DNA from: Cucumis sativus
Lineage: Eukaryota > Streptophyta > Magnoliopsida > Cucurbitales > Cucurbitaceae
Direction: 5' to 3'
Assembly: GCF_000004075.3 (NCBI RefSeq)
Contig: NC_026655.2
Span: forward strand, 18,585,489-18,649,488
DNA: 64,000 bases
Below, in pieces: positions 1 through 64,000 of this stretch. The notes under the pieces are model-generated. The model saw only the letters and a program-made list of their open reading frames with translations. It did not search any database and was not told the origin of the DNA. Both the position numbers and the translations under genes were made by a program. Every line of letters starts with the position of its first letter. The first letter of the stretch is position 1.

Positions 1-6
1 GGATAG

Positions 7-403
7 GTTTTACGTGGATGGGAGGCCAATAAGGGAGTTCAAGAACATGGAAGCCAATGGCGCACCATATCCAAAGAAGCAACCAATGAGGCTATACGCC
101 AGTTTATGGAATGGTGAGGATTGGGCCACAAGAGGAGGCCTTATTAAAACCGACTGGACCAAAGCCCCGTTCACAGCATCCTTCAGGGCCTACAAACCCA
201 ATGGCTGCGTCTGGACCAACGCTGCGTCGTGGTGCTGTCAAAACTCAGCGCCATGGCTGTCGGAGGCGCTTGATTCCGGCAACCAGAAAATGCTACGATG
301 GGTTCAAAAGAATTATATGATTTATAATTACTGCACCGATAAAAAGAGATTTCCTCAAGGCCTTCCTAAGGAGTGCATTGTTCCCACCACCAAGCCTAAT
401 TAA
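7..403 (+). CDS. Xyloglucan endotransglucosylase/hydrolase (XTH), last exon only
   Basis: This is the 3' exon of an XTH (GH16) gene whose first exons lie left of the window. XTHs cut and rejoin xyloglucan in the cell wall. The window opens on an AG acceptor, and the exon resumes within a Val codon (GT|G) followed by FYVDG, the same phase as in the two complete XTH genes downstream. Visible family signatures are [25 protein letters not shown] and, in the XTH C-terminal extension, [14 protein letters not shown] and [10 protein letters not shown] with conserved cysteines. The sequence is very close to the XTH at 2861, so the two are recent tandem copies. The catalytic exon is outside the window, so activity cannot be judged. 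Confidence 0.95.
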
Positions 404-2793
404 ATTAGATTATGAATTATCCTACACACCTTCATTCTTTTCTTTTTCTTTTCTTCTTCTTAATTTAATGTTTATGTTATTAAATAAATAAATTAAATAA
501 AAGATTTGGATTTTCACTATTGGTGTTTTATGTTCTGATGGATATGATAATTCCACGTGGCTGGTTAATTGTGAGTGGAAATGTTTTATGTCGTAGTTCT
601 TCTTAGTTTTGTCCACTTTCGACATTTGGTGTCCAAAGAAATAGTCACTGCTCATCTTTTAATGATTGTTAAAGAAAAAAAAATTGAAGGCTTATCTTAT
701 AGTTTTATCCTTTAATTTCAATTATATTCATCACAACTTTAGTAAACAACTTATAAAATTCTCGTAAGTAAAATCTTAAATTATCTTGTAGTTGTATACT
801 CAATATATATATATATGATTGACACCACAACAACAACAAATGGTGGACATTGGATTGCACCAATATTTTACAACTTATTAATGTCTATCTAGTGAATTTT
901 AAGATTAAAATATGTAAAATTAAATTTTTTTTAAAAAAAAATCATGGAATCTAACATTTTTCAATATTTTTGTTAATATTAAAATTTTAAATTTTAATTT
1001 GTACCCTTCATTGTTTTCTTTAATTAAATATATACTGTTAGTATATATGTGAAATTAATATATAGACACATAGTTAGAAAATATGGTATCATGAGGGTGT
1101 TGCAAGTATTTTTAACCCCTTCAATTGCACACGTATAATTTTCTTATAACATTGAGTTAATTAATTGTACAAAAATGTATGGTATCATGTTAATTATTGA
1201 GGGTCATGTTTAATTTACACATAATAATAGCATGGTAATAGTAAATAGTGATAAAGTATTGTAATGACGTGGTTTGAGAGTTTCAACTTTGAAAGCTATG
1301 TTGTATTTGATAAAATTTTCAAAGCACTTTGATTGGGAAATAGAACAAAAGGAAAAAAGCAAAGTCGGTGAAGTGAAGTGAAGTGGTTGAATAATGGAAC
1401 TTGGAAGACGCGGCGAAAAATGGAGCCAAATCAACAGCTGTCCTCCTATGGATCCCCGGTTCTAACCTTTTTTTATTTACTACCAATTCTTTACTATTTA
1501 CTGTTTACTATTTACTATTTACTATTTACTATTTACTGCTTACTATTTACGCCACTCCTCTTCTCTATTCTCAAAATTCCCTATCCTGTGTTTACGTTTA
1601 ATTTAGGATTCTATATATGTTTTTATTTTAGTCCTCCTATTTTTTAAATTTTAGAATTTTGGTTACATTGTGTTGCATTAACCAAAGTTTAAAAAAGGAA
1701 AATTCTTTTGTTCTTTCTCTATTTTCCTTTTTTGATTTGTCATTGACCATTTGAATGCTGTATTGGTGTTGCATGTGGCCATTCAAATGTTGCTTGGAGA
1801 GTTAGAAGTATTGGAGAAGAGGAGATACAGCTTGTTAAGGAAATAAATGGCCATGATGAGAGTTGGAGCATTCAAAGTTTACTTACAAGTTAAGGTTCTT
1901 ACAACAAGAATCTTACCCATGGGTGAAGAATCTTAACTTTTAATGTATCAAAAGACACATTTTCGTTCTCATTCCAAGAGTTATTATGAATAGGAAAATT
2001 CATATTTATCAACTTCTAATGAATTATATACTAATTTAAACTCATATACTTCTGTGTAGGAGGAAATTGAGAGGGTGTTGGATAAATTTAGTCAATTAGA
2101 TAGAATGGTGTGAGCTTTCAAAGGGTTTTTTTTAATTAATATAAATATTTGTCTATTTTTGTGATTTGGAAGGAATGTGATTCATTTTCACCTATTTCTT
2201 TACAAGAGAGAGTGAGCAAAGACTATAAAAACAATGAAAGAGCGATGAGCACGACACACCTAGATTGAAACATCAATCCACGTGCATAAACTTTTATTTT
2301 TGTAATATCACTCAAATATAACGAGAACTTTTCATTTTTTTAGAAAATAGATGGTACTTTATTAGTGTTTTTTTTAAAAAAAATTGATAAATAATTAAAG
2401 ATCAAAATTAAGTCTATAAATGCTTTTTTTTCATATTTGTTATTTTGATGTCTACTTGTTTTTACAAATGTTTTAAAAACAATAAGAAAGAAAGTACTTT
2501 TAAAAATTTGTATTATTTGACCAAAACCAACGCTGATTTTGTAATATAGAATGAGCGTGGTTAAATATAATTTTTGTAATTTAGAAGGAGTGGGGTTAAA
2601 TTATTGTTGAGTGGGTCAACAAAAGCACTTAGAAGAACAACCGCGTAGCAGGCCTTTTTAACTTTAGAAGAAGATGATTCCCCAAACCACAGCATTATGG
2701 AACCACTTTTACATAACCAGCTGTATACAACATTCCCAATGGCGGCACCCTCACGAACCTTCCTTCTCTTCCTCATCCCTATCCCTCCCTTCC
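404..2793. other. Intergenic spacer between XTH genes
   Basis: AT-rich spacer holding the 3' untranslated region of the partial XTH and the promoter of the next one. A perfect G-box core CACGTG lies at 554-559, within CCACGTGGC. A TTTACTA-type minisatellite sits at 1491-1550. No coding exon is convincing. Confidence 0.6.
1491..1550. repeat. Heptameric TTTACTA minisatellite
   Basis: About eight near-perfect copies of a 7-bp unit (TTTACTA), with a few substitutions such as TTTACTG, lie in the spacer between the first two XTH genes. Confidence 0.85.
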
Positions 2794-2800
2794 TATATAA
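2794..2800 (+). promoter_or_regulatory. TATA box of the second XTH gene
   Basis: TATATAA lies in a CT-rich stretch, about 60 bases before the ATG at 2861. That is the expected geometry for a short 5' leader. Confidence 0.7.
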
Positions 2801-2860
2801 ATCCTCCTTCCCCCTTCTTCTTCTCATCCGAACTTCCATCTCCATCTTCAGCTTATACCA

Positions 2861-3907
2861 ATGGCTTCTTCCTCTGTTTTCTCAACCACTCTCTTCCTTT
2901 CTCTACTCTTCACCTCTTTCTTCCTCCCCTCCTCTGCTTCTAACTTCCACCAATCAACTGACATTACCTGGGGTGATGGTCGTGCTCAGATCCTCAACAA
3001 TGGCGACCTTCTCTCTCTTTCCCTCGACAAGGCCTCCGGCTCTGGCTTTCAGTCAAGAAATGAGTATCTCTATGGAAAAATCGATATGCAAATCAAGCTC
3101 GTTCCTGGCAATTCCGCCGGCACTGTCACTGCCTACTACGTAAGTTTTTATTTAAATCAGTTCCCCTGCTTCTACTCCTGTTTTTTGTCTTCTTGATTCT
3201 TACGGAACTTTTTGTGATTTTTTAGTTGCGGTCTGAAGGGTCAACTTGGGATGAAATCGACTTCGAGTTTTTGGGTAATCTGAGCGGCGATCCTTACACT
3301 GTTCATACCAATGTCTTCAGCCAAGGAAAAGGAAACAGAGAGCAACAGTTCCATCTATGGTTTGACCCAACTGCCGATTTCCACACCTATTCAATTCTCT
3401 GGAATCCCCAACGCATTGTGTAAGTTCAATTCCAATCATAAAATCAAGCTCCCGCACTCAAAATCGAAATCGAAATTGAAAATTCCTCTGTGTTTGATTT
3501 ACAGCTTCTACGTGGACGGAACACCCATCAGAGAGTTCAAGAACATGGAATCAATCGGCGTTGCCTTCCCCAAAAATCAACCAATGAGGCTTCAATCCAG
3601 TCTATGGAACGCCGACGACTGGGCAACAAGAGGTGGATTAATTAAAACCGATTGGACTCAAGCTCCGTTCACCGCATCATACAGAAACTTCAATGAGAAC
3701 GCCTGCATTTGGTCATCAGGACAGTCTTCTTGTGGCTCCAATTCCTCACCGGCCGCCAGCGACAAGCCGTGGTACTCTCAGGAGTTGGATACCGATAGCG
3801 AAGGAAAGCTGAAGTGGGTTCAAAAGAACTACATGATCTACAATTACTGCACTGACGTTAACCGATTTCCTCAGGGCTTGCCACCGGAGTGCAATGGCAC
3901 TGCCTAA
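2861..3907 (+). CDS. Xyloglucan endotransglucosylase/hydrolase, complete (TCH4-like)
   Basis: Apoplastic GH16 enzyme that cuts and re-ligates xyloglucan to loosen or strengthen walls. Exons are 2861-3139, 3226-3419 and 3505-3907, giving 291 residues, the usual XTH length. All introns are GT-AG and the phases match the neighbouring copies. A signal peptide spans about residues 1-27 (hydrophobic, ending in SSAS). The catalytic motif DEIDFEFLG follows STW, as in TCH4-type enzymes, and is followed directly by the conserved N-glycosylation site NLS. The C-terminal XTH extension ([24 protein letters not shown]) is intact. All family hallmarks are present, so the gene should be functional. Hydrolase versus transglycosylase preference cannot be decided, though the TCH4-like motif favours transglycosylase. 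Confidence 0.96.
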
Positions 3908-6134
3908 GTTTGAGTTATTCTTAATTTATTATTCTTTTATTGTTACTTTTCTTGGCCAGTATTCATTTCTATTGTATGTAATATGTATACACTCACCACC
4001 TTTGAATGTTGAACGCATCATTTATTGAATAATTTACGTTGAGGTTTGAATTTTTCTTATAAATTTCATTTTCTATTGGGAATATATTGTCCGAGTCTAT
4101 TTTGGATTAATTTTATTAAGAGGTTAGGTTGAGTATAAATGATTAGGTTAAGTTATTACATCTTAGGTTTATAAAATTTTGCTACATTTATTATTAATCC
4201 TATATATCTAAAATATTTGGAAATAAGTGATGGATTAGACCAATACAAATGAAATTTTTAATTAATAAAATCATAAATATTTGGTTATAAATGTTTTTCT
4301 TTTCTTTATAAATCTTGCATTAGGTAAGAGCTATATCAAACATAATTGAAGTTTGAAGAGTTAAGATTAAAAATTTAAGAAGCATGTAGATACAATAACA
4401 ACCATGTAAACATGAATCTAGAAGTTCATTAATCGTCAAAACATTAAATTTGTAATTTAGTTTAGTTTTCAATATTGGTAAGAATAATAAAATAAAGAGA
4501 ATGAATTCATATTTTGTTAATAGTGATTATATAGCTTTATTTATTTATTTTAATACGAGAGATTATAGAGCTATTACTTAATTAGGGATATTTGCAGGAA
4601 AAGAAAATTTTGAGCTAGGTGAAAAGTGGAAGAAGAGATTGGGCCCAGAAAGTGGTTACGGGCTTAAAATGAAATGTTTTGATCCATTAGCCTCCTATTT
4701 CCTTCATTTCGGCCCAAAATGTCACTTTATTGAGATGGGCTGGGCTGATACTTGGGAACTTTTTTTTAGGGATATTTGAATATTAAATACATTGTTCAAA
4801 AACTTATTTTTTTAGGGATACTTGGGAACTTTTCATTTGTTTTATTTTATTATTTGAAATATACTGACATAATGAAGGTTAATATCACACATTTATATTA
4901 CATATATACTAATATTTATAAAATATTGCAGTATGTTATGATATATAGTATAATATACCATAATGTATATTGGAGGCATAAATGTGATATATTTTTATCA
5001 ACAATACCGTAGTATTTATTGTATGTAATAATACCCTTTCTGTTTTAATATATTTATAGGTACCGTTTTGCATATGCTGATTGTATACGATGGTCATTTT
5101 AATGAAAGAGACAATTATGTTAATTACCAACCTACTAAGATTGCATTCGCAATGTAACAAGTGACAAACTACTATTATTTATGTTTTAAAATATTCTAAT
5201 TATTATTTTGGTATGAGTAACGGACAAAGAAGTATAGAGATACATACATCTTTGGGATGCACCTTAATATATTCTCAATTTCAATATGCTATTTTGTAAG
5301 TGTGACACCCATATTTGATATTCTATTTCATAATTATTGGATGTTAGGAAAGCTTTTTTTTTAAAAAAAAAATTAAGTGTGTCGTTATAAAGTATATGGG
5401 TAATGTATTAAGAGATTTCAAATGCGATCTATGAAAAGTTTCGAGGGCACTATTTTTTCTTAAAATTTGTAAACAAACATTCTACGTGTCTCTAAAAGGA
5501 TGGTCCTTAACATTTTAAAAGTGGATATTATTTTCCTTTATCGTCAATATCGCTATGCAATGAACAACAAAATTGTCTCCGTCACATTTTTTTCTTTGTA
5601 GTCATGCACCATTAAGCGAAGAAGAAAGAAGAGTAGTATGAGAACGACAATTAACAAATCCTCTTAATATTATATTCACCAAGGAGTACTTAAACAACAG
5701 ATACAACTCGAAAGAGTGAGAGCAGGTGTGATGAAAAATTTATGAAACGAAAGGATGAAGAAGAAAGAAAAGATTATATTAATTTCATCCAATAAAGGAT
5801 GACCAAATCAAATTATGAAAGCTGTTTCAAAATTTCAAACTTTACAGATGAAAATTTGTGAGAAAAAGAGGGATTGCTCTTCATCATCAACCAAGATCCG
5901 ATCATAAACAACCTACAATTAATAATAGATTAAGCATAGGATATGACATTATTGGATTCTCTTCAAAATGTATTGAATTAAAAACCAAATACAACGAGGT
6001 TTATTTTGTCCTACTTGACTCTGTCGTGGCCATTATTCTACTACACGCTTTCAGATCTCATCATACCAACATTGTGTGGCTTTCACGTTGTCACTTCATG
6101 GCTCACAATATCTTATCCACACAACAACATTATT
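3908..6134. other. Intergenic spacer, no gene seen
   Basis: AT-rich spacer containing the 3' untranslated region of the second XTH and the upstream region of the third. Open frames in it are short, of odd composition and lack homology that I recognise. Confidence 0.55.
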
Positions 6135-6141
6135 TATATAA
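6135..6141 (+). promoter_or_regulatory. TATA box of the third XTH gene
   Basis: TATATAA lies 66 bases before the ATG at 6207, matching the spacing in the second XTH gene. Confidence 0.6.
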
Positions 6142-6206
6142 TACAAACACACTAAACAATTACCTCTCTTTCTTCATCTCCTAATACCTTCCTTCCCACT
6201 TCAATC

Positions 6207-7348
6207 ATGGAAAACAATACATGTTTAGTTTCTTCTCCTTCTTCAAAGTTAGCAATTCATGTGTTCTTTGTTTGTGCTGTGTTCATCATGTTTAGCTCTT
6301 CCATGGTTTCCTCTGCCAACTTCTTGACGGACATTGGCCACACATGGGGTGGAGGTGACAGAATTCAAATACTCAACAATGGTGAAGGCATTGCTGTCTC
6401 CCTCGACGAAACCTCCTGCTCTGGATTCCAATCTCGAGACCAATATCTCTATGCCAAGATTGATTTGCAAATCAAACTTGTGTCTGGAAACTCCGCTGGT
6501 ACTGTCACTGCATTTTACGTGAGTGTGATAATACTTATTTTGATAAGTTGATTAGTGATTTAAAATGGTATCAAAGTATATTGTATTTATAAAAAAAAAT
6601 TACGTTTCGTGCTTTAGCTATCGTCTATAGGGGAGTTCCACGACGAAGTAGACTTCGAATTCTTGGGAAGAGTTGAGGGAGATCCTTACATTCTGCAAAC
6701 AAACATGTTCATCCATGGAGTTGGTAAAAGAGAGATGCAATTTTTTCTTTGGTTTGACCCGACAGATGATTTTCACAACTACACCATTCTTTGGACGCCC
6801 CAACATATTGTGTGAGTATATGAAACCTTTTAAAACATACAAGTTCAAATGCCATTTGATTCAATTTTAAATCTCAATTTCTACTATAAAATTTCAAGTT
6901 TTGTTAGTTCATATTAAGCGAAGTAATGAAGTAATGTTTGTCGTTTACTATCTATGAATTGTGTGATAGGCAATTGGTGGACGGGATTCCGATAAGAGAA
7001 TTAAAGAATGAGAAAGGAAAGCGTGCACCATTCCCAACGATGCAACCAATGAGAATTTACGGCAGCATATGGAACGCGGACAGCTGGGCTACAAGAGGCG
7101 GTGCAGTGAAGATAGACTGGACCAAGGGTCCGTTCCGAGCATGGTTCAAGAATTTAAGAGTGGATGGTTGCTTGCGCTCCCATGAAAACTCCAAATCCAA
7201 TTGCACTAAGTCTTCAACTTCATGGCTCTCCTCCACCCTTGATAATAAAAGCAAACAACGAATGAAATGGGCTCACACCAAATATATGTTCTACGATTAC
7301 TGCACTGACACTAAACGTTTCCCTAAGGGTCTCCCTCTCGAGTGTTAA
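6207..7348 (+). CDS. Xyloglucan endotransglucosylase/hydrolase, complete, diverged copy
   Basis: Third member of the tandem XTH array. Exons are 6207-6518, 6618-6811 and 6970-7348, coding 294 residues. Intron positions and phases are identical to the XTH at 2861, which proves common origin. The N-terminus has a long hydrophobic leader ending near SSAN. The catalytic core reads [10 protein letters not shown], with both glutamates and the central aspartate. The motif is followed by RVEGDPY, so the N-glycosylation sequon usual at this site is missing. The XTH C-terminus is kept ([20 protein letters not shown]). It is much more diverged than the first two copies and has more basic residues in the C-terminal half ([12 protein letters not shown]). 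Acceptor preference may therefore differ. This is inference. Confidence 0.94.
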
Positions 7349-8222
7349 TTTTAGATCAATTTCTCTTTTCATCATTGTTTTGGGTTTACTCATCCATTTC
7401 TAACAAACATTTGTCATTCCATTCTTGATTTGTATGAATAAGCATGATCTTGACCACCTTTTTTTCAGCTTCATGGATCCTTAGATTCAAAAGCTCATGT
7501 TTAATCTAACCTTATAACCTACAGGCCTTCAGTATTGTTCGGGTCAAATTTGGACTAAACCAACCTCTTAAACATAGAATTAATAGCTTAATTTATAGAC
7601 TTTGTTTGATATACCAAAATTGGATTGAGCTTAGAATGATCTTTTGCGTCAAGTTTGGATTTTCCATTTGAATAGATTATTCATTTTTGTGTTAGTTTTT
7701 CAAAACTAAAAATCAGTTTGCCATATTTCAAATGAGAAAATACTTCTGTTAGTTGGTCTGGGCTTTTCTTCTTTTGGGCTTTTTGAATGGCAATTGTCTA
7801 CCTTGATTGGGCTTTATAAATTTTTCTTGAGAATTTGTGCTAAACGGCCATTTAGAAGTGGCTGTCTTGAAATTACGGCCAATGAAATTCTACAATTGTT
7901 CAAGGAAATTAGCAATACAATGAAAAGAGTAGATCAGGTAACTTTTGAATAATATATTTTTCTTAACAAACTCAGTCATTAAATGAAGATAAATACACAA
8001 TATATATTAGTTAAAATAAAGAAACACATGCAATTAACTTAAATTGATATTAAATTAAACTCAATAGACTCAATAATAATACTTCCAGAATGAGCAAAGT
8101 ACAGCACAAACATACGACATCAATTCTTGAAAAACGAAAAACATATACGACACACAAATACAATCCCTTCAAACAAAAAAAAAAAACTTAAAAAAATACA
8201 TTTCAAGATATAATTCACTCAT
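7349..8222. other. Convergent 3' spacer between XTH and nicotianamine synthase
   Basis: Holds the 3' untranslated regions of two genes that converge. No coding or structured element was recognised. Confidence 0.6.
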
Positions 8223-9080
8223 TTAATCATAGGCTAACTTACGAGTTAAGATAACCGAATTGACAACATCATCAGTTGGATGAAAAATAGAGAGAATCTC
8301 AAAGCCAACCAAATCTTCAACTTCAACCACAGGATACAGAAACGCTCTTCCTCCTTTAGCACTTCTCACCAACAAAATCCCACCTTCTTTCATATATTTC
8401 CTTAAATGCCTTATAATCTTCACTTTTTCTTCCTTATTCATCCCCACGAGAGCAGCCAAAAACACACAATCATAGCCTCCAAGCTCTTCTTTTACATCAA
8501 CAATATCACTAGAGCAAAACTTCATTCTCCCCTCCAGATCAGAATCTGACCCCACGATCTTTCTCGCTACGTCATTCGCCACACTGTCTACGTCGTAGTT
8601 ATCGAAATGTGTGCCCTTCATGTGTTGCATGGCCATAATAATTGAAGTTAGAGGCAAAGGACCTGATCCCACAAAAGCTACCTTCTTGGGATTGACAATT
8701 CCATTGTCATTTAGAATTTTGTTTTCAAGGTTGGCTAACTTGATGTAGTTTTGGTAATATGGAAATAAAGTGAGGTTGTTGAGAGGTTTTGGGATTTTGC
8801 TTAGCAAAGTTGAGAATTCTAACTCGAGTAAGCCTTCAGCTTGGCCACATAAAATTATGAGGCTCTCACGAATGACTTGTAAATTTGGTGGCAATGTGGA
8901 GACATCTATTGAACAAGGCAAAATGCATAAGGTCACTAGGTTGGTGAAGAGGTTGTTCACTTTCTTGCATGGCCTTAGGGTTTCAAGCTTCGAGATGCTT
9001 TCATGAAGATCAATGATTCGATCTACTAGAAACGCTGCAGAGATTTCGGCTTCCGTGCCATGAATTTGGAGGGCTGCCAT
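8223..9080 (-). CDS. NAS: Nicotianamine synthase
   Basis: Joins three S-adenosylmethionine aminobutyl groups into nicotianamine, the metal chelator that moves iron, copper and zinc through the plant. It is a single exon of 285 codons, as NAS genes are typically intronless. Family signatures include LFPYYQNYIKL, the SAM-binding Rossmann segment KVAFVGSGPLPLTS (about residues 133-146), the NYDVD strand end, FLAALVGM with KEEKVKIIRHL, the RAFLYPVV stretch and FHPTDDVVNSVI near the end. The protein stops soon after this last motif, so it lacks the 30-40 residue tail seen in many NAS proteins of about 320 residues. The N-terminus is also slightly extended. The first Met in frame, 93 bases from a TATA box, is taken as the start. 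Confidence 0.96.
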   Translation of the reverse strand: MAALQIHGTEAEISAAFLVDRIIDLHESISKLETLRPCKKVNNLFTNLVTLCILPCSIDVSTLPPNLQVIRESLIILCGQAEGLLELEFSTLLSKIPKPLNNLTLFPYYQNYIKLANLENKILNDNGIVNPKKVAFVGSGPLPLTSIIMAMQHMKGTHFDNYDVDSVANDVARKIVGSDSDLEGRMKFCSSDIVDVKEELGGYDCVFLAALVGMNKEEKVKIIRHLRKYMKEGGILLVRSAKGGRAFLYPVVEVEDLVGFEILSIFHPTDDVVNSVILTRKLAYD

Positions 9081-9178
9081 TTGGAAATGAATGGAAGACT
9101 GGAAGTGTAAGATAATTTTTGTAGTCTCTTCTTGATTCCTTTCTTTTTGTTGATGTTTAGAGGTTTAATGAATTTGAA

Positions 9179-9186
9179 TATTTATA
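9179..9186 (-). promoter_or_regulatory. TATA box of the nicotianamine synthase gene
   Basis: TATAAATA on the - strand, about 100 bases upstream of the start codon at 9080. Confidence 0.65.
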
Positions 9187-12100
9187 AGGGTCATGGACGG
9201 GAATAAATCTCAACTATAATAGTAATTAACTCATTGTTTATGTTATAAGATGCATAGATAACTCATATGTAAAATTATTAAAATGTTACGTTGAATATTT
9301 TTATTTAATATGTATAGCAATAATATTTGTTAATATATTAAAAATACTATACTAATTCATACTTTGTTTAATTTCTTTACTCCTTCGTTGAAATCTTCTC
9401 AGAAATAGATAATGCTCCCCTAGGACACAACTAACCTTGTATGATACTGAGGCTATATATATAAAATAATTATTTCAAAATTTTAATAAAATTAGACTTA
9501 CGTTAAATTATTTAAATTTCGTTGCTTTGTAGTCAATGACTTTAGATATGAATTTTATATGTTAATAATTTGTGAATGATTAGTAGTACTATTTGTTAAC
9601 TTTTCATTACAAACGTTTTGTGAAATGTTTGATTATTATACAAATGAATTTTGTAGGAGTGGGAAAAATGCATGAAAATGAAAGAAGCAAAGATACCTAA
9701 AAGGGTTTTTATGTTCATACTTGACTTTGGAACTAAGGCGTGGAAAATGCAGACTCCTTTCATGCATTTAATTTAATGTAACAAACAATTTAAAAACAAT
9801 GGCTTGAAGTACTGTACGAGTAGAGATATTGTTAATTAATAATTATTCATCCTTCACCCCCTTCTAATCTCAGCAATAAGTGTAATTATTGAAAATTATT
9901 TGTTATGAAATCGTTAAAAATAATCCAAATACAAAAGAAATTTACCGTTTTCTTATCAAATAGATGATTTATTTATGCGATTAACTACTCTTTCTATTGT
10001 TAATTGATTTTGGGATGAAACATGATACCACAAGAATAATTTATTATCGGAGAGAAAATTAAATGATTTAGATCAAATAGATGTATCTAATATTTTAAGA
10101 GAATTCAAATTGTTACTCCTCGAGGGTATTCAAAATAAGGTTAATAATGTAAATATGACTTTAGTTGTCGAGATTCAAGAGATATTTCTTTATTGTTCGT
10201 GTCTTAAAAGTTAAAAAAAAATCTATGGGGGTGAAAATTTCAAAACTTCTTTGAATCAAACTGCTAATGCCTTAAAAACCAATTGATTAGTGGTTATGAT
10301 GAATTGGTTAACTACATAGGTCTAATCACTAGATGATATTTTATGAATGTTGTTATTTTCAAAATTGGGAATATTTAGTTATAATAAAAGTAGTAATTTT
10401 AAGAATAATAATTAATTGTACATTAACATTTTTAAAAAATTGCAAAAACTTGTAACTTTTTAAGTAGTTGTTATATATACTAATATTTGTTATATTAATC
10501 AGAACCATCTCTAGAAATAAAATAAAATAAAAAAATAAAAAGCGTATTTCTCGGGATGAAAGAGGCCCATGTATGGGTTTGGGTGAGAGGTTGGGCTTCT
10601 ACAAACCGGCCCACTTTGATTGTCCTTTAGAATGAATTTTTCAGCCTTTCACCGCTATCATCTTACCTAAAAACGCGCGAGAGTAATTAACTGAGAATTA
10701 GTCACTTTTTTTTATTAATTCAAGCATTAGAATGCAGTAAAAAGCTTGATGTCATACCTGGTGTGATGAATATCTTTTACATTAGTCAATTCTAAGTATC
10801 TCGAGAGACTAGACTAATTAAGGAGAGAAGCAAACTAAACATCTAGTCCGTCAGAGGCCCACAAGTTCACCAATTAAGATACAAGATCCCAACATCAACA
10901 AATTCAAATACAAATGTGATACCAAGATGGACTCTTTTGTTGTTGAGAACAGTAATGACGAAAAGAATTAAGAGATAATTAGTATATTTGAATTAATAGT
11001 AAAACAATTTAGATTAATTAATGCTTTAATTAAAATTAATTAGTTAGTTAGTTGTGTTATTTTCTTGTAAGAACATAAATGGGCAATTTAGGGTGGTAAA
11101 AAAGAAAGGTTTTGATTATCCAATAAGATAATAAATGAACAATTGTGTTGTGTTCTTGAGACCTTTCAGGTATGGATTTTCCTTGCTTGACCATGGACAT
11201 GGCTCAACACCTTTTCCCGGTTTCATGAAGTAATTAGTAATAGGGTATTATCTCTCCAACCTATATATTTGGAATGACATCACAAAAGTTAATAGAAAAG
11301 AGAAAAATGTTATTTTGTAGAAAGATTTGTACTTATTATTAAAATAGTTTTAGTGATAAGAATGGTTCAAGGGTCAAATTAAGTTTCAAACTTTATGTTA
11401 TTGAGATGGGTTTGAAGAAATGGGAGAATTAAACTTAGATCGGTTACTAAACACACAAGGAAACAAAATCAAACCATATGTATACATACATACATGAGTT
11501 TTGTTACAAACTTTGGCATTTGGGGGTTTCAATTATTAAGATTTTGACGAGAAAATGTAGGTTTGGAGAAAGAGGGATTTTAATGGCTTGGCAGCAACAT
11601 TAGGCAACTCTAATTTAGAAAACTTTAATTTGGGTCCCTCACTTTGTTATTTTTATTGAATTACGTCTAAAATCAAATTCCCTTTGTGTTACTTCCTAAT
11701 CGATAATAAATGAGCTTTGGGAGTTGGGGGGAAGGGGGAGTTAAGAAGGTTTTTAGTTTGTGTTTAAAAAAGTTGAGTTTGTCAAGGGAAATATCTTGTA
11801 ATTTGGAGTTGTTATGTGCTTTGCTTACAATAGACATTATTTCCTTTCCAAACAAATTACAACTTAACACATCAATACTTAACATCTCTTCTGCCTTTCG
11901 CCCCTTGTTTTCACTTCCAATAAGTAATTCTATTTGTAACTTTGACTATTTGCTATATTGGCACCATCCAAAGTTTCACATCCACTTTATATCTTGGTAT
12001 CATCTCTTCTTCATTCTACATTCTTAGATTCTAAATTCTTCATTCATCTGAAACCATTTACCAGCTTTGTTTCGAACTTCAACTTAAAATTAACTCGTGA

Positions 12101-14834
12101 ATTGATTTATTATAGTTCACTCCAAAATTTAATTAGAGTGCCTCTCTAGATATACAATCTAGTAATTACTATTTATCCAAACTCTCTTTGGTAGAGTATT
12201 TAATTATTGTTGTTTTGCCCTCAACCCCTGTTTTCTACTATGTTTATTATTTTCTACTTAGATTATAATAGTTTGGACTCTAAACACATACTACTATAAT
12301 TCATACAACACTAATACGTGCATCATAAATATAAACTATTGTAATCACACTATAATAACTAACTCAACAAACTTCAAATGTCCCTAAATCATTGGTTGAC
12401 TAAAAAGTTACTTAAGTTGATGAGTGGGAAAGAAAATTTAATTTATTTCGTGTTAACATTTTAACACTACTCCTCGGTTGTGTGGATCTAGAATTTTTTG
12501 AGACAAGTGAAAATCAATAGTGAAGAAATTTAAGCATAAGATTTTCTGCTTTGGTTTCTTATTAAATTATCGATTGACCTAAAAGTTTAAAGTGATGGAT
12601 GAAGGTAAATTTAATATTACATCAATATTTTTAAAAAAAAAAAGTTTATCAGCTGAAAAATAATGACGGTAGAATTGAATGAAATGTATAAAGAAGATAC
12701 ATAGCTTTCATTAAACACTTTAAACCCATATAAAAGTAGTTTTTTTAAAAAATGTTTCATATAAAGTTTTCACCCTCTAAATTTATATCCAACAACCATG
12801 CATTTAGTAAACATATCTATAAATCAATCCAACTTCATGGATCCTCACTTGATTTTGTCTTGCATTTTAGTGGGAAAAAGTAGCATTAATGCTCTTATCT
12901 TTAATAACAATATTGAAGCATCGACAAGTCATAAAGATTAAATTGAACCCATATATATATATATATATACTGTCAGTCCTATAATAATTATATCACTTTA
13001 ATTAGCTTTAAGTAAATTGAAGAAATTGAAGGGTTTCTTTCTTTCTTCCTTCTTTTTATTTTTTTCTTTTTTTTTAAGACGAAGAAATTGAACTTACCAA
13101 AGAGCAAATTAAAAGTTTCCATCAAATTATTATTAATTTATAAAAAGTTTGTGGAGGGAAGTATGTTTTTATGTATTCTCTGGTGATCAAAAATAGAAAA
13201 TTTGTGTCCCTTTCATTTACCTCTCTCTCTTTCAAGTCTAAATGTAATGAACAAACATACTATAATGAGAAAATGAGATCTGATTACTTCATATATATAT
13301 AATATGCAATCCTGATTTAAGTCCTGAAATTTGCAGGTTTAAACATGAAGACAGATAGTTATTTATGTGAAAGCTTATGAAAGAGAATGACAAAAAGAAA
13401 ATTAAAATAATCCAGCTGGGTGTCTAATTACTTTCTGAGGAAGAAGAATAGAAGTGTTTTTGAAATTTTTATGGGTAGCCGTAATCTACATTCAATTAGT
13501 TTTAAATAAATACAAACAATATGGTTTACTTTGTTCCAATTATATTTGATACTGACAGTCTTAATAATAACAATGCATGCATGCAATATAAGTATATCTT
13601 TTCTAAAACAAATTAACATAAATTGAATCCACAAACTATGTTTAACAATCTCTTTAATTAATCTCCAGGATGCAACTGCTAATTATTTTGTTTGAAAAAA
13701 ACATATCAAATTAGAGTTAATGAATAGTTAAATCAATACATCTCTGCTAAGTTAACGCATCTTTAATTTCCTCATCATCTCTCATCCAATTTCATTTCAA
13801 TATCGATAGAACAACAAATACAAAGGAGATAAAAGTAAAAAAAGTAGATCATTGGACTAGAAAACAGACGCCTAAATAAAAACAATGCATATTATATTAC
13901 ATAAAGGCAATTGAGTTAGTTAGATCCGTGGGTTAAAGAAAAGTATATGCACTATTTTTTTAACCATTAATTAGTATTCGAGATTCTACTTGAAAAGATG
14001 AGAAAACCTCGTCATGTTTAAAAAGATAAATAGATAAACTTCATATTTATCGAGAATGGTATCAAATTAAAGTTAACAAAATGTAAACGAATATTCAGCT
14101 CAAAATCGATTTAGTACAACCCAGAAAATGGTGAAACATGAAGCAGTATGCCATGTAAGTGCACATGTTCATTTCTTTTTTAAAAAAATCATACTCTATA
14201 CTCACTTTAGATAGATAGACAAAAATTGGTGAGAAATAAAAACTTTACAATTAAGAGAAGAACAATATATCAAGATTAATTATCATAATTACAAAATACC
14301 TTAGATTATTTAGTGCACCAAGAAGGGAACCATAGTAATAATATATCCTCCCAAAGAAATATATTCTTAATACATGAAAAACATTTTTTTAAAGATTCTA
14401 TTGTTGCCCTTTGAGCCATATCGAGATTCTCATCTTAAAAAATAAAATCAAAAGATCTCACTCACATTAAAAATATATATCTATATTTTTCTCTGTTGAC
14501 CGGTCAATATAAATCGTTAGTAGGAAGAAAAAGCATATAAAATGAAACAAGACATGAAAAAAGAAGCCCAAATTAATAAAATTAGAAAAGAAGGTGTGAA
14601 GGTTTGGTTTTCTTGAAGGAGAATAAGATATAAAAATATATGAAACCCACAAATGATGATATCAGTACTTCAAGAAATCCAAGAGAATTAACATATGAAA
14701 ATAATAATACTCTGATCTCCAAATTCCATCACTCTCTCCTTTAATTTAGGCTTTTTCAATGATATTAATTAGAAAAATTTATACGTAAAATAAAAAATTG
14801 AAGTAGAGAGATCTGATCGATCGTAGATGAAATT
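9187..14834. other. Gene-poor intergenic region
   Basis: A 5.6-kb stretch of mostly AT-rich DNA. Open frames around 11.7-12.1 kb overlap on both strands, have low-complexity composition and show no recognisable domain. An (AT)n microsatellite lies at 12951-12969. No gene, tRNA or intact element was recognised. Confidence 0.5.
12951..12969. repeat. (AT)n microsatellite
   Basis: Uninterrupted AT dinucleotide run in the spacer. Confidence 0.8.
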
Positions 14835-15326
14835 TCAGAGCCTTAAAGACAAATCAAGATGGCCAATATCATGATCATCATCAGCTGGAATAATACCACG
14901 TCTTCCATTGAGTAATTGATGATGATCATCAGCTATTGTTGTTGCTGTTGTTGATGATGTAATTGTCTCAACATTCCATAAATTATGGCTTGAATAATTA
15001 TTCATCATCATCATCATACTATTATTATTACTATTATGATGATGTTCATGATGATCATCTCCTGATCTGTAACCTCTAAGTTCTCTGCTTTTCTTGGCCA
15101 AAGTTCTCTCCAGTTTATGAGCATTTTGGTGACCTCCCAAAGCTTGAGAGCTATAAAATTTCCTCTTGCAATAATTGCATGAGAAAACTCTAGCACCAAC
15201 AACTGCCTCAAAATTTGGACTAATAGGAGCAGATGAAGAAGAGTTAGAAGAAGAAGAAGAAGGTTCAAGAAGAAGCTCAAGATTAAGTTGTTGCTGTTGA
15301 TGATGATGGCGGCGTTTAAACTCCAT
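14835..15326 (-). CDS. Single C2H2 zinc-finger repressor with EAR motifs
   Basis: Small nuclear transcription factor of 163 residues, single exon. One plant-type zinc finger has Cys50, Cys53, His66 and His70 around the hallmark QALGGH, followed by [17 protein letters not shown], which is typical of the ZFP1/ZFP4 and KNUCKLES-like class. Two EAR-type repression motifs are present: LNLELLL near residues 14-20 and LDLSLRL as the last seven residues. They predict recruitment of TOPLESS-type co-repressors. The rest is low complexity: runs of Ser, Gln/His and Asn, and a poly-Met stretch. Members of this class act in trichome, flower and organ development. The exact orthologue is not decidable from the sequence alone. 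The start is the Met before FKRRHHH, and no good TATA box was found. Confidence 0.93.
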
Positions 15327-18300
15327 ATAGATGAAGAAGGTAAGTGTTAAGATGGGTATTGAAGAGAGATGGGAAATGAGAAATGGGTAATCTTGAAGAA
15401 ATGAAGAATTATGGAGATATAAAAAGGGGGGTAGATGATGATTTGCGTATGTATTTTTGGGTGGCGACTAAAAATGGATGGGGGTTTTGGAATTATACAG
15501 AGAGACAAAAGGGTTCGATAGAATCAGTGGGGATCCAATGGTTGTCGGCTCCGGTAATGGCAGCACTCAAATTGGTTGTCGGTTTTATTTATTTAAAAAG
15601 AAGAAATGGTTACTTCCATTCCTTTTCCACTTACTCCCACATGTATCCTCAAAATGTTAATAAACAAAAACATATTATCCCAAACTCTGCATTTTAGTAT
15701 TATCATAATCATCGTGTCCAGACGTTTTTTTTCTTTTATCTCTTCAATTATTATATACACTTTCTCTCTACCCAACACTTCAAACAAACCAATACCGTAT
15801 ATGATTTTTTTACGTTGAGATAACAACCGTAATTTTGTAATTTGATACACATCTAGCAAAGAGTCATCAAAGTAAGCTTTTTAAAGGCGAAACACTACTT
15901 ACCTTTTGTGGTGTTATGATCATTTACCATTTATACGAGGCTGACCTTTCTAGGGTTTCTCTTTGTCCTATTCTAAATGAAACTCGAAGAAATTAGTGTT
16001 TTTTTTCTTCTTTTTGAAAAGTCGAAGAAGCTAGATTTTAGGCTCCAGGATGTAGGTTAAAGGAGACGGGTTGGCTTCGAACTCAGTCGAGGCAAGCATA
16101 TTTGCTCTTCTTTCGACATTTTTCTTCTTCTTTCTAATACTTCTTAAATCATCACGTAACATACACATTTCAAATTCACTCTTAACATCGTATCTTTTTA
16201 TGGCTGGTAACTCTTAGTTCAAAATATAGCATAGCTAGCTCTAACAAACCTAAACTCCTTAATACGTCTTTTCATTTCGATATCCCCCGCCAATTTTTAA
16301 CAAATTATTGTCCATGTTACTGTAGATTTGTACTATATAAAAGTTTCAACAATAACTTGAAACCAATGATACGAACACTTATGTCCAATTAAGCTATGCT
16401 CGTTTGAAGAAGAAACTCATGTCTATAATTATAATGGAACAAAATTAAAAGAATCTCTAGCTAGCTATATACAGACACTTGATGTTGAAATTTAAAGTGG
16501 GTAGCATATTAAAAGGTCAAATTAATCACAGTTAAAATAGTTAGGCCACAAAAGTAAATAGTTGATTAAAACATACACTTAAACTATTTGTTATTCCAAA
16601 CCCTAATGATGGAAGGAGTTGAGAGATTACAAAATTATGGATCCAACTTCTACTAATTTAAGTAATAAATGATTAAAGAAGATAAACACATCTCTTTGAG
16701 TAGACCAGACATGCAACATCTTTCAACATTTCTCCCCTTTTTTTGTTCTATCAATAATATTAATATCTTTACTATTCAAAACCTAAATATTTGTCCTGTG
16801 GTTCATTGAACCAACCTCCCAATACTCTTCATTAATTAAACTACTCATTAATTAGGGCCACTTCTAACATTCTGCCACTTGGATATATATATATAGAGAG
16901 AGAGAGTTTTTTTAAAAAAATATTGAGTTGTCTAATTAAAGTATGTTTTCCAATTAGCAACATATTATATTTGTACTTTAGAATTGATTAGCAATCACTG
17001 AGCAATTAGCGACAAATACATTTTCTTTTTTCTCTTTGAGATTCGGAACTCATTTCATTAATTGGTATATTTTATAGGCATATGCCTATTATTTAGTTAT
17101 AATTACAAAATTATCTGAATTATTTGTATGAATATATAGTTTAATTATCGACTATTTTTTTGATAGATATAGACAAGAGTATGACTTGATTTACACTTTC
17201 CATTCGTTTTATCTTTATATATATATTACAAAAGAAACATGTTAGGAAAATTTCTCAATTGTTATGAGCTTTCTTAAATGATATTTCTTTTTATAACTTA
17301 CAAAGGTGAAGGAAGTTTATTTAAAATTCAAAAATCATTTCTTCAAGAAAAAATTAAGGTATGTTTAATACTTACATCACAATATGCTCAATAAGTGCAT
17401 GAACAAGTCAACATTTACAATATAGTATCATATATATTGAACAATATGTGTGTGGAGATGTATTTTTGAATATTATTTGTAACCACAAAAAAGTTCATTA
17501 TATAGTATATGTATGCACATTTACATTTTTTAAGTATGATGAATATACAACTTGAGATCTCAATAAGAAGGGTGGTCAACTTTCAACTAGTAAAATGAAG
17601 AAAAGATAAAATAAACAAATTATATATCCTAAAATAAAAGAATTAAACATCAATCAAATTTAATAAACATAAAAAGTAAAAATAATAAAAAAAACAAAGT
17701 GGAATGATGTTAGTAAGGAAAGATTAAATATTAAGAATGTTAAATTAATCCAAAATTAAAGTTAAAAAGGATGTTTATAAAATAATTAATAACTGGTTTT
17801 TCAAAGATTAGATGCTATGAAGAGAAACAGTTTCCATTTAACTTTACATTACTGTTTCCCCAAACATCACTTGTTATGGTCCAACAATTAATTTATATCC
17901 CAAGATTCCTTACTTCTTTAATTAATTAATTAAACAAATTAGAAGAAGCTAAAGAAAATTAGGACAAGTATTAAATACAAAGCAGCTGAATCTTGGCCGA
18001 TTACTGATCTCTCAAATGTATTTAATTTCAGCTCTTTGATTATCTTCTCCATACTCTAATGGGAAACATTTTTTTACTTAGAAACTATATTGTGTGGGGA
18101 GATGAATTTTAAATTTAAAAGAATTTTCTAAATTGAACTTTTGTCCTATCAAATAAGATAAATTTATTAATTACATGCTAACACACCCATATATTATCAC
18201 TCAATTTTATTAATTTCAATAAGTTAGTTGGAAGCAAACTGGTCAAGCAAATGTGAAACCAACAAAAGAAAATACCCCAAACCGTATCTACTAATTAAAC

Positions 18301-19483
18301 ACAGAGCCTATTTGTCTTTGATTTCAGCTTTGAAATTGGAATCCCTATCACCCAATTCCATATATTATATAATTCAGAGTTAATTGCATATGCTAATTCA
18401 ACTAATATAATCATTGGTCAACTAACCTAAAATATAAAATATGTGTATCTTTGTCGATAGAATTGTCAAGAGATTAAAGCTTCGAATATTCCATCACGTT
18501 TTATTATAGTGAACTAAAGAAAAAAGAAATCTCCTAATTCAACTTAACTATCTATGAAACTAGTTTCTTTTCAAACGACAATAAAGGATAATAATGAACC
18601 GTTAATATGTTTTACTCGACAAAGATATAGTTGGTGTGACATTCATATCGAGTAATTTTTAGTTATCTACAAAACCTTGCTCTAAAAAAACTTTGCACTA
18701 ATTTGGTGCTTTGTTGTACTGTGAAGCTTAAACTAGCATAACATTCAATGTGAGCGTTAGAGGCTAATTCTATTAAGATTACATACCTTTGTAAAGAGTT
18801 GTGCTTACTACTCTGCCTAATTCTATGGGAGAGTGTACGAGTACGTCTAAATGTCAACTCAGACTCCGGCAACAGGTAAAAATCTTTTGAGCGTGGACAA
18901 GTCGACTTGATTATGCTTTACGTTAGGTTAGAAGGGACCTTTGACATTACATTCCCTTCGTTTCAGTGTCGTTCGGGTTTAGGCACGGACACGTGTGATC
19001 TTGAAGCAGTGAGGCCACATGTCAAGCTGTGATTGGACCATAAAAATAAGAAAAACATATTTGATTGATCTGCTAAAAAAAGTGAAGAGACCCGACCCAA
19101 CACAAACACCACATCAATGGCATATCCTCAGAAAGTGTTTATGGGATCTTTCCATCTCGTCAATGATGTAATAAGGCGTAGGACCCAAAAGTGTATGCAT
19201 CAACTACCAGACAAGACAACTTAGCCACCAATGACTGCTAACCCTTTTCACTTTTCTACTTCACACCTCACATGACCTCTCCCTAAATTTTCAAAGCATT
19301 TTTTAATAAAAAACTGAACCAAGCACATGGGGTTTTACTCAAATTCTATAAACTAATGAACGTCTGACGCAATTAAATCAGACTCTGCTTTTATTTCAGA
19401 CAGATAACATAGTAATTTGATCCATCAGCGACAACTAGAAATAATTAAATGTGTTTTTAGACAATGATTGAGGGATCATAATC
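15327..19483. other. Gene-poor intergenic region
   Basis: Upstream region of the zinc-finger gene and further spacer. Short repeats such as (TA)n followed by (GA)n near 16882-16907 and ATTA repeats near 17921-17938 are present. From about 18.9 kb the base composition becomes less AT-rich and promoter-like words appear, including an ACACGTGT box near 18990. No complete gene was recognised. Confidence 0.45.
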
Positions 19484-19564
19484 TCAGACCTTTGGCGGTG
19501 TTTCCGGTTGTGTCTTTAAATCAGAGACCGCTTTGTTTAATTCCTCCTCAGTTTGGTCTCTAAC
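19484..19564 (-). pseudogene. Isolated last-exon-like piece of an unrecognised gene
   Basis: On the - strand a good acceptor (ATTGCAG) is followed by 26 codons and a TGA. The frame begins VRDQTEEELN and ends ETPPKV. It is hydrophilic, Glu/Lys-rich and looks like a genuine protein C-terminus, unlike the AT-rich noise around it. I could not find an upstream exon that joins it in phase within the next 2.5 kb. It may be the last exon of a real gene with distant or tiny exons, or a leftover fragment. The protein family is not recognised. Confidence 0.35.
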
Positions 19565-21219
19565 CTGCAATGGAACACTAATTCCCTTCACCAAATCATC
19601 AGTTTACCCTAATTTGACTCACTGAAATCTGCTTGATCTTGTACTTTGAGCACCCAACCGTTATACACAAATCAAATTTCCAAGATATGGTGTGTAATTA
19701 CGTACTTTTTCCTCGTACTTTCTCTTTTAATTGGGTTCAGATAATAAATACATGGAATGCGTCCTTGCTTCTAAATTAAAAAAATGGGTGAGTCAAAGTA
19801 CAATGATCCGGGTCACCCAATTTCAATTCAGTCTAAGAGATTTCGTTTTTAGACACCATCTGATCACTATATATATTATATTTTGATAATTAAAAATTTT
19901 GGGGTTTCTCAACCTTACTCTTTCGAGCTTTTCTTTCCGAGAAAGTGAAATGAAACTTCTTTCTAGTTCATTTAACTTACCCGTCTTCAGTACCTGCATT
20001 TATATAAAATAATATTATTTTTAGATTGAAGGATTCAAAGAAAACCCGAGTTCCCTTTGAGAAAGTAATGGTTACCAAACCTAGAGTGTCTACTGCTAAC
20101 TGCTAAGCCATTGGTTTACTAGCTAACTGGTAGAAATCACATTTAAACCTGAGATACAAGGGAGAGGAATTGAAAGGGATCATCACGTTTGGGGAAATTG
20201 TAAAAGTTGAAATCATATGTAGACAGTAATGAAGTGGGCGGACCCTCTCCCTATTCTGTTTCTCATTCAAGGGAATAAACTAACACAGGCAACTGAGAAA
20301 ATGGTAGTGGACTTCTTGTTTGTCGTACTCGACGTTTAAGATATGTAATGTTAGTGCAATTATATTGGAGATATTTTTTCTATTAAAAGACAAGATGTTG
20401 GTCATTTTGTTCTACATCTCGTTTTTTACCGTGTCAAGCATGTTGAACCATCTTTTGTGAAATTTGTCGATTCTTTTTTTTTTTTTTTTCTTTTTGTGTC
20501 TGCATAGTCTTATCGTCTGAGTGTAATTTCCTTTGCAAAAAAGATTTTGGTGCATATTTGTTCTCTTGTATAAAGAAAAACATCTATTTATTTGAGATAC
20601 ATAATTTAGGAGAACAAAATAATTTGTGCATAAGTCTCTATAAAATTACTTATTCAATAGATAAGTACTGTGTTAGAGTTTAAACTTATACTAGTGAAGT
20701 TTCCTTCCTTTGTATACATACATACTGCCTATAAACGGAAATTTTCAATCTTTGTCTGTCTCCTTAACTTTATTTACTTCTTGTTCTGTACGTTGTTATT
20801 TATCTTCTTACAACATTAGGTGTGACTCATGAAGTTAGGGTGATAAATACACATAATCTCACGTACTCTCGATCAAAAAATCTATGAACATGTTTCGTCA
20901 TCTAAATTTGATGATATCCACAAATTAGTTTGGTGTTGGTGATAGAATTATAAGTGAAAAATTCAAAAGCTTGGACTGGAACGGAGTTGATTATGAAGTG
21001 TCGTTTTAATGTTTAATCCCAACCTTTACTTTTCCATGGTTAACGTAATGTTGTTAGGATTTTGTAAAGTGAAAAAAGAGTGGAATATAGGGTCCTCGTC
21101 CAAAACGCCCATCTCTTAACACATGCCAGCACTTTCTCCGACCTTTTGAGGTTGTAAGGGTACAATTGGTGTCCATTAACTAAAGTGTGTGGATTGGATG
21201 GTTTGGCGGCATTAAAAGC

Positions 21220-21249
21220 TGCTGCTTGCAATTGCAATTGCAAGCAGCA
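21220..21249. repeat. Perfect 30-bp palindrome
   Basis: A 15-base arm (TGCTGCTTGCAATTG) is followed without a spacer by its exact reverse complement. The core also contains the overlapping word GCAATTGCAATTGC. The arms do not extend beyond this length. Confidence 0.95.
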
Positions 21250-22172
21250 ACTCAACCCATTTCTGTGCCTGCATGGCCCATGCAAAAAAGTGATTTCCCC
21301 CGTGTGCTCATCATAACCAAAGAATCACACATTCACTCCCCCAAAAGTATTTCCCTTATCTATCTCTCTATTTCCCATGTGCTTCGCTTTGTGCCTGTCA
21401 AACAGCACACCGCTTTTCCAGGCACCTGTTTCAACCTGTGGAACTCATTCTTCCACATCCTACATCTCAAAATTATACCTAAACAACGTGTATATATGGC
21501 ACTTGCAATACCCATCATTTCAACAAAGAAACTGAAAAAGACAACTACAAACTCTTGAAGGGCTGGTAAATCAGAAGCTTAGTCGGTAAGCAGTCTTAGT
21601 AAGACTAATTAACTTATCATTGGAAATCAAATCTATCCAGAAAACTTTTTCGTGTAGAATAGGCGTCTGTTTGGGTTGGGAAAAGGCAGAAGGAAAGAAC
21701 ATAAAAACGGCTGTTGAAGTATTAGAAAGAAAAGATGGATGATATAGGCCGTCCATGTTCAGTTTCAGTCTTATCATTTTTCTTCTTTTTCTTTTCGCTT
21801 GTATTTTGCAGCGGGTGCGAACTGAGGCGAAAAATGGAAAGCAAAGCAAAAGCGAGGACAAAAGGCATGGTGGGGTAAAGGAAAAAAAAGGTCTCGGGAG
21901 TTCCAACTGCGGCAGACAAAAAAAGGTTGCACCGAATTGACATCAGAAATTGACACGTCGGCTTTTGGATGCTGAGTTTTCACCACTCACTCTCAGTTCA
22001 TGTAAGTGGACAGTCTAACTTTATTTATAACAATGGGTGTTTGGAACTATTATAACCGACAATTAACTATGGCATTATCATTTCAAAACATTGTAACATA
22101 GACTATTTTCAACTAATCCTCCCTTTGTGATATTGTTCACTCTAAAATAGTCTACAATCAAACACATCCGAC

Positions 22173-22232
22173 TATATAATAATTCTTATAACTCAATATA
22201 AATATATAATAATTCTTATAACTCGATATAAA
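22173..22232. repeat. Tandem duplication of a 30-bp unit
   Basis: Two adjacent 30-bp copies beginning TATATAATAATTC, differing at one base (A/G in CTCAATA versus CTCGATA). Confidence 0.9.
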
Positions 22233-23629
22233 TATCTTGGACGCTAAGAGAGTCATCATACATAATAAGGTAGAGAACCCATTTATGCATACAGTAAAAG
22301 TACAAGGGGAACAGAGACCATCATTTCTACCTCTCCTGGATGGCACCTAAAAAGGAAACTATTACAATTTATCCTCCACACATTGAGAAGGATAAGGTTA
22401 CCTCCTTTCGTAGATTTATAGGTATCATAATTTCCTTCTTCGGTTGTGTATTCCATTTCTCTCTCATTTCATTTTCAAACACATCCCACCAATATCATAA
22501 CATAAGTTTAGTTAATAATAATAGTTCATATGAATCCAAAAAAACAAGAAAAGATGGCCACTAAGGAATACTGTGATAGAGTTTCATCGATAGTTCTTTT
22601 TCTCAATCGTATCCATGATCCTAGAAAATGCTCATTCTAATCTTTAACTAAAAAAGTAATCTTTTTAAATTTAGATCACTAAAGTTGAGGTGTGACCCTC
22701 TCTTTAAATTTTGAAGGTTCCTTCAACACTTTGGCTCCAATCAAACAAATGAAAGGAAGAGGTGTGGGTTGGATGTGACGTGGAAAGAAAAAGCAATATA
22801 AACAAGAGCATTAACTTGTTTGAGATGTAAATACGATTTCTCACAAAAGAATATACTACTGTGTTCTGATATATCGAATGGTGGTGCAATAATACTTTAA
22901 ACAGATGTCATCATTTCCAGAGGGCAAACAAAGAACAGATCAGTTTTGACCACAGATGATCCAAAGAAATGAAGTGAACTGGGTTTTTTCCAAAACCATA
23001 CAAGCAGATTTTTTTAAGTAATTTTCAGCATTGGCAGCACTGGAAAAATATAGTTTTTCACTTATTTCAATCACTTTACACACCAAATCAAGAAATCTAT
23101 CTTTTTATTGAATTTTGTATTTCAGTAATGTACAGGAAGAATTTAATTTGTTAACATATGATATCAAATGATTTCTTACATTCAGTCCACCACCATAAGA
23201 TATGACTACCAGTGGACCCTAAACATTAAACAATGTTCTAGAAAAGGAAATGCACTCTCATCCGTACGGCACTATGCAGCCTCTTATCCATCAATGCAAT
23301 CTCTGAGGCTCAATTTACACATATGGGTGCATTGCCAAATAATTCAACAATAGAAACCTCTAATCTCTTAATCAAGGACATTTGTCTTAACTAGATAAGA
23401 TTTAACAATAATCAGAACTTGGATTAAAGTTCTTCATAAAACTAGCTGTTGTTTACATATATAAAGTTCGAAAACTAGCTGTTTTGAACTAGAGAACGAC
23501 TTCCTTGCAGCCTTTGAACAGAACTTCATATAAATATAACCCACAAAGAAGTTCTTTCTCTAATTTTACACGCACACATCTGAGAAAGAGAGAGTTTAAT
23601 TATTGGGAGTTGTAGGGTTTGGTCTCTAA

Positions 23630-26600
23630 TTAAGAAATACTGGCTGCGAGCAAAGCTCTAAGTTGTCTCCTCAAGATTTTGCCAGAAGGACTTTTAGGAA
23701 TGGAATCCACGAAGAAGACACGATTAATCCTCTTATAAAACACAACCTGCATCCCACATCCTCAATAATTACAATCCATGCATGTATTAAATCTCTCAGA
23801 TTTCAATTAAGATTGAACTATACAGTTTGGTTTTATTAAGGCTTTCGAACTTTCTATATTCTGCCTAAACAGTTAAAATCAATGACAAAATTAAAAGTTC
23901 AATCAGTTATTAGAACTATATTAAATTTTATTGATCAAGACACAACTTTTCAAGTTAGGCATAGGAATAATAAAAGATTAAGAAATTATAGACAATAAGA
24001 AAACGAATTAAAAAAAAAAAAAAAAAAAAAAAGAGGCAGGGGCCTGCGACGAGTTACATCATAAAAGGAAGGCTACCTAATTTTACCATGAAACCGATGC
24101 TAAAATCTCCATCAATAGGTAAAATTACAGGTCTTACCTGTTTGGAGATGAATTGCTTAATTTCATCCTCAGTGATGTTGGAGCCGTCAAACCGGACAAT
24201 GAACGCAACCGGAACCTCCCCAGCAACTTCATCATTCATACTGAAATGTCACCAAATTAGTATTAACAAAAAAGCAGCAGTTAATTCGAAAAGAGAAGGG
24301 TAACATACGGTATAACAGCAGCGTCGGCGATATGGGCGTGGGATATAAGCAGGGCTTCCAACTCCGCCGGGGCTACCTGGAAGCCTTTATATTTGATCAG
24401 TTCCTTGAGACGATCGACAATGAAGAGCTCGTCGTCGTCATCGACGAAACCTATGTCGCCGGTGTGCAGCCATCCGTCTTCGTCGATTATAGCCTTCGTG
24501 GCATCTTCGTCGTTGAGGTATCCTGTTCACTTCAACCAACCGAACTTACGATTTTTATTGGGCTTGGTTTGTCTTGGGAATGAATAAGCCCATTAGGCAC
24601 AATCTGGGCTTGACCCAAATCGATACTTTCATATGGAAACAAATGAAATGACGTCTTCTGGCTAGACGGTATTAATTAGTCAAAGTAAGGGTTGCATTAT
24701 GGAATGACTAAGCGGCATTCATTAGTGACATCAACTGTCAACTTCATCATTAAATGTGTTTAGTTAATTAAACCTTTTCATTTGTGGTGAAGGATACTCG
24801 TTAGTAACGGATTTAAACCTCAATTAAGACGATGCATGAATGGATGAGGTAAATGATAGCCATACTAAAATTTTCATTCATGAATTTAATCTAATATCTA
24901 ATGGTGATGAACAAATACTCTTTTTAATCAAAAATTTTAAAATGCACGCCTCTAACTTATACCAACAAAAGAAAATGTTTAAATTAAATAATTAATGATA
25001 ATAATAATTTAAATCTTGCAAACCACTTTGGAACCATATGAAATTAAATAAGTTTGTTATGCATTTCAAACTTTATTTACATCTCTTTATAAAAAGACAA
25101 TGAGCATTTGCTACACCTTTGCAACCTTGCTCTTCATTTGTCATGTATATGACAAAAATATAATAATATAACCTTTTTTAAATCATTCTACGATCGTTTT
25201 TAATTAAATAATTGATGGGCCATATACAAAGATAGGTCTAATATAAAATACGCTTAAATTTGTTTCTTGGTAACTGAGAGTACACTATATACAAGAAAAA
25301 TTCATATTATGAAGGTGTGTTTGCAAATCTTTTTATCTATCTACTTGTTCAAACACAACCATTAAAGTAGCATCCATTGAAATTTTAATTTCAGAAACAG
25401 AATTTTGACAGAATTGAATTAAACAAAAATGAAAAAGTAAAATTTTTAAATATATCATTAAGAAGTAACATAAAGTTGTTGGGTAAAAGTTTGGATGATT
25501 AAAGGGTTAAATTATTGACAGATTAGACATCAAGATGATCACTTTCATTAATTATTGAAATGTTGATGTCAGTATGGGTATGGAGATGATCAATTCTACA
25601 TGTAAATTGATGTTTAATACTAACATAATGGGTTGATTGCAAGTATTAATAAATTATAGAAGACTAATAAGAGGTCATTGGTTAGCAATATTATTGTAAG
25701 ATTAACCTAGAAGCTAAGGGTGGAATTATTTATCTCACTTAACATAAGGTCAAAAATATAAAAAATAAAAAGTAATCTTCTATACGATTCGTACTAATGA
25801 TAAAATAATAATCTATGTAGCCGAAGTTAGTATCTTTCTTGGACATAAATGCCAATCATATCACATGAAATTAGAAAATAAACAAATAAACAAAGCATTA
25901 TGTACCTTTCATCATTTGAGAACTTCTAATACAAATCTCCCCAGTTTGATTCCTGGGAAGAGACTCTCCCGTTTGCAGGTTTAGTATCTTCATTTCGGAA
26001 TTTCTCATTATTGTTCCGCAACCTCCCGATTTTATCCCGAACCCCTCCTTTACAAAGGCTAACGACATCGTCATCACTGACCCCGCCTCAGTCATTCCAT
26101 ATCCCTACACTCGTTCTTCAAGCGTTAACTAACAATCTTATTTTAAACTAAGAGTAAGTAAAAGTTTAAAATTACCTGGCCAAGAATGACATGGGGAAGC
26201 TTGGCTCTAAAGGCATCTTCAAGATTCTTCCCCAATGGTGCAGCTCCCGACAACACGATACGCAAAGACGACATGTCAAAATGGTCAACAGCTGGACTTT
26301 TGGCAATTGCAAGTACAATAGGAGGCACAAACGGTGCAAAGGTGACTTTGTATTTAGAAACCAATTCTACAAGGGAATTAACGTCGAACTTTTGAACGAG
26401 TAAAATCGCAGCTCCCACTCGTAACGCACACATCATAATTGAGTTCAGAGAATATATGTGAAATAAAGGAAGAAGGCACAAAACAACATCGTCGCTTCGG
26501 ATATGGAGGTGTGGATTTTCACCATCCACCTGTTGTGCCACGCTGGTCACTAATCCTTTATGAGTCAGCATAACTCCTTTTGGAAGACCGGTGGTTCCAG

Positions 26601-27183
26601 ACGAATATGGCAACGCAACGACGTCCTCTGGACTGATTTTCACATCTCCCATTTCCAACTCCTCCTCTTTTGCTACGTCCTCAATCAACGACGAAAATTG
26701 CGGAGGATCATTGTCGTCGATGAATATTACTTTAATGATCATCTCATTTTCCTGAGATAGGTTTTTCACTTTTTCTGCAAACGCAGCTTGGGTTATGATC
26801 ACCTTGGCGCCAGATGACACAGCTTGTTTTGCGATTTCCGACTGCATGAAAAATGGGTTGGCCATGGTGGCAGCGGCGCCGAGGTAGGACGCTCCTAGGA
26901 AAGCTAAAACGAACTCTGGAGTGTTTTGCAGGAGTAGCATGATGACGTCACCTTTTCCGATACCTAACTTGTGGAGACCTGCGGCGACTCGGCGGGATGT
27001 TGCTTGAACTTCGCCGTAGGTGTAGATGTGGCCGGTGGCGGCGTTGATTAGACATGGACGGTGTTTGAATTCGGAGATATTTTCGAAACAATATGTGTGC
27101 AATGGGAGATGGGTGGAGATGGGAATTTCAGGGAGTTTTGAACGGAATATGAATTCCGGTGAGGAAGCGTCGGCGGCAGCCAT
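23630..27183 (-). CDS. 4CL: 4-coumarate:CoA ligase
   Basis: Cytosolic adenylate-forming enzyme that activates 4-coumarate and related cinnamates to CoA thioesters at the entry to lignin and flavonoid synthesis. Five exons on the - strand (26176-27183, 25906-26104, 24309-24522, 24138-24240, 23630-23746) have GT-AG introns and consistent phases, and code 546 residues, the normal size. AMP-binding box [12 protein letters not shown] lies at residues 194-204. [11 protein letters not shown] and GYGMTEA follow, then GWLHTGD, and the end carries VPVAFIVR and SPSGKILR with the catalytic Lys. The 4CL signature box II reads GEICIRS instead of GEICIRG (Ser at residue 397). The sequence around it otherwise reads like a class I (lignin-type) 4CL. 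An A-run interrupts the last intron (24010-24032). Confidence 0.96.
24010..24032. repeat. Poly(A) run in the last 4CL intron
   Basis: Uninterrupted run of 23 A on the + strand, which is a T run in the transcript. Confidence 0.9.
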
Positions 27184-27246
27184 TGGTGGATTTAGTTTTG
27201 GTGAGTGAAGTGAGATGAAAGGTGACGAAAGAAGATAGCAACTACT

Positions 27247-27254
27247 TATTTATA
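27247..27254 (-). promoter_or_regulatory. TATA box of the 4CL gene
   Basis: TATAAATA on the - strand, about 64 bases upstream of the 4CL start codon. Confidence 0.7.
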
Positions 27255-29630
27255 GAATTCGTGAAGTATAGAGTTATTATATATAAAAATAAACAAAACA
27301 AGTATGCATTGGAATTAACACAAATTACACCATTTCTCATTTCCACCCTTGTTTTCATCTACTAATTTATGTTTTAACATTTTCTATTTTATTTATCACA
27401 TGAAAATAGTTTGGTGCAATCCAACCTACACTCTTATGTATTTCTTAAATAGGAAAAAGAAAATGTTGACCATATATTAACTTTTATGATTAGGTAATTA
27501 AGTGAATTATTGAATATATACAACTCAAAAACTCCAAAATGCATTCAAATACTATCTTCATCCATTTATTTGCTCATCACTTGCGAAACAGTTTTAATAG
27601 ATAGCCCTAAAACTGCTACATGTTGTAAAATTAATAAAAAATAAATTAGTCAAAATTTTAAGTTTTCTCTTTGTAAAAAACCCATCTTTTTTTTCTATTG
27701 GTATGCCGTGGAAATATCTTTTAGAATAAGGAAAGAACTACTTTGTAGATTTGGGATGATATTAAAAACTTACTTGCTTTTCGCAAACTATAGCACTAGT
27801 TCTATAGCTACAAATCTCCATGCTTTCCTAAAATTTCACTTATTTTTCATTTGGGTTTATCTCTAGTACTTTGTAATATTTCTTGTGTTTTGTTTCATTA
27901 GCGAAACGAGAATCATGAGAATGCAATGATCTTTATCATCAGTGAAGCGGAAATGATGAAAGTGCAATGAGGGTTTCTACCTGGTAGAAATATTCATATG
28001 TATTTACTGTTCCAAACGCATCTTTTTTAAAAATAATAATAATTTGAGGGTGGGTTCAAAAAATATGAAAATAGTCACTCTCCTCTTTTTTATTGTTGAC
28101 ATACCAAAAAAGAAGAGAGAATTGATTATATTTAGATGAAATAATTGTTAATTATTTAATTTATAACGAAAATGAATTAAATATCTTGATTAGGGAAAAA
28201 AGGATGCTCAGTTTCATTTAAAGATGGATTGGATTGTTGTTTACGTTTCCTTTTAAAAAAAAAAGATGTATTGTTGTTGATTACTGTTTCATTTCTTGTG
28301 TTGTAAAGGAAACAATGAGTGTTTGTTTGTTTTCATCTCTGTTGTATATATACATGAAAATTTATACACAAAAAGTTTATACTAAATTAATTAATGCAAA
28401 AATAGATAAACGTAACAAATGGCACACAGTACATGAAAACAAGGATATATGATGTATAATTAGTTCATATTTTGTCTTTAGTTGAAAGGTTTAATGAATA
28501 TAGTTTCAATTTGACTAGTATTTATATTTATAAACGACTATACATCAATTCTTTTGTCTTTAGATGAGGCTTTCCATGGACCTTTTGTATTTTTATGCCC
28601 CATTTTCAATTCCTCCATAATATTTGCAAACAGATTTTTAGTTGATTTTAGTTTTTTGTTTCTGATCCTCTAGCCTTTAGTATATTATTCGTGAAAAAGA
28701 AATTTTGATTTGGATAAAAATAAGTTTATAAACGTCGCAACAAACTACTTTTACTATCTATGACTTGTTATATACATTTTCTTAAGGTTGTTTATTTGTC
28801 TAATCCAAACATTTCCTTGATTAACAGAGTAAGAAAACCTTTATGATTCACTGGACCAAGCTTCAAAGTCTTATCCTGCAGAATCCAACGTCAGAATGTG
28901 AAATCCCTCTATTCTGATCTTTGCTCCATAAACCAACACAGTAAGAAAACCTTTATTGCATCTGTGTTATGATCTATATGGGTTGGAGAGAAATAGTCAT
29001 ATCTTCACGGAAAAAGGAAAGTCGAACATTGAACTTTGGGAAGTATCTGTGCACTACCTTCAGAACTTTGGACTAACAAATCCACTATGTTTGCAAATAA
29101 TTATAGTGTCTCTTCTATAGCTATCAATTTAAATGTATTTTAATTTCTTTTGTATCGAGTTTATCTCTAGCCTTTTAGCTTATTTTTATCTATTGTACTA
29201 ATTTTTTCTATATTAGTGAAACGATGATGAGAGTCCTAAATTGGTATCTATCTAGTAGGAATGTCTGTGTATATTATCCTTTTTATAAGAAAACTGAGTA
29301 AGAAAACATGCAAAATTTTCAAAAGGTAAAAAGCACCAAATATAAAGGTTATGTAAATGTTTTTTAAATAACTTGGGTGTGAACTTTTTAGGGTAAATTT
29401 CTCAAAAGAAAAGAAAAAAAGACAAAGATTATAATTAACATCCGGAAGTTTAGGTAATTTTTTAAATTAATTTTCTGAAATGATTGGATTTTATTTTACT
29501 TTATTTTAAAATTTTGGAAGAAAAATTAATTACATCAAAGAAACAGCTGTCAGTTAGTTTTAACTTGAATGATTATTTGATAACAGAAAAGGAAAATCGA
29601 AATTGAATAAGGAGAGTGAGTTTATTTTGG
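27255..29630. other. Intergenic spacer
   Basis: AT-rich. The word AGTAAGAAAACCTTTAT recurs near 28828 and 28940. Two diverged blocks near 27.85-28.0 kb and 29.16-29.28 kb share phrases such as GTTTATCTCTAG and GGTAGAAAT/AGTAGGAAT, so they may be an old duplication of an unknown repeat. No gene was recognised. Confidence 0.45.
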
Positions 29631-29813
29631 AAAATTTTCTTTGTTGGATGTGACTAAGGAAAAGTGAAACAAAAATAAATTAGGTTTTGAGTTAGCGTCT
29701 TCTACAGTCACCATTCTCTCCGTAAAAATCCCTCAACTACAACGCCGTCTATCTTCTTGAGTTCTAATATTTTAATCCCCCCCTTGAATTTAGGGTTTCA
29801 AATTGCTAAAATA

Positions 29814-31592
29814 ATGGAAGCTTTTGATAATCCCATTATCCCATTAGAGGCCGAAGAAGATGATCAATTTCCAATTGGTTTAAAAGTGCTTGCAATTGAT
29901 GACGATATTGTTTGCCTTCGTTATCTTGTTCAACTCCTTGAAAAGTGTCAATATAAAGGTACTTCCGTCAATAGTTTTTCCTATATTTTTCTTTGGGAAT
30001 AATAAAAAAAAACCCTAATTACCATTTTTTTTTATATAACATATAGTAAGTGCAACAACAAGAGCTGAGGAAGCAATAAGGTTAATAAACGATGAGAAAC
30101 AGATATTTGATATTGTTATTACCAATGTTGTACGACACGACATGGATGGCTTCGAAATCCTTCAAATCATTGGCGTTGGAATGGATATTCCAGTTATTAG
30201 TAAGTATTTCTCGAAATAATAGTAATTATTTTTCTTAAAGAATGCCAAATTCTCAAACCCTAAAGTTATTACTTATATTGAATTGTATATATTTCAGTGG
30301 TATCAGCTAATGAAGATTTGAAGATGATGAAGAGGGGACTTATGGAAGGAGCTGAGCTCTATTTACCAAAACCTGTCGGATTACAAGAATTGAAAAATAT
30401 TTGGCAACTCGTTTTGCGTAAAAGATTATCTCGTAAAAGATCAAACCCTAATCTTTTGCTATTGGAACAACCTGCAGTAGAAGAACATCGTCATTCCCTT
30501 GAAAGGGTTACAATGGATCAAGAATATTATGTGGGTGACCATATTGTTAATAAATTAGACGATGATAATGATAATTATAATAATAATATTGTTGATTCAT
30601 CTTCTTGTTCAAAGAAGAAGCCACGAATAAGTTGGACAAAGGAGTTGCATGCAAAATTCATTGAAGCTTATGAGATATTAGGAGAAAAGGGTTAGCACTT
30701 TTTTTTTACGATGGTCAAATTGTTAATTCATCTTTAGTCTTTTGTGTGTGAATATATGTTAAGTTCTTTTTTTCTGTTTGTTTTACAGAGAGAGTCCCAA
30801 ATAACATTTTGAAGCACATGAACGATCCTAGATTGACACGAGAGAATGTGGCGAGTCATCTTCAGGTTTGTCCTAGAAATTAAACATTTCTTCTATAAAG
30901 CTCATATTTGTCTTATTTTTTTGTTTTTAGTTTTTGGAGAAACCATTATTATCCAATCTCAAATTTACAAAATTGATGGTTATGTATTCAATTAAATTGC
31001 AGAAACACAGAGATACATTGAGAAAGAAGAAAGAAAGCGGAGTTGGAAAACTAGGAATTCAAAAAAAATTATATGATAAAAATCAAACAAAAACCTCCAC
31101 ATTATACAATTCGATGAACCATATGAACAAGGTTTCAAATTTGGGGTCTCAATTTCTAATAAGCAATGGCCAAGGGAATCAGACGTGGACGGCGGCCAGA
31201 AGTTGCTATCCGGTGCCGGAATTCAAACCCTTTAATTTTCCACCCAATAATTCAACTTCAAGAACATGTGATGATGATAATCCGTATTACTCGGGAGGAT
31301 TTGATGAACCAATCAACAATAGTTCTTATTATCCTAATTCCTTGGAAACTAATTGCGGTTTCAATTCAACTTCTCAAATTCTCGTTGGACAATATGCGAT
31401 TGAAAACCATACTGATGGTGGTGCAGGTACATATATATGTTTCCTCTGTCATTATTTAATCAATCGGTAGTCTATTAAATCAAATTAAAAGTGTTATGTT
31501 TTTCAGGACAATGTTATCAAATGCAATTTAATGCTGGAAATTCCTTGGAAAGCTTATTAATGGATGGCGAGCTTTCTGACATTTTCAAATAA
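29814..31592 (+). CDS. Type-B-like pseudo-response regulator (pseudo-receiver plus GARP), copy 1
   Basis: Predicted nuclear transcription factor with a two-component receiver-like domain and a GARP (Myb-like) DNA-binding domain. Exons 29814-29958, 30047-30199, 30298-30690, 30789-30865, 31003-31426 and 31507-31592 join in phase to 425 codons. Receiver-like domain, about residues 22-140: VLAIDDD is kept at the acidic pocket, the switch Ser lies at 102 and the Lys at 124. The phospho-acceptor is Asn75 (VITNVVRHDMDG), where active members have Asp. An acidic and Asn-rich linker leads to the GARP domain at about 207-265 (SWTKELHAKF, LTRENVASHLQKHRDTL). The C-terminus ends LMDGELSDIFK. An upstream in-frame ATG at 29757 exists. 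The Met before EAFDN is preferred because the paralogue at 37975 starts there. It therefore should not take part in classical phosphorelay. Confidence 0.9.
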
Positions 31593-33228
31593 AGAGTAAA
31601 CTTTCTAACTTTAGGAATATTTTTATCTTTTTGAAAAAAGAAAAAGAAAAGTTTGATATTGAAATTATACTGATGATAATCCATGTGTTTGCAGCTTCAA
31701 AGCGTGAAGGTGTTTTTTGAGATTTGATGTTACAGAAATATGCTTCCACTTTGGAGAATTTGATTTTTGAAGACCAAGTAATGAAGTTTAATGTGTCATT
31801 ATTTTGAACTCGATTAGACGAGAATTAGACTATATAGATAGATAGATTGGAAGTTTGATTAAGTTGTACAAAAGAAAAAGAAATGATCTACTATGAGTAT
31901 ATAAAAATATTTTTGTTTATGTAAGATTCTCATTAATTCTTGATCTCCTATAATACATAACAACCAAGGCAAGTATCTTTGTCTTTATTGCTGATATTTT
32001 GCACTGTAGAGACCATATATATGATTTAATGTTCATTATCAAATAAATAAATTCATATATACAAAAACTTGATTGGTTTCAAAACCATAATATGAGGCAA
32101 TAACTATTATAGTATATTTCTTAATGAAGTCATCATTACATTAACTGAAGTGATACCATCAAACCAATTAAATGCAAAAACAGAATTGTTAAGTTAATTA
32201 GCGGTGTAATTGTTAGAACAGTTTGAATAATTATGAGAGAGAATTTTTCCGATATCAGGACGATAAATATTTCCTCATTAATTAACAAAATTTTATAAAA
32301 GAATTATAAAAAAATCAGGTTAACAAAATTCGTAATCTGTTCGACTTCATACTATGTCGAGTAGAGTATTACTAAATATATGTATCTATATTTGTTTCAC
32401 CAAACTAATTTTCTAATTGTGTGGATAGGCAAGTGCATCAAAGTAAAGACTATATAAACATATTCATATTATTTAAAATGAAAATCTACAGTTGTATTTT
32501 TAGTAATCGTTTAAATTGAAAATTAGTTGAAGAAAAATTAAAATTGTTTATATCGATACAATGAAAAGACTTTTCGTCTGTCATATATTTTGATCGTTCT
32601 CACAGTTTGTCATATGTTTTATCTTAGACAAACTATGTATGATATAGTTTTGTATCGCTTCCAAATAATCTGAAATATAATATAGTAAATTAAAACAAAT
32701 AATCTTCTTATACAATATTATACTGTTAATTTATATGGTGCAGAACTCTTAATATTAAAACATTCAATCATATGTTGTATCATTTCACTCTTCACGTTAG
32801 AAAAATCAAATAACCAAACCAGTCTTTTAATTTAAAAAATTAATACCAGTCAAATCAAATATCATAAAAGTTTAAAAAAAATCCCAATATTGTACATTAA
32901 TCCTCTTGAGTATAAAAAACTAATAAAAATTATTATTTTTTCTTTTAGTTTCACATTAGTTTCAATATATATATATATATATAATGTTAATAAAAAAAAT
33001 ACTTATCTTTTATTTTGTTTTAGTTTCACACTGGTTTCAAATATATATATATATATATATAAATTAAAATTTATAACAATTTATCTGATGTTAATTTTTT
33101 AATCTTGAAATTAAATATTGCTACAAATAATATTTTTACTCATGTTTTTCTTTATTATTTTATTTAAACTTATGTATCTAAGGATTATTTTCTTTATTTT
33201 TTAATTTAAAATTTTAACAAAATATTTG
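31593..33228. other. 3' region of copy 1 and AT-rich spacer
   Basis: The first 250 bases are homologous to the 3' region of the second copy (shared TTGATGTTACAGAAAT and GAATTTGATTTTTGAAGACC). Beyond that it is AT-rich spacer with a duplicated (TA)n block at 32941-33061. No gene was seen. Confidence 0.5.
32941..33061. repeat. Duplicated block with two (TA)n tracts
   Basis: The phrase TTTTAGTTTCACA, then GTTTCAA and a (TA)n tract, occurs twice about 76 bases apart. The tracts end at 32983 and 33061. Confidence 0.75.
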
Positions 33229-34147
33229 TCATAAAATAAAATAAATTAAAAGTAAAAAATAATAACAAACAACCTTAAAATAACAAACAAAATGAAATAA
33301 ATTAAGAAAAATACTCATAGGACAGAATGTTGAACACTCGTGATTGTGCCATAGAATATTTCTTTGAGATGTACATAGAGAAACTTTTTTGACATCTAAT
33401 TGTCTTATGGGCCAATTTTTACTATTTTCTAGAGATAAGATTAACCTTATAGTGGTAGGTTTGATCACACGACTATAAGTTTTTTCGTAACCAATTCCTT
33501 CTAATTAAGAATACTCTTGAGCTATTAGGTGACTTATTGCGATCAAAGTACCATCTTCCTTGTTTTTTTATTTTAAACACCCACTTTGGTCCTATTACGT
33601 TCGAATCATAAGGTCTAGGAACAGGGGTTCATGTATGATTTCCCAAAAGAGCTGACATTTCATCATCCATTGCATTTCTCCAATGAGGTTGAGATTGGGC
33701 CAAAGCTATTTAGTAGTTATTCTTTGGTTCAGTGTGAGAGAGTGTAGCTAGATACGATTGGTTATGTTCTCTAGTTTTCAAGTTGTTGATTTCGTAAGCT
33801 AATTTGGGATAAGAGATGGGTTGTTAGCCAGTTTTCTTCTTGTGATCATTTGATGTGTGTGAGGATCACAATAGGTTCGTTGCATTGGTTACTAGCTTCA
33901 TTTGACGCTGTAGCTGTAGGTGAAAAATTTAAGTCAATAGGAGAGCATTATGCTTATATAAGGACGAGAATTAACATTAATATGCGTATTGCAGAGAGAT
34001 GTGTTATAGGGATATGAGCAACCAAATCTGCTTATTTGATGCACTAAAGTGTTCTTGATCATCTGCTGCTATATTTGATCCATTTGATGATCTTGGTTTC
34101 TTGTAATTGTGGTTGAGACTTCCCTATATGTTGTTAGTTAACTCAAT

Positions 34148-34229
34148 ATTTCCTTGATCATTGTCTAAGGATGTCTTCAAATGACCTTATTTCCTTGATC
34201 ATTGTCTAAGGATGTCTTCAAATGACCTT
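34148..34229. repeat. Perfect 41-bp tandem duplication
   Basis: Two identical adjacent 41-base copies, each beginning ATTTCCTTGATCATTG, inside the Copia fossil. The identity implies a recent event in an otherwise decayed element. Confidence 0.95.
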
Positions 34230-34811
34230 GTTGGTTTGCTACAGCTGCTGTAATCACACTTGGAGTATGTCTCTGCCATATATTGAACTTATGGCCATAG
34301 CAGTGTGACTGACTTATTTTATTTTATTTTCATCTTCATCCGTTGTGCCTGAAAAAATATTGAGAACAAGAGAAGACATACTCTTCATAGAGTTGTTATA
34401 CATGCTTTTATTAAAAGAAATTTTTTCTTCGTCAAACACACCTGTCTTGAAATATAAACTCGATTGGTTGAGGGGTCAAGACATCTATATCCCTTACGTT
34501 CCATACTAAATCCTACAAAGATACATGAGTATGTTCGTTTAGAAAATTCGTTGTTGTTCGGTTGATTTCGAGGGTTTAGGGTTTAAGGAAAACAACGATA
34601 ACAAAAAATTCTTGTTTCAGTATGGTTAAGAGTTATTTTATAAAGAATTTTCGAAAGAGAAGAGCATTCTATTTATGAGAAATACAACAATTAAAAATGC
34701 GTCTACGTATCCAACACTCTAGGCTTCAGGTTGCTTTGGATTTATTTTGAACTGTATACTGTTTGTGCAGTATATGGACATGCCTGTATTGAGTTTTTAT
34801 TGAATCCACAG

Positions 34812-35104
34812 GAAGCAGAAGCGAAAGCTGCTGCTGCTGAAGAAAGAGAGCGATCTATAAATGAACGCTTGTCCCAAACCTTATCTAGAATTAATGTTCT
34901 GGAGGCGCAGGTTCTTATTGCTAATGATTTTCATCTTTCTCCTTTTTTTTTCAAATATTATCTAATAGCAGAACTCTTTTGCAGGTTTCATGCCTTAGAG
35001 CAGAGCAGACTCAATTAAGCAAAACCCTTGAGAAGGAGAGGCAGAGAGCAGCTGAAATCAGGCAGGAGTATCTGGCAGCAAAAGAGGAAGCTAAGCAATT
35101 TAAA
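34812..35104 (+). pseudogene. Two-exon fragment of a TMF-type golgin gene (Golgin candidate 5-like)
   Basis: Two exon-like blocks, 34812-34910 (33 codons) and 34985-35104 (40 codons), are each preceded by CAG acceptors and joined by a short GT-AG intron in phase. They encode coiled coil: EAEAKAAAAEERERS, NERLSQTLSRINVLEAQ, then VSCLRAEQTQLSKTLEKE and RQRAAE..QEYLAAKEEA. This matches my memory of the plant golgin candidate 5 (TMF family), a Golgi coiled-coil tether of roughly 900 residues. No other exon is found nearby, so only about 73 residues remain. Intron sequence is retained, so the piece came from genomic DNA, not a processed transcript. It lies on the strand opposite to the surrounding Copia fossil. 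Confidence 0.75.
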
Positions 35105-36208
35105 GTATGAATTTCATTAGAAGTAAATGGAAGTTCGCAACTTTTTCCAACTTTTTCCAATTGGTCACATTGATGAGCTGTTTGTTGGACAATATTTCTA
35201 GAAAATTGTCATTCAAATGCCCAATTCTTTTGTGCTAAATCGAACAAGGAAACTTATTAGTGAAAGCAACGAAAGTAGATGAATGTTTAGGTAAATTTGA
35301 AGGAAAATAATTATTGGAATCAGTAGAATGGTAGGTAAATGGTGTTGGACATTTTTCTGGTGTGAACTGAAGATCTCCCAAACTATACAACCTTTCTTTC
35401 CTTGTCCTTCAGCTAGAATATTCCCCTGTGGATTCTATATATAACAAATTTGTCAGCAAAAAGTGTGATTGAGCAATTATTATCTCTTGTTAACTTGTGT
35501 ATAGAAAGCAAATTCTTTTTCATCTCACAAACTACTAGCACATTATTAAGATCAAGGTCACCTGTTCTAGTCCTAAATGTGTGTGATATTGAGTCCTTTT
35601 CCATTTCCAACGTACATTTTATCACAACTAAAGTAGTGACGTATAAATTTAAATTTACCTAGATCATTAGCAACATGTGAGGTTGCTCCGGAATCAACAT
35701 AAATATCTGTATCATCTACTTCATTCAAGGTGATAGCAGCAAGAGCCTCAGGAATTTCTTCTGATTGATTATATGAAAGATAAGGAGGTTTCGATAGCAT
35801 GATTGTTCTGAACTCCCTACTCTGTGTTTGCTTCCTATCTCTCTTGCTATGTGGAAAACTTAAAATCAATATATCATCCAAAGGCTTTTTCACAGCTGCA
35901 AGCATGTCACATAAACTCTTGGAACTTTCTAAGATAATCATCTAGAGCTAATGATCCTTTCTTTAGAGTGAAAAGAGCTTCGTTTGATATGTATTCCATT
36001 CTCCTCTGTCATTGTTAATAAAAGATCTTCAAGAGAGACAATCTTGGCTTCTTTTGTCTCAATTTTGCAACCTCTAATCACAGGCTGTGACACATCCAAC
36101 GTTTCTCTAATTCTCATATATAAAAGGTCCTGTCCATTAACTTTTGCTAACACAATCAGTTTCCCTTTTACCTTGTTTAGGAGCTTGATAGAGAATTCGA
36201 TAAAACTA

Positions 36209-36626
36209 GCACATTTTTTGTTTTACATTTCAAAAATAGTATAGTTTTTAAAAACTTATAATTTTATTTTTATTTGATCAATTTCGGCCGAGATCGACCT
36301 CAAGATTTATTCTCAAATTTAAAAAGCTCTTTGAAGGATTTATCTCGATTTCTTTCGGTCGAGTGCATCACTAAAAATTGAACTTCCTCCATCACTCCAC
36401 CAACTAATTGTTTATCGAGGGTTAGTCATTTTTAGATCAATTAATTTAAATTAAAGTTCAATCTGGGTGATGCACTCAACGAGAGACCAAAATAAATCCT
36501 TCAAAGAGTTTTTTAAATTCGGAAAGAATCTTGAGGTTGATCTCGGTCAAGATTAACCCCGATAAAAATAAATTTATAAATTTTCTAAAAATATATTTAT
36601 TTTGAAATATAAAATAAAAAATGTAC
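36209..36626. mobile_element. Foldback MITE with long terminal inverted repeats
   Basis: A 418-bp element made almost wholly of two imperfect inverted arms (about 36209-36384 and 36455-36626) around a loop of some 70 bases. The outer ends read GCACATTTTTT and, on the other strand, GTACATTTTTT. Matching inner words include TTTGAAGGATTTAT / ATAAATCCTTCAAA and GTGCATCA / TGATGCAC. TA dinucleotides flank both ends (36207-36208 and 36627-36628), compatible with a Tc1/mariner-type target duplication, though a TA in AT-rich DNA is weak evidence. No coding capacity. Confidence 0.8.
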
Positions 36627-36628
36627 TA

Positions 36629-37500
36629 ATATTGCGGGATATTATTATTATTAATGGAATCCTAAGTCTTAATATACCTGTTTCATATTGTCATGCTCTA
36701 TCATTATTATATATGTATTGTTGATTCATTATTCTTTGTTTCTGTTTTCAGCCCCAAGGTGGAGTATATATACATTGGTATTACACAATAATATGAGGAA
36801 AAATCTACCTCTTTTTATATGTGCTATTTTCGTATGAAGCTTTGTGTTTATAGGATATTTTTCATTGATATATATCTTGTTGTGCTGAAGCAAGGCTAGG
36901 CAGAGGTGTCTTGGATGTGAGCTAGATTGTAAGTAATATATCGTCAATGTTGAAGAAGTGAACTTTTGTCAAAGATATTAATGGTAGATTAATTTACATA
37001 TACTTATACGTTTGATTGTTTATTTGGTTTGATGAATGTTTATCATGAACAATTTATAGGAAAATATTCAAATATAAAAAAGAAAAAAAACTACAAATTA
37101 TACCATCTTCACATGTTAAATGTATCAAGAACTTTTGCCCTTGACATTTTATTTCTTGTAAAGAATATCTACCTTCTTGACATTTTTTTCGTATTAAGTA
37201 AAATTTATCTTTACGTTTTTACTTATCAAATTAAATTGTTCTCGACATTTTTTATCTGTTTCAATGTTCGATATTATTAAATTATGTATTCTTGGCACCG
37301 ACTTTTTTTTATCGTTTTTTAAACATTCATGATTTTGAGAAAGCGTCTAGTTTTTTTTTTAGTAGTGTGACGATGAACGTTGATAGGTTGATAAACAAAT
37401 TATATTAATTTGTTTAGTTTGGAAAATATCTTTTTGTTGGAAATTATTAAAGGATAAAGTGAAAAGAAAAGATTAGGTTTAAGTTAAATTTTTAGATAGA
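36629..37500. other. Intergenic spacer before pseudo-regulator copy 2
   Basis: AT-rich, with no gene seen. The last ~100 bases begin to align with the upstream region of copy 1 (shared TTGTTGGA and GATTAGGTTT-like words). Confidence 0.5.
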
Positions 37501-37635
37501 ACTCCTCAGCCGCGCGTCCTCCACAGTCTCCTTTCCCTCGGTAACTCCCTCAACCACAACGCCGTCTATACAATCACCACGCACCGCCGTCTTACGGCCT
37601 AATTCAGCCGCCACCGATGTTCTTGTAGTTTGCCT

Positions 37636-37913
37636 GTAAGTAGGTTTGAAATTTTATGGATGTTTAATTCTTGAATGATGAATATAATCCTGATAGATAT
37701 TTATGTTTACCCATAAAATTAGGGTATTAGATTTCAATTTTAGAGTATACTTAGGGTTGAAACAAAAATAAAAACCCTTAGGTCTAATCAAATATATAAT
37801 TAAAATTCATGAATCTGAAATCGAAGAAAACCTTAAATACCTAATCTGTAAAATAAACAAAAATATCAAAAGAACTACAGTATAGTTAATATTTATTTAT
37901 TTTCCTTTTTCAG
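37636..37913 (+). other. Likely 5' leader intron of pseudo-regulator copy 2
   Basis: A donor (CCT|GTAAGTAGG) and an acceptor (CCTTTTTCAG) bracket 278 bases upstream of the ATG. Leader words ACAACGCCGTCTAT before it and CTTCTTGAGTTCT after it are directly contiguous in the leader of copy 1 at 29740-29765. Splicing is inferred. Confidence 0.55.
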
Positions 37914-37974
37914 TACTCCACCTTCTTGAGTTCTTATATTTTAATTTCTCCGTTGAATTTAGGGTTTAAATATA

Positions 37975-39724
37975 ATGGAAGATTTTGATAATCACATTCC
38001 ATTAAAGGCCGAAGAAGATGACCAATTTCCTATTGGTTTAAAAGTGCTTGCAATTGATAACAACATTGTGTGCCTTCGTTATCTTGCTCAACTCCTTAAA
38101 AAATGTCAATATAAAGGTACCTCCAGCTTTAATTTCCCTATTATCTTTGAATTTTCCATACAATTTGAAGAACCCTAATCACCTTTTCTAATTTTCACTA
38201 TATATATATAGTAACTGCATCAACGGAAGCAGCGGAAGCAATAAGACTACTAAAGGATGGAAAACGAACATTTGATATTGTTATTACCAATGTTGTCAGA
38301 CAATACATGGATGGCTTCAAGATACTTCAAATTATTGGTGTCGAGATGGATATTCCGGTTGTTAGTGAGTATTTCTCAAAATTAATTTAACTCCTTACAT
38401 TGTTGCTCTCGATCATCTCTATCTCTGTGTATATTTAACTGTTGATTCTCATAACATTGAATTATTTCAGTGGTATCCGCTAATGAAGAATTGGACACGA
38501 TGATGAGGGGAGTTGTAGAGGGAGCTAAGGATTACTTAATAAAGCCTGTCAGGCTACAAGAATTGAGAAATATTTGGCAACACGTCTTGCGCAAAAGATT
38601 AGCTCGTAAAAGCCCAAACCGGCCTAATCTTCTTCTATTGGAAGAACAACTTGTGTTAGAAGAAGAAGAAAATCATAACATCAGTACTGCTAAAAGGGTT
38701 GCAATTAATTATCAACAAGATTATGAACAAAGTAAAGAGATTGTTAAATTAAATGATGGTAATAATGTCGCTGATGATTCTTCTTCTAAGAAGAAGAAAC
38801 GAGTAAGTTGGACAAAGGAGTTGGATGAAAAATTTATTGAAGCTTATGAACAGTTGGGAGAAAAAGGTTATCATTTTTTTTTTTTTTTGCCTTAAAAGTT
38901 TGTAAATATATGTTAAGTTTTTCTCTTCCTTTTTTTGATTGATTTGTGTTTTCTCTTTCTAGAGAGAGTGCCAAATAACATATTGAAGCTCATGAACGAT
39001 TCTAGGTTGACACGAGAGAACGTGGCAAGTCATCTTCAGGTTTGCCCTAATTTCCTACTTTTTTGACCAACCATTGTTATTCAATTTCGAATTGCAAAAC
39101 TAATGGTTATGTAATTAAATTTCAGAAACACAGAGATACATTGAAGAAGAAGAAAGCAAGTGGAGTTGGAAAATTAGGAAGCCACGGAAATTTATACGAT
39201 AGAACAAATCCAACAAAAGGATCCACACTTTACAACTCGATGAATCAAATTAACAAAGTTCCAAATTTGGGGCCTCAATTTCGAATAATAAGTAATGGGC
39301 AAGGAAATCAAAACGATAAAGCGACGTGGACGGCGGCCGGAAGTTGCTTTCCGTTGCCAGAATCCAAAGGGTTTAATTTTCCATCCAATAATTGGATTTC
39401 AAAACCATGTGATGATGATAATCATCAATACTTGGGAGAAGAATTTAATCATGCTTATTATCCTCCCTTGCAAACTAATTGCAATTTCAATTCAACCTCT
39501 CAAAATTTTGTTGGATATTATGCAATTGAAGATCATAATTATGATGGTTCAGGTACATACATATATATGTGTGTTCTTAATTCTAGTATTTTATATGATA
39601 TTTTAAATCTAATTAAATGTGTAAATAACGTTTTTCAGGACAATGTTATCAAATGCAATTTACTGCTGCAAATTCCTTGGAGAGTTCATTAATGGATGAC
39701 GAGCTCAGTGACATTTTCAAATAA
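37975..39724 (+). CDS. Type-B-like pseudo-response regulator (pseudo-receiver plus GARP), copy 2
   Basis: Paralogue of the gene at 29814, with the same six-exon structure and identical intron phases: 37975-38116, 38212-38364, 38471-38866, 38963-39039, 39126-39552 and 39639-39724, giving 426 codons. The receiver-like domain has Asn74 instead of the phospho-acceptor Asp (VITNVVRQYMDG). The acidic pocket is reduced to IDNN, so it is further from a working receiver than copy 1. The Lys is kept (YLIKPVRLQELRNIWQHV). The GARP domain lies at about residues 207-265 (VSWTKELDEKF, LTRENVASHLQKHRDTL), and the conserved C-terminus ends LSDIFK. Both promoter and 3' region resemble copy 1, so the duplication covered the whole gene. 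The best reading is a DNA-binding regulator uncoupled from phosphorelay. Confidence 0.9.
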
Positions 39725-42640
39725 GGTAACTAACAAATTTGTTATCTTTAGGAATATTAATTATCTATTGGAAAAAAAAAAGTTTGATAGACATTTTATT
39801 GATATATGATATATGCAATGTGGAAGTTTCAAACTGGAGGAGGCATTTTAGCTTGATGTTACAGAAATTTGCTTCCACTTTGAAGAATTTGATTTTTGAA
39901 GACCAAACAAAATAGAGTTCAATGTGATATATATATATATATATAAATTATGCTAATTGTATAAAAGTATTTTTGTTTACACAGGTTACATGTAATTTTA
40001 TTATTTTATTTTCCGTTAATTCTTATTCATTTTTCAAAATGAAATTTTAAATTAGTTTGTTATAAAATGAAACCTATTTAGGTCTATTCTAACAAATAGT
40101 TATTATGATATTTTACTATATTTAAAAATATTTCGAATCCAAAAAAAGCAACTGAACAAACAGTTTTGATCAAATATAAATAATTGCATGGATGATGAAC
40201 ACACAGCAACTTTGCGTTACGGTTGCGATGACTGTCTTGTATCTTTGTACAAGCAATGGAAAGGAATTTGCTGGATATGATGAGCTCTCGTGAAAGTTGG
40301 GTGTAGACTGTTGGTGAGTGCAGAATTATTTTATGTGAAAACAAGGGGCTAACATGCACTGCACACATTGATTGCAAAACTTAATTATTATAGCTTAATT
40401 TGTGATGTCAAGTGATGACGATGCCTCATTTGTTCTGTGTTTGGATTCTAATAAAAGTAAGACTTTATCCACGATGGGCTCAGTCGCATATTTGCACTCA
40501 CATCACGGCGGCCTATTGACTTGGCCTCGTTTTCTTAAAAAAAATAATTCACAACTCTAATTAATTAATATTTTAGAATAAAATATAATGTATTTTTCTA
40601 AGAATAATATAAAAGACAACTGTCACCTTGTCCTTTAACCGAAAAGACGACGCTTCCTTTTGTCATTGTTAGGTAAAAAAATGGTTTGCCTTTTTCCTTT
40701 ACAAATACAATATTCCCATATTTTAATTTTTAATGTTGTTTTTTTAGATTATTCCTATTTTTCTTTTAAATGATGTTTTTAAAGGTAGAATACTTTTACA
40801 ATATTTTAACAATTTATTTTACACTCTTTACTTTTCTGCTTCAGGATTATTTGGCTGTTGTTTAATTTCACATAGTTTTTTAAATACTTAAAATATTGTC
40901 AATTTAATTACATGCTCCTGCCCATATAATAAGGTTAAATTATAAATTAAGGTTTAGAGTTTAGAAAAAGTTAAAATTTAGCTTATATATATAATTTAAA
41001 AGATTTAGAATTTAGTTCGTTTTCATTTAATAAAATTTTGTAAATAGTTTTTGTTGTTGGATAAAACTTGTTGGAATTATTTTGCATGAGTTTTATTAAA
41101 TTAGAATAACTATATTTTAAATACAAATTATTTAATAATTAACAATAATTTGAATTACATGTACAGTTATTTAAAAATAATTATAAATATATTTTAAATT
41201 TATATATATAGGTACATAAGTTGACGTTGAAGTCGCGTACTCAATCCATAACTTCGATCACATCTCTATAGTTGACTTATCAGTAAAGTAGCGTTAATTA
41301 TCAACTGTCCATCATTGATCGAGTATAGCTTTCTTAAAAATTTTAAAAATTTTCCATAATTCTCATGACGTTAATATAGTTTTATGAATTTCAAAATTAT
41401 TATTGTTCAATTGATTTTTCAATATGAAATTAATTAACCAATTAGAGAAGAAAAAAACTTGATGACATAATTAGATACGCATTGCATATTTATTTAAATT
41501 TGTGGCGTATTAAACTCAAATACAACTTAATATAGCCTTAATAATAATAATAACAACTTACAAAATCTGTTGTATAATCCCCTTTGGAGTAAAAAAAACA
41601 AATAAATAGAGCATTGGATCAGAGAAAGGAAAGGTGGCAGATATCTAATAATTAAGCATAGATTGCAATAAAACCTACCAATTTGTCGTCTTCATAAACT
41701 CTATAATTTGGTAGGTTCCACCTCAGTTTCACTAAATACCATAATATATAATTCAGATGATCGATCATACATTTCTATAAGAAACTCTGCTTATAAATTA
41801 TTTCTTTACAATTAATTAAAAAGGTGCAGTATAAACAAATTAAAGTGCACAAAATCCATTTTTATTTCTCTTATCAAATTCCCGTCTGCAAATTTAGTTA
41901 ATTAATTAAGTGTTTGATCATGTAAAGTAAATTTGAAATGTGAAGGGTTTTGTAATAAATTTGTTTTCACCCTCAGTACTCTACAAGTTAACCATGCAAA
42001 CTTGATTTACATATATTTAACATCTTTAATTGTCAGTGATCACTTAATACACACTGTTGAAACAATAAAAAGCTCTAATACTATCAAAAATCGAGAAATC
42101 CGTATAATAAAAGCAATGAATACACATAACAAACAAATATAATATTAAGTAATATTATTACATGATTCTTAATCCTAATAAAAACAATGAATGGATAATC
42201 AAAATTGAGTTTTCTTTTTCTTGTGAAATTCACCTTACTTATTAACACAACCCGATTCAATGAACATAAAATAATATTACAAAAAAGAAAAAAATCATCT
42301 TCTTGCTTAAACAATAATTAAATCTCACACATTAGGAAGGTGTTATGAAACTCCACTCAATTATAATCTCAAACAATAAAAATAATATAATGTTTAGTTT
42401 AAAAAATAACTAAAAAGTAATTAGCTCATACCCCACATAATCAAGGAAGCAATATAAGTGATTAATCAAATTAAATAAAGACTGCATCAAACTTTTGACC
42501 TTACTCTTGTCATATCAACACGGTCTTCCAATTCCACACGCATTACTTCCTCCTTGTTTCTCAAGCTCCTACAGAAATTTCCAACCAATACCCATAACAT
42601 TATTGTTAATTATATTATGCTTATTGCCGGCTATTAGCAT
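39725..42640. other. 3' region of copy 2 and AT-rich spacer
   Basis: About 200 bases of 3' sequence shared with copy 1, a (TA)n tract near 39930-39945, then AT-rich spacer. Short open frames show no domain. No gene or intact element was recognised. Confidence 0.5.
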
Positions 42641-42648
42641 TATAAATA
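42641..42648 (+). promoter_or_regulatory. TATA box of the DUF761 gene
   Basis: TATAAATA, 120 bases before the ATG at 42768, followed by a leader rich in CAA and AAG repeats. Confidence 0.65.
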
Positions 42649-42767
42649 CCCCTAAGTTATCCCTTTCGTTTTTGTTAACGAACAAACTCCTACAACAACA
42701 ACAACCAAGAGCAAGAGCAAGAAGAAGAAGAAAAAAAAGTCAAATCAGTTGAGGAAAAAATAAAAAA

Positions 42768-43130
42768 ATGGAGGCGATTAGCTTATTGGGTCGGCTGAGG
42801 AAGGCGGTGAAGAAGATTAGATTCATGATGAATTTTAGCATTCAAAGATGGCGGTTAGCGGCGATGTTAGGCCGGACTTCGTCGAGAAATCTCCGTCTTA
42901 GCTTCACCGAACGTCCGGGATTAAAGGCTTGTTCGGAAGATATTATTATGGAAGAAGAACAGTCGGTTTCTTCTTCATCTCGTGGGCTACAAAGAACCAC
43001 CAGCTACGCTTCTGAAGATGACGTGGACTCCCGTGCGGAGGCTTTTATTGCTAATTTCTATCGCCAGCTCAGAATCGAACGCCAGGTGTCACTTGAGCTT
43101 CAATATTGCCGTGGAAATAGTTTTGATTAA
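42768..43130 (+). CDS. Small DUF761-domain protein
   Basis: Single-exon gene for 120 residues. The C-terminal third holds the DUF761 motif DVDSRAEAFIANFYRQLRIE (about residues 85-104), continuing to QVSLELQY. This short domain is found in many plant proteins, including the so-called cotton-fibre expressed family. The biochemical role is not known. The N-terminus is basic and amphipathic (LLGRLRKAVKKIRFMM), the middle is acidic and Ser-rich, and there is no signal peptide or clear membrane segment. The start is the first ATG of the transcript in frame, with AAAAATGG context. The domain match and TATA box support a real gene. Confidence 0.88.
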   Translation: MEAISLLGRLRKAVKKIRFMMNFSIQRWRLAAMLGRTSSRNLRLSFTERPGLKACSEDIIMEEEQSVSSSSRGLQRTTSYASEDDVDSRAEAFIANFYRQLRIERQVSLELQYCRGNSFD

Positions 43131-44550
43131 TCATCAATATAATCCCACCTATATATTATATTCTTCTCCAATTTGGTGAGGCAGATTCAATTCGATTAGT
43201 TCAAGAAGATTTGAATTTGAAGATGGGGTTACTGGGAATGATGATCCATTTGATGAATATTCATAATGGCTAAATTAATTAGCCTTGCATTTGGAGTAGT
43301 ATTTGAATTTCTTGTTGTGAAAATTCAATTATTGTGTGCTTTGATTAATTATCTTTTTTGGCTCTCAACAACAAGATGTCCCACTTGCTTTCATTGGATG
43401 ACAAATTGAAGGCAATAATCGGGATAATTAGGATAATTTGGTTTTGAAATTTCAAGAATTTTGTTCTATTTTTTTCTTTTTTTAGTGAAAATAATGGAAA
43501 ATACAATGATTTATTTATTCTTTATAATGTAATTACTTATTAATTGAAATTTCTCTTTCCTGTATATATTATATTGGTTGGTTCATTTGTAATGTAAATT
43601 GAATAAAGTGTCAACATCTCAATTTCTTGAAAATGCCTATAGATAAATGTCCCAATGAACCTTGTGAATAATATAACCAATCCAATATACTATGTTATGC
43701 TTTAAGAAGTCTTAATGTACATATGAAGCATTAATAATTTTTTAAACAATTAGTCTAAATCGACTTCAATTTTAGTCAGGGATATAAATTGAGATTATTT
43801 TAACTAGATATTTTGAAAAATAATATTTATTAGGCAAAAAAATAATCTATAGACATAAAATTTGAAGGTTGTATTGTATTTACCAACTTGAAAATTTCAA
43901 AATTTAAACAGATTTGAGAAATGTATTTTAAAAGCATTAAGATGGCAGAAAATCGTAAGGTTTCATATGTATATATATTATTTACATAACGCGTGTCTTT
44001 TTCTTGTAGTCTTTTTGACAAAGGATGGTATGAGTTGGAAAATATTTGTGCGTTACGCGTATTAATTATTGTTCCTTCAAATGTGAAGCTTAATGATTAA
44101 GAAAACAACATATAGCAAATGTGAATTACATTATTCTTACTAGAGGAAGAAATTTAAATAATAATAATTCTTCATACAGATTTTAGATAAATGTAATTTG
44201 TGGAATTCAAGTTTGTGTATTAGTTTATAAAATAGTTTATACACTCTCTAATATTTACTTATTTGATACTTTATCTTGAATATAAAGTAAATTTTTAAAA
44301 ATGTTTTGTTTGTTGTCAGCCCATTTGAATTTCAATTTTTTAGAATTAAAAAAAATGATATTTCAAGCCTTTAATATTTTATAAGATGGTAATTTCAGTA
44401 TTGGATGTTTTGTGAGTTTTTAAAAGTTTCAGTATCGAATTCTTTAAAGCTTTAATTTTTTCTTTAACCCAAGATATCTAAATGAATGTGAAGTTTCTGT
44501 TTAAAGAAAATTTTTATGGGCTTTAGGTGGAGATTAATCTCATTTGCTTG

Positions 44551-44690
44551 TTGGACTTAAACTTGAAGTCCATGTGTTTATTAGACTTGGACTTGAAATC
44601 CATGTGTTTATTGAATTTGAACTTGAGTCCATATATTGACTGAATTTGGACTTGTGAACTCACATGCTCGTTGGACTTGAGCTTGAGCTT
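44551..44690. repeat. Degenerate tandem repeat of TTGGACTTGAA(A/G)TCCAT units
   Basis: About five diverged units of 24-36 bases, each starting with a variant of TTGGACTTGAA and often containing a variant of TCCATGTGTTTATT. Unit length and sequence have drifted, so the array is old. Confidence 0.8.
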
Positions 44691-45008
44691 ATTATCAGTT
44701 TCTCTATTCGAGACTTGAATGTATTGAGTTAGATATGAGAAAGTTTAATTGTCAAAACTCAATCAAATTATAATTGTTGGTGAAATTTAATTAATCTAAT
44801 AATAAATTGTAGTTAATCACCAAAAAGTCCCAAAAATTCAAGAAATTATGTTTAATCGTCATTTATAAAAAGGTTTCATTTAGATAAATAATCTCATTGC
44901 AATTAATGCCAAATCATCACATTCATTCATTTCTAATTACATTACTTAATTTCAAAATGTTCAAACTAAAACAACAGAGTTGATACCTCCTGTATTTTTA
45001 AGGATATA

Positions 45009-45092
45009 TTTGGTTGAGATTTTAAGGTGTTTAATTTTATCAAAACATTGTTTGGTTGAGATTCTAAAGTGTTTAATTTTATCAAAAACATT
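45009..45092. repeat. 42-bp tandem duplication
   Basis: Two adjacent units beginning TTTGGTTGAGATT and ending ATCAAAA-CATT, with a few mismatches. Confidence 0.85.
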
Positions 45093-45576
45093 ATTTTGAA
45101 AAAAATGACAAATTAAAATAATGTATTTTTTAAAAGTTCATTTATAAAATAATCTATTTTCGAAAAATCTTTAAAAACCAAATTCACACACATATATATA
45201 AACACTTATAAAAAAATATAACCAAATATTAAGTGTTTAAATTTTAAACTCATTTTCAAAAAAATGTTCAAAAGAAAATGTGTTATTGAAAAACATTTTG
45301 TTATTAATTCAATTCAAACAGACTCTTAATTGTTTGGTCACATTTTATGCCGTAGAAAGATGAGAAGAATATAAAATAAGTGCACTCTAAGATGTACTTA
45401 AAAAATAAAATTTCGTAAGAAAAGTACTCTCACTTCAATCAACATGACTATATGTTCATATCATGGTCATCTCCCCACCTTCAAAAAAAAAAAATTTCAA
45501 AATGTCGATGGAAATACTAAACTTTGTGGGTCATATCAATTTAAACCCTATTAAATCTTGAACTTTGGGATTGTCC

Positions 45577-45867
45577 CAATTTAAACCCCAAATTAAGTTA
45601 TATCAAATTATACCATGAGATTTTATAAGTGTATCAATTTAAACTTTCAACTTTCATAAATGTACTCAAATAAAACACATATATGGAGGGTTTGTTTTTA
45701 TTTTTCTCTCTACTTATGCTTTAAGTTTTTTCTTGTTCTTTTTTTGACTCTATTGTAATTTGGGAGTTTAAATTGATAAAATTATGAAAGTTAAAAGTTT
45801 AAATTTATACACTTGTGAAAATTCATCGCCTAATTTGATATTACTATTAGTTTGAGGTTTAAATTAA
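45577..45867. mobile_element. Foldback repeat, MITE-like
   Basis: Two imperfect inverted arms (45577-45668 and 45760-45867) are separated by about 90 bases. Matching words include TTTAAAC..CAACTTTCATAA on the left and its complement TTATGAAAGTTAAAAG on the right, and ATAAGTGTAT / ATACACTTGT. No coding content. Target duplications could not be fixed because the outer boundaries are blurred by related AT-rich words. Confidence 0.65.
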
Positions 45868-46704
45868 TTTTTTTAATATATTTTATTTAAAGTGAGCAAT
45901 GGAAGAAATATTGTAGGAAATTGCTTTAAATGACAAAACTATTGAAATTACTACCGGATAAAAAAGATACTACAACGACATTTAAAATATGTCATTGTCA
46001 ACATTCATGAAATTTAATTATTTACGGTTACTGCATCGCATGTAAAAGTAGGAAATGGACGAAAAATAAGTCACAAGAAAAAGTTACAATTGAAATATAT
46101 TATAAATCATAACATTTTATTGTACAAAATATATAAACCTTGATAAATAGATGGTGTAAGATTCAAGCACAGATAGAATGGAGTTGAAACTCATACTACA
46201 AACATAGTTCATTTCTTAGAATGTTCAATTTTGAAATACGTCAATAATTAAGTTGTCTAAATTAACTAAACTTAAAGAGAGTTTAAATTTAAGTATATGC
46301 GTTCTAGAGTAGATCAAAACCCAAATAATCACATTGTATATCTTGTAATTTCAATTGCTTAAAAAATGTATGTGTGTGTTTTTTAAAACTCTGGGGGGCA
46401 TTACTGATATTTTCAATATTAATGCTTGGGTTGGACGTTCTCTCTTATCATTTTTGCAAATTGAAAATATATAAAGGTATAGCTTGAAGTAGGGATGTAC
46501 AACGGTTCATCATTATCAGCTCAAAATTCAAGAACTTAATTAGTTTTGAAGTAAAACGATTCAATTTTTATTGTGAATCAAAACATTGTATACATTCTAA
46601 TTTAACATCTTTTGATCCATGATTGAAGAATCTTCTTGTGTATAATTTGAAAAGAATTAACCAAAAAAATGAAAAACAAAAGTTATTTAATCGATTAAAT
46701 TCAC

Positions 46705-47712
46705 CTATGCGTCGTCAATATGGTATAGTTTCGATTGCTTCAAATTCGCAGTGACATTGAAATACTTCAAAGTACGAATCCATTTCTCCTGATTCTTCAA
46801 CAGATGAACGGCGATTGTCTCCGGCCAAAGCTCGTGAGTACATCCCGTCCACGGCTCCGGATAATTGTACATCGACCACTTCGCATTGAACCGATTCTTC
46901 GCACGCCGCCCCTCTCTAATCCAGTCCCCAAATACTTTGTCCTCTGGCCCTTCCAAATGCTTCTTCGGAATCTCCGATTCTCTGATCCACTCCGCCAAAT
47001 CCCATGATATCAAATATCCCATTCCCGACATGTAATGAACGAATGGATCCATACTCGGACAAGGAATTACATATCCGTAGTACAGATCTTCTCTCGGAAG
47101 TGGCCGGAGCGATTCCACCAAGCTGTTTAGTCTAATGTAAGTATCGTCGTCGGCTTTCATCACATAGTGATACGGCGGATAAGAACCCCCGCCGTCGCTG
47201 TTGTTGAAGATCTCCGGTAGACTGGAGAAGTAGGTGTAGGTTTTGCCTTTGTTCATATTCTCTTTGCAATTAAGGATAATAATGTCGTCGTACCGCATAA
47301 TTTCCAAGGCGACGAGAATTCTCTGATCCTCTTTTGTTAAATTGCAGAAGACGAATTTCACGTCGATTTTAGCGCCGGAAAAGGATTGCGTGCCGTAAAT
47401 TAAGCGGAGGAAGTGACGGCGATTGTACTGATCGGGAAGAGTGAGAATGCCGATGAGAATACGAATATCGGTGTGGTTGGAAACAGAGGAAGAATTTACA
47501 AGAGAGGAGTTAAAGGAAGTAGTGGCGGCGACGCCGGAGCATTGGCCAAATTTCAAAAGAGTGTCGAAACGAACTTCGTTAATGGAGGCTAAAACGCAGA
47601 GGAAAAGAATGAAGAAGAATGAAAGAAGAACAAAACGACGTCGGTTGGACTTGTTGGGGGATCTGGTAACGTCCATTTGAAAGAAATGTAAAGAGGGAAA
47701 TGAATTAAGCAT
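46705..47712 (-). CDS. GT31-family galactosyltransferase-like protein
   Basis: Predicted Golgi type II membrane glycosyltransferase, single exon, 335 residues from the first ATG. An equally good start is the Met at residue 13 (ATG at 47676), just before DVTRSPNKSNRRRF. A short basic N-terminus precedes one membrane anchor (about residues 27-43, VLLSFFFILFLCVLA). The catalytic domain carries RILIGILTLPDQYNRRHFLR, the metal-binding DDD in MKADDDTYIRL (188-190) and the GPEDKVFGDW segment (256-263), all typical of beta-1,3-galactosyltransferase-type GT31 enzymes. There is no galectin domain, unlike the hydroxyproline galactosyltransferases. The acceptor substrate cannot be predicted. A possible TATA box lies about 60 bases upstream. 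Confidence 0.88.
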   Translation of the reverse strand: MLNSFPSLHFFQMDVTRSPNKSNRRRFVLLSFFFILFLCVLASINEVRFDTLLKFGQCSGVAATTSFNSSLVNSSSVSNHTDIRILIGILTLPDQYNRRHFLRLIYGTQSFSGAKIDVKFVFCNLTKEDQRILVALEIMRYDDIIILNCKENMNKGKTYTYFSSLPEIFNNSDGGGSYPPYHYVMKADDDTYIRLNSLVESLRPLPREDLYYGYVIPCPSMDPFVHYMSGMGYLISWDLAEWIRESEIPKKHLEGPEDKVFGDWIREGRRAKNRFNAKWSMYNYPEPWTGCTHELWPETIAVHLLKNQEKWIRTLKYFNVTANLKQSKLYHIDDA

Positions 47713-47770
47713 TTTGGGAATTGAAGAATGTAATTATTAAGAAGAAAGAAAGAGGCGTTAGTTAATAAGA

Positions 47771-47779
47771 TATCTTATA
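47771..47779 (-). promoter_or_regulatory. Possible TATA box of the GT31 gene
   Basis: TATAAGATA on the - strand, 59 bases upstream of the first ATG and 95 bases upstream of the alternative ATG. Confidence 0.45.
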
Positions 47780-49560
47780 ATGAAAGCATTTAAGTTGTCA
47801 ATCTCGTGGTTTTAGGACTAACTCTTTTTTGACTTCTTCATATATAAGAAAAGGGAAAATCAAACCAAAACACTTCATACTTCAAGATAACAATACCAAA
47901 CTTTTTATATAAGAAATTTTAAATTTAATATCTCGAAGTTAATTTTAAAATATGATTAAATAACAATTACAATGAGGATTTTAGAAAGACAAACGTTATA
48001 ATTTGGTGGCTTAATTTGAAGGCATTGTTGTTTTTGCATATTAAAAGGCAGAAAGTTCGGGGAAGGAAAGAAGCAATGTGGGTGTGGAAGAAAGCGTGAG
48101 TGTAGTGGCAAAGTGGAGCGGTGGTAAATGCAAAAATGCTTTTAGATGTGTAAAGTGCTTTTGGTCAAATAAAGGTTTCGTAATTTAGGCACTTTTGCAC
48201 TTAGCCGTATTATTAAATCATATTTTTTTTAAAAAAAAATTAACGCCAACTTATTTATAAAGTAAGCAACATAGTTGACTCTTCTTCATTTCATATGCCA
48301 TTGATTTCACAACCATTGTTTAATACGTAATTTTTAGCACTTACGAGGATTGTTGTTTAAAATGTTTCCCACTACTTTATATTAATTTTACGTTCATACT
48401 TCATTTATATTTACACACTATTTTTTTTCTTATTCAGATAATGAGTTAGTACTTGTATTTTAGTTATAATGATATATTTTGAGATTTTATTTTTCAAAGT
48501 TTTAGAAGAAATTAGACTAATCATAAAATTTGGGAGGAAAAGCTTGGATTTGACGCTTTGCTAGGTATCTCAACGGCTGCAAGCTATAAATCATTTAGCA
48601 TAGACTTAAAGAGCCTCTCCTCAAGTTTATCATACATATATACAAAACTCAAATAATATCAATTTTAGAAATTACTCAATGGTAAAATTGTTTCTCAATC
48701 GCACTCCTTACAAAACTCAAATAAGCTCGTTTGACAAAAACTTAAAAGTGAGAATCCTAACTTTGCTTTATGTGGTTGGTCAAAGTATACATTTTCAGTA
48801 CTAATTCAAGCAACGATGTGTACGTAGTTGACTCAACACCGCACTAATGGAAGTACGAGTATTCTCACATAGGTTAACTAAAAAAAAAGAGCAAATCGAA
48901 GAAGCGGATCGACACAAAGTCCACAAAAGGCATGTGTTGTGCACGGAAATTTTCTCCACGAACAATTCACGTGCTATTTTATTCATTGTGATGGAGAGAA
49001 TAAAGATTTGAATTTCGTAGTTTTGTTACTTTGATTAAGCTAAATTGTTAAGTTAAGTCAATCAGTATAGCAAACTTTAATATATTATGAAACAGAGAAT
49101 GACGAAACATTAATGGAGAGGAATTTTAATAAGGTGCTTCCAATAAATCTAAAATGTTGTTCTTTAAAAACTTATTTTCACTAAAATTGATTAAATAATA
49201 AATAATAAAAGCAATTTTATAAGTGAATATATTTAAAAAGACCAATAAACTAATATTAAAAACTAAAATTGATATTTATTAAAAATATAGAAACTAAAAA
49301 GTTACAAATATGTAGACTAAAATTTATAAAGGAAAAAAAAAACTTAAAAATATGGGAAGGAGGAAATAAAGGAAAGGAAACCTGAGCCGCCATCACCTTC
49401 TCCATTTCAAAGCTAATCACCACCGCCAGAATATCACTAACAATGCTAAATTAAAAACGTCCAACTCAGCACTTTGCGTTCCCTAAGAACCAATCAGTAC
49501 CTAAATAAGTGCAACGTGGCACTGTAGTGGCGAAGCAATCAATACTCAAAATTGGACGAG
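47780..49560. other. Spacer between divergent GT31 and VDAC genes
   Basis: Bidirectional upstream region. AT-rich, with a less AT-rich island near 48.79-48.99 kb that I cannot identify. The right end is the VDAC promoter and leader. Confidence 0.5.
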
Positions 49561-49681
49561 CGCCAACCTGGCATCCTCCTCGTCGCCCATTGCTTGATAC
49601 CTCATATTCTCTAGGGCTTTCAGGACTCTGGCCTTGTCGGCGATTCCTGCTCCGAAACCCTTTTCGATTAATTCGCGGCAG

Positions 49682-50728
49682 GTATCTCATTTTTCTTTAC
49701 TATTTCCCCATGTAATTCCTGTTTATTCAATCGCCCTTTAACCGACTAATTCTTCATTTCTTTTAACCTAGAACTTTACCTTGCGTTTTGCCGCATTACT
49801 CTTCTTTTTAGGTTAAGGCGATTCTCTTTTTTGTTTGATCTTCATCCTCTTAATGTTTTCTAATTTGCATAAATCATTCGATCTCATTTTAGCGAAATAA
49901 GCCGTACAATCCTAAACCGGTCAACGTCCAAATGGGGATTTTAGTTCCATTTCTGTGTGAAATGAAATGGATTCAAAGGTTTCAGAATATATTGATTACC
50001 TTCTCGAATTTCCTTGTTAACTTATGAATCAAAGTAGGAAAAGCCTCCTAAGAAATAGGTTAATCAACTGAGATTCAAAGGTTACTTTCTGATGTGCATT
50101 GCTTGAATGGAAAGATTTTCCACCTACTTGTATGTTGTGGTTTGTTGGGTTTGTAATGTAGGCTTCCAAAAAGATGTTGTCTCAAGGAACTTCTTTAAAA
50201 ATATTTAGGCCCTTGCTCAAGTAGGCTTAGAGAGCTAGCCAATTTTTTTTTATCAGAAAATGATGTGAGACCCTGAGTCTTTCTTCCTCAGCTTGTTGAT
50301 TCCTTATGTTGCTATTCTACACAGTTAATGCTTTATGCATGAAACGTCTAGTGATCAAACTTTGTTGTTTTCTACTTGAGGAAATGAAAATATAGAATGG
50401 AAGTTTAACATCTGTAATTATTATAAACTTATAACAAAATTTGATCCATATGTTACATATATCAGTAGCTCATTGCCATATGCAAACTAGTACAACTTTT
50501 ATTCCACTTATATGGGGTTTCTTTTATTTCTAAGAGGTCCATACTTGGAGGAAATTTGGACTTTGGGTTTTGGGTTTCCTTTTTATGTTCTTTTAATGTT
50601 TTTTTTGCGATATCAATTTTGATTGACATTGGGATTTTTTCCTCGTTTCTCCCCTAAAATCTATGCTTGGCCTAAGTATGGTACCGAAACATACCTTTAA
50701 TTGTTTTCTTTCTAAATATGTTTTCCAG
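49682..50728 (+). other. 5' leader intron of the VDAC gene
   Basis: A donor after CGGCAG (GTATCTCAT) and a TTTTCCAG acceptor flank about 1.05 kb immediately before the coding exon. The sequence left of it (about 49560-49681) is GC-richer and looks like a leader exon. Long leader introns are common in strongly expressed plant genes. Splicing here is inferred. Confidence 0.6.
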
Positions 50729-50760
50729 GAACGTACGAACTTTGACTATTTCGTGGAATC

Positions 50761-53700
50761 ATGGGCAGTTCTCCACCGCCGTTTTCAGATATTGGCAAAA
50801 AGGCCAGAGGTACATATGTTATCTATTCTCCCTGTGTATCTGAGATGCGTATTTTGACTTGTTTCTTTTCTATTTCCTTAATTAATTTTCTCTTAATAGG
50901 CGGTTTGCAACAATTTTGGTATTCCATGTTATTCACAAAGAAAATGTTTTATCGGTTCTTCAAATCTCGCATGAGTCATGAGTCATGAGTCATGACACTA
51001 ATGACTGGTCTTTCCTATTAGCACGTGTACCCATTTATTCTTTTATTCTCTATGAAAATTGCGATAGGCTTAGCCTCAATTTATTTTCAAGCAGAGGGAG
51101 AATTCGAGAGCTCCCCTTCCTCTTCAAGATCTCATATAGAAAGCAATTTCAAGTAATTTATACAAAACAGTTAATCCCACTCTCAAACCCAAAGCATTTA
51201 CATACCTCACCTCACCTCACCTCACGCCTCTCTGACTAACAATACTCCATAGGGCCCAAACAATCTACATATTTTCCTCACACGTGTTTTCATCCCTTCT
51301 TTTCGTAGGCATGCATACATACACTATAGTAATTTGGACATTATCTGTTTTTAGTGTGTGTGTGTATAGATTAAAATACCATAATTATATTACACATTTT
51401 CCTCACACGTGTTTTCACCCCTTCTTTTTGTAGGCATGCATACATACACTATAGTAATTTGGGACCCATATGTTTTTAGTGTGTGTATGTATTAAAATAC
51501 CGTAATTATATGCTATAATTTTATTTGATGTTAATCTTGGATTTGTACGTGGTGCTCTAACTTGGCATAGTTGTAATTTCCAAAAGCTTATTTTCACTTT
51601 GATGGTGAACTTGCAGACCTCTTAACCAAAGACTACAACTTTGATCACAAGTTTACCCTGTTGCTGCCGAACTCCGATGGAATGGTATTTCTTGTTTCTA
51701 ATTCATTAGATTCTTTCTTGTGATTAAATGGTCTTCCCTATTCCAACACTTCAAACGTGGTATCTGGTTTTACTCTTACAATGGTATTGATATGCTCTGT
51801 AACTTTGAAACTTTCAAGCTAATTGTCCTTGTTTTGGTTGACTATAACTCTTTTTTGTGAGTTTGCGACTGATGGTAGTTTAGTAGTTTACTGATTTCAT
51901 CTATGCTTCTCGAGTGTATAGATATTAAGTTAACCAAGCAAACATGTCAAATTTATGATAACTTGTCCGTTTGTTCTCTGTGTGCCTATGTTTCCTAGCC
52001 TTATTAACTCGTTAGAATAAATTCTATTAAGTGCTTATTGGAGTTTTACCCTTCATCAATATCAAGCATGGAAAACTTTCATGGATTGGTTTCATGATCA
52101 GGAGTTCCATTGTTCTCTGTATCTACGTTCATGCTACTACCATTTAGTACTGTTAAGGTGCAGCCGAGTGCTTGCCTGAGACAAGAGGCGAGGCCTTAAC
52201 GCTTGCAAGTACCGAAGGCGAGCACCTTTAGCAAGGCACTCGCCTTTTGCACCTTTCAGTCGCCTTGAACATACATTAAAGGTGATCAGGCGCTTGCCTT
52301 GTTCAATTGCTTAAACTTCTTTTTAGGGAAAAAAAAAAATCTTATCCAATAGGATTAAAAGGAAGTATCAAAGTTTGTAAAGGTAGAATAAAGAAAAATC
52401 AAAGAAACAAAGGAGAATTAAAAAAGAAAAAGAATCAAGTAGAAACAAAATCATTTTTATTTCTATATCTTTTTTCAAATATTTTTTTCCTCAAGATTAT
52501 TTGAGTTAATTTCTTTCTAATCATATATTTTTTATTTATATTATTATATATTATTTTATTAACTGCAACTCGCTTCAAGCAGGCGATGCCTTTTTGTTGC
52601 CTCTTGCCTTCGGGCGATTAAAAAGTTTGTTGCCTTAGAGTGGGCCTTGCGTTTTGAAAACACTGCTACCATTGTTCTGGTGTTTTGGATCTTTTAGCCT
52701 ATAAAGTCATCATTCTTCCTCTTTTCTTTCGGCAACTTATGTTAGAAATATTAGTTAATTGAGATCGACTGATAATTTCTTTGACACAATTGCTTTAGCA
52801 CTATCAGATTTTGTTTTTGCCTTTTTATTTCTTATTCCATATTTAGAACTAAATACAGGAAATAGTGTACCTGTTGAATATTTAGACAAAACTTCATTCC
52901 AGAATAGGCTTCTATCCCATCTATTCTCATTCTTTTATATTTATCTAGTTTTCCTTTGTTTTAATTTAATTTTTCGGATCATTTACACTACTGATCCCTG
53001 TGGTGCTCTCTTTTCATCGGTATCCATCCAAAATTTGAAGGATATTTGTGCCTGACGACAAGATTTGGCTTTCTTTCTAAATGCAATTTTAGCTTTTTGC
53101 TAGCCAAATTTTGCAGACCTAATCTTCCCAAATTGAATTACATAATGCAGGGACTAACTGCAACCGGTTTGAAGCGGGATCAAATTTTTATTGGTGATAT
53201 CAGTACCCTGTACAAGAGTGGAAAGACAACCGTCGATGTGAAAATTGATACGTATTCAAACGTAATGGCTAACATCTTGTCCTTGTGACTATTTTTTAAA
53301 CTTTTGTTGTTGGATTATGCTCTGGTTTTTCTTTTCCTTTTATACTTAAAAATGATTGTCAAGTTCTAAGCCAAAGGGCAACGATAGTTTTACCAAATTT
53401 AACATTTTCCAGGTTTCTACAAAAGTGACCGTGACTGATATTTTACCAACTACCAAGGCCACGCTTAGCTTCAGAGTACCTGATCACAAGTCGGGCAAGG
53501 TTCGTGAAGTGTATGGATATTTTTTTTTCCTAATCAAAGAAGGAAATCATCACCATGGATGTTCAAATTTGAGAAATTTTGAAATCAGCTGGACAATCTC
53601 TGATTATGTAGTGGAAGCAAATTAAATCCTAGACTGCAATAGCTTTTACATCTCCATGTTTGCATTTTTGTAACATAATGACCTGGTGCTTGTAGATTAA

Positions 53701-54897
53701 ACTATTTGATTAACTATTGCATGAAATAAATATTTGAAAATAATTTGAAAGTTGACCAATTGTTATAAACCAGTTCACTATAATAGAAGCGCGTAAAAAA
53801 ATGAATAGTTTGCAAGTATTTCCTTGCATTACTAATAGATATTTTCTTTTCAATTGGTGGTTTGGGAAACGGAAACCAAACCTATATGGATTATAAAATA
53901 TCACCTTAAGTAGCAGTTTCAGATGAAAACACCCTTCATTGCATGTAGTTCTGGTGTAACAGGACCAGTATTGGTTTCTTGAGTTCCTGATACTCACTGA
54001 TCATTGAAATTCTCCATTTACATATCAGTCTAACTTAAATTCAATTAGTGTAATATGGTGTTATTGTTTTTCGGTTCCAAACAGGATTTAGACATGTTGG
54101 CTGAGCTTGCGTCTCATTGACTATATTTTTTCTGCATATGATCTCTGTTATTGGAATTATCTGATTTATTGACTGGAAACGGAATACTAGCTGGAGTTTC
54201 ATGATAATGACTTTATTTATGGCATTCTACAGCTGGACGTTCAGTACTTCCACCCTCATGCAGCTATTGATTCCAGTATTGGTCTCCACCCTAGTCCACT
54301 TTTGGAATTTTCAGCTGCAATCGGTAGCAAGAATTGTAGTTTAGGTGGTGATGTGGGATTTGATACTACTTCTGCTTCATTCACAAAATACAATGCCGGA
54401 ATCAGCTTGAATAAGTCAGACTTTTCTGCGGCTCTTATGCTGTAAGTTCTGCTTGATCACTAATTATGGCTCGAACAAACTAGTTAATCCTTGGTAACTC
54501 ACTTTGGGGGCTCAGCTTGAATTTGATTTCATTTATTTAATTCTATCTGGCTTTTGCTATTGAACTAAAAATTAAGCAATGTTGATGCAGAACTGACAAA
54601 GGACAGGCTCTGAAGGCATCTTATGTTCATTCATTGGATCCTCTTAATGAGACTATGGTAGCCGCTGAAATGACTCACAAGTTCTCCACCTCTGAAAACT
54701 CCTTTACCATTGGAAGTTCTCATGTTCTGGATCCAGTTACGCTCATGAAAACACGATTCTCCGACAAAGGAAAAGCTGCTATGCTTTTCCAGCGACAATG
54801 GAGGCCAAAATCTTTGGTGACTCTGTCAGCTGAGTACGACTCAAAAGCTATTGATTCATCTCCCAAGATAGGCCTTGCTATTGCTCTGAAGCCTTGA
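50761..54897 (+). CDS. VDAC: Mitochondrial outer-membrane porin (VDAC)
   Basis: Voltage-dependent anion channel, a 19-strand beta barrel that passes metabolites across the outer mitochondrial membrane. Exons 50761-50809, 51617-51684, 53151-53261, 53413-53499, 54233-54441 and 54591-54897 join in phase to exactly 276 residues, the standard plant VDAC length. The N-terminus shows the amphipathic helix (PPPFSDIGKKARDLLTKDYN). Family words follow: GLTATGLKRDQIFIGDI, DVKIDTYSNV, AALMLTDKGQALKASYVH and, near the end, FSDKGKAAMLFQRQWRPKS with the barrel closing at KIGLAIALKP. All six exons have GT-AG borders. Introns 1 and 2 contain repeats described separately. Which plant VDAC isoform it is cannot be decided. 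Confidence 0.97.
50970..50996. repeat. Tandem CATGAGT heptamers in VDAC intron 1
   Basis: Three perfect CATGAGT units and a fourth ending CATGACA create three overlapping TGAGTCA words. TGAGTCA is the classic GCN4-type bZIP site, but here it is a by-product of a simple repeat. A (CTCAC)n run follows at about 51202-51225. Confidence 0.7.
51272..51511. repeat. 125-bp tandem duplication in VDAC intron 1
   Basis: Two adjacent copies, starting TTTTCCTCACACGTGTTTTCA at 51272 and 51397. Both contain GGCATGCATACATACACTAT and a G-box-like CACACGTGT. They differ at a handful of positions, including the length of a (GT)n tract. Confidence 0.92.
52145..52665. mobile_element. hAT-like MITE in VDAC intron 2
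   Basis: A 521-bp non-coding element flanked by the 8-bp direct repeat CTACCATT (52137-52144 and 52666-52673), the target-duplication length of hAT elements. The ends are related inverted sequences: TAGTACTGTTAAGG on the left and CAGTGTTTTCAAAACGC when the right end is read outwards-in. The subterminal regions are unusually GC-rich for this locus and full of AGGCGAG / CTCGCCTT words, which can pair with each other. The centre is AT-rich. This GGCGAG-rich style is familiar from plant non-autonomous elements. Confidence 0.8.
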
Positions 54898-55637
54898 GAT
54901 CTAAAGAACCATTCAAGTGAAATTGAACATCCATATCCATAACTTTGGTGTCGTTATAATTTCCCCCAAAAGTATTCAATATTCATTGTGGAATTTCACA
55001 GTTTATGTTTGGAAGAGGAGGTTTTCTTCCATGTAATTCATGAGATATTATTTCGAGGCACAACTAGGATTAGAGGAACCAATTTTGGAAAAAGAAAAAA
55101 AAAAAAAAAGGGAATATTGAGGAGCAACATTTTGCTTGCTAAGCCCATGTTGCCATTCACTTTGATATCACATAAGTGGTAAAGAGAGCGACAGTTCTCT
55201 CCAGCTTCAGGTTGCTTTCAAAACCATGAAATTTCATTTGGTTTTTGTATTATTCTTGTATCGTTCAAATTTTCATTTTTTAATGTCGGGAATAATGTGA
55301 ACATCCAATGGGTTCATCATCCACTTCTTCCTTCTCATAATTGTGCTCTACTCCACACATCACTATGGATGTTTTTCTTGGTCTCCACCATCCAAGTTCA
55401 TAGTTCCATAGTATGGTGGGGTAAAAATTAATAAAAGAATCTTGTTATATTACTTTTTGCACACATAATAACAGTGAGCAATATTTAACTTACTCAACTA
55501 GGTTGGCACCCTCTTCTCCTTTCCTTTGTGGATTTTCTCAGTACTATTCATCGAATTGTTGGACTTGGTCAAGGAGTTTATATACATCCTCAAATACTGC
55601 CAAATAGTGCTCCCCATTGTGTCTTGCTTCTGCAGTG
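54898..55637. other. 3' region of VDAC
   Basis: 3' untranslated region and spacer. A short A-run lies near 55095-55109. No further gene was seen. Confidence 0.5.
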
Positions 55638-56051
55638 ATTTTCTCTTCCCTTTCTTTGGAGGATTGTGTATTTGTTTTTTGTTTTTCCCAAACACACAAG
55701 TGAAAATAAATAGAAATTATTAGGAGAGTGAAATTGTGGATACAAACCTAAGCAGTGTTTTGGCCTATAAGGGAATTGCAATGTTATATAATCTAAAATT
55801 TATGTTCGGATGGAGTGTTTTGATCATAAAGAGTCACTAAACTCATTTTCTCTTCCCTTTCTTTGGAGGATTGTGTATTTGTTTTTTGTTTTTCCCAAAC
55901 ACACAAGTGAAAATAAATAGAAATTATTAGGAGAGTGAAATTGTTGATACAAACCTAAGCAGTGTTTTGGCCTATAAGGGAATTGCAATGTTATATAATC
56001 TAAAATTTATGTTCGGATGGAGTGTTTTGATCATAAAGAGTCACTAAACTC
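55638..56051. repeat. Near-perfect 207-bp tandem duplication
   Basis: Two head-to-tail copies, 55638-55844 and 55845-56051. The only difference I found is one base (GTGGATAC versus GTTGATAC). Each begins ATTTTCTCTTCCCTTTC and ends AAGAGTCACTAAACTC. Confidence 0.95.
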
Positions 56052-56254
56052 ATTTCGTTCCACAACTTTTAAGTAAATCTTATTTTTCATCGTTTTTCAA
56101 GATATATGATTCTATTTTTGCTAACACATATTTTGATACCTATCTAATTTTTAATAATCTTGATTAGATCCCAAAGTTATGTGATATGTAACTTTTCAGA
56201 AAAAACGCTTGCTGAATTAAACTTGTTTAAACTGACAAATCTGAGTTATGAGTT

Positions 56255-57022
56255 TTAATTGGTTTGTTTTAGTTTTAGAATATAGAAAGTGTTGTAATCC
56301 CACATAAAATGGAGACAAATTAGGGGGTGATGAAGTTGGTTGGAAGATGAGTTTTGATTGGTTGAAAATTGAAACAAGAAAGCAGTAGGGAATCGAATCG
56401 AGAGAGAGAGAAGTGAATAAAGTAGAGAGTGTGTTGTAGTTGTAGTGTTAGTGTAGGCATGGAAGAAGCTAGAGATTAGGGAAGAAGGACCATTCGCAAC
56501 TCTTCTGCTTCTGCTTCTGCTTCCTAATAACATTAATAGAGACAGAGATAGAGATAGAGAGAGGCATTATTATTGAGAAAGATTCTCTGTATTTGTTTAT
56601 TTTTCTGTCCTATGAAGCTGTGGCCTATCACTTTGTTTTGTTTGTTTCTTGTGGAGTTTACGTGTGTTTATGTATTTGACGTGGTGGGTAAGTTAAAGTT
56701 AAAGGTAAAAAAAGGGGGATTACTTGTTCCTAAATTACAAAAGCCCCTAAAAAGGGTTACTCTGTTCCATTGCACACCTCTGTCATCTGACCACTTTTCT
56801 TATCAATAAAACCTGAAAAACTCAGTGAAATAGAAAAGAGAGAGAGAGAGAGAGAGAGAGAGATATGTGATTTTTGGATTTTGGGTCGAAACCCAAAATG
56901 AATGAATGATTCGGATCTTTGCTATTTGCTTTGAACAGAGAGCTCTTCTCTTTTCTCAGAACTCTGTGGCTTTGGCAGTGGCAGTGGTGGCAGAGGAAGA
57001 GAAACAGCAAAGGGTTCATCAT
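56255..57022. other. Unassigned transcript-like segment
   Basis: Less AT-rich than its surroundings, with CT/GA-rich stretches including (AG)n at about 56836-56863. Read on the + strand, an AATAAA signal follows at about 56804-56810. Read on the - strand, a 66-codon frame (57022 to 56822) with a hydrophobic start is present but is largely CT-repeat at its end. Neither strand gives a recognisable domain. It could be a leader, a non-coding transcript or plain spacer. Confidence 0.25.
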
Positions 57023-57769
57023 TTAAACCAATGAAATTAATGTTAATCATCATTTCTCTTCTTTATTTGAAATCAACACAATAAAAACAAAAATGACGAC
57101 ACCATATTATTTATACAGATTTGATTCCCCCCATCAGTTGCGTTGTGTGTCACCCTCTGCCTCTCACCTCCTTCACCTTCTATTCATCTATTTCTTCTTT
57201 TCTTTTCTTTTCATCCATTCAATTCAATTTCAATTTTTTATTTCATTTATCTAACCATTTTTTTTATACATAATCAATAATTATGAACATTAATGTTGAG
57301 CCCAAGTTTAGTTTCCCCATCTTTATCTATATCTATGTGATTATGAACATTAATGTCAAATTCGTATGCACTTATCTACTTTGAGTTAAAATATAAACTA
57401 TAATTCATAGACACGCTAAACTAACGTGAATTTAGACTTATTTATATTTCTAATAAACTTTTAGTTTAGTAGTGAAGTTTTTGAATTTAAGCTTGTTTGT
57501 CGTATTCTTAAGTTTGTATGTACATTAAATGTCTAATAAACTTTTAAATTTTCAATACAAAAAGACTCCTAATAATAATAAATCTACTGACTCACCTCAT
57601 ATGTTTTTCTTTTTATTATTAGTATGTTTGATAGGTTAGTTTCAATGTACATATTTACTAAACCCTAAATTAAAAGTTTGAAAATACCAATAGCTTATTG
57701 AATACATAAAAATTCAATCTAAAACTACATTTTAAATACTTCCAATAAGTTTGAGAAGCTATTGAACAC

Positions 57770-57773
<4 letters not shown>

Positions 57774-57811
<38 letters not shown>
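57774..57811. repeat. (TA)n microsatellite, about 19 units
   Basis: Uninterrupted TA run, the longest dinucleotide tract in the window. Confidence 0.95.
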
Positions 57812-57813
<2 letters not shown>

Positions 57814-59828
57814 CTTTACAGCATTAAAAAAAGGCAAATAAAAAAAGATACTTACCTTCGTATAATAACTTTAACCACTGCTATAATAGCACAATATTTT
57901 TTTAGTACATAAAAGAATAAAACCACGTAACTCTTAATTATTAACACACATTATACATTAGATAAACTACATTAATTAGTTGTTGCTCATTGCTTTAGAT
58001 ATTAAAAACAATACGATAGTTAGTGGGTAATTAAGTATTATTCTTTGAAAATTTAAATACCCATTGAAAAAAAAATGTATTAACAAAATTTGTAATCCTC
58101 AATCTTTGACCTAACACATTTATTTTCAAATTTTTTCCATCGTTCCATACATAAATTTATTTATCTAAAAAAAAAAACCGAATTGTTTAATATTTAAAAT
58201 CCACAATTTGGTGGTTATTATTTTAAATATTATTGTTATTGTGATAACACCAGGTTGATTATTTATTTGGTAATAATATGGATCTTAGGTTTAAAAAAAA
58301 TAAAAAAAAATAGAGAATGAGATCGAAAGCAGAGAGAAAAGAAGAGTGTGGTAGTAACACACACATAGACTATAGTGGTTGGAGGTTTGCATTAATCAAT
58401 ATTGATGTTAATCCATAGTACCTAACTCTATTTAAAATTATAATTAACCCCTAAACTTTATAATATAATTAAGGTTAGAAGAAAGAGAGAGGGGAGATTA
58501 GGGCATTACACGTGGCTGTCTAGGTCATTCGGGACATCCCAACACACACATTGCCCCTTTTGGCCTTACCCCTTCTTTTCATTTCTTTATTCTTTCTTCC
58601 TTTTTAGCTTCTCCTTCTCCTTCTCCTTTTTTATTTGTCCATTTCTCTCTACTCTTTCTTTTTTATTTAACCTTAACTAATTTCTTTCATTTTATATATT
58701 ATCTCTTTTAATAAATTTTGAAATTAACGCATCAAAATAAATCTAACTATTTTGTTTATATAAATAATATATAGAGAGAGGGATAGATATAAATAAGATT
58801 TGTGACCAAAATGCTAAATATAATGAAGGCATGATTAAGTAATTGATGGGGAACATAATTGGGTGCCAAAAGCCATCTATTTGACTTTGAAAAGAGGAAT
58901 GAATTAATGAATGAAGATCTCAATCTTAACCCCTTTCCCCAAATGCCTTCTAAAGTTGATTCCTTATTTATCTCAACACAATCTCTAACTTACACTATGC
59001 CCCAAACATATAATATATAAACCTTTAACTAACATTATTCTCTATCTCTCATCAAAGCCACTCACTGCCCAAACCACCTTTTCAATACACTAATCATTTT
59101 CAAATAAGTGTAATACAAGCCATTTACATTTTGTATTATAATTCCATAAACATAACTTAATTATACCTCAATCTATTACTAATCACAAATTCTCTACTAC
59201 AAAGTTCATGGTAATATATATATATGCCATTTTATAATTGAAAGAATAGCAAAGTTACTTATGTTCTTTCTAATTTAGATATTCTCTTGGAATTGCTTTT
59301 TGAATTTGAAAAATAAAAATAATACAAAATTTCTTTTGGACACCAAATTAATATAATTTGTTTGTTTATTTACGTTGTTTTGAAGTATAGACTAATACAA
59401 TTTGTTGGTATATTCCCATTGCAACATTTAATTAACAAATATTTTTGAATTAGATGCTATTCTAGAATGAACCAAGACCATGAGGTTTCTAAAAAAGCTA
59501 TATATATATATATTATAATTGAACAATAGATTTAAAATGAGTATTATTATTAGAATTCTCTTAATCATGCAAAAATATTCAAACTTTTCCTAACAATTAA
59601 TTAAACCAAACCCATGATAATTCAAAATAAAAAGGACAGCTGATTTGATTTCCACTTTATGGAAGTTTGTTATACTTTCCAACATGTTGTTGGTATACTT
59701 TTATTATTTTAACATTCTACATTTCAAGAAAAAGAAAAAAAGATTGGAATATAATACTTTGCATGAATGAACAATGCCTCTTAACTTATCGAGGAGGCAA
59801 AAACATAAGATTAGTGAATATGAGAATC

Positions 59829-59894
59829 ATTCCTTTCTCTTCCCGTGCTTCAAGAACCCAAATTCCTTTCTCTTCCTGTGCTTCAAGAACCCAA
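59829..59894. repeat. 33-bp tandem duplication
   Basis: Two adjacent units beginning ATTCCTTTCTCTTCC and ending CAAGAACCCA, with one C/T difference. Confidence 0.9.
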
Positions 59895-60702
59895 AACGTT
59901 GTAGCTAAACTCTCTTGTGTCAAAAATGTAAACCGTTTATGAATTGAAAAACGTAAAATGTTTTTTAACCTATAGTTTTTTTTTTGGGTCCTTTCATATC
60001 CCTTTATTATTATTATTTTGTAATATAGTCTCAAATATTGGATAAGGGTTAAACAAAAGAGTACTTGTGCTCAGAAATGACATGTTGGATAGTTCACATG
60101 TAGAGATTCTTAGGGACAGAGATATTTCTTTTGATTCAAACATTGTACTAACTATACATCTACATTCAAGGAAAAACAAAAAAGTAAAATCAAATAGTAT
60201 TCTCAACAAAATATTAGTCTGATTTATTATAAATAAAACAAAACAAAACCCTTTTTCTTTTGTTATTTAGTAAAGGTAATACAGAATATAACACTGTGAA
60301 AACTTTCAAGTTAAATAATATATATTTATAAGATTAAACGATTTTTTTGGAAAATTATAATATAAAACAAATTAAGAGTTAAATTTATAAGAAAGGGAAA
60401 TTGAGAACATTTACATATCAAATTAATTAAGAGTTGAATGAGAGATAGAGCCAAAGAATTAATTGAATTATAGCTTAGAATGTACACATATATTTTTTTA
60501 TTTTTTAAAAATAAATTTAATATTTGGTTAGTTTAAAAAGTATTTCAAATTTTTTTTTTAAAGAAAAACAAAAATAAAATCTAAAAAATTGGGAAGGAAA
60601 AGAAAGGGACCCATCTATGATCTCTACCTATCAAAACTCCAAAAACCCTTTTTGTTTTTCCCCTCTTCTGTTGCTGTTTTCATCTGTACTTTCTTCCACT
60701 TC

Positions 60703-60754
60703 CTCTCTCTCTCTCTCTCTCTGCCATTGCCATTGCCATTGCGATTGCCATTGC
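60703..60754. repeat. (CT)n and CCATTG hexamer repeats before the AAA ATPase promoter
   Basis: A 20-base CT run is followed by about five copies of the hexamer GCCATT with one variant. It lies just upstream of the TATA box, so length changes here could alter promoter geometry. Confidence 0.85.
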
Positions 60755-60816
60755 CAGCCAATTCCCCACATCCTCCACTCATTCTCTCTCTAAACCCCCT
60801 CCCTTTCTCTCTCCTC

Positions 60817-60823
60817 TATAAAT
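60817..60823 (+). promoter_or_regulatory. TATA box of the AAA ATPase gene
   Basis: TATAAAT, 74 bases before the ATG at 60891, in a CT-rich promoter. Confidence 0.7.
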
Positions 60824-60890
60824 TTCTTTACCCTTTTCTTTTCTTACTCAACCACCCTTTCTTCTTTCTTCTTCTTCTTCTCACTCAACT

Positions 60891-62483
60891 ATGAAGGAAT
60901 ACTGGTCTTCTCTGGCTTCCCTTCTTGGCGTTTTAGCCTTCTGTCAAACTCTTCTTCAAGCAATTTTCCCGCCAGAGCTCCGTTTCGCCGCCGTCAAACT
61001 CTTTAACCAACTCTTCCGTTGCTTCTCCTCCTACGTCTACTTCGACATCACTGAAATCGACGGCGTCAACACCAACGAACTCTACAACGCCGTACAACTC
61101 TACTTAAGCTCTTCTGTTTCTATCTCCGGTAATCGCTTGAGTCTCACGCGCGCTCTCAATTCCAGCGCTATCACTTTCGGTCTCTCCAACAATGACTGCA
61201 TCCTCGACTCCTTTAATGGCGTCACTGTCCAATGGGAACACATCGTCACTCAGAGACAAGCTCAAGGTTATCTGTGGCGTCCTCTGCCGGAGGAGAAACG
61301 GGGTTTTACTCTACGAATCAAGAAGAAAGATAAGCCCTTGATTTTGGATTCCTATCTTGATTTCGTTATGGATAAAGCTGAAGAAATCCGTCGTAAGAAT
61401 CAAGAACGGCTTCTATACACGAATTCGCGAGGTGGGTCGTTGGATTCGAGGGGGCATCCATGGGAGTCGGTGCCATTTAAACATCCTAGCACATTTGATA
61501 CATTGGCCATGGACCCACTTAAGAAGCAACAGATTATGGAAGATCTTCGAGATTTCGCCAACGGCCAAAGATTCTACCAACAGACAGGACGAGCATGGAA
61601 AAGGGGTTACCTACTATACGGCCCTCCAGGAACAGGTAAATCGAGTATGATCGCTGCAATGGCCAATTTTCTTGGTTACGACATTTACGATCTTGAACTT
61701 ACTGAAGTTCATAACAATTCTGAACTCCGGAAACTCCTTATGAAAACAACTTCTAAATCGATAATCGTCATCGAAGACATTGATTGCTCCATCAATCTCA
61801 CTGATCGGAAGAAGAAGAGTCCTGTTTCCGGGATGAGAAGTTACTACGATTTGCCGGATTTCCGATGCGGCGGAGGCAACGGTGGTGGATATGGTTCAAT
61901 TTCCGGCGATGACGGAGGTGGTAATTCGATTACTCTCTCTGGGTTACTCAATTTCACCGATGGGTTATGGTCTTGCTGTGGTAGTGAGAGGATTTTCGTA
62001 TTCACAACGAATCACATTGAGAAACTTGACTCTGCATTGCTTCGAAGTGGGAGAATGGATATGCATATATTCATGAGTTACTGTTCCTTCTCTGCATTGA
62101 AAATACTTCTGAAAAATTACTTAAATTACGAAGAAGACGACCTAGACTCCATTGTTTTGAACGAAATCAAAGACGTGATCGACAAGGCGAAGATGACGCC
62201 GGCGGATGTGAGTGAGCTTCTTATAAAGAATCGTCGATGTAAAAACAGAGCAGTGACCGAGCTGTTAGAGACATTGAAATCAAAAGCAGAAAAAAATGAG
62301 AAAAATAGTGGAGAATTAAGGAAAAAAGAAATGGGTTTAGAGGAAGAAGAAGAACAAGAGAAGAGAACTTTGGATAGTCCCAAAGAAGGGTCTGAATTTG
62401 AGGAAGAAGAAGAAGATTGCAGGAAAGAAACAGAAGAAGAAGAAGATGATGATCATGAAAAAAACAACAATTTCATTCAGTAA
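60891..62483 (+). CDS. BCS1-like AAA-type ATPase with N-terminal membrane anchor
   Basis: Single-exon gene for 530 residues, the usual size and structure of the plant AAA-ATPase family related to mitochondrial BCS1 (AATP1/ASD group). A hydrophobic N-terminal segment (about residues 8-27) anchors it. The BCS1-type middle domain follows, then the AAA core: Walker A GPPGTGKS (244-251), Walker B IIVIEDID (291-298) and SGRMDMHI with the arginines. A Gly-rich insertion (about 332-347) separates the Walker B region from SGLLNFTDGLWS, as is typical. The tail from about residue 455 is very acidic (long Glu/Asp runs). The family acts in mitochondrial or ER membranes as an unfoldase. The substrate is unknown. 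Confidence 0.95.
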   Translation: MKEYWSSLASLLGVLAFCQTLLQAIFPPELRFAAVKLFNQLFRCFSSYVYFDITEIDGVNTNELYNAVQLYLSSSVSISGNRLSLTRALNSSAITFGLSNNDCILDSFNGVTVQWEHIVTQRQAQGYLWRPLPEEKRGFTLRIKKKDKPLILDSYLDFVMDKAEEIRRKNQERLLYTNSRGGSLDSRGHPWESVPFKHPSTFDTLAMDPLKKQQIMEDLRDFANGQRFYQQTGRAWKRGYLLYGPPGTGKSSMIAAMANFLGYDIYDLELTEVHNNSELRKLLMKTTSKSIIVIEDIDCSINLTDRKKKSPVSGMRSYYDLPDFRCGGGNGGGYGSISGDDGGGNSITLSGLLNFTDGLWSCCGSERIFVFTTNHIEKLDSALLRSGRMDMHIFMSYCSFSALKILLKNYLNYEEDDLDSIVLNEIKDVIDKAKMTPADVSELLIKNRRCKNRAVTELLETLKSKAEKNEKNSGELRKKEMGLEEEEEQEKRTLDSPKEGSEFEEEEEDCRKETEEEEDDDHEKNNNFIQ

Positions 62484-64000
62484 TAAAAATTGGTAAAATT
62501 CACTTTCTATTTTCCTCCCTTTTTTCTTCCTTTTTGTGACTGAAAAGAAGTGAAAAGTTCAAAAGAAAAAAGGATTTTTTCTTTTCTTTTACTGTGGAGA
62601 GAAAAATCAAGATCTATGAAATCAATTTGGATCCAATCCTAATTAACATGCTTACAAGATCTATTAAATAATGAAATTTATATTACGTCATCATTTATAT
62701 ATGAATATATATAATGCAATTTTGATAAATGGATATTGCTCAATGAGTTGGTTTTTGGTGTTAAATTTGTTTGCTAGTTTATGTAATTTGCCACTAAAGA
62801 CTCTAGAGGAAAGGCATTGGAAGTTTGTGATTTAACACATGGATCCCAATGCAAATATGAGAAGTGGGGGGTCTCAATAATTAATACTCTTTTGTAATTT
62901 GTGCCCATATGATTGAGAATAAATGTTGAATTTTTTTTAAAACAAACAAATTTTTATTACAAATAACTACATAATCAGTGAGTGAGTTGGTTATTATAAT
63001 TTGAAGAAATTTGTATCTACAATTTGCTCCTTTAATTATTGGGTTAATGCATAATGATTGAGAGAGAAATAAAATAATATCTAATCCAATCTATTGAGAT
63101 TGATGGGTAAATTGATTATTAGAATACGGACTTGAGAAGAAAAAAAAAAGAAAAGAAAAGAAAATTCTTGTTTTGATTTTCTTATGTTTAGTGTTTTTAA
63201 AAGCTATCAAATCATATAAGTAATTGGTGGTTTTTATTTTGAGCCAAAAAAGGGGAGAATAAAGGGTGGTGGATGCCCAAGTACTTTAATTCAATTAATA
63301 TTGGGAAATAAATATTAATGCTATGATTTGAAAATTGGTCATTCCTTTTGGTTATTTTTTCATGATTTGAGAATTTGTGGAGTGTTTTTGTTTCCACGTC
63401 CCTCAAGTGTTCTTGTCGATTTGTTGTTGGTTCTTCACTTCTTTTCCTTTTTCTTTCTTATAATGATCTTATTTTATATAATATACTAATAAGATATAGA
63501 TTGGGACAAAAACATTCTTAGGACCCGTAAACGTCTTGTTACACTATATACTATTTTGTAATCTTTAATTAATTGCAATCAACATATGATATGACTATAG
63601 TGCACCTTTAAATGTTATAAACCATTGAATCATTTTTTGATGTTAAACTTTCATAAAAGTAGCAATTTAGTACTAAAATGTTAAGGTATAGGAATAGTGT
63701 ATGATATGCTTAATACTTTGAATGAATAAAAGTAAAGTGGGTTAAAAATTGAAAAGAGAAAGTGAGTCATAATATTATAGAATGAGTCACTTATTTTAGT
63801 TTATGAAAGAAAAGTAAAGCGAAGGTTTTACATAATAAAAGGTAGAGAGTGATGTAAACATGAAAAGGCTATGTGGATGGATAAGATAGGTGAGGGGAGG
63901 GGTAATAAGGTAAATAAAGAAAAGAAGGAATTAAATAGATAAATAAAATTGGGGGTTGAAATTGAAAAGAAGAAAGTGGAGATTTTGATATTGATATTGA
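62484..64000. other. 3' region of the AAA ATPase gene and spacer
   Basis: 3' untranslated region and AT-rich spacer. The last ~150 bases become purine-rich on the + strand (AAGGTAAATAAAGAAAAG). No gene was seen. Confidence 0.5.

Follow-up and report, generated by a model that had tools for sequence, protein, structure and literature searches.

Two neighbouring cucumber genes encode response regulators of the type-B class in which the aspartate that accepts phosphate is replaced by asparagine, which raises the question of whether such proteins are still switched by phosphorelay, have been retained for another task, or are on their way to being lost. The reading favoured here, in which we place about even confidence, is that they arose by an old tandem duplication and are non-canonical (pseudo) type-B GARP factors unplugged from phosphorelay, which may dampen the canonical type-B regulators. 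Both genes lie in the window, the whole 64,000-nucleotide stretch of DNA that was analysed, and their features are collected in Table 1.

Table 1. Features of the tandem gene pair, in window coordinates.
Feature	Position	Strand	Basis
Gene 1, non-canonical type-B response regulator, 425 aa, probably CsRR13 or CsRR14	29814..31592	+	splice model and translation; Pfam; spliced alignment
Gene 1, six exons	29814-29958, 30047-30199, 30298-30690, 30789-30865, 31003-31426, 31507-31592	+	splice model
Gene 1, receiver domain, aa 23-143, exons 1-3	29880..30428	+	Pfam PF00072 aa 25-133, E 4.9e-19
Gene 1, Asn75 codon AAT, column of ARR1 Asp89 (phospho-acceptor)	30124..30126	+	alignment, DNA
Gene 1, GARP domain, aa 207-266, exons 3-5, LTRENVASHLQKHRDTL	30618..31032	+	Pfam Myb_DNA-binding; NCBIfam TIGR01557; omega 0.19
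Gene 1, last exon, conserved acidic-hydrophobic C-terminal end SLESLLMDGELSDIFK	31507..31592	+	pair alignment
Gene 2, non-canonical type-B response regulator, 426 aa	37975..39724	+	splice model and translation; Pfam
Gene 2, six exons	37975-38116, 38212-38364, 38471-38866, 38963-39039, 39126-39552, 39639-39724	+	splice model
Gene 2, receiver domain, aa 22-142	38038..38601	+	Pfam PF00072 aa 24-133, E 2.6e-17
Gene 2, Asn74 codon AAT, column of ARR1 Asp89 (phospho-acceptor)	38289..38291	+	alignment, DNA
Gene 2, GARP domain, aa 207-266, exons 3-5	38794..39155	+	Pfam Myb_DNA-binding; NCBIfam TIGR01557
Gene 2, last exon, matching acidic-hydrophobic C-terminal end SLESSLMDDELSDIFK	39639..39724	+	pair alignment
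Gene 2, possible 5' untranslated region intron, GTAAGT..TTTCAG, absent from gene 1	37636..37913	+	splice-like ends, inferred
Duplicated unit, copy 1	29620..31795	+	blastn, two blocks
Duplicated unit, copy 2	37412..39926	+	blastn

All ten introns of the two models have GT..AG ends, their phases are 1, 1, 1, 0, 1 in both genes, and both spliced translations are free of stops, in agreement with the open six-exon frames described in an earlier sequence-only reading of this DNA. Spliced alignment of gene 2 residues 1-275 to the gene 1 region reproduces introns 1-4 of gene 1 exactly. Each protein has its receiver at the N terminus, then a GARP/Myb-like domain, and ends in an extension of about 160 aa (Pfam, NCBIfam), confirming the full type-B layout that had been proposed. 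The two copies of the duplicated unit are 73% and 68% identical in two blastn blocks; a stretch of copy 2 without a blastn counterpart in copy 1 (37570-37921) contains the putative 5' untranslated region intron of gene 2. No Rfam family reached threshold within the 64-kb window.

The pair is almost certainly CsRR13/CsRR14 of He et al. 2016 (PMC4916222; this and the other PMC numbers refer to the parts of the papers that were available), where these are the sole tandem pair named among eight cucumber type-B genes and are filed as type-B with a Ks of 0.4564. The identification rests on the tandem arrangement, on a dS between our two genes of 0.461 (YN00), and on the type-B count, as the six ARR1-like loci found here and the pair also make eight. 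PRRs are described in that survey as carrying E in place of D, and the available text makes no mention of N or of a missing Asp in CsRR13/CsRR14.

For comparison within the same genome, 14 genomic regions were taken from at least 60 matches listed, with the best candidates scored, and counts of type-B-like loci are therefore of loci modelled, several GARP-only or receiver-only match sites being left out. Loci were compared by the portion up to SHLQ only, because spliced alignment had produced spurious last exons for several of them, and the next exon was located by pattern. Three loci were set aside from alignment and tree: L047 (judged a clock-type PRR), L051 (taken as a GARP gene with no receiver match) and L052 (likely a type-A regulator). 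L049 was left out of the tree as it does not differ from L048 over the 7269 bp that the two share; "APRR2-like" is a label assigned in this analysis to L048/L049 and L050.

In this alignment, for which ARR1 numbering and letters were taken from PDB 8xat, the Asp89 column is Asn in both genes, at the residues (75 and 74) already pointed out from the sequence, and the acceptor Asp of the D-D-K triad that marks an authentic type-B regulator is found in neither. Asp occupies the column in ARR1 and in 7 of the 8 other type-B-like loci modelled, and is kept in all six ARR1-like loci; L045 has Ala, and the APRR2-like loci have Glu (3/3). As the Asn is common to both copies, the substitution is most simply older than the duplication. 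The equivalents of Ser116 and Lys138 are retained by both genes, and the acidic pair of the triad is DD in gene 1 and DN in gene 2, which has Asn at both ARR1 44 and 45. A loop that reads VHMPDMDG or VNMPDMDG in canonical type-B regulators is VVRHDMDG or VVRQYMDG in the pair, and of nine ARR1 residues that contact AHP1, as identified in the ARR1-AHP1 structure paper (PMC11903765), 4 and 3 are retained in the pair versus 5 to 8 in the six ARR1-like paralogues by manual count. With active-site-shell positions of our own selection, the active site shows no significant excess of receiver losses in gene 1 (5/16 vs 19/51, Fisher P 0.77) or gene 2 (8/16 vs 13/51, P 0.12), so that a loss of phosphorelay alone is not supported by this test.

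The receiver and GARP domain of the pair are under purifying selection. Omega is 0.29 for the receiver (95% bootstrap 0.17-0.50; with Biopython, NG86 0.27, YN00 0.35, ML 0.32), 0.19 for the GARP domain (0.06-0.56), 0.44 for the whole protein and 1.08 for the linker (ML 0.52), all values being pairwise between the two copies, in which the evolution of each copy alone is not separable. The ratio is thus not near 1 across the whole protein, in keeping with the selection proposed in the sequence-only reading, and its proposal that the protein is kept while phosphorelay is given up holds in part: constraint on both domains and loss of the Asp agree with it, and the receiver losses give no sign that phosphorelay alone was given up.

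It is possible, if doubtful, that these are decaying duplicates, a canonical type-B gene having lost its acceptor and then duplicated, with both copies drifting to loss and the measured constraint being old. The whole-protein and linker omegas are in line with this, as is the long stem branch of the pair (1.17 substitutions per site), and in legumes, where non-canonical regulators occur in tandem clusters, the tandem copies are mostly weakly expressed (PMC6518804). CsARR5/CsARR6, two cucumber type-B genes reported to be essentially unexpressed in ten organs, are by position order probably this pair, which may therefore be barely expressed, a circumstance that the sequence-only reading had counted against itself, though such a lack of expression would be seen in genes of narrow expression as much as in declining ones. 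Decay is opposed by the intact state of both frames and all splice sites, and by neutral simulation (substitutions only, 0.187 per site, 2000 runs per gene), in which 1 run for gene 1 and 0 for gene 2 stayed stop-free; as nearly all runs gain stops, the open frames are not due to chance. The upper bounds of omega in the receiver and GARP domain also stand against it, as do private receiver changes relative to 7 outgroups, which come to 8-12 for gene 1 and to a similar 4-8 for gene 2.

In the GARP domain, myb_SHAQKYF is matched in both proteins (NCBIfam). At seven helix positions named in the literature as DNA contacts of ARR2, gene 1 matches ARR1 at 6 and gene 2 at 5, the figure being 5 or 6 in the tabulated five of six ARR1-like paralogues and 5 in ARR10. 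The residue which latches the receiver to the GARP domain (REC-GARP) has changed: Tyr291 of ARR1 is Thr in both genes, and Tyr288, an aromatic residue close by, is His, giving KHRDTL in the pair versus KYRxYL in all six ARR1-like paralogues. The Thr may release the GARP domain and tip the proteins towards constitutive activity, which counts against a silent or competitor role. ARR10, a normal cytokinin-regulated factor, naturally has Ala in place of Tyr291 and Phe in place of Tyr288, and for this reason the Tyr291 change was rejected as proof of constitutive activity. An unlatched, constitutively active pair would accord with the reports that ARR1 and ARR2 are far more active without their receivers and that the REC-GARP interface uses part of the DNA-binding face (PMC11903765); however, D-to-N is described as a mimic of the unphosphorylated state (PMC6963811), and an omega of 0.29 is unexpected for a receiver without a task, so that this reading, too, appears rather improbable. 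Beyond the GARP domain, a search for the C-terminal motif found an end resembling that of the pair, SFESLDDIMNSIIKRV, in a reading frame of paralogue L039, and one match in L045; a second set of patterns gave no match in 7 loci, and no conclusion is built on these searches.

In gene structure and GARP motif, the pair is supported as type-B rather than APRR2-like. Exon 2 measures 153 nt in both genes, as it does in 8/8 type-B-like loci, versus 80 nt in APRR2-like loci; up to the SHLQ helix there are three introns in the pair and in 6/8 type-B-like loci, four in the other two (the extra one before the receiver), and seven in the APRR2-like loci, which are three in number although two of them carry the same sequence. 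LTREN is found in the pair and all eight type-B-like loci versus LTRHN in all three APRR2-like loci, and receiver identity to the pair is 0.45-0.52 for the six ARR1-like loci versus 0.32-0.35 for APRR2-like loci. A tree (208 columns, 13 sequences) groups the pair at 100/100, and an AU test of six topologies keeps all of them, the best and five alternatives, in the confidence set; the exclusion of APRR2 thus rests on acceptor residue, motif and introns instead of the tree. That the pair are APRR2-type pseudo-regulators, members of a known clade that likewise joins a pseudo-receiver to a GARP domain, is highly improbable, since its grouping with the APRR2-like loci is retained (p 0.58, delta logL 0.34) but Asn in place of Glu, LTREN, the 153-nt exon 2, the fewer introns and the receiver identities all separate it from them. 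The type-B-like helix of the earlier reading is upheld on these characters, its separation from APRR2 being one that the tree leaves undecided. By domain layout and gene structure the pair would class as type-B, and more narrowly as a non-canonical RRB as defined in legumes, a type-B protein in which the acceptor D is replaced by E or N.

For such a protein, unplugged from phosphorelay, a mechanism can be proposed. The pair would be unable to accept phosphate from HPt proteins by the normal route, and cytokinin-type phosphorelay would therefore not switch it, its activity presumably being set by transcription and partners. In principle, phosphate could still be added to a D-to-N receiver at another site, as in bacterial CheY, which counts against this proposal. 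The most likely output would be no or weak activation, because D-to-N mimics the unphosphorylated state; in the same review, ARR18 D70N failed to activate a reporter, and ARR18 dimers formed solely between monomers of equal phosphorylation state (PMC6963811). D-to-E, in contrast to ARR18 D70N, activates. By analogy with the inactive ARR18 mutant, silent or competitor proteins would be favoured over constitutive activators, so that of the outputs suggested in the sequence-only reading (constitutive, dominant-negative or otherwise signalled) the constitutive one seems less likely. The pair is predicted to bind DNA at type-B (RGATY-like) sites, or to form dimers with unphosphorylated type-B proteins, and may thereby compete with the canonical type-B regulators or hold down their output, within a narrow tissue or under a narrow condition. 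A bolder version, in which a cucurbit type-B pair lost both trigger (Asp89) and latch (Tyr291) before duplication and has since been retained, over tens of millions of years, as GARP regulators that act independently of phosphorelay, the receiver serving for dimerisation only, is considered unlikely.

Asp-less tandem type-B regulators are already known from legumes, and the cucumber pair is not new in kind. Among 138 proteins from Medicago and other legumes the acceptor D is replaced by E in 25% and by N in 6% (PMC6518804), and these non-canonical RRBs resemble the pair, by description rather than alignment, in type-B layout, replaced acceptor D and tandem arrangement. Canonical type-B regulators (ARR1, L039-L044) share with the pair the domain layout, intron positions, LTRENVASHLQK helix, Ser116 and Lys138, and differ in the acceptor Asp, the VHMPDMDG/VNMPDMDG loop and KYRxYL, as well as in the Asn residues of gene 2. 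PRR6 of Brassica napus also has its central D replaced by asparagine and, unlike the pair, is described as having no Myb-like domain (PMC10743665). A literature search on D-to-N type-B regulators, in general and in cucurbits, returned, among the papers listed, none announcing the substitution for cucurbits, and a search by the names CsRR13 and CsRR14 gave a single paper.

The pair was almost certainly counted among ordinary type-B cytokinin-output genes in the published cucumber survey (PMC4916222), and through this filing, knockout and expression work on cucumber type-B regulators may misassign its role. If receivers have indeed been kept here without phosphorelay, the pair would be a natural test of what plant receivers do beyond accepting phosphate, and also of the REC-GARP latch mechanism, of which the release step is called unresolved in the ARR1-AHP1 structure paper (PMC11903765).

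Both genes have the structure that the sequence-only reading had proposed, namely six-exon open frames with a receiver and a GARP domain: the splice models share the same intron phases (1,1,1,0,1), both match Pfam models for a receiver and for a Myb-like domain, and NCBIfam places the latter in the SHAQKYF class. For residues 1-274 of gene 2, the best matches among solved structures are 8xat (E 4.3e-57) and 9h6e, Arabidopsis ARR1 with receiver and GARP, together with 8xas (ARR1) and 1irz (ARR10), which match the GARP part. The claimed exchange of the phospho-acceptor was also borne out: when the pair was aligned with ARR1 and with 11 further loci from this genome, the column of ARR1 Asp89 held Asn in both genes. 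The residue is Asp in ARR1, in its six closest loci (L039-L044, whose receivers are 0.65-0.84 identical to that of ARR1) and in the divergent L046, Ala in the divergent type-B-like gene L045 (C6:5411500-5418500, minus strand), and Glu in three APRR2-like loci; loss of the acceptor is therefore not unique to the pair even within this genome.

The equivalents of Ser116 and Lys138 are retained in both genes and the acidic residues in gene 1, while in gene 2 the positions of ARR1 44 and 45 are both Asn. After the acceptor, ARR1 and its six similar loci carry the loop VHMPDMDG or VNMPDMDG, which is VVRHDMDG in gene 1 but VVRQYMDG in gene 2. Among columns constant across these seven sequences, gene 1 and gene 2 keep 43 and 46 of 67 in the receiver and 25 and 26 of 34 in the GARP domain, and the receiver losses, tested in both genes, showed no significant clustering around the active site. 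ARR1 residues contacting its HPt partner AHP1 in the ARR1 complex are named in the available text of PMC11903765; by alignment, gene 1 retains 4/9 and gene 2 3/9, the six ARR1-like paralogues 5 to 8, L046 5 and L045 4. Helix positions that contact DNA in ARR2, according to the accessible portion of PMC10454580, are conserved in the pair to about the same degree as in five tabulated paralogues, except that Ile269 is replaced by Asp.

In ARR1 the receiver packs against the GARP domain through a contact that takes up some of the DNA-binding face, and phosphorylation is presumed to release this packing (PMC11903765, as excerpted). According to the excerpts of PMC6963811, a D-to-N change imitates the unphosphorylated state, ARR18 carrying D70N gives no activation, and dimerization of ARR18 requires both monomers to be in the same state. 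The mimicry and the inactive D70N thus predict that a natural Asn would give an off or competitor protein rather than a constitutive activator, so that a silent or competing role is favored and, of the earlier proposal (constitutive, dominant-negative or otherwise signalled), the constitutive one disfavored. It is unlikely that the pair are instead unlatched activators, although one observation speaks for this reading: Tyr291, which reaches into a receiver pocket of ARR1 (PMC11903765, same excerpts), is kept in all six ARR1-like paralogues and is Thr in both genes. ARR10 has Ala at this position, which warns against placing weight on the latch change.

The 412 codons aligned between gene 1 and gene 2 give dN 0.163, dS 0.374 and omega 0.44 (bootstrap 0.30-0.61), a pairwise value that averages both lineages. 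By region, omega is 0.29 in the receiver (0.17-0.50), 1.08 in the linker (0.58-2.44), 0.19 in the GARP domain (0.06-0.56) and 0.55 in the C-terminal part (0.32-0.93). With other estimators, omega comes to 0.34-0.41 over the full alignment, 0.27-0.35 in the receiver and 0.09-0.28 in GARP, and the linker value is 1.07 (NG86) or 0.52 (ML). Aligned intron stretches are 67% identical. Under simulated neutral substitution to the pair's divergence, the frame stayed open in 1 of 2000 runs for gene 1 and 0 of 2000 for gene 2. Private receiver changes number 8-12 in gene 1 and 4-8 in gene 2, varying with the outgroup, and neither copy is thus clearly distinguishable as the free one. Decay of the pair is a reading to which we give little credence. 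One survey, in its accessible text, lists eight type-B genes, CsARR4-11, with essentially no expression of CsARR5 and CsARR6 across ten organs (PMC12027353); these would be the pair if CsARR numbers run by chromosome position.

The pair almost certainly corresponds to CsRR13/CsRR14, the one tandem pair among eight cucumber type-B genes in the available text of He et al. (PMC4916222), against which six ARR1-like loci plus the pair are counted here. That text classes CsRR13/CsRR14 as type-B, its pseudo-regulators having E at the D site, and places the duplication 35 million years back, ahead of the divergence of cucumber and watermelon; watermelon has a syntenic gene for CsRR13 and a tandem pair of its own, ClRR16/ClRR17 (Ks 0.3716). 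The published Ks of 0.4564 compares with dS of 0.461 (YN00) and 0.374 and 0.394 (NG86) here.

Membership of the pair in the APRR2 group is very improbable: APRR2-like loci have Glu at the acceptor, LTRHN, an 80-nt exon 2 and seven introns up to the GARP helix, whereas the pair has Asn, LTREN, a 153-nt exon 2 (as in 8/8 type-B-like loci) and three introns, and its receivers share an identity of 0.45-0.52 with the six ARR1-like loci versus 0.32-0.35 with APRR2-like ones. These characters support the type-B-like assignment made from sequence, but the tree leaves it undecided, as the stem of the pair is 1.17 substitutions per site and all six topologies compared were retained, including one grouping the pair with APRR2-like loci. 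Two of these loci, L048 (C1:11516000-11523500) and L049 (C3:40338000-40345500), share 7269 bp, an APRR2-like gene included, at 100% identity on two chromosomes, through either very recent duplication or an error in the assembly.

Features of the window and its surroundings
Feature	Position	Remark
Window	C1:18585489-18649488	genome of 226,625,048 bases, 88 contigs
Gene 1	29814-31592	six coding exons, GT..AG introns, stop-free
Gene 2	37975-39724	six coding exons, GT..AG introns, stop-free
Duplicated unit, copy 1	about 29620-31795	
Duplicated unit, copy 2	about 37412-39926	
Xyloglucan endotransglycosylase	3284-3904	Pfam; ordinary plant neighbour
Nicotianamine synthase	8226-9164	Pfam; ordinary plant neighbour
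AMP-binding enzyme	26146-27249	Pfam; ordinary plant neighbour
Galactosyltransferase	46708-47733	Pfam; ordinary plant neighbour
AAA ATPase	60822-62480	Pfam; ordinary plant neighbour

The leaders of the two copies differ, as 352 bp in the leader region of gene 2 (37570-37921) has no counterpart in gene 1; 37636-37913 is a possible 5'-UTR intron. Between the genes, a 377-bp stretch (34716-35092) resembles a two-exon piece, with its intron, of a coiled-coil gene, presumably golgin-like, and matches C2 near 14.94 Mb (locus L054) at 100% identity, being either a very recent gene-fragment insertion or an assembly matter. It is flanked by what we read as Copia-like remnants with broken frames (about 33300-36300, minus strand), with one weak Pol_BBD match under the curated cut-off (35579-35941). 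Also between the two genes, a perfect 41-bp tandem duplication lies at 34147-34228.

In the literature searched on the pair and on D-to-N type-B regulators, as far as the available texts extend, no statement on the missing Asp and latch Tyr of the published cucumber pair was met. Among 138 legume type-B proteins, the excerpts of PMC6518804 report D replaced by E in 25% and by N in 6%, with D-replaced proteins expanded by tandem duplication and most tandem copies weakly expressed; by this precedent the pair belongs to a kind already described. There is about an even chance that the two cucumber genes are phosphorelay-uncoupled regulators, mostly silent or competing.
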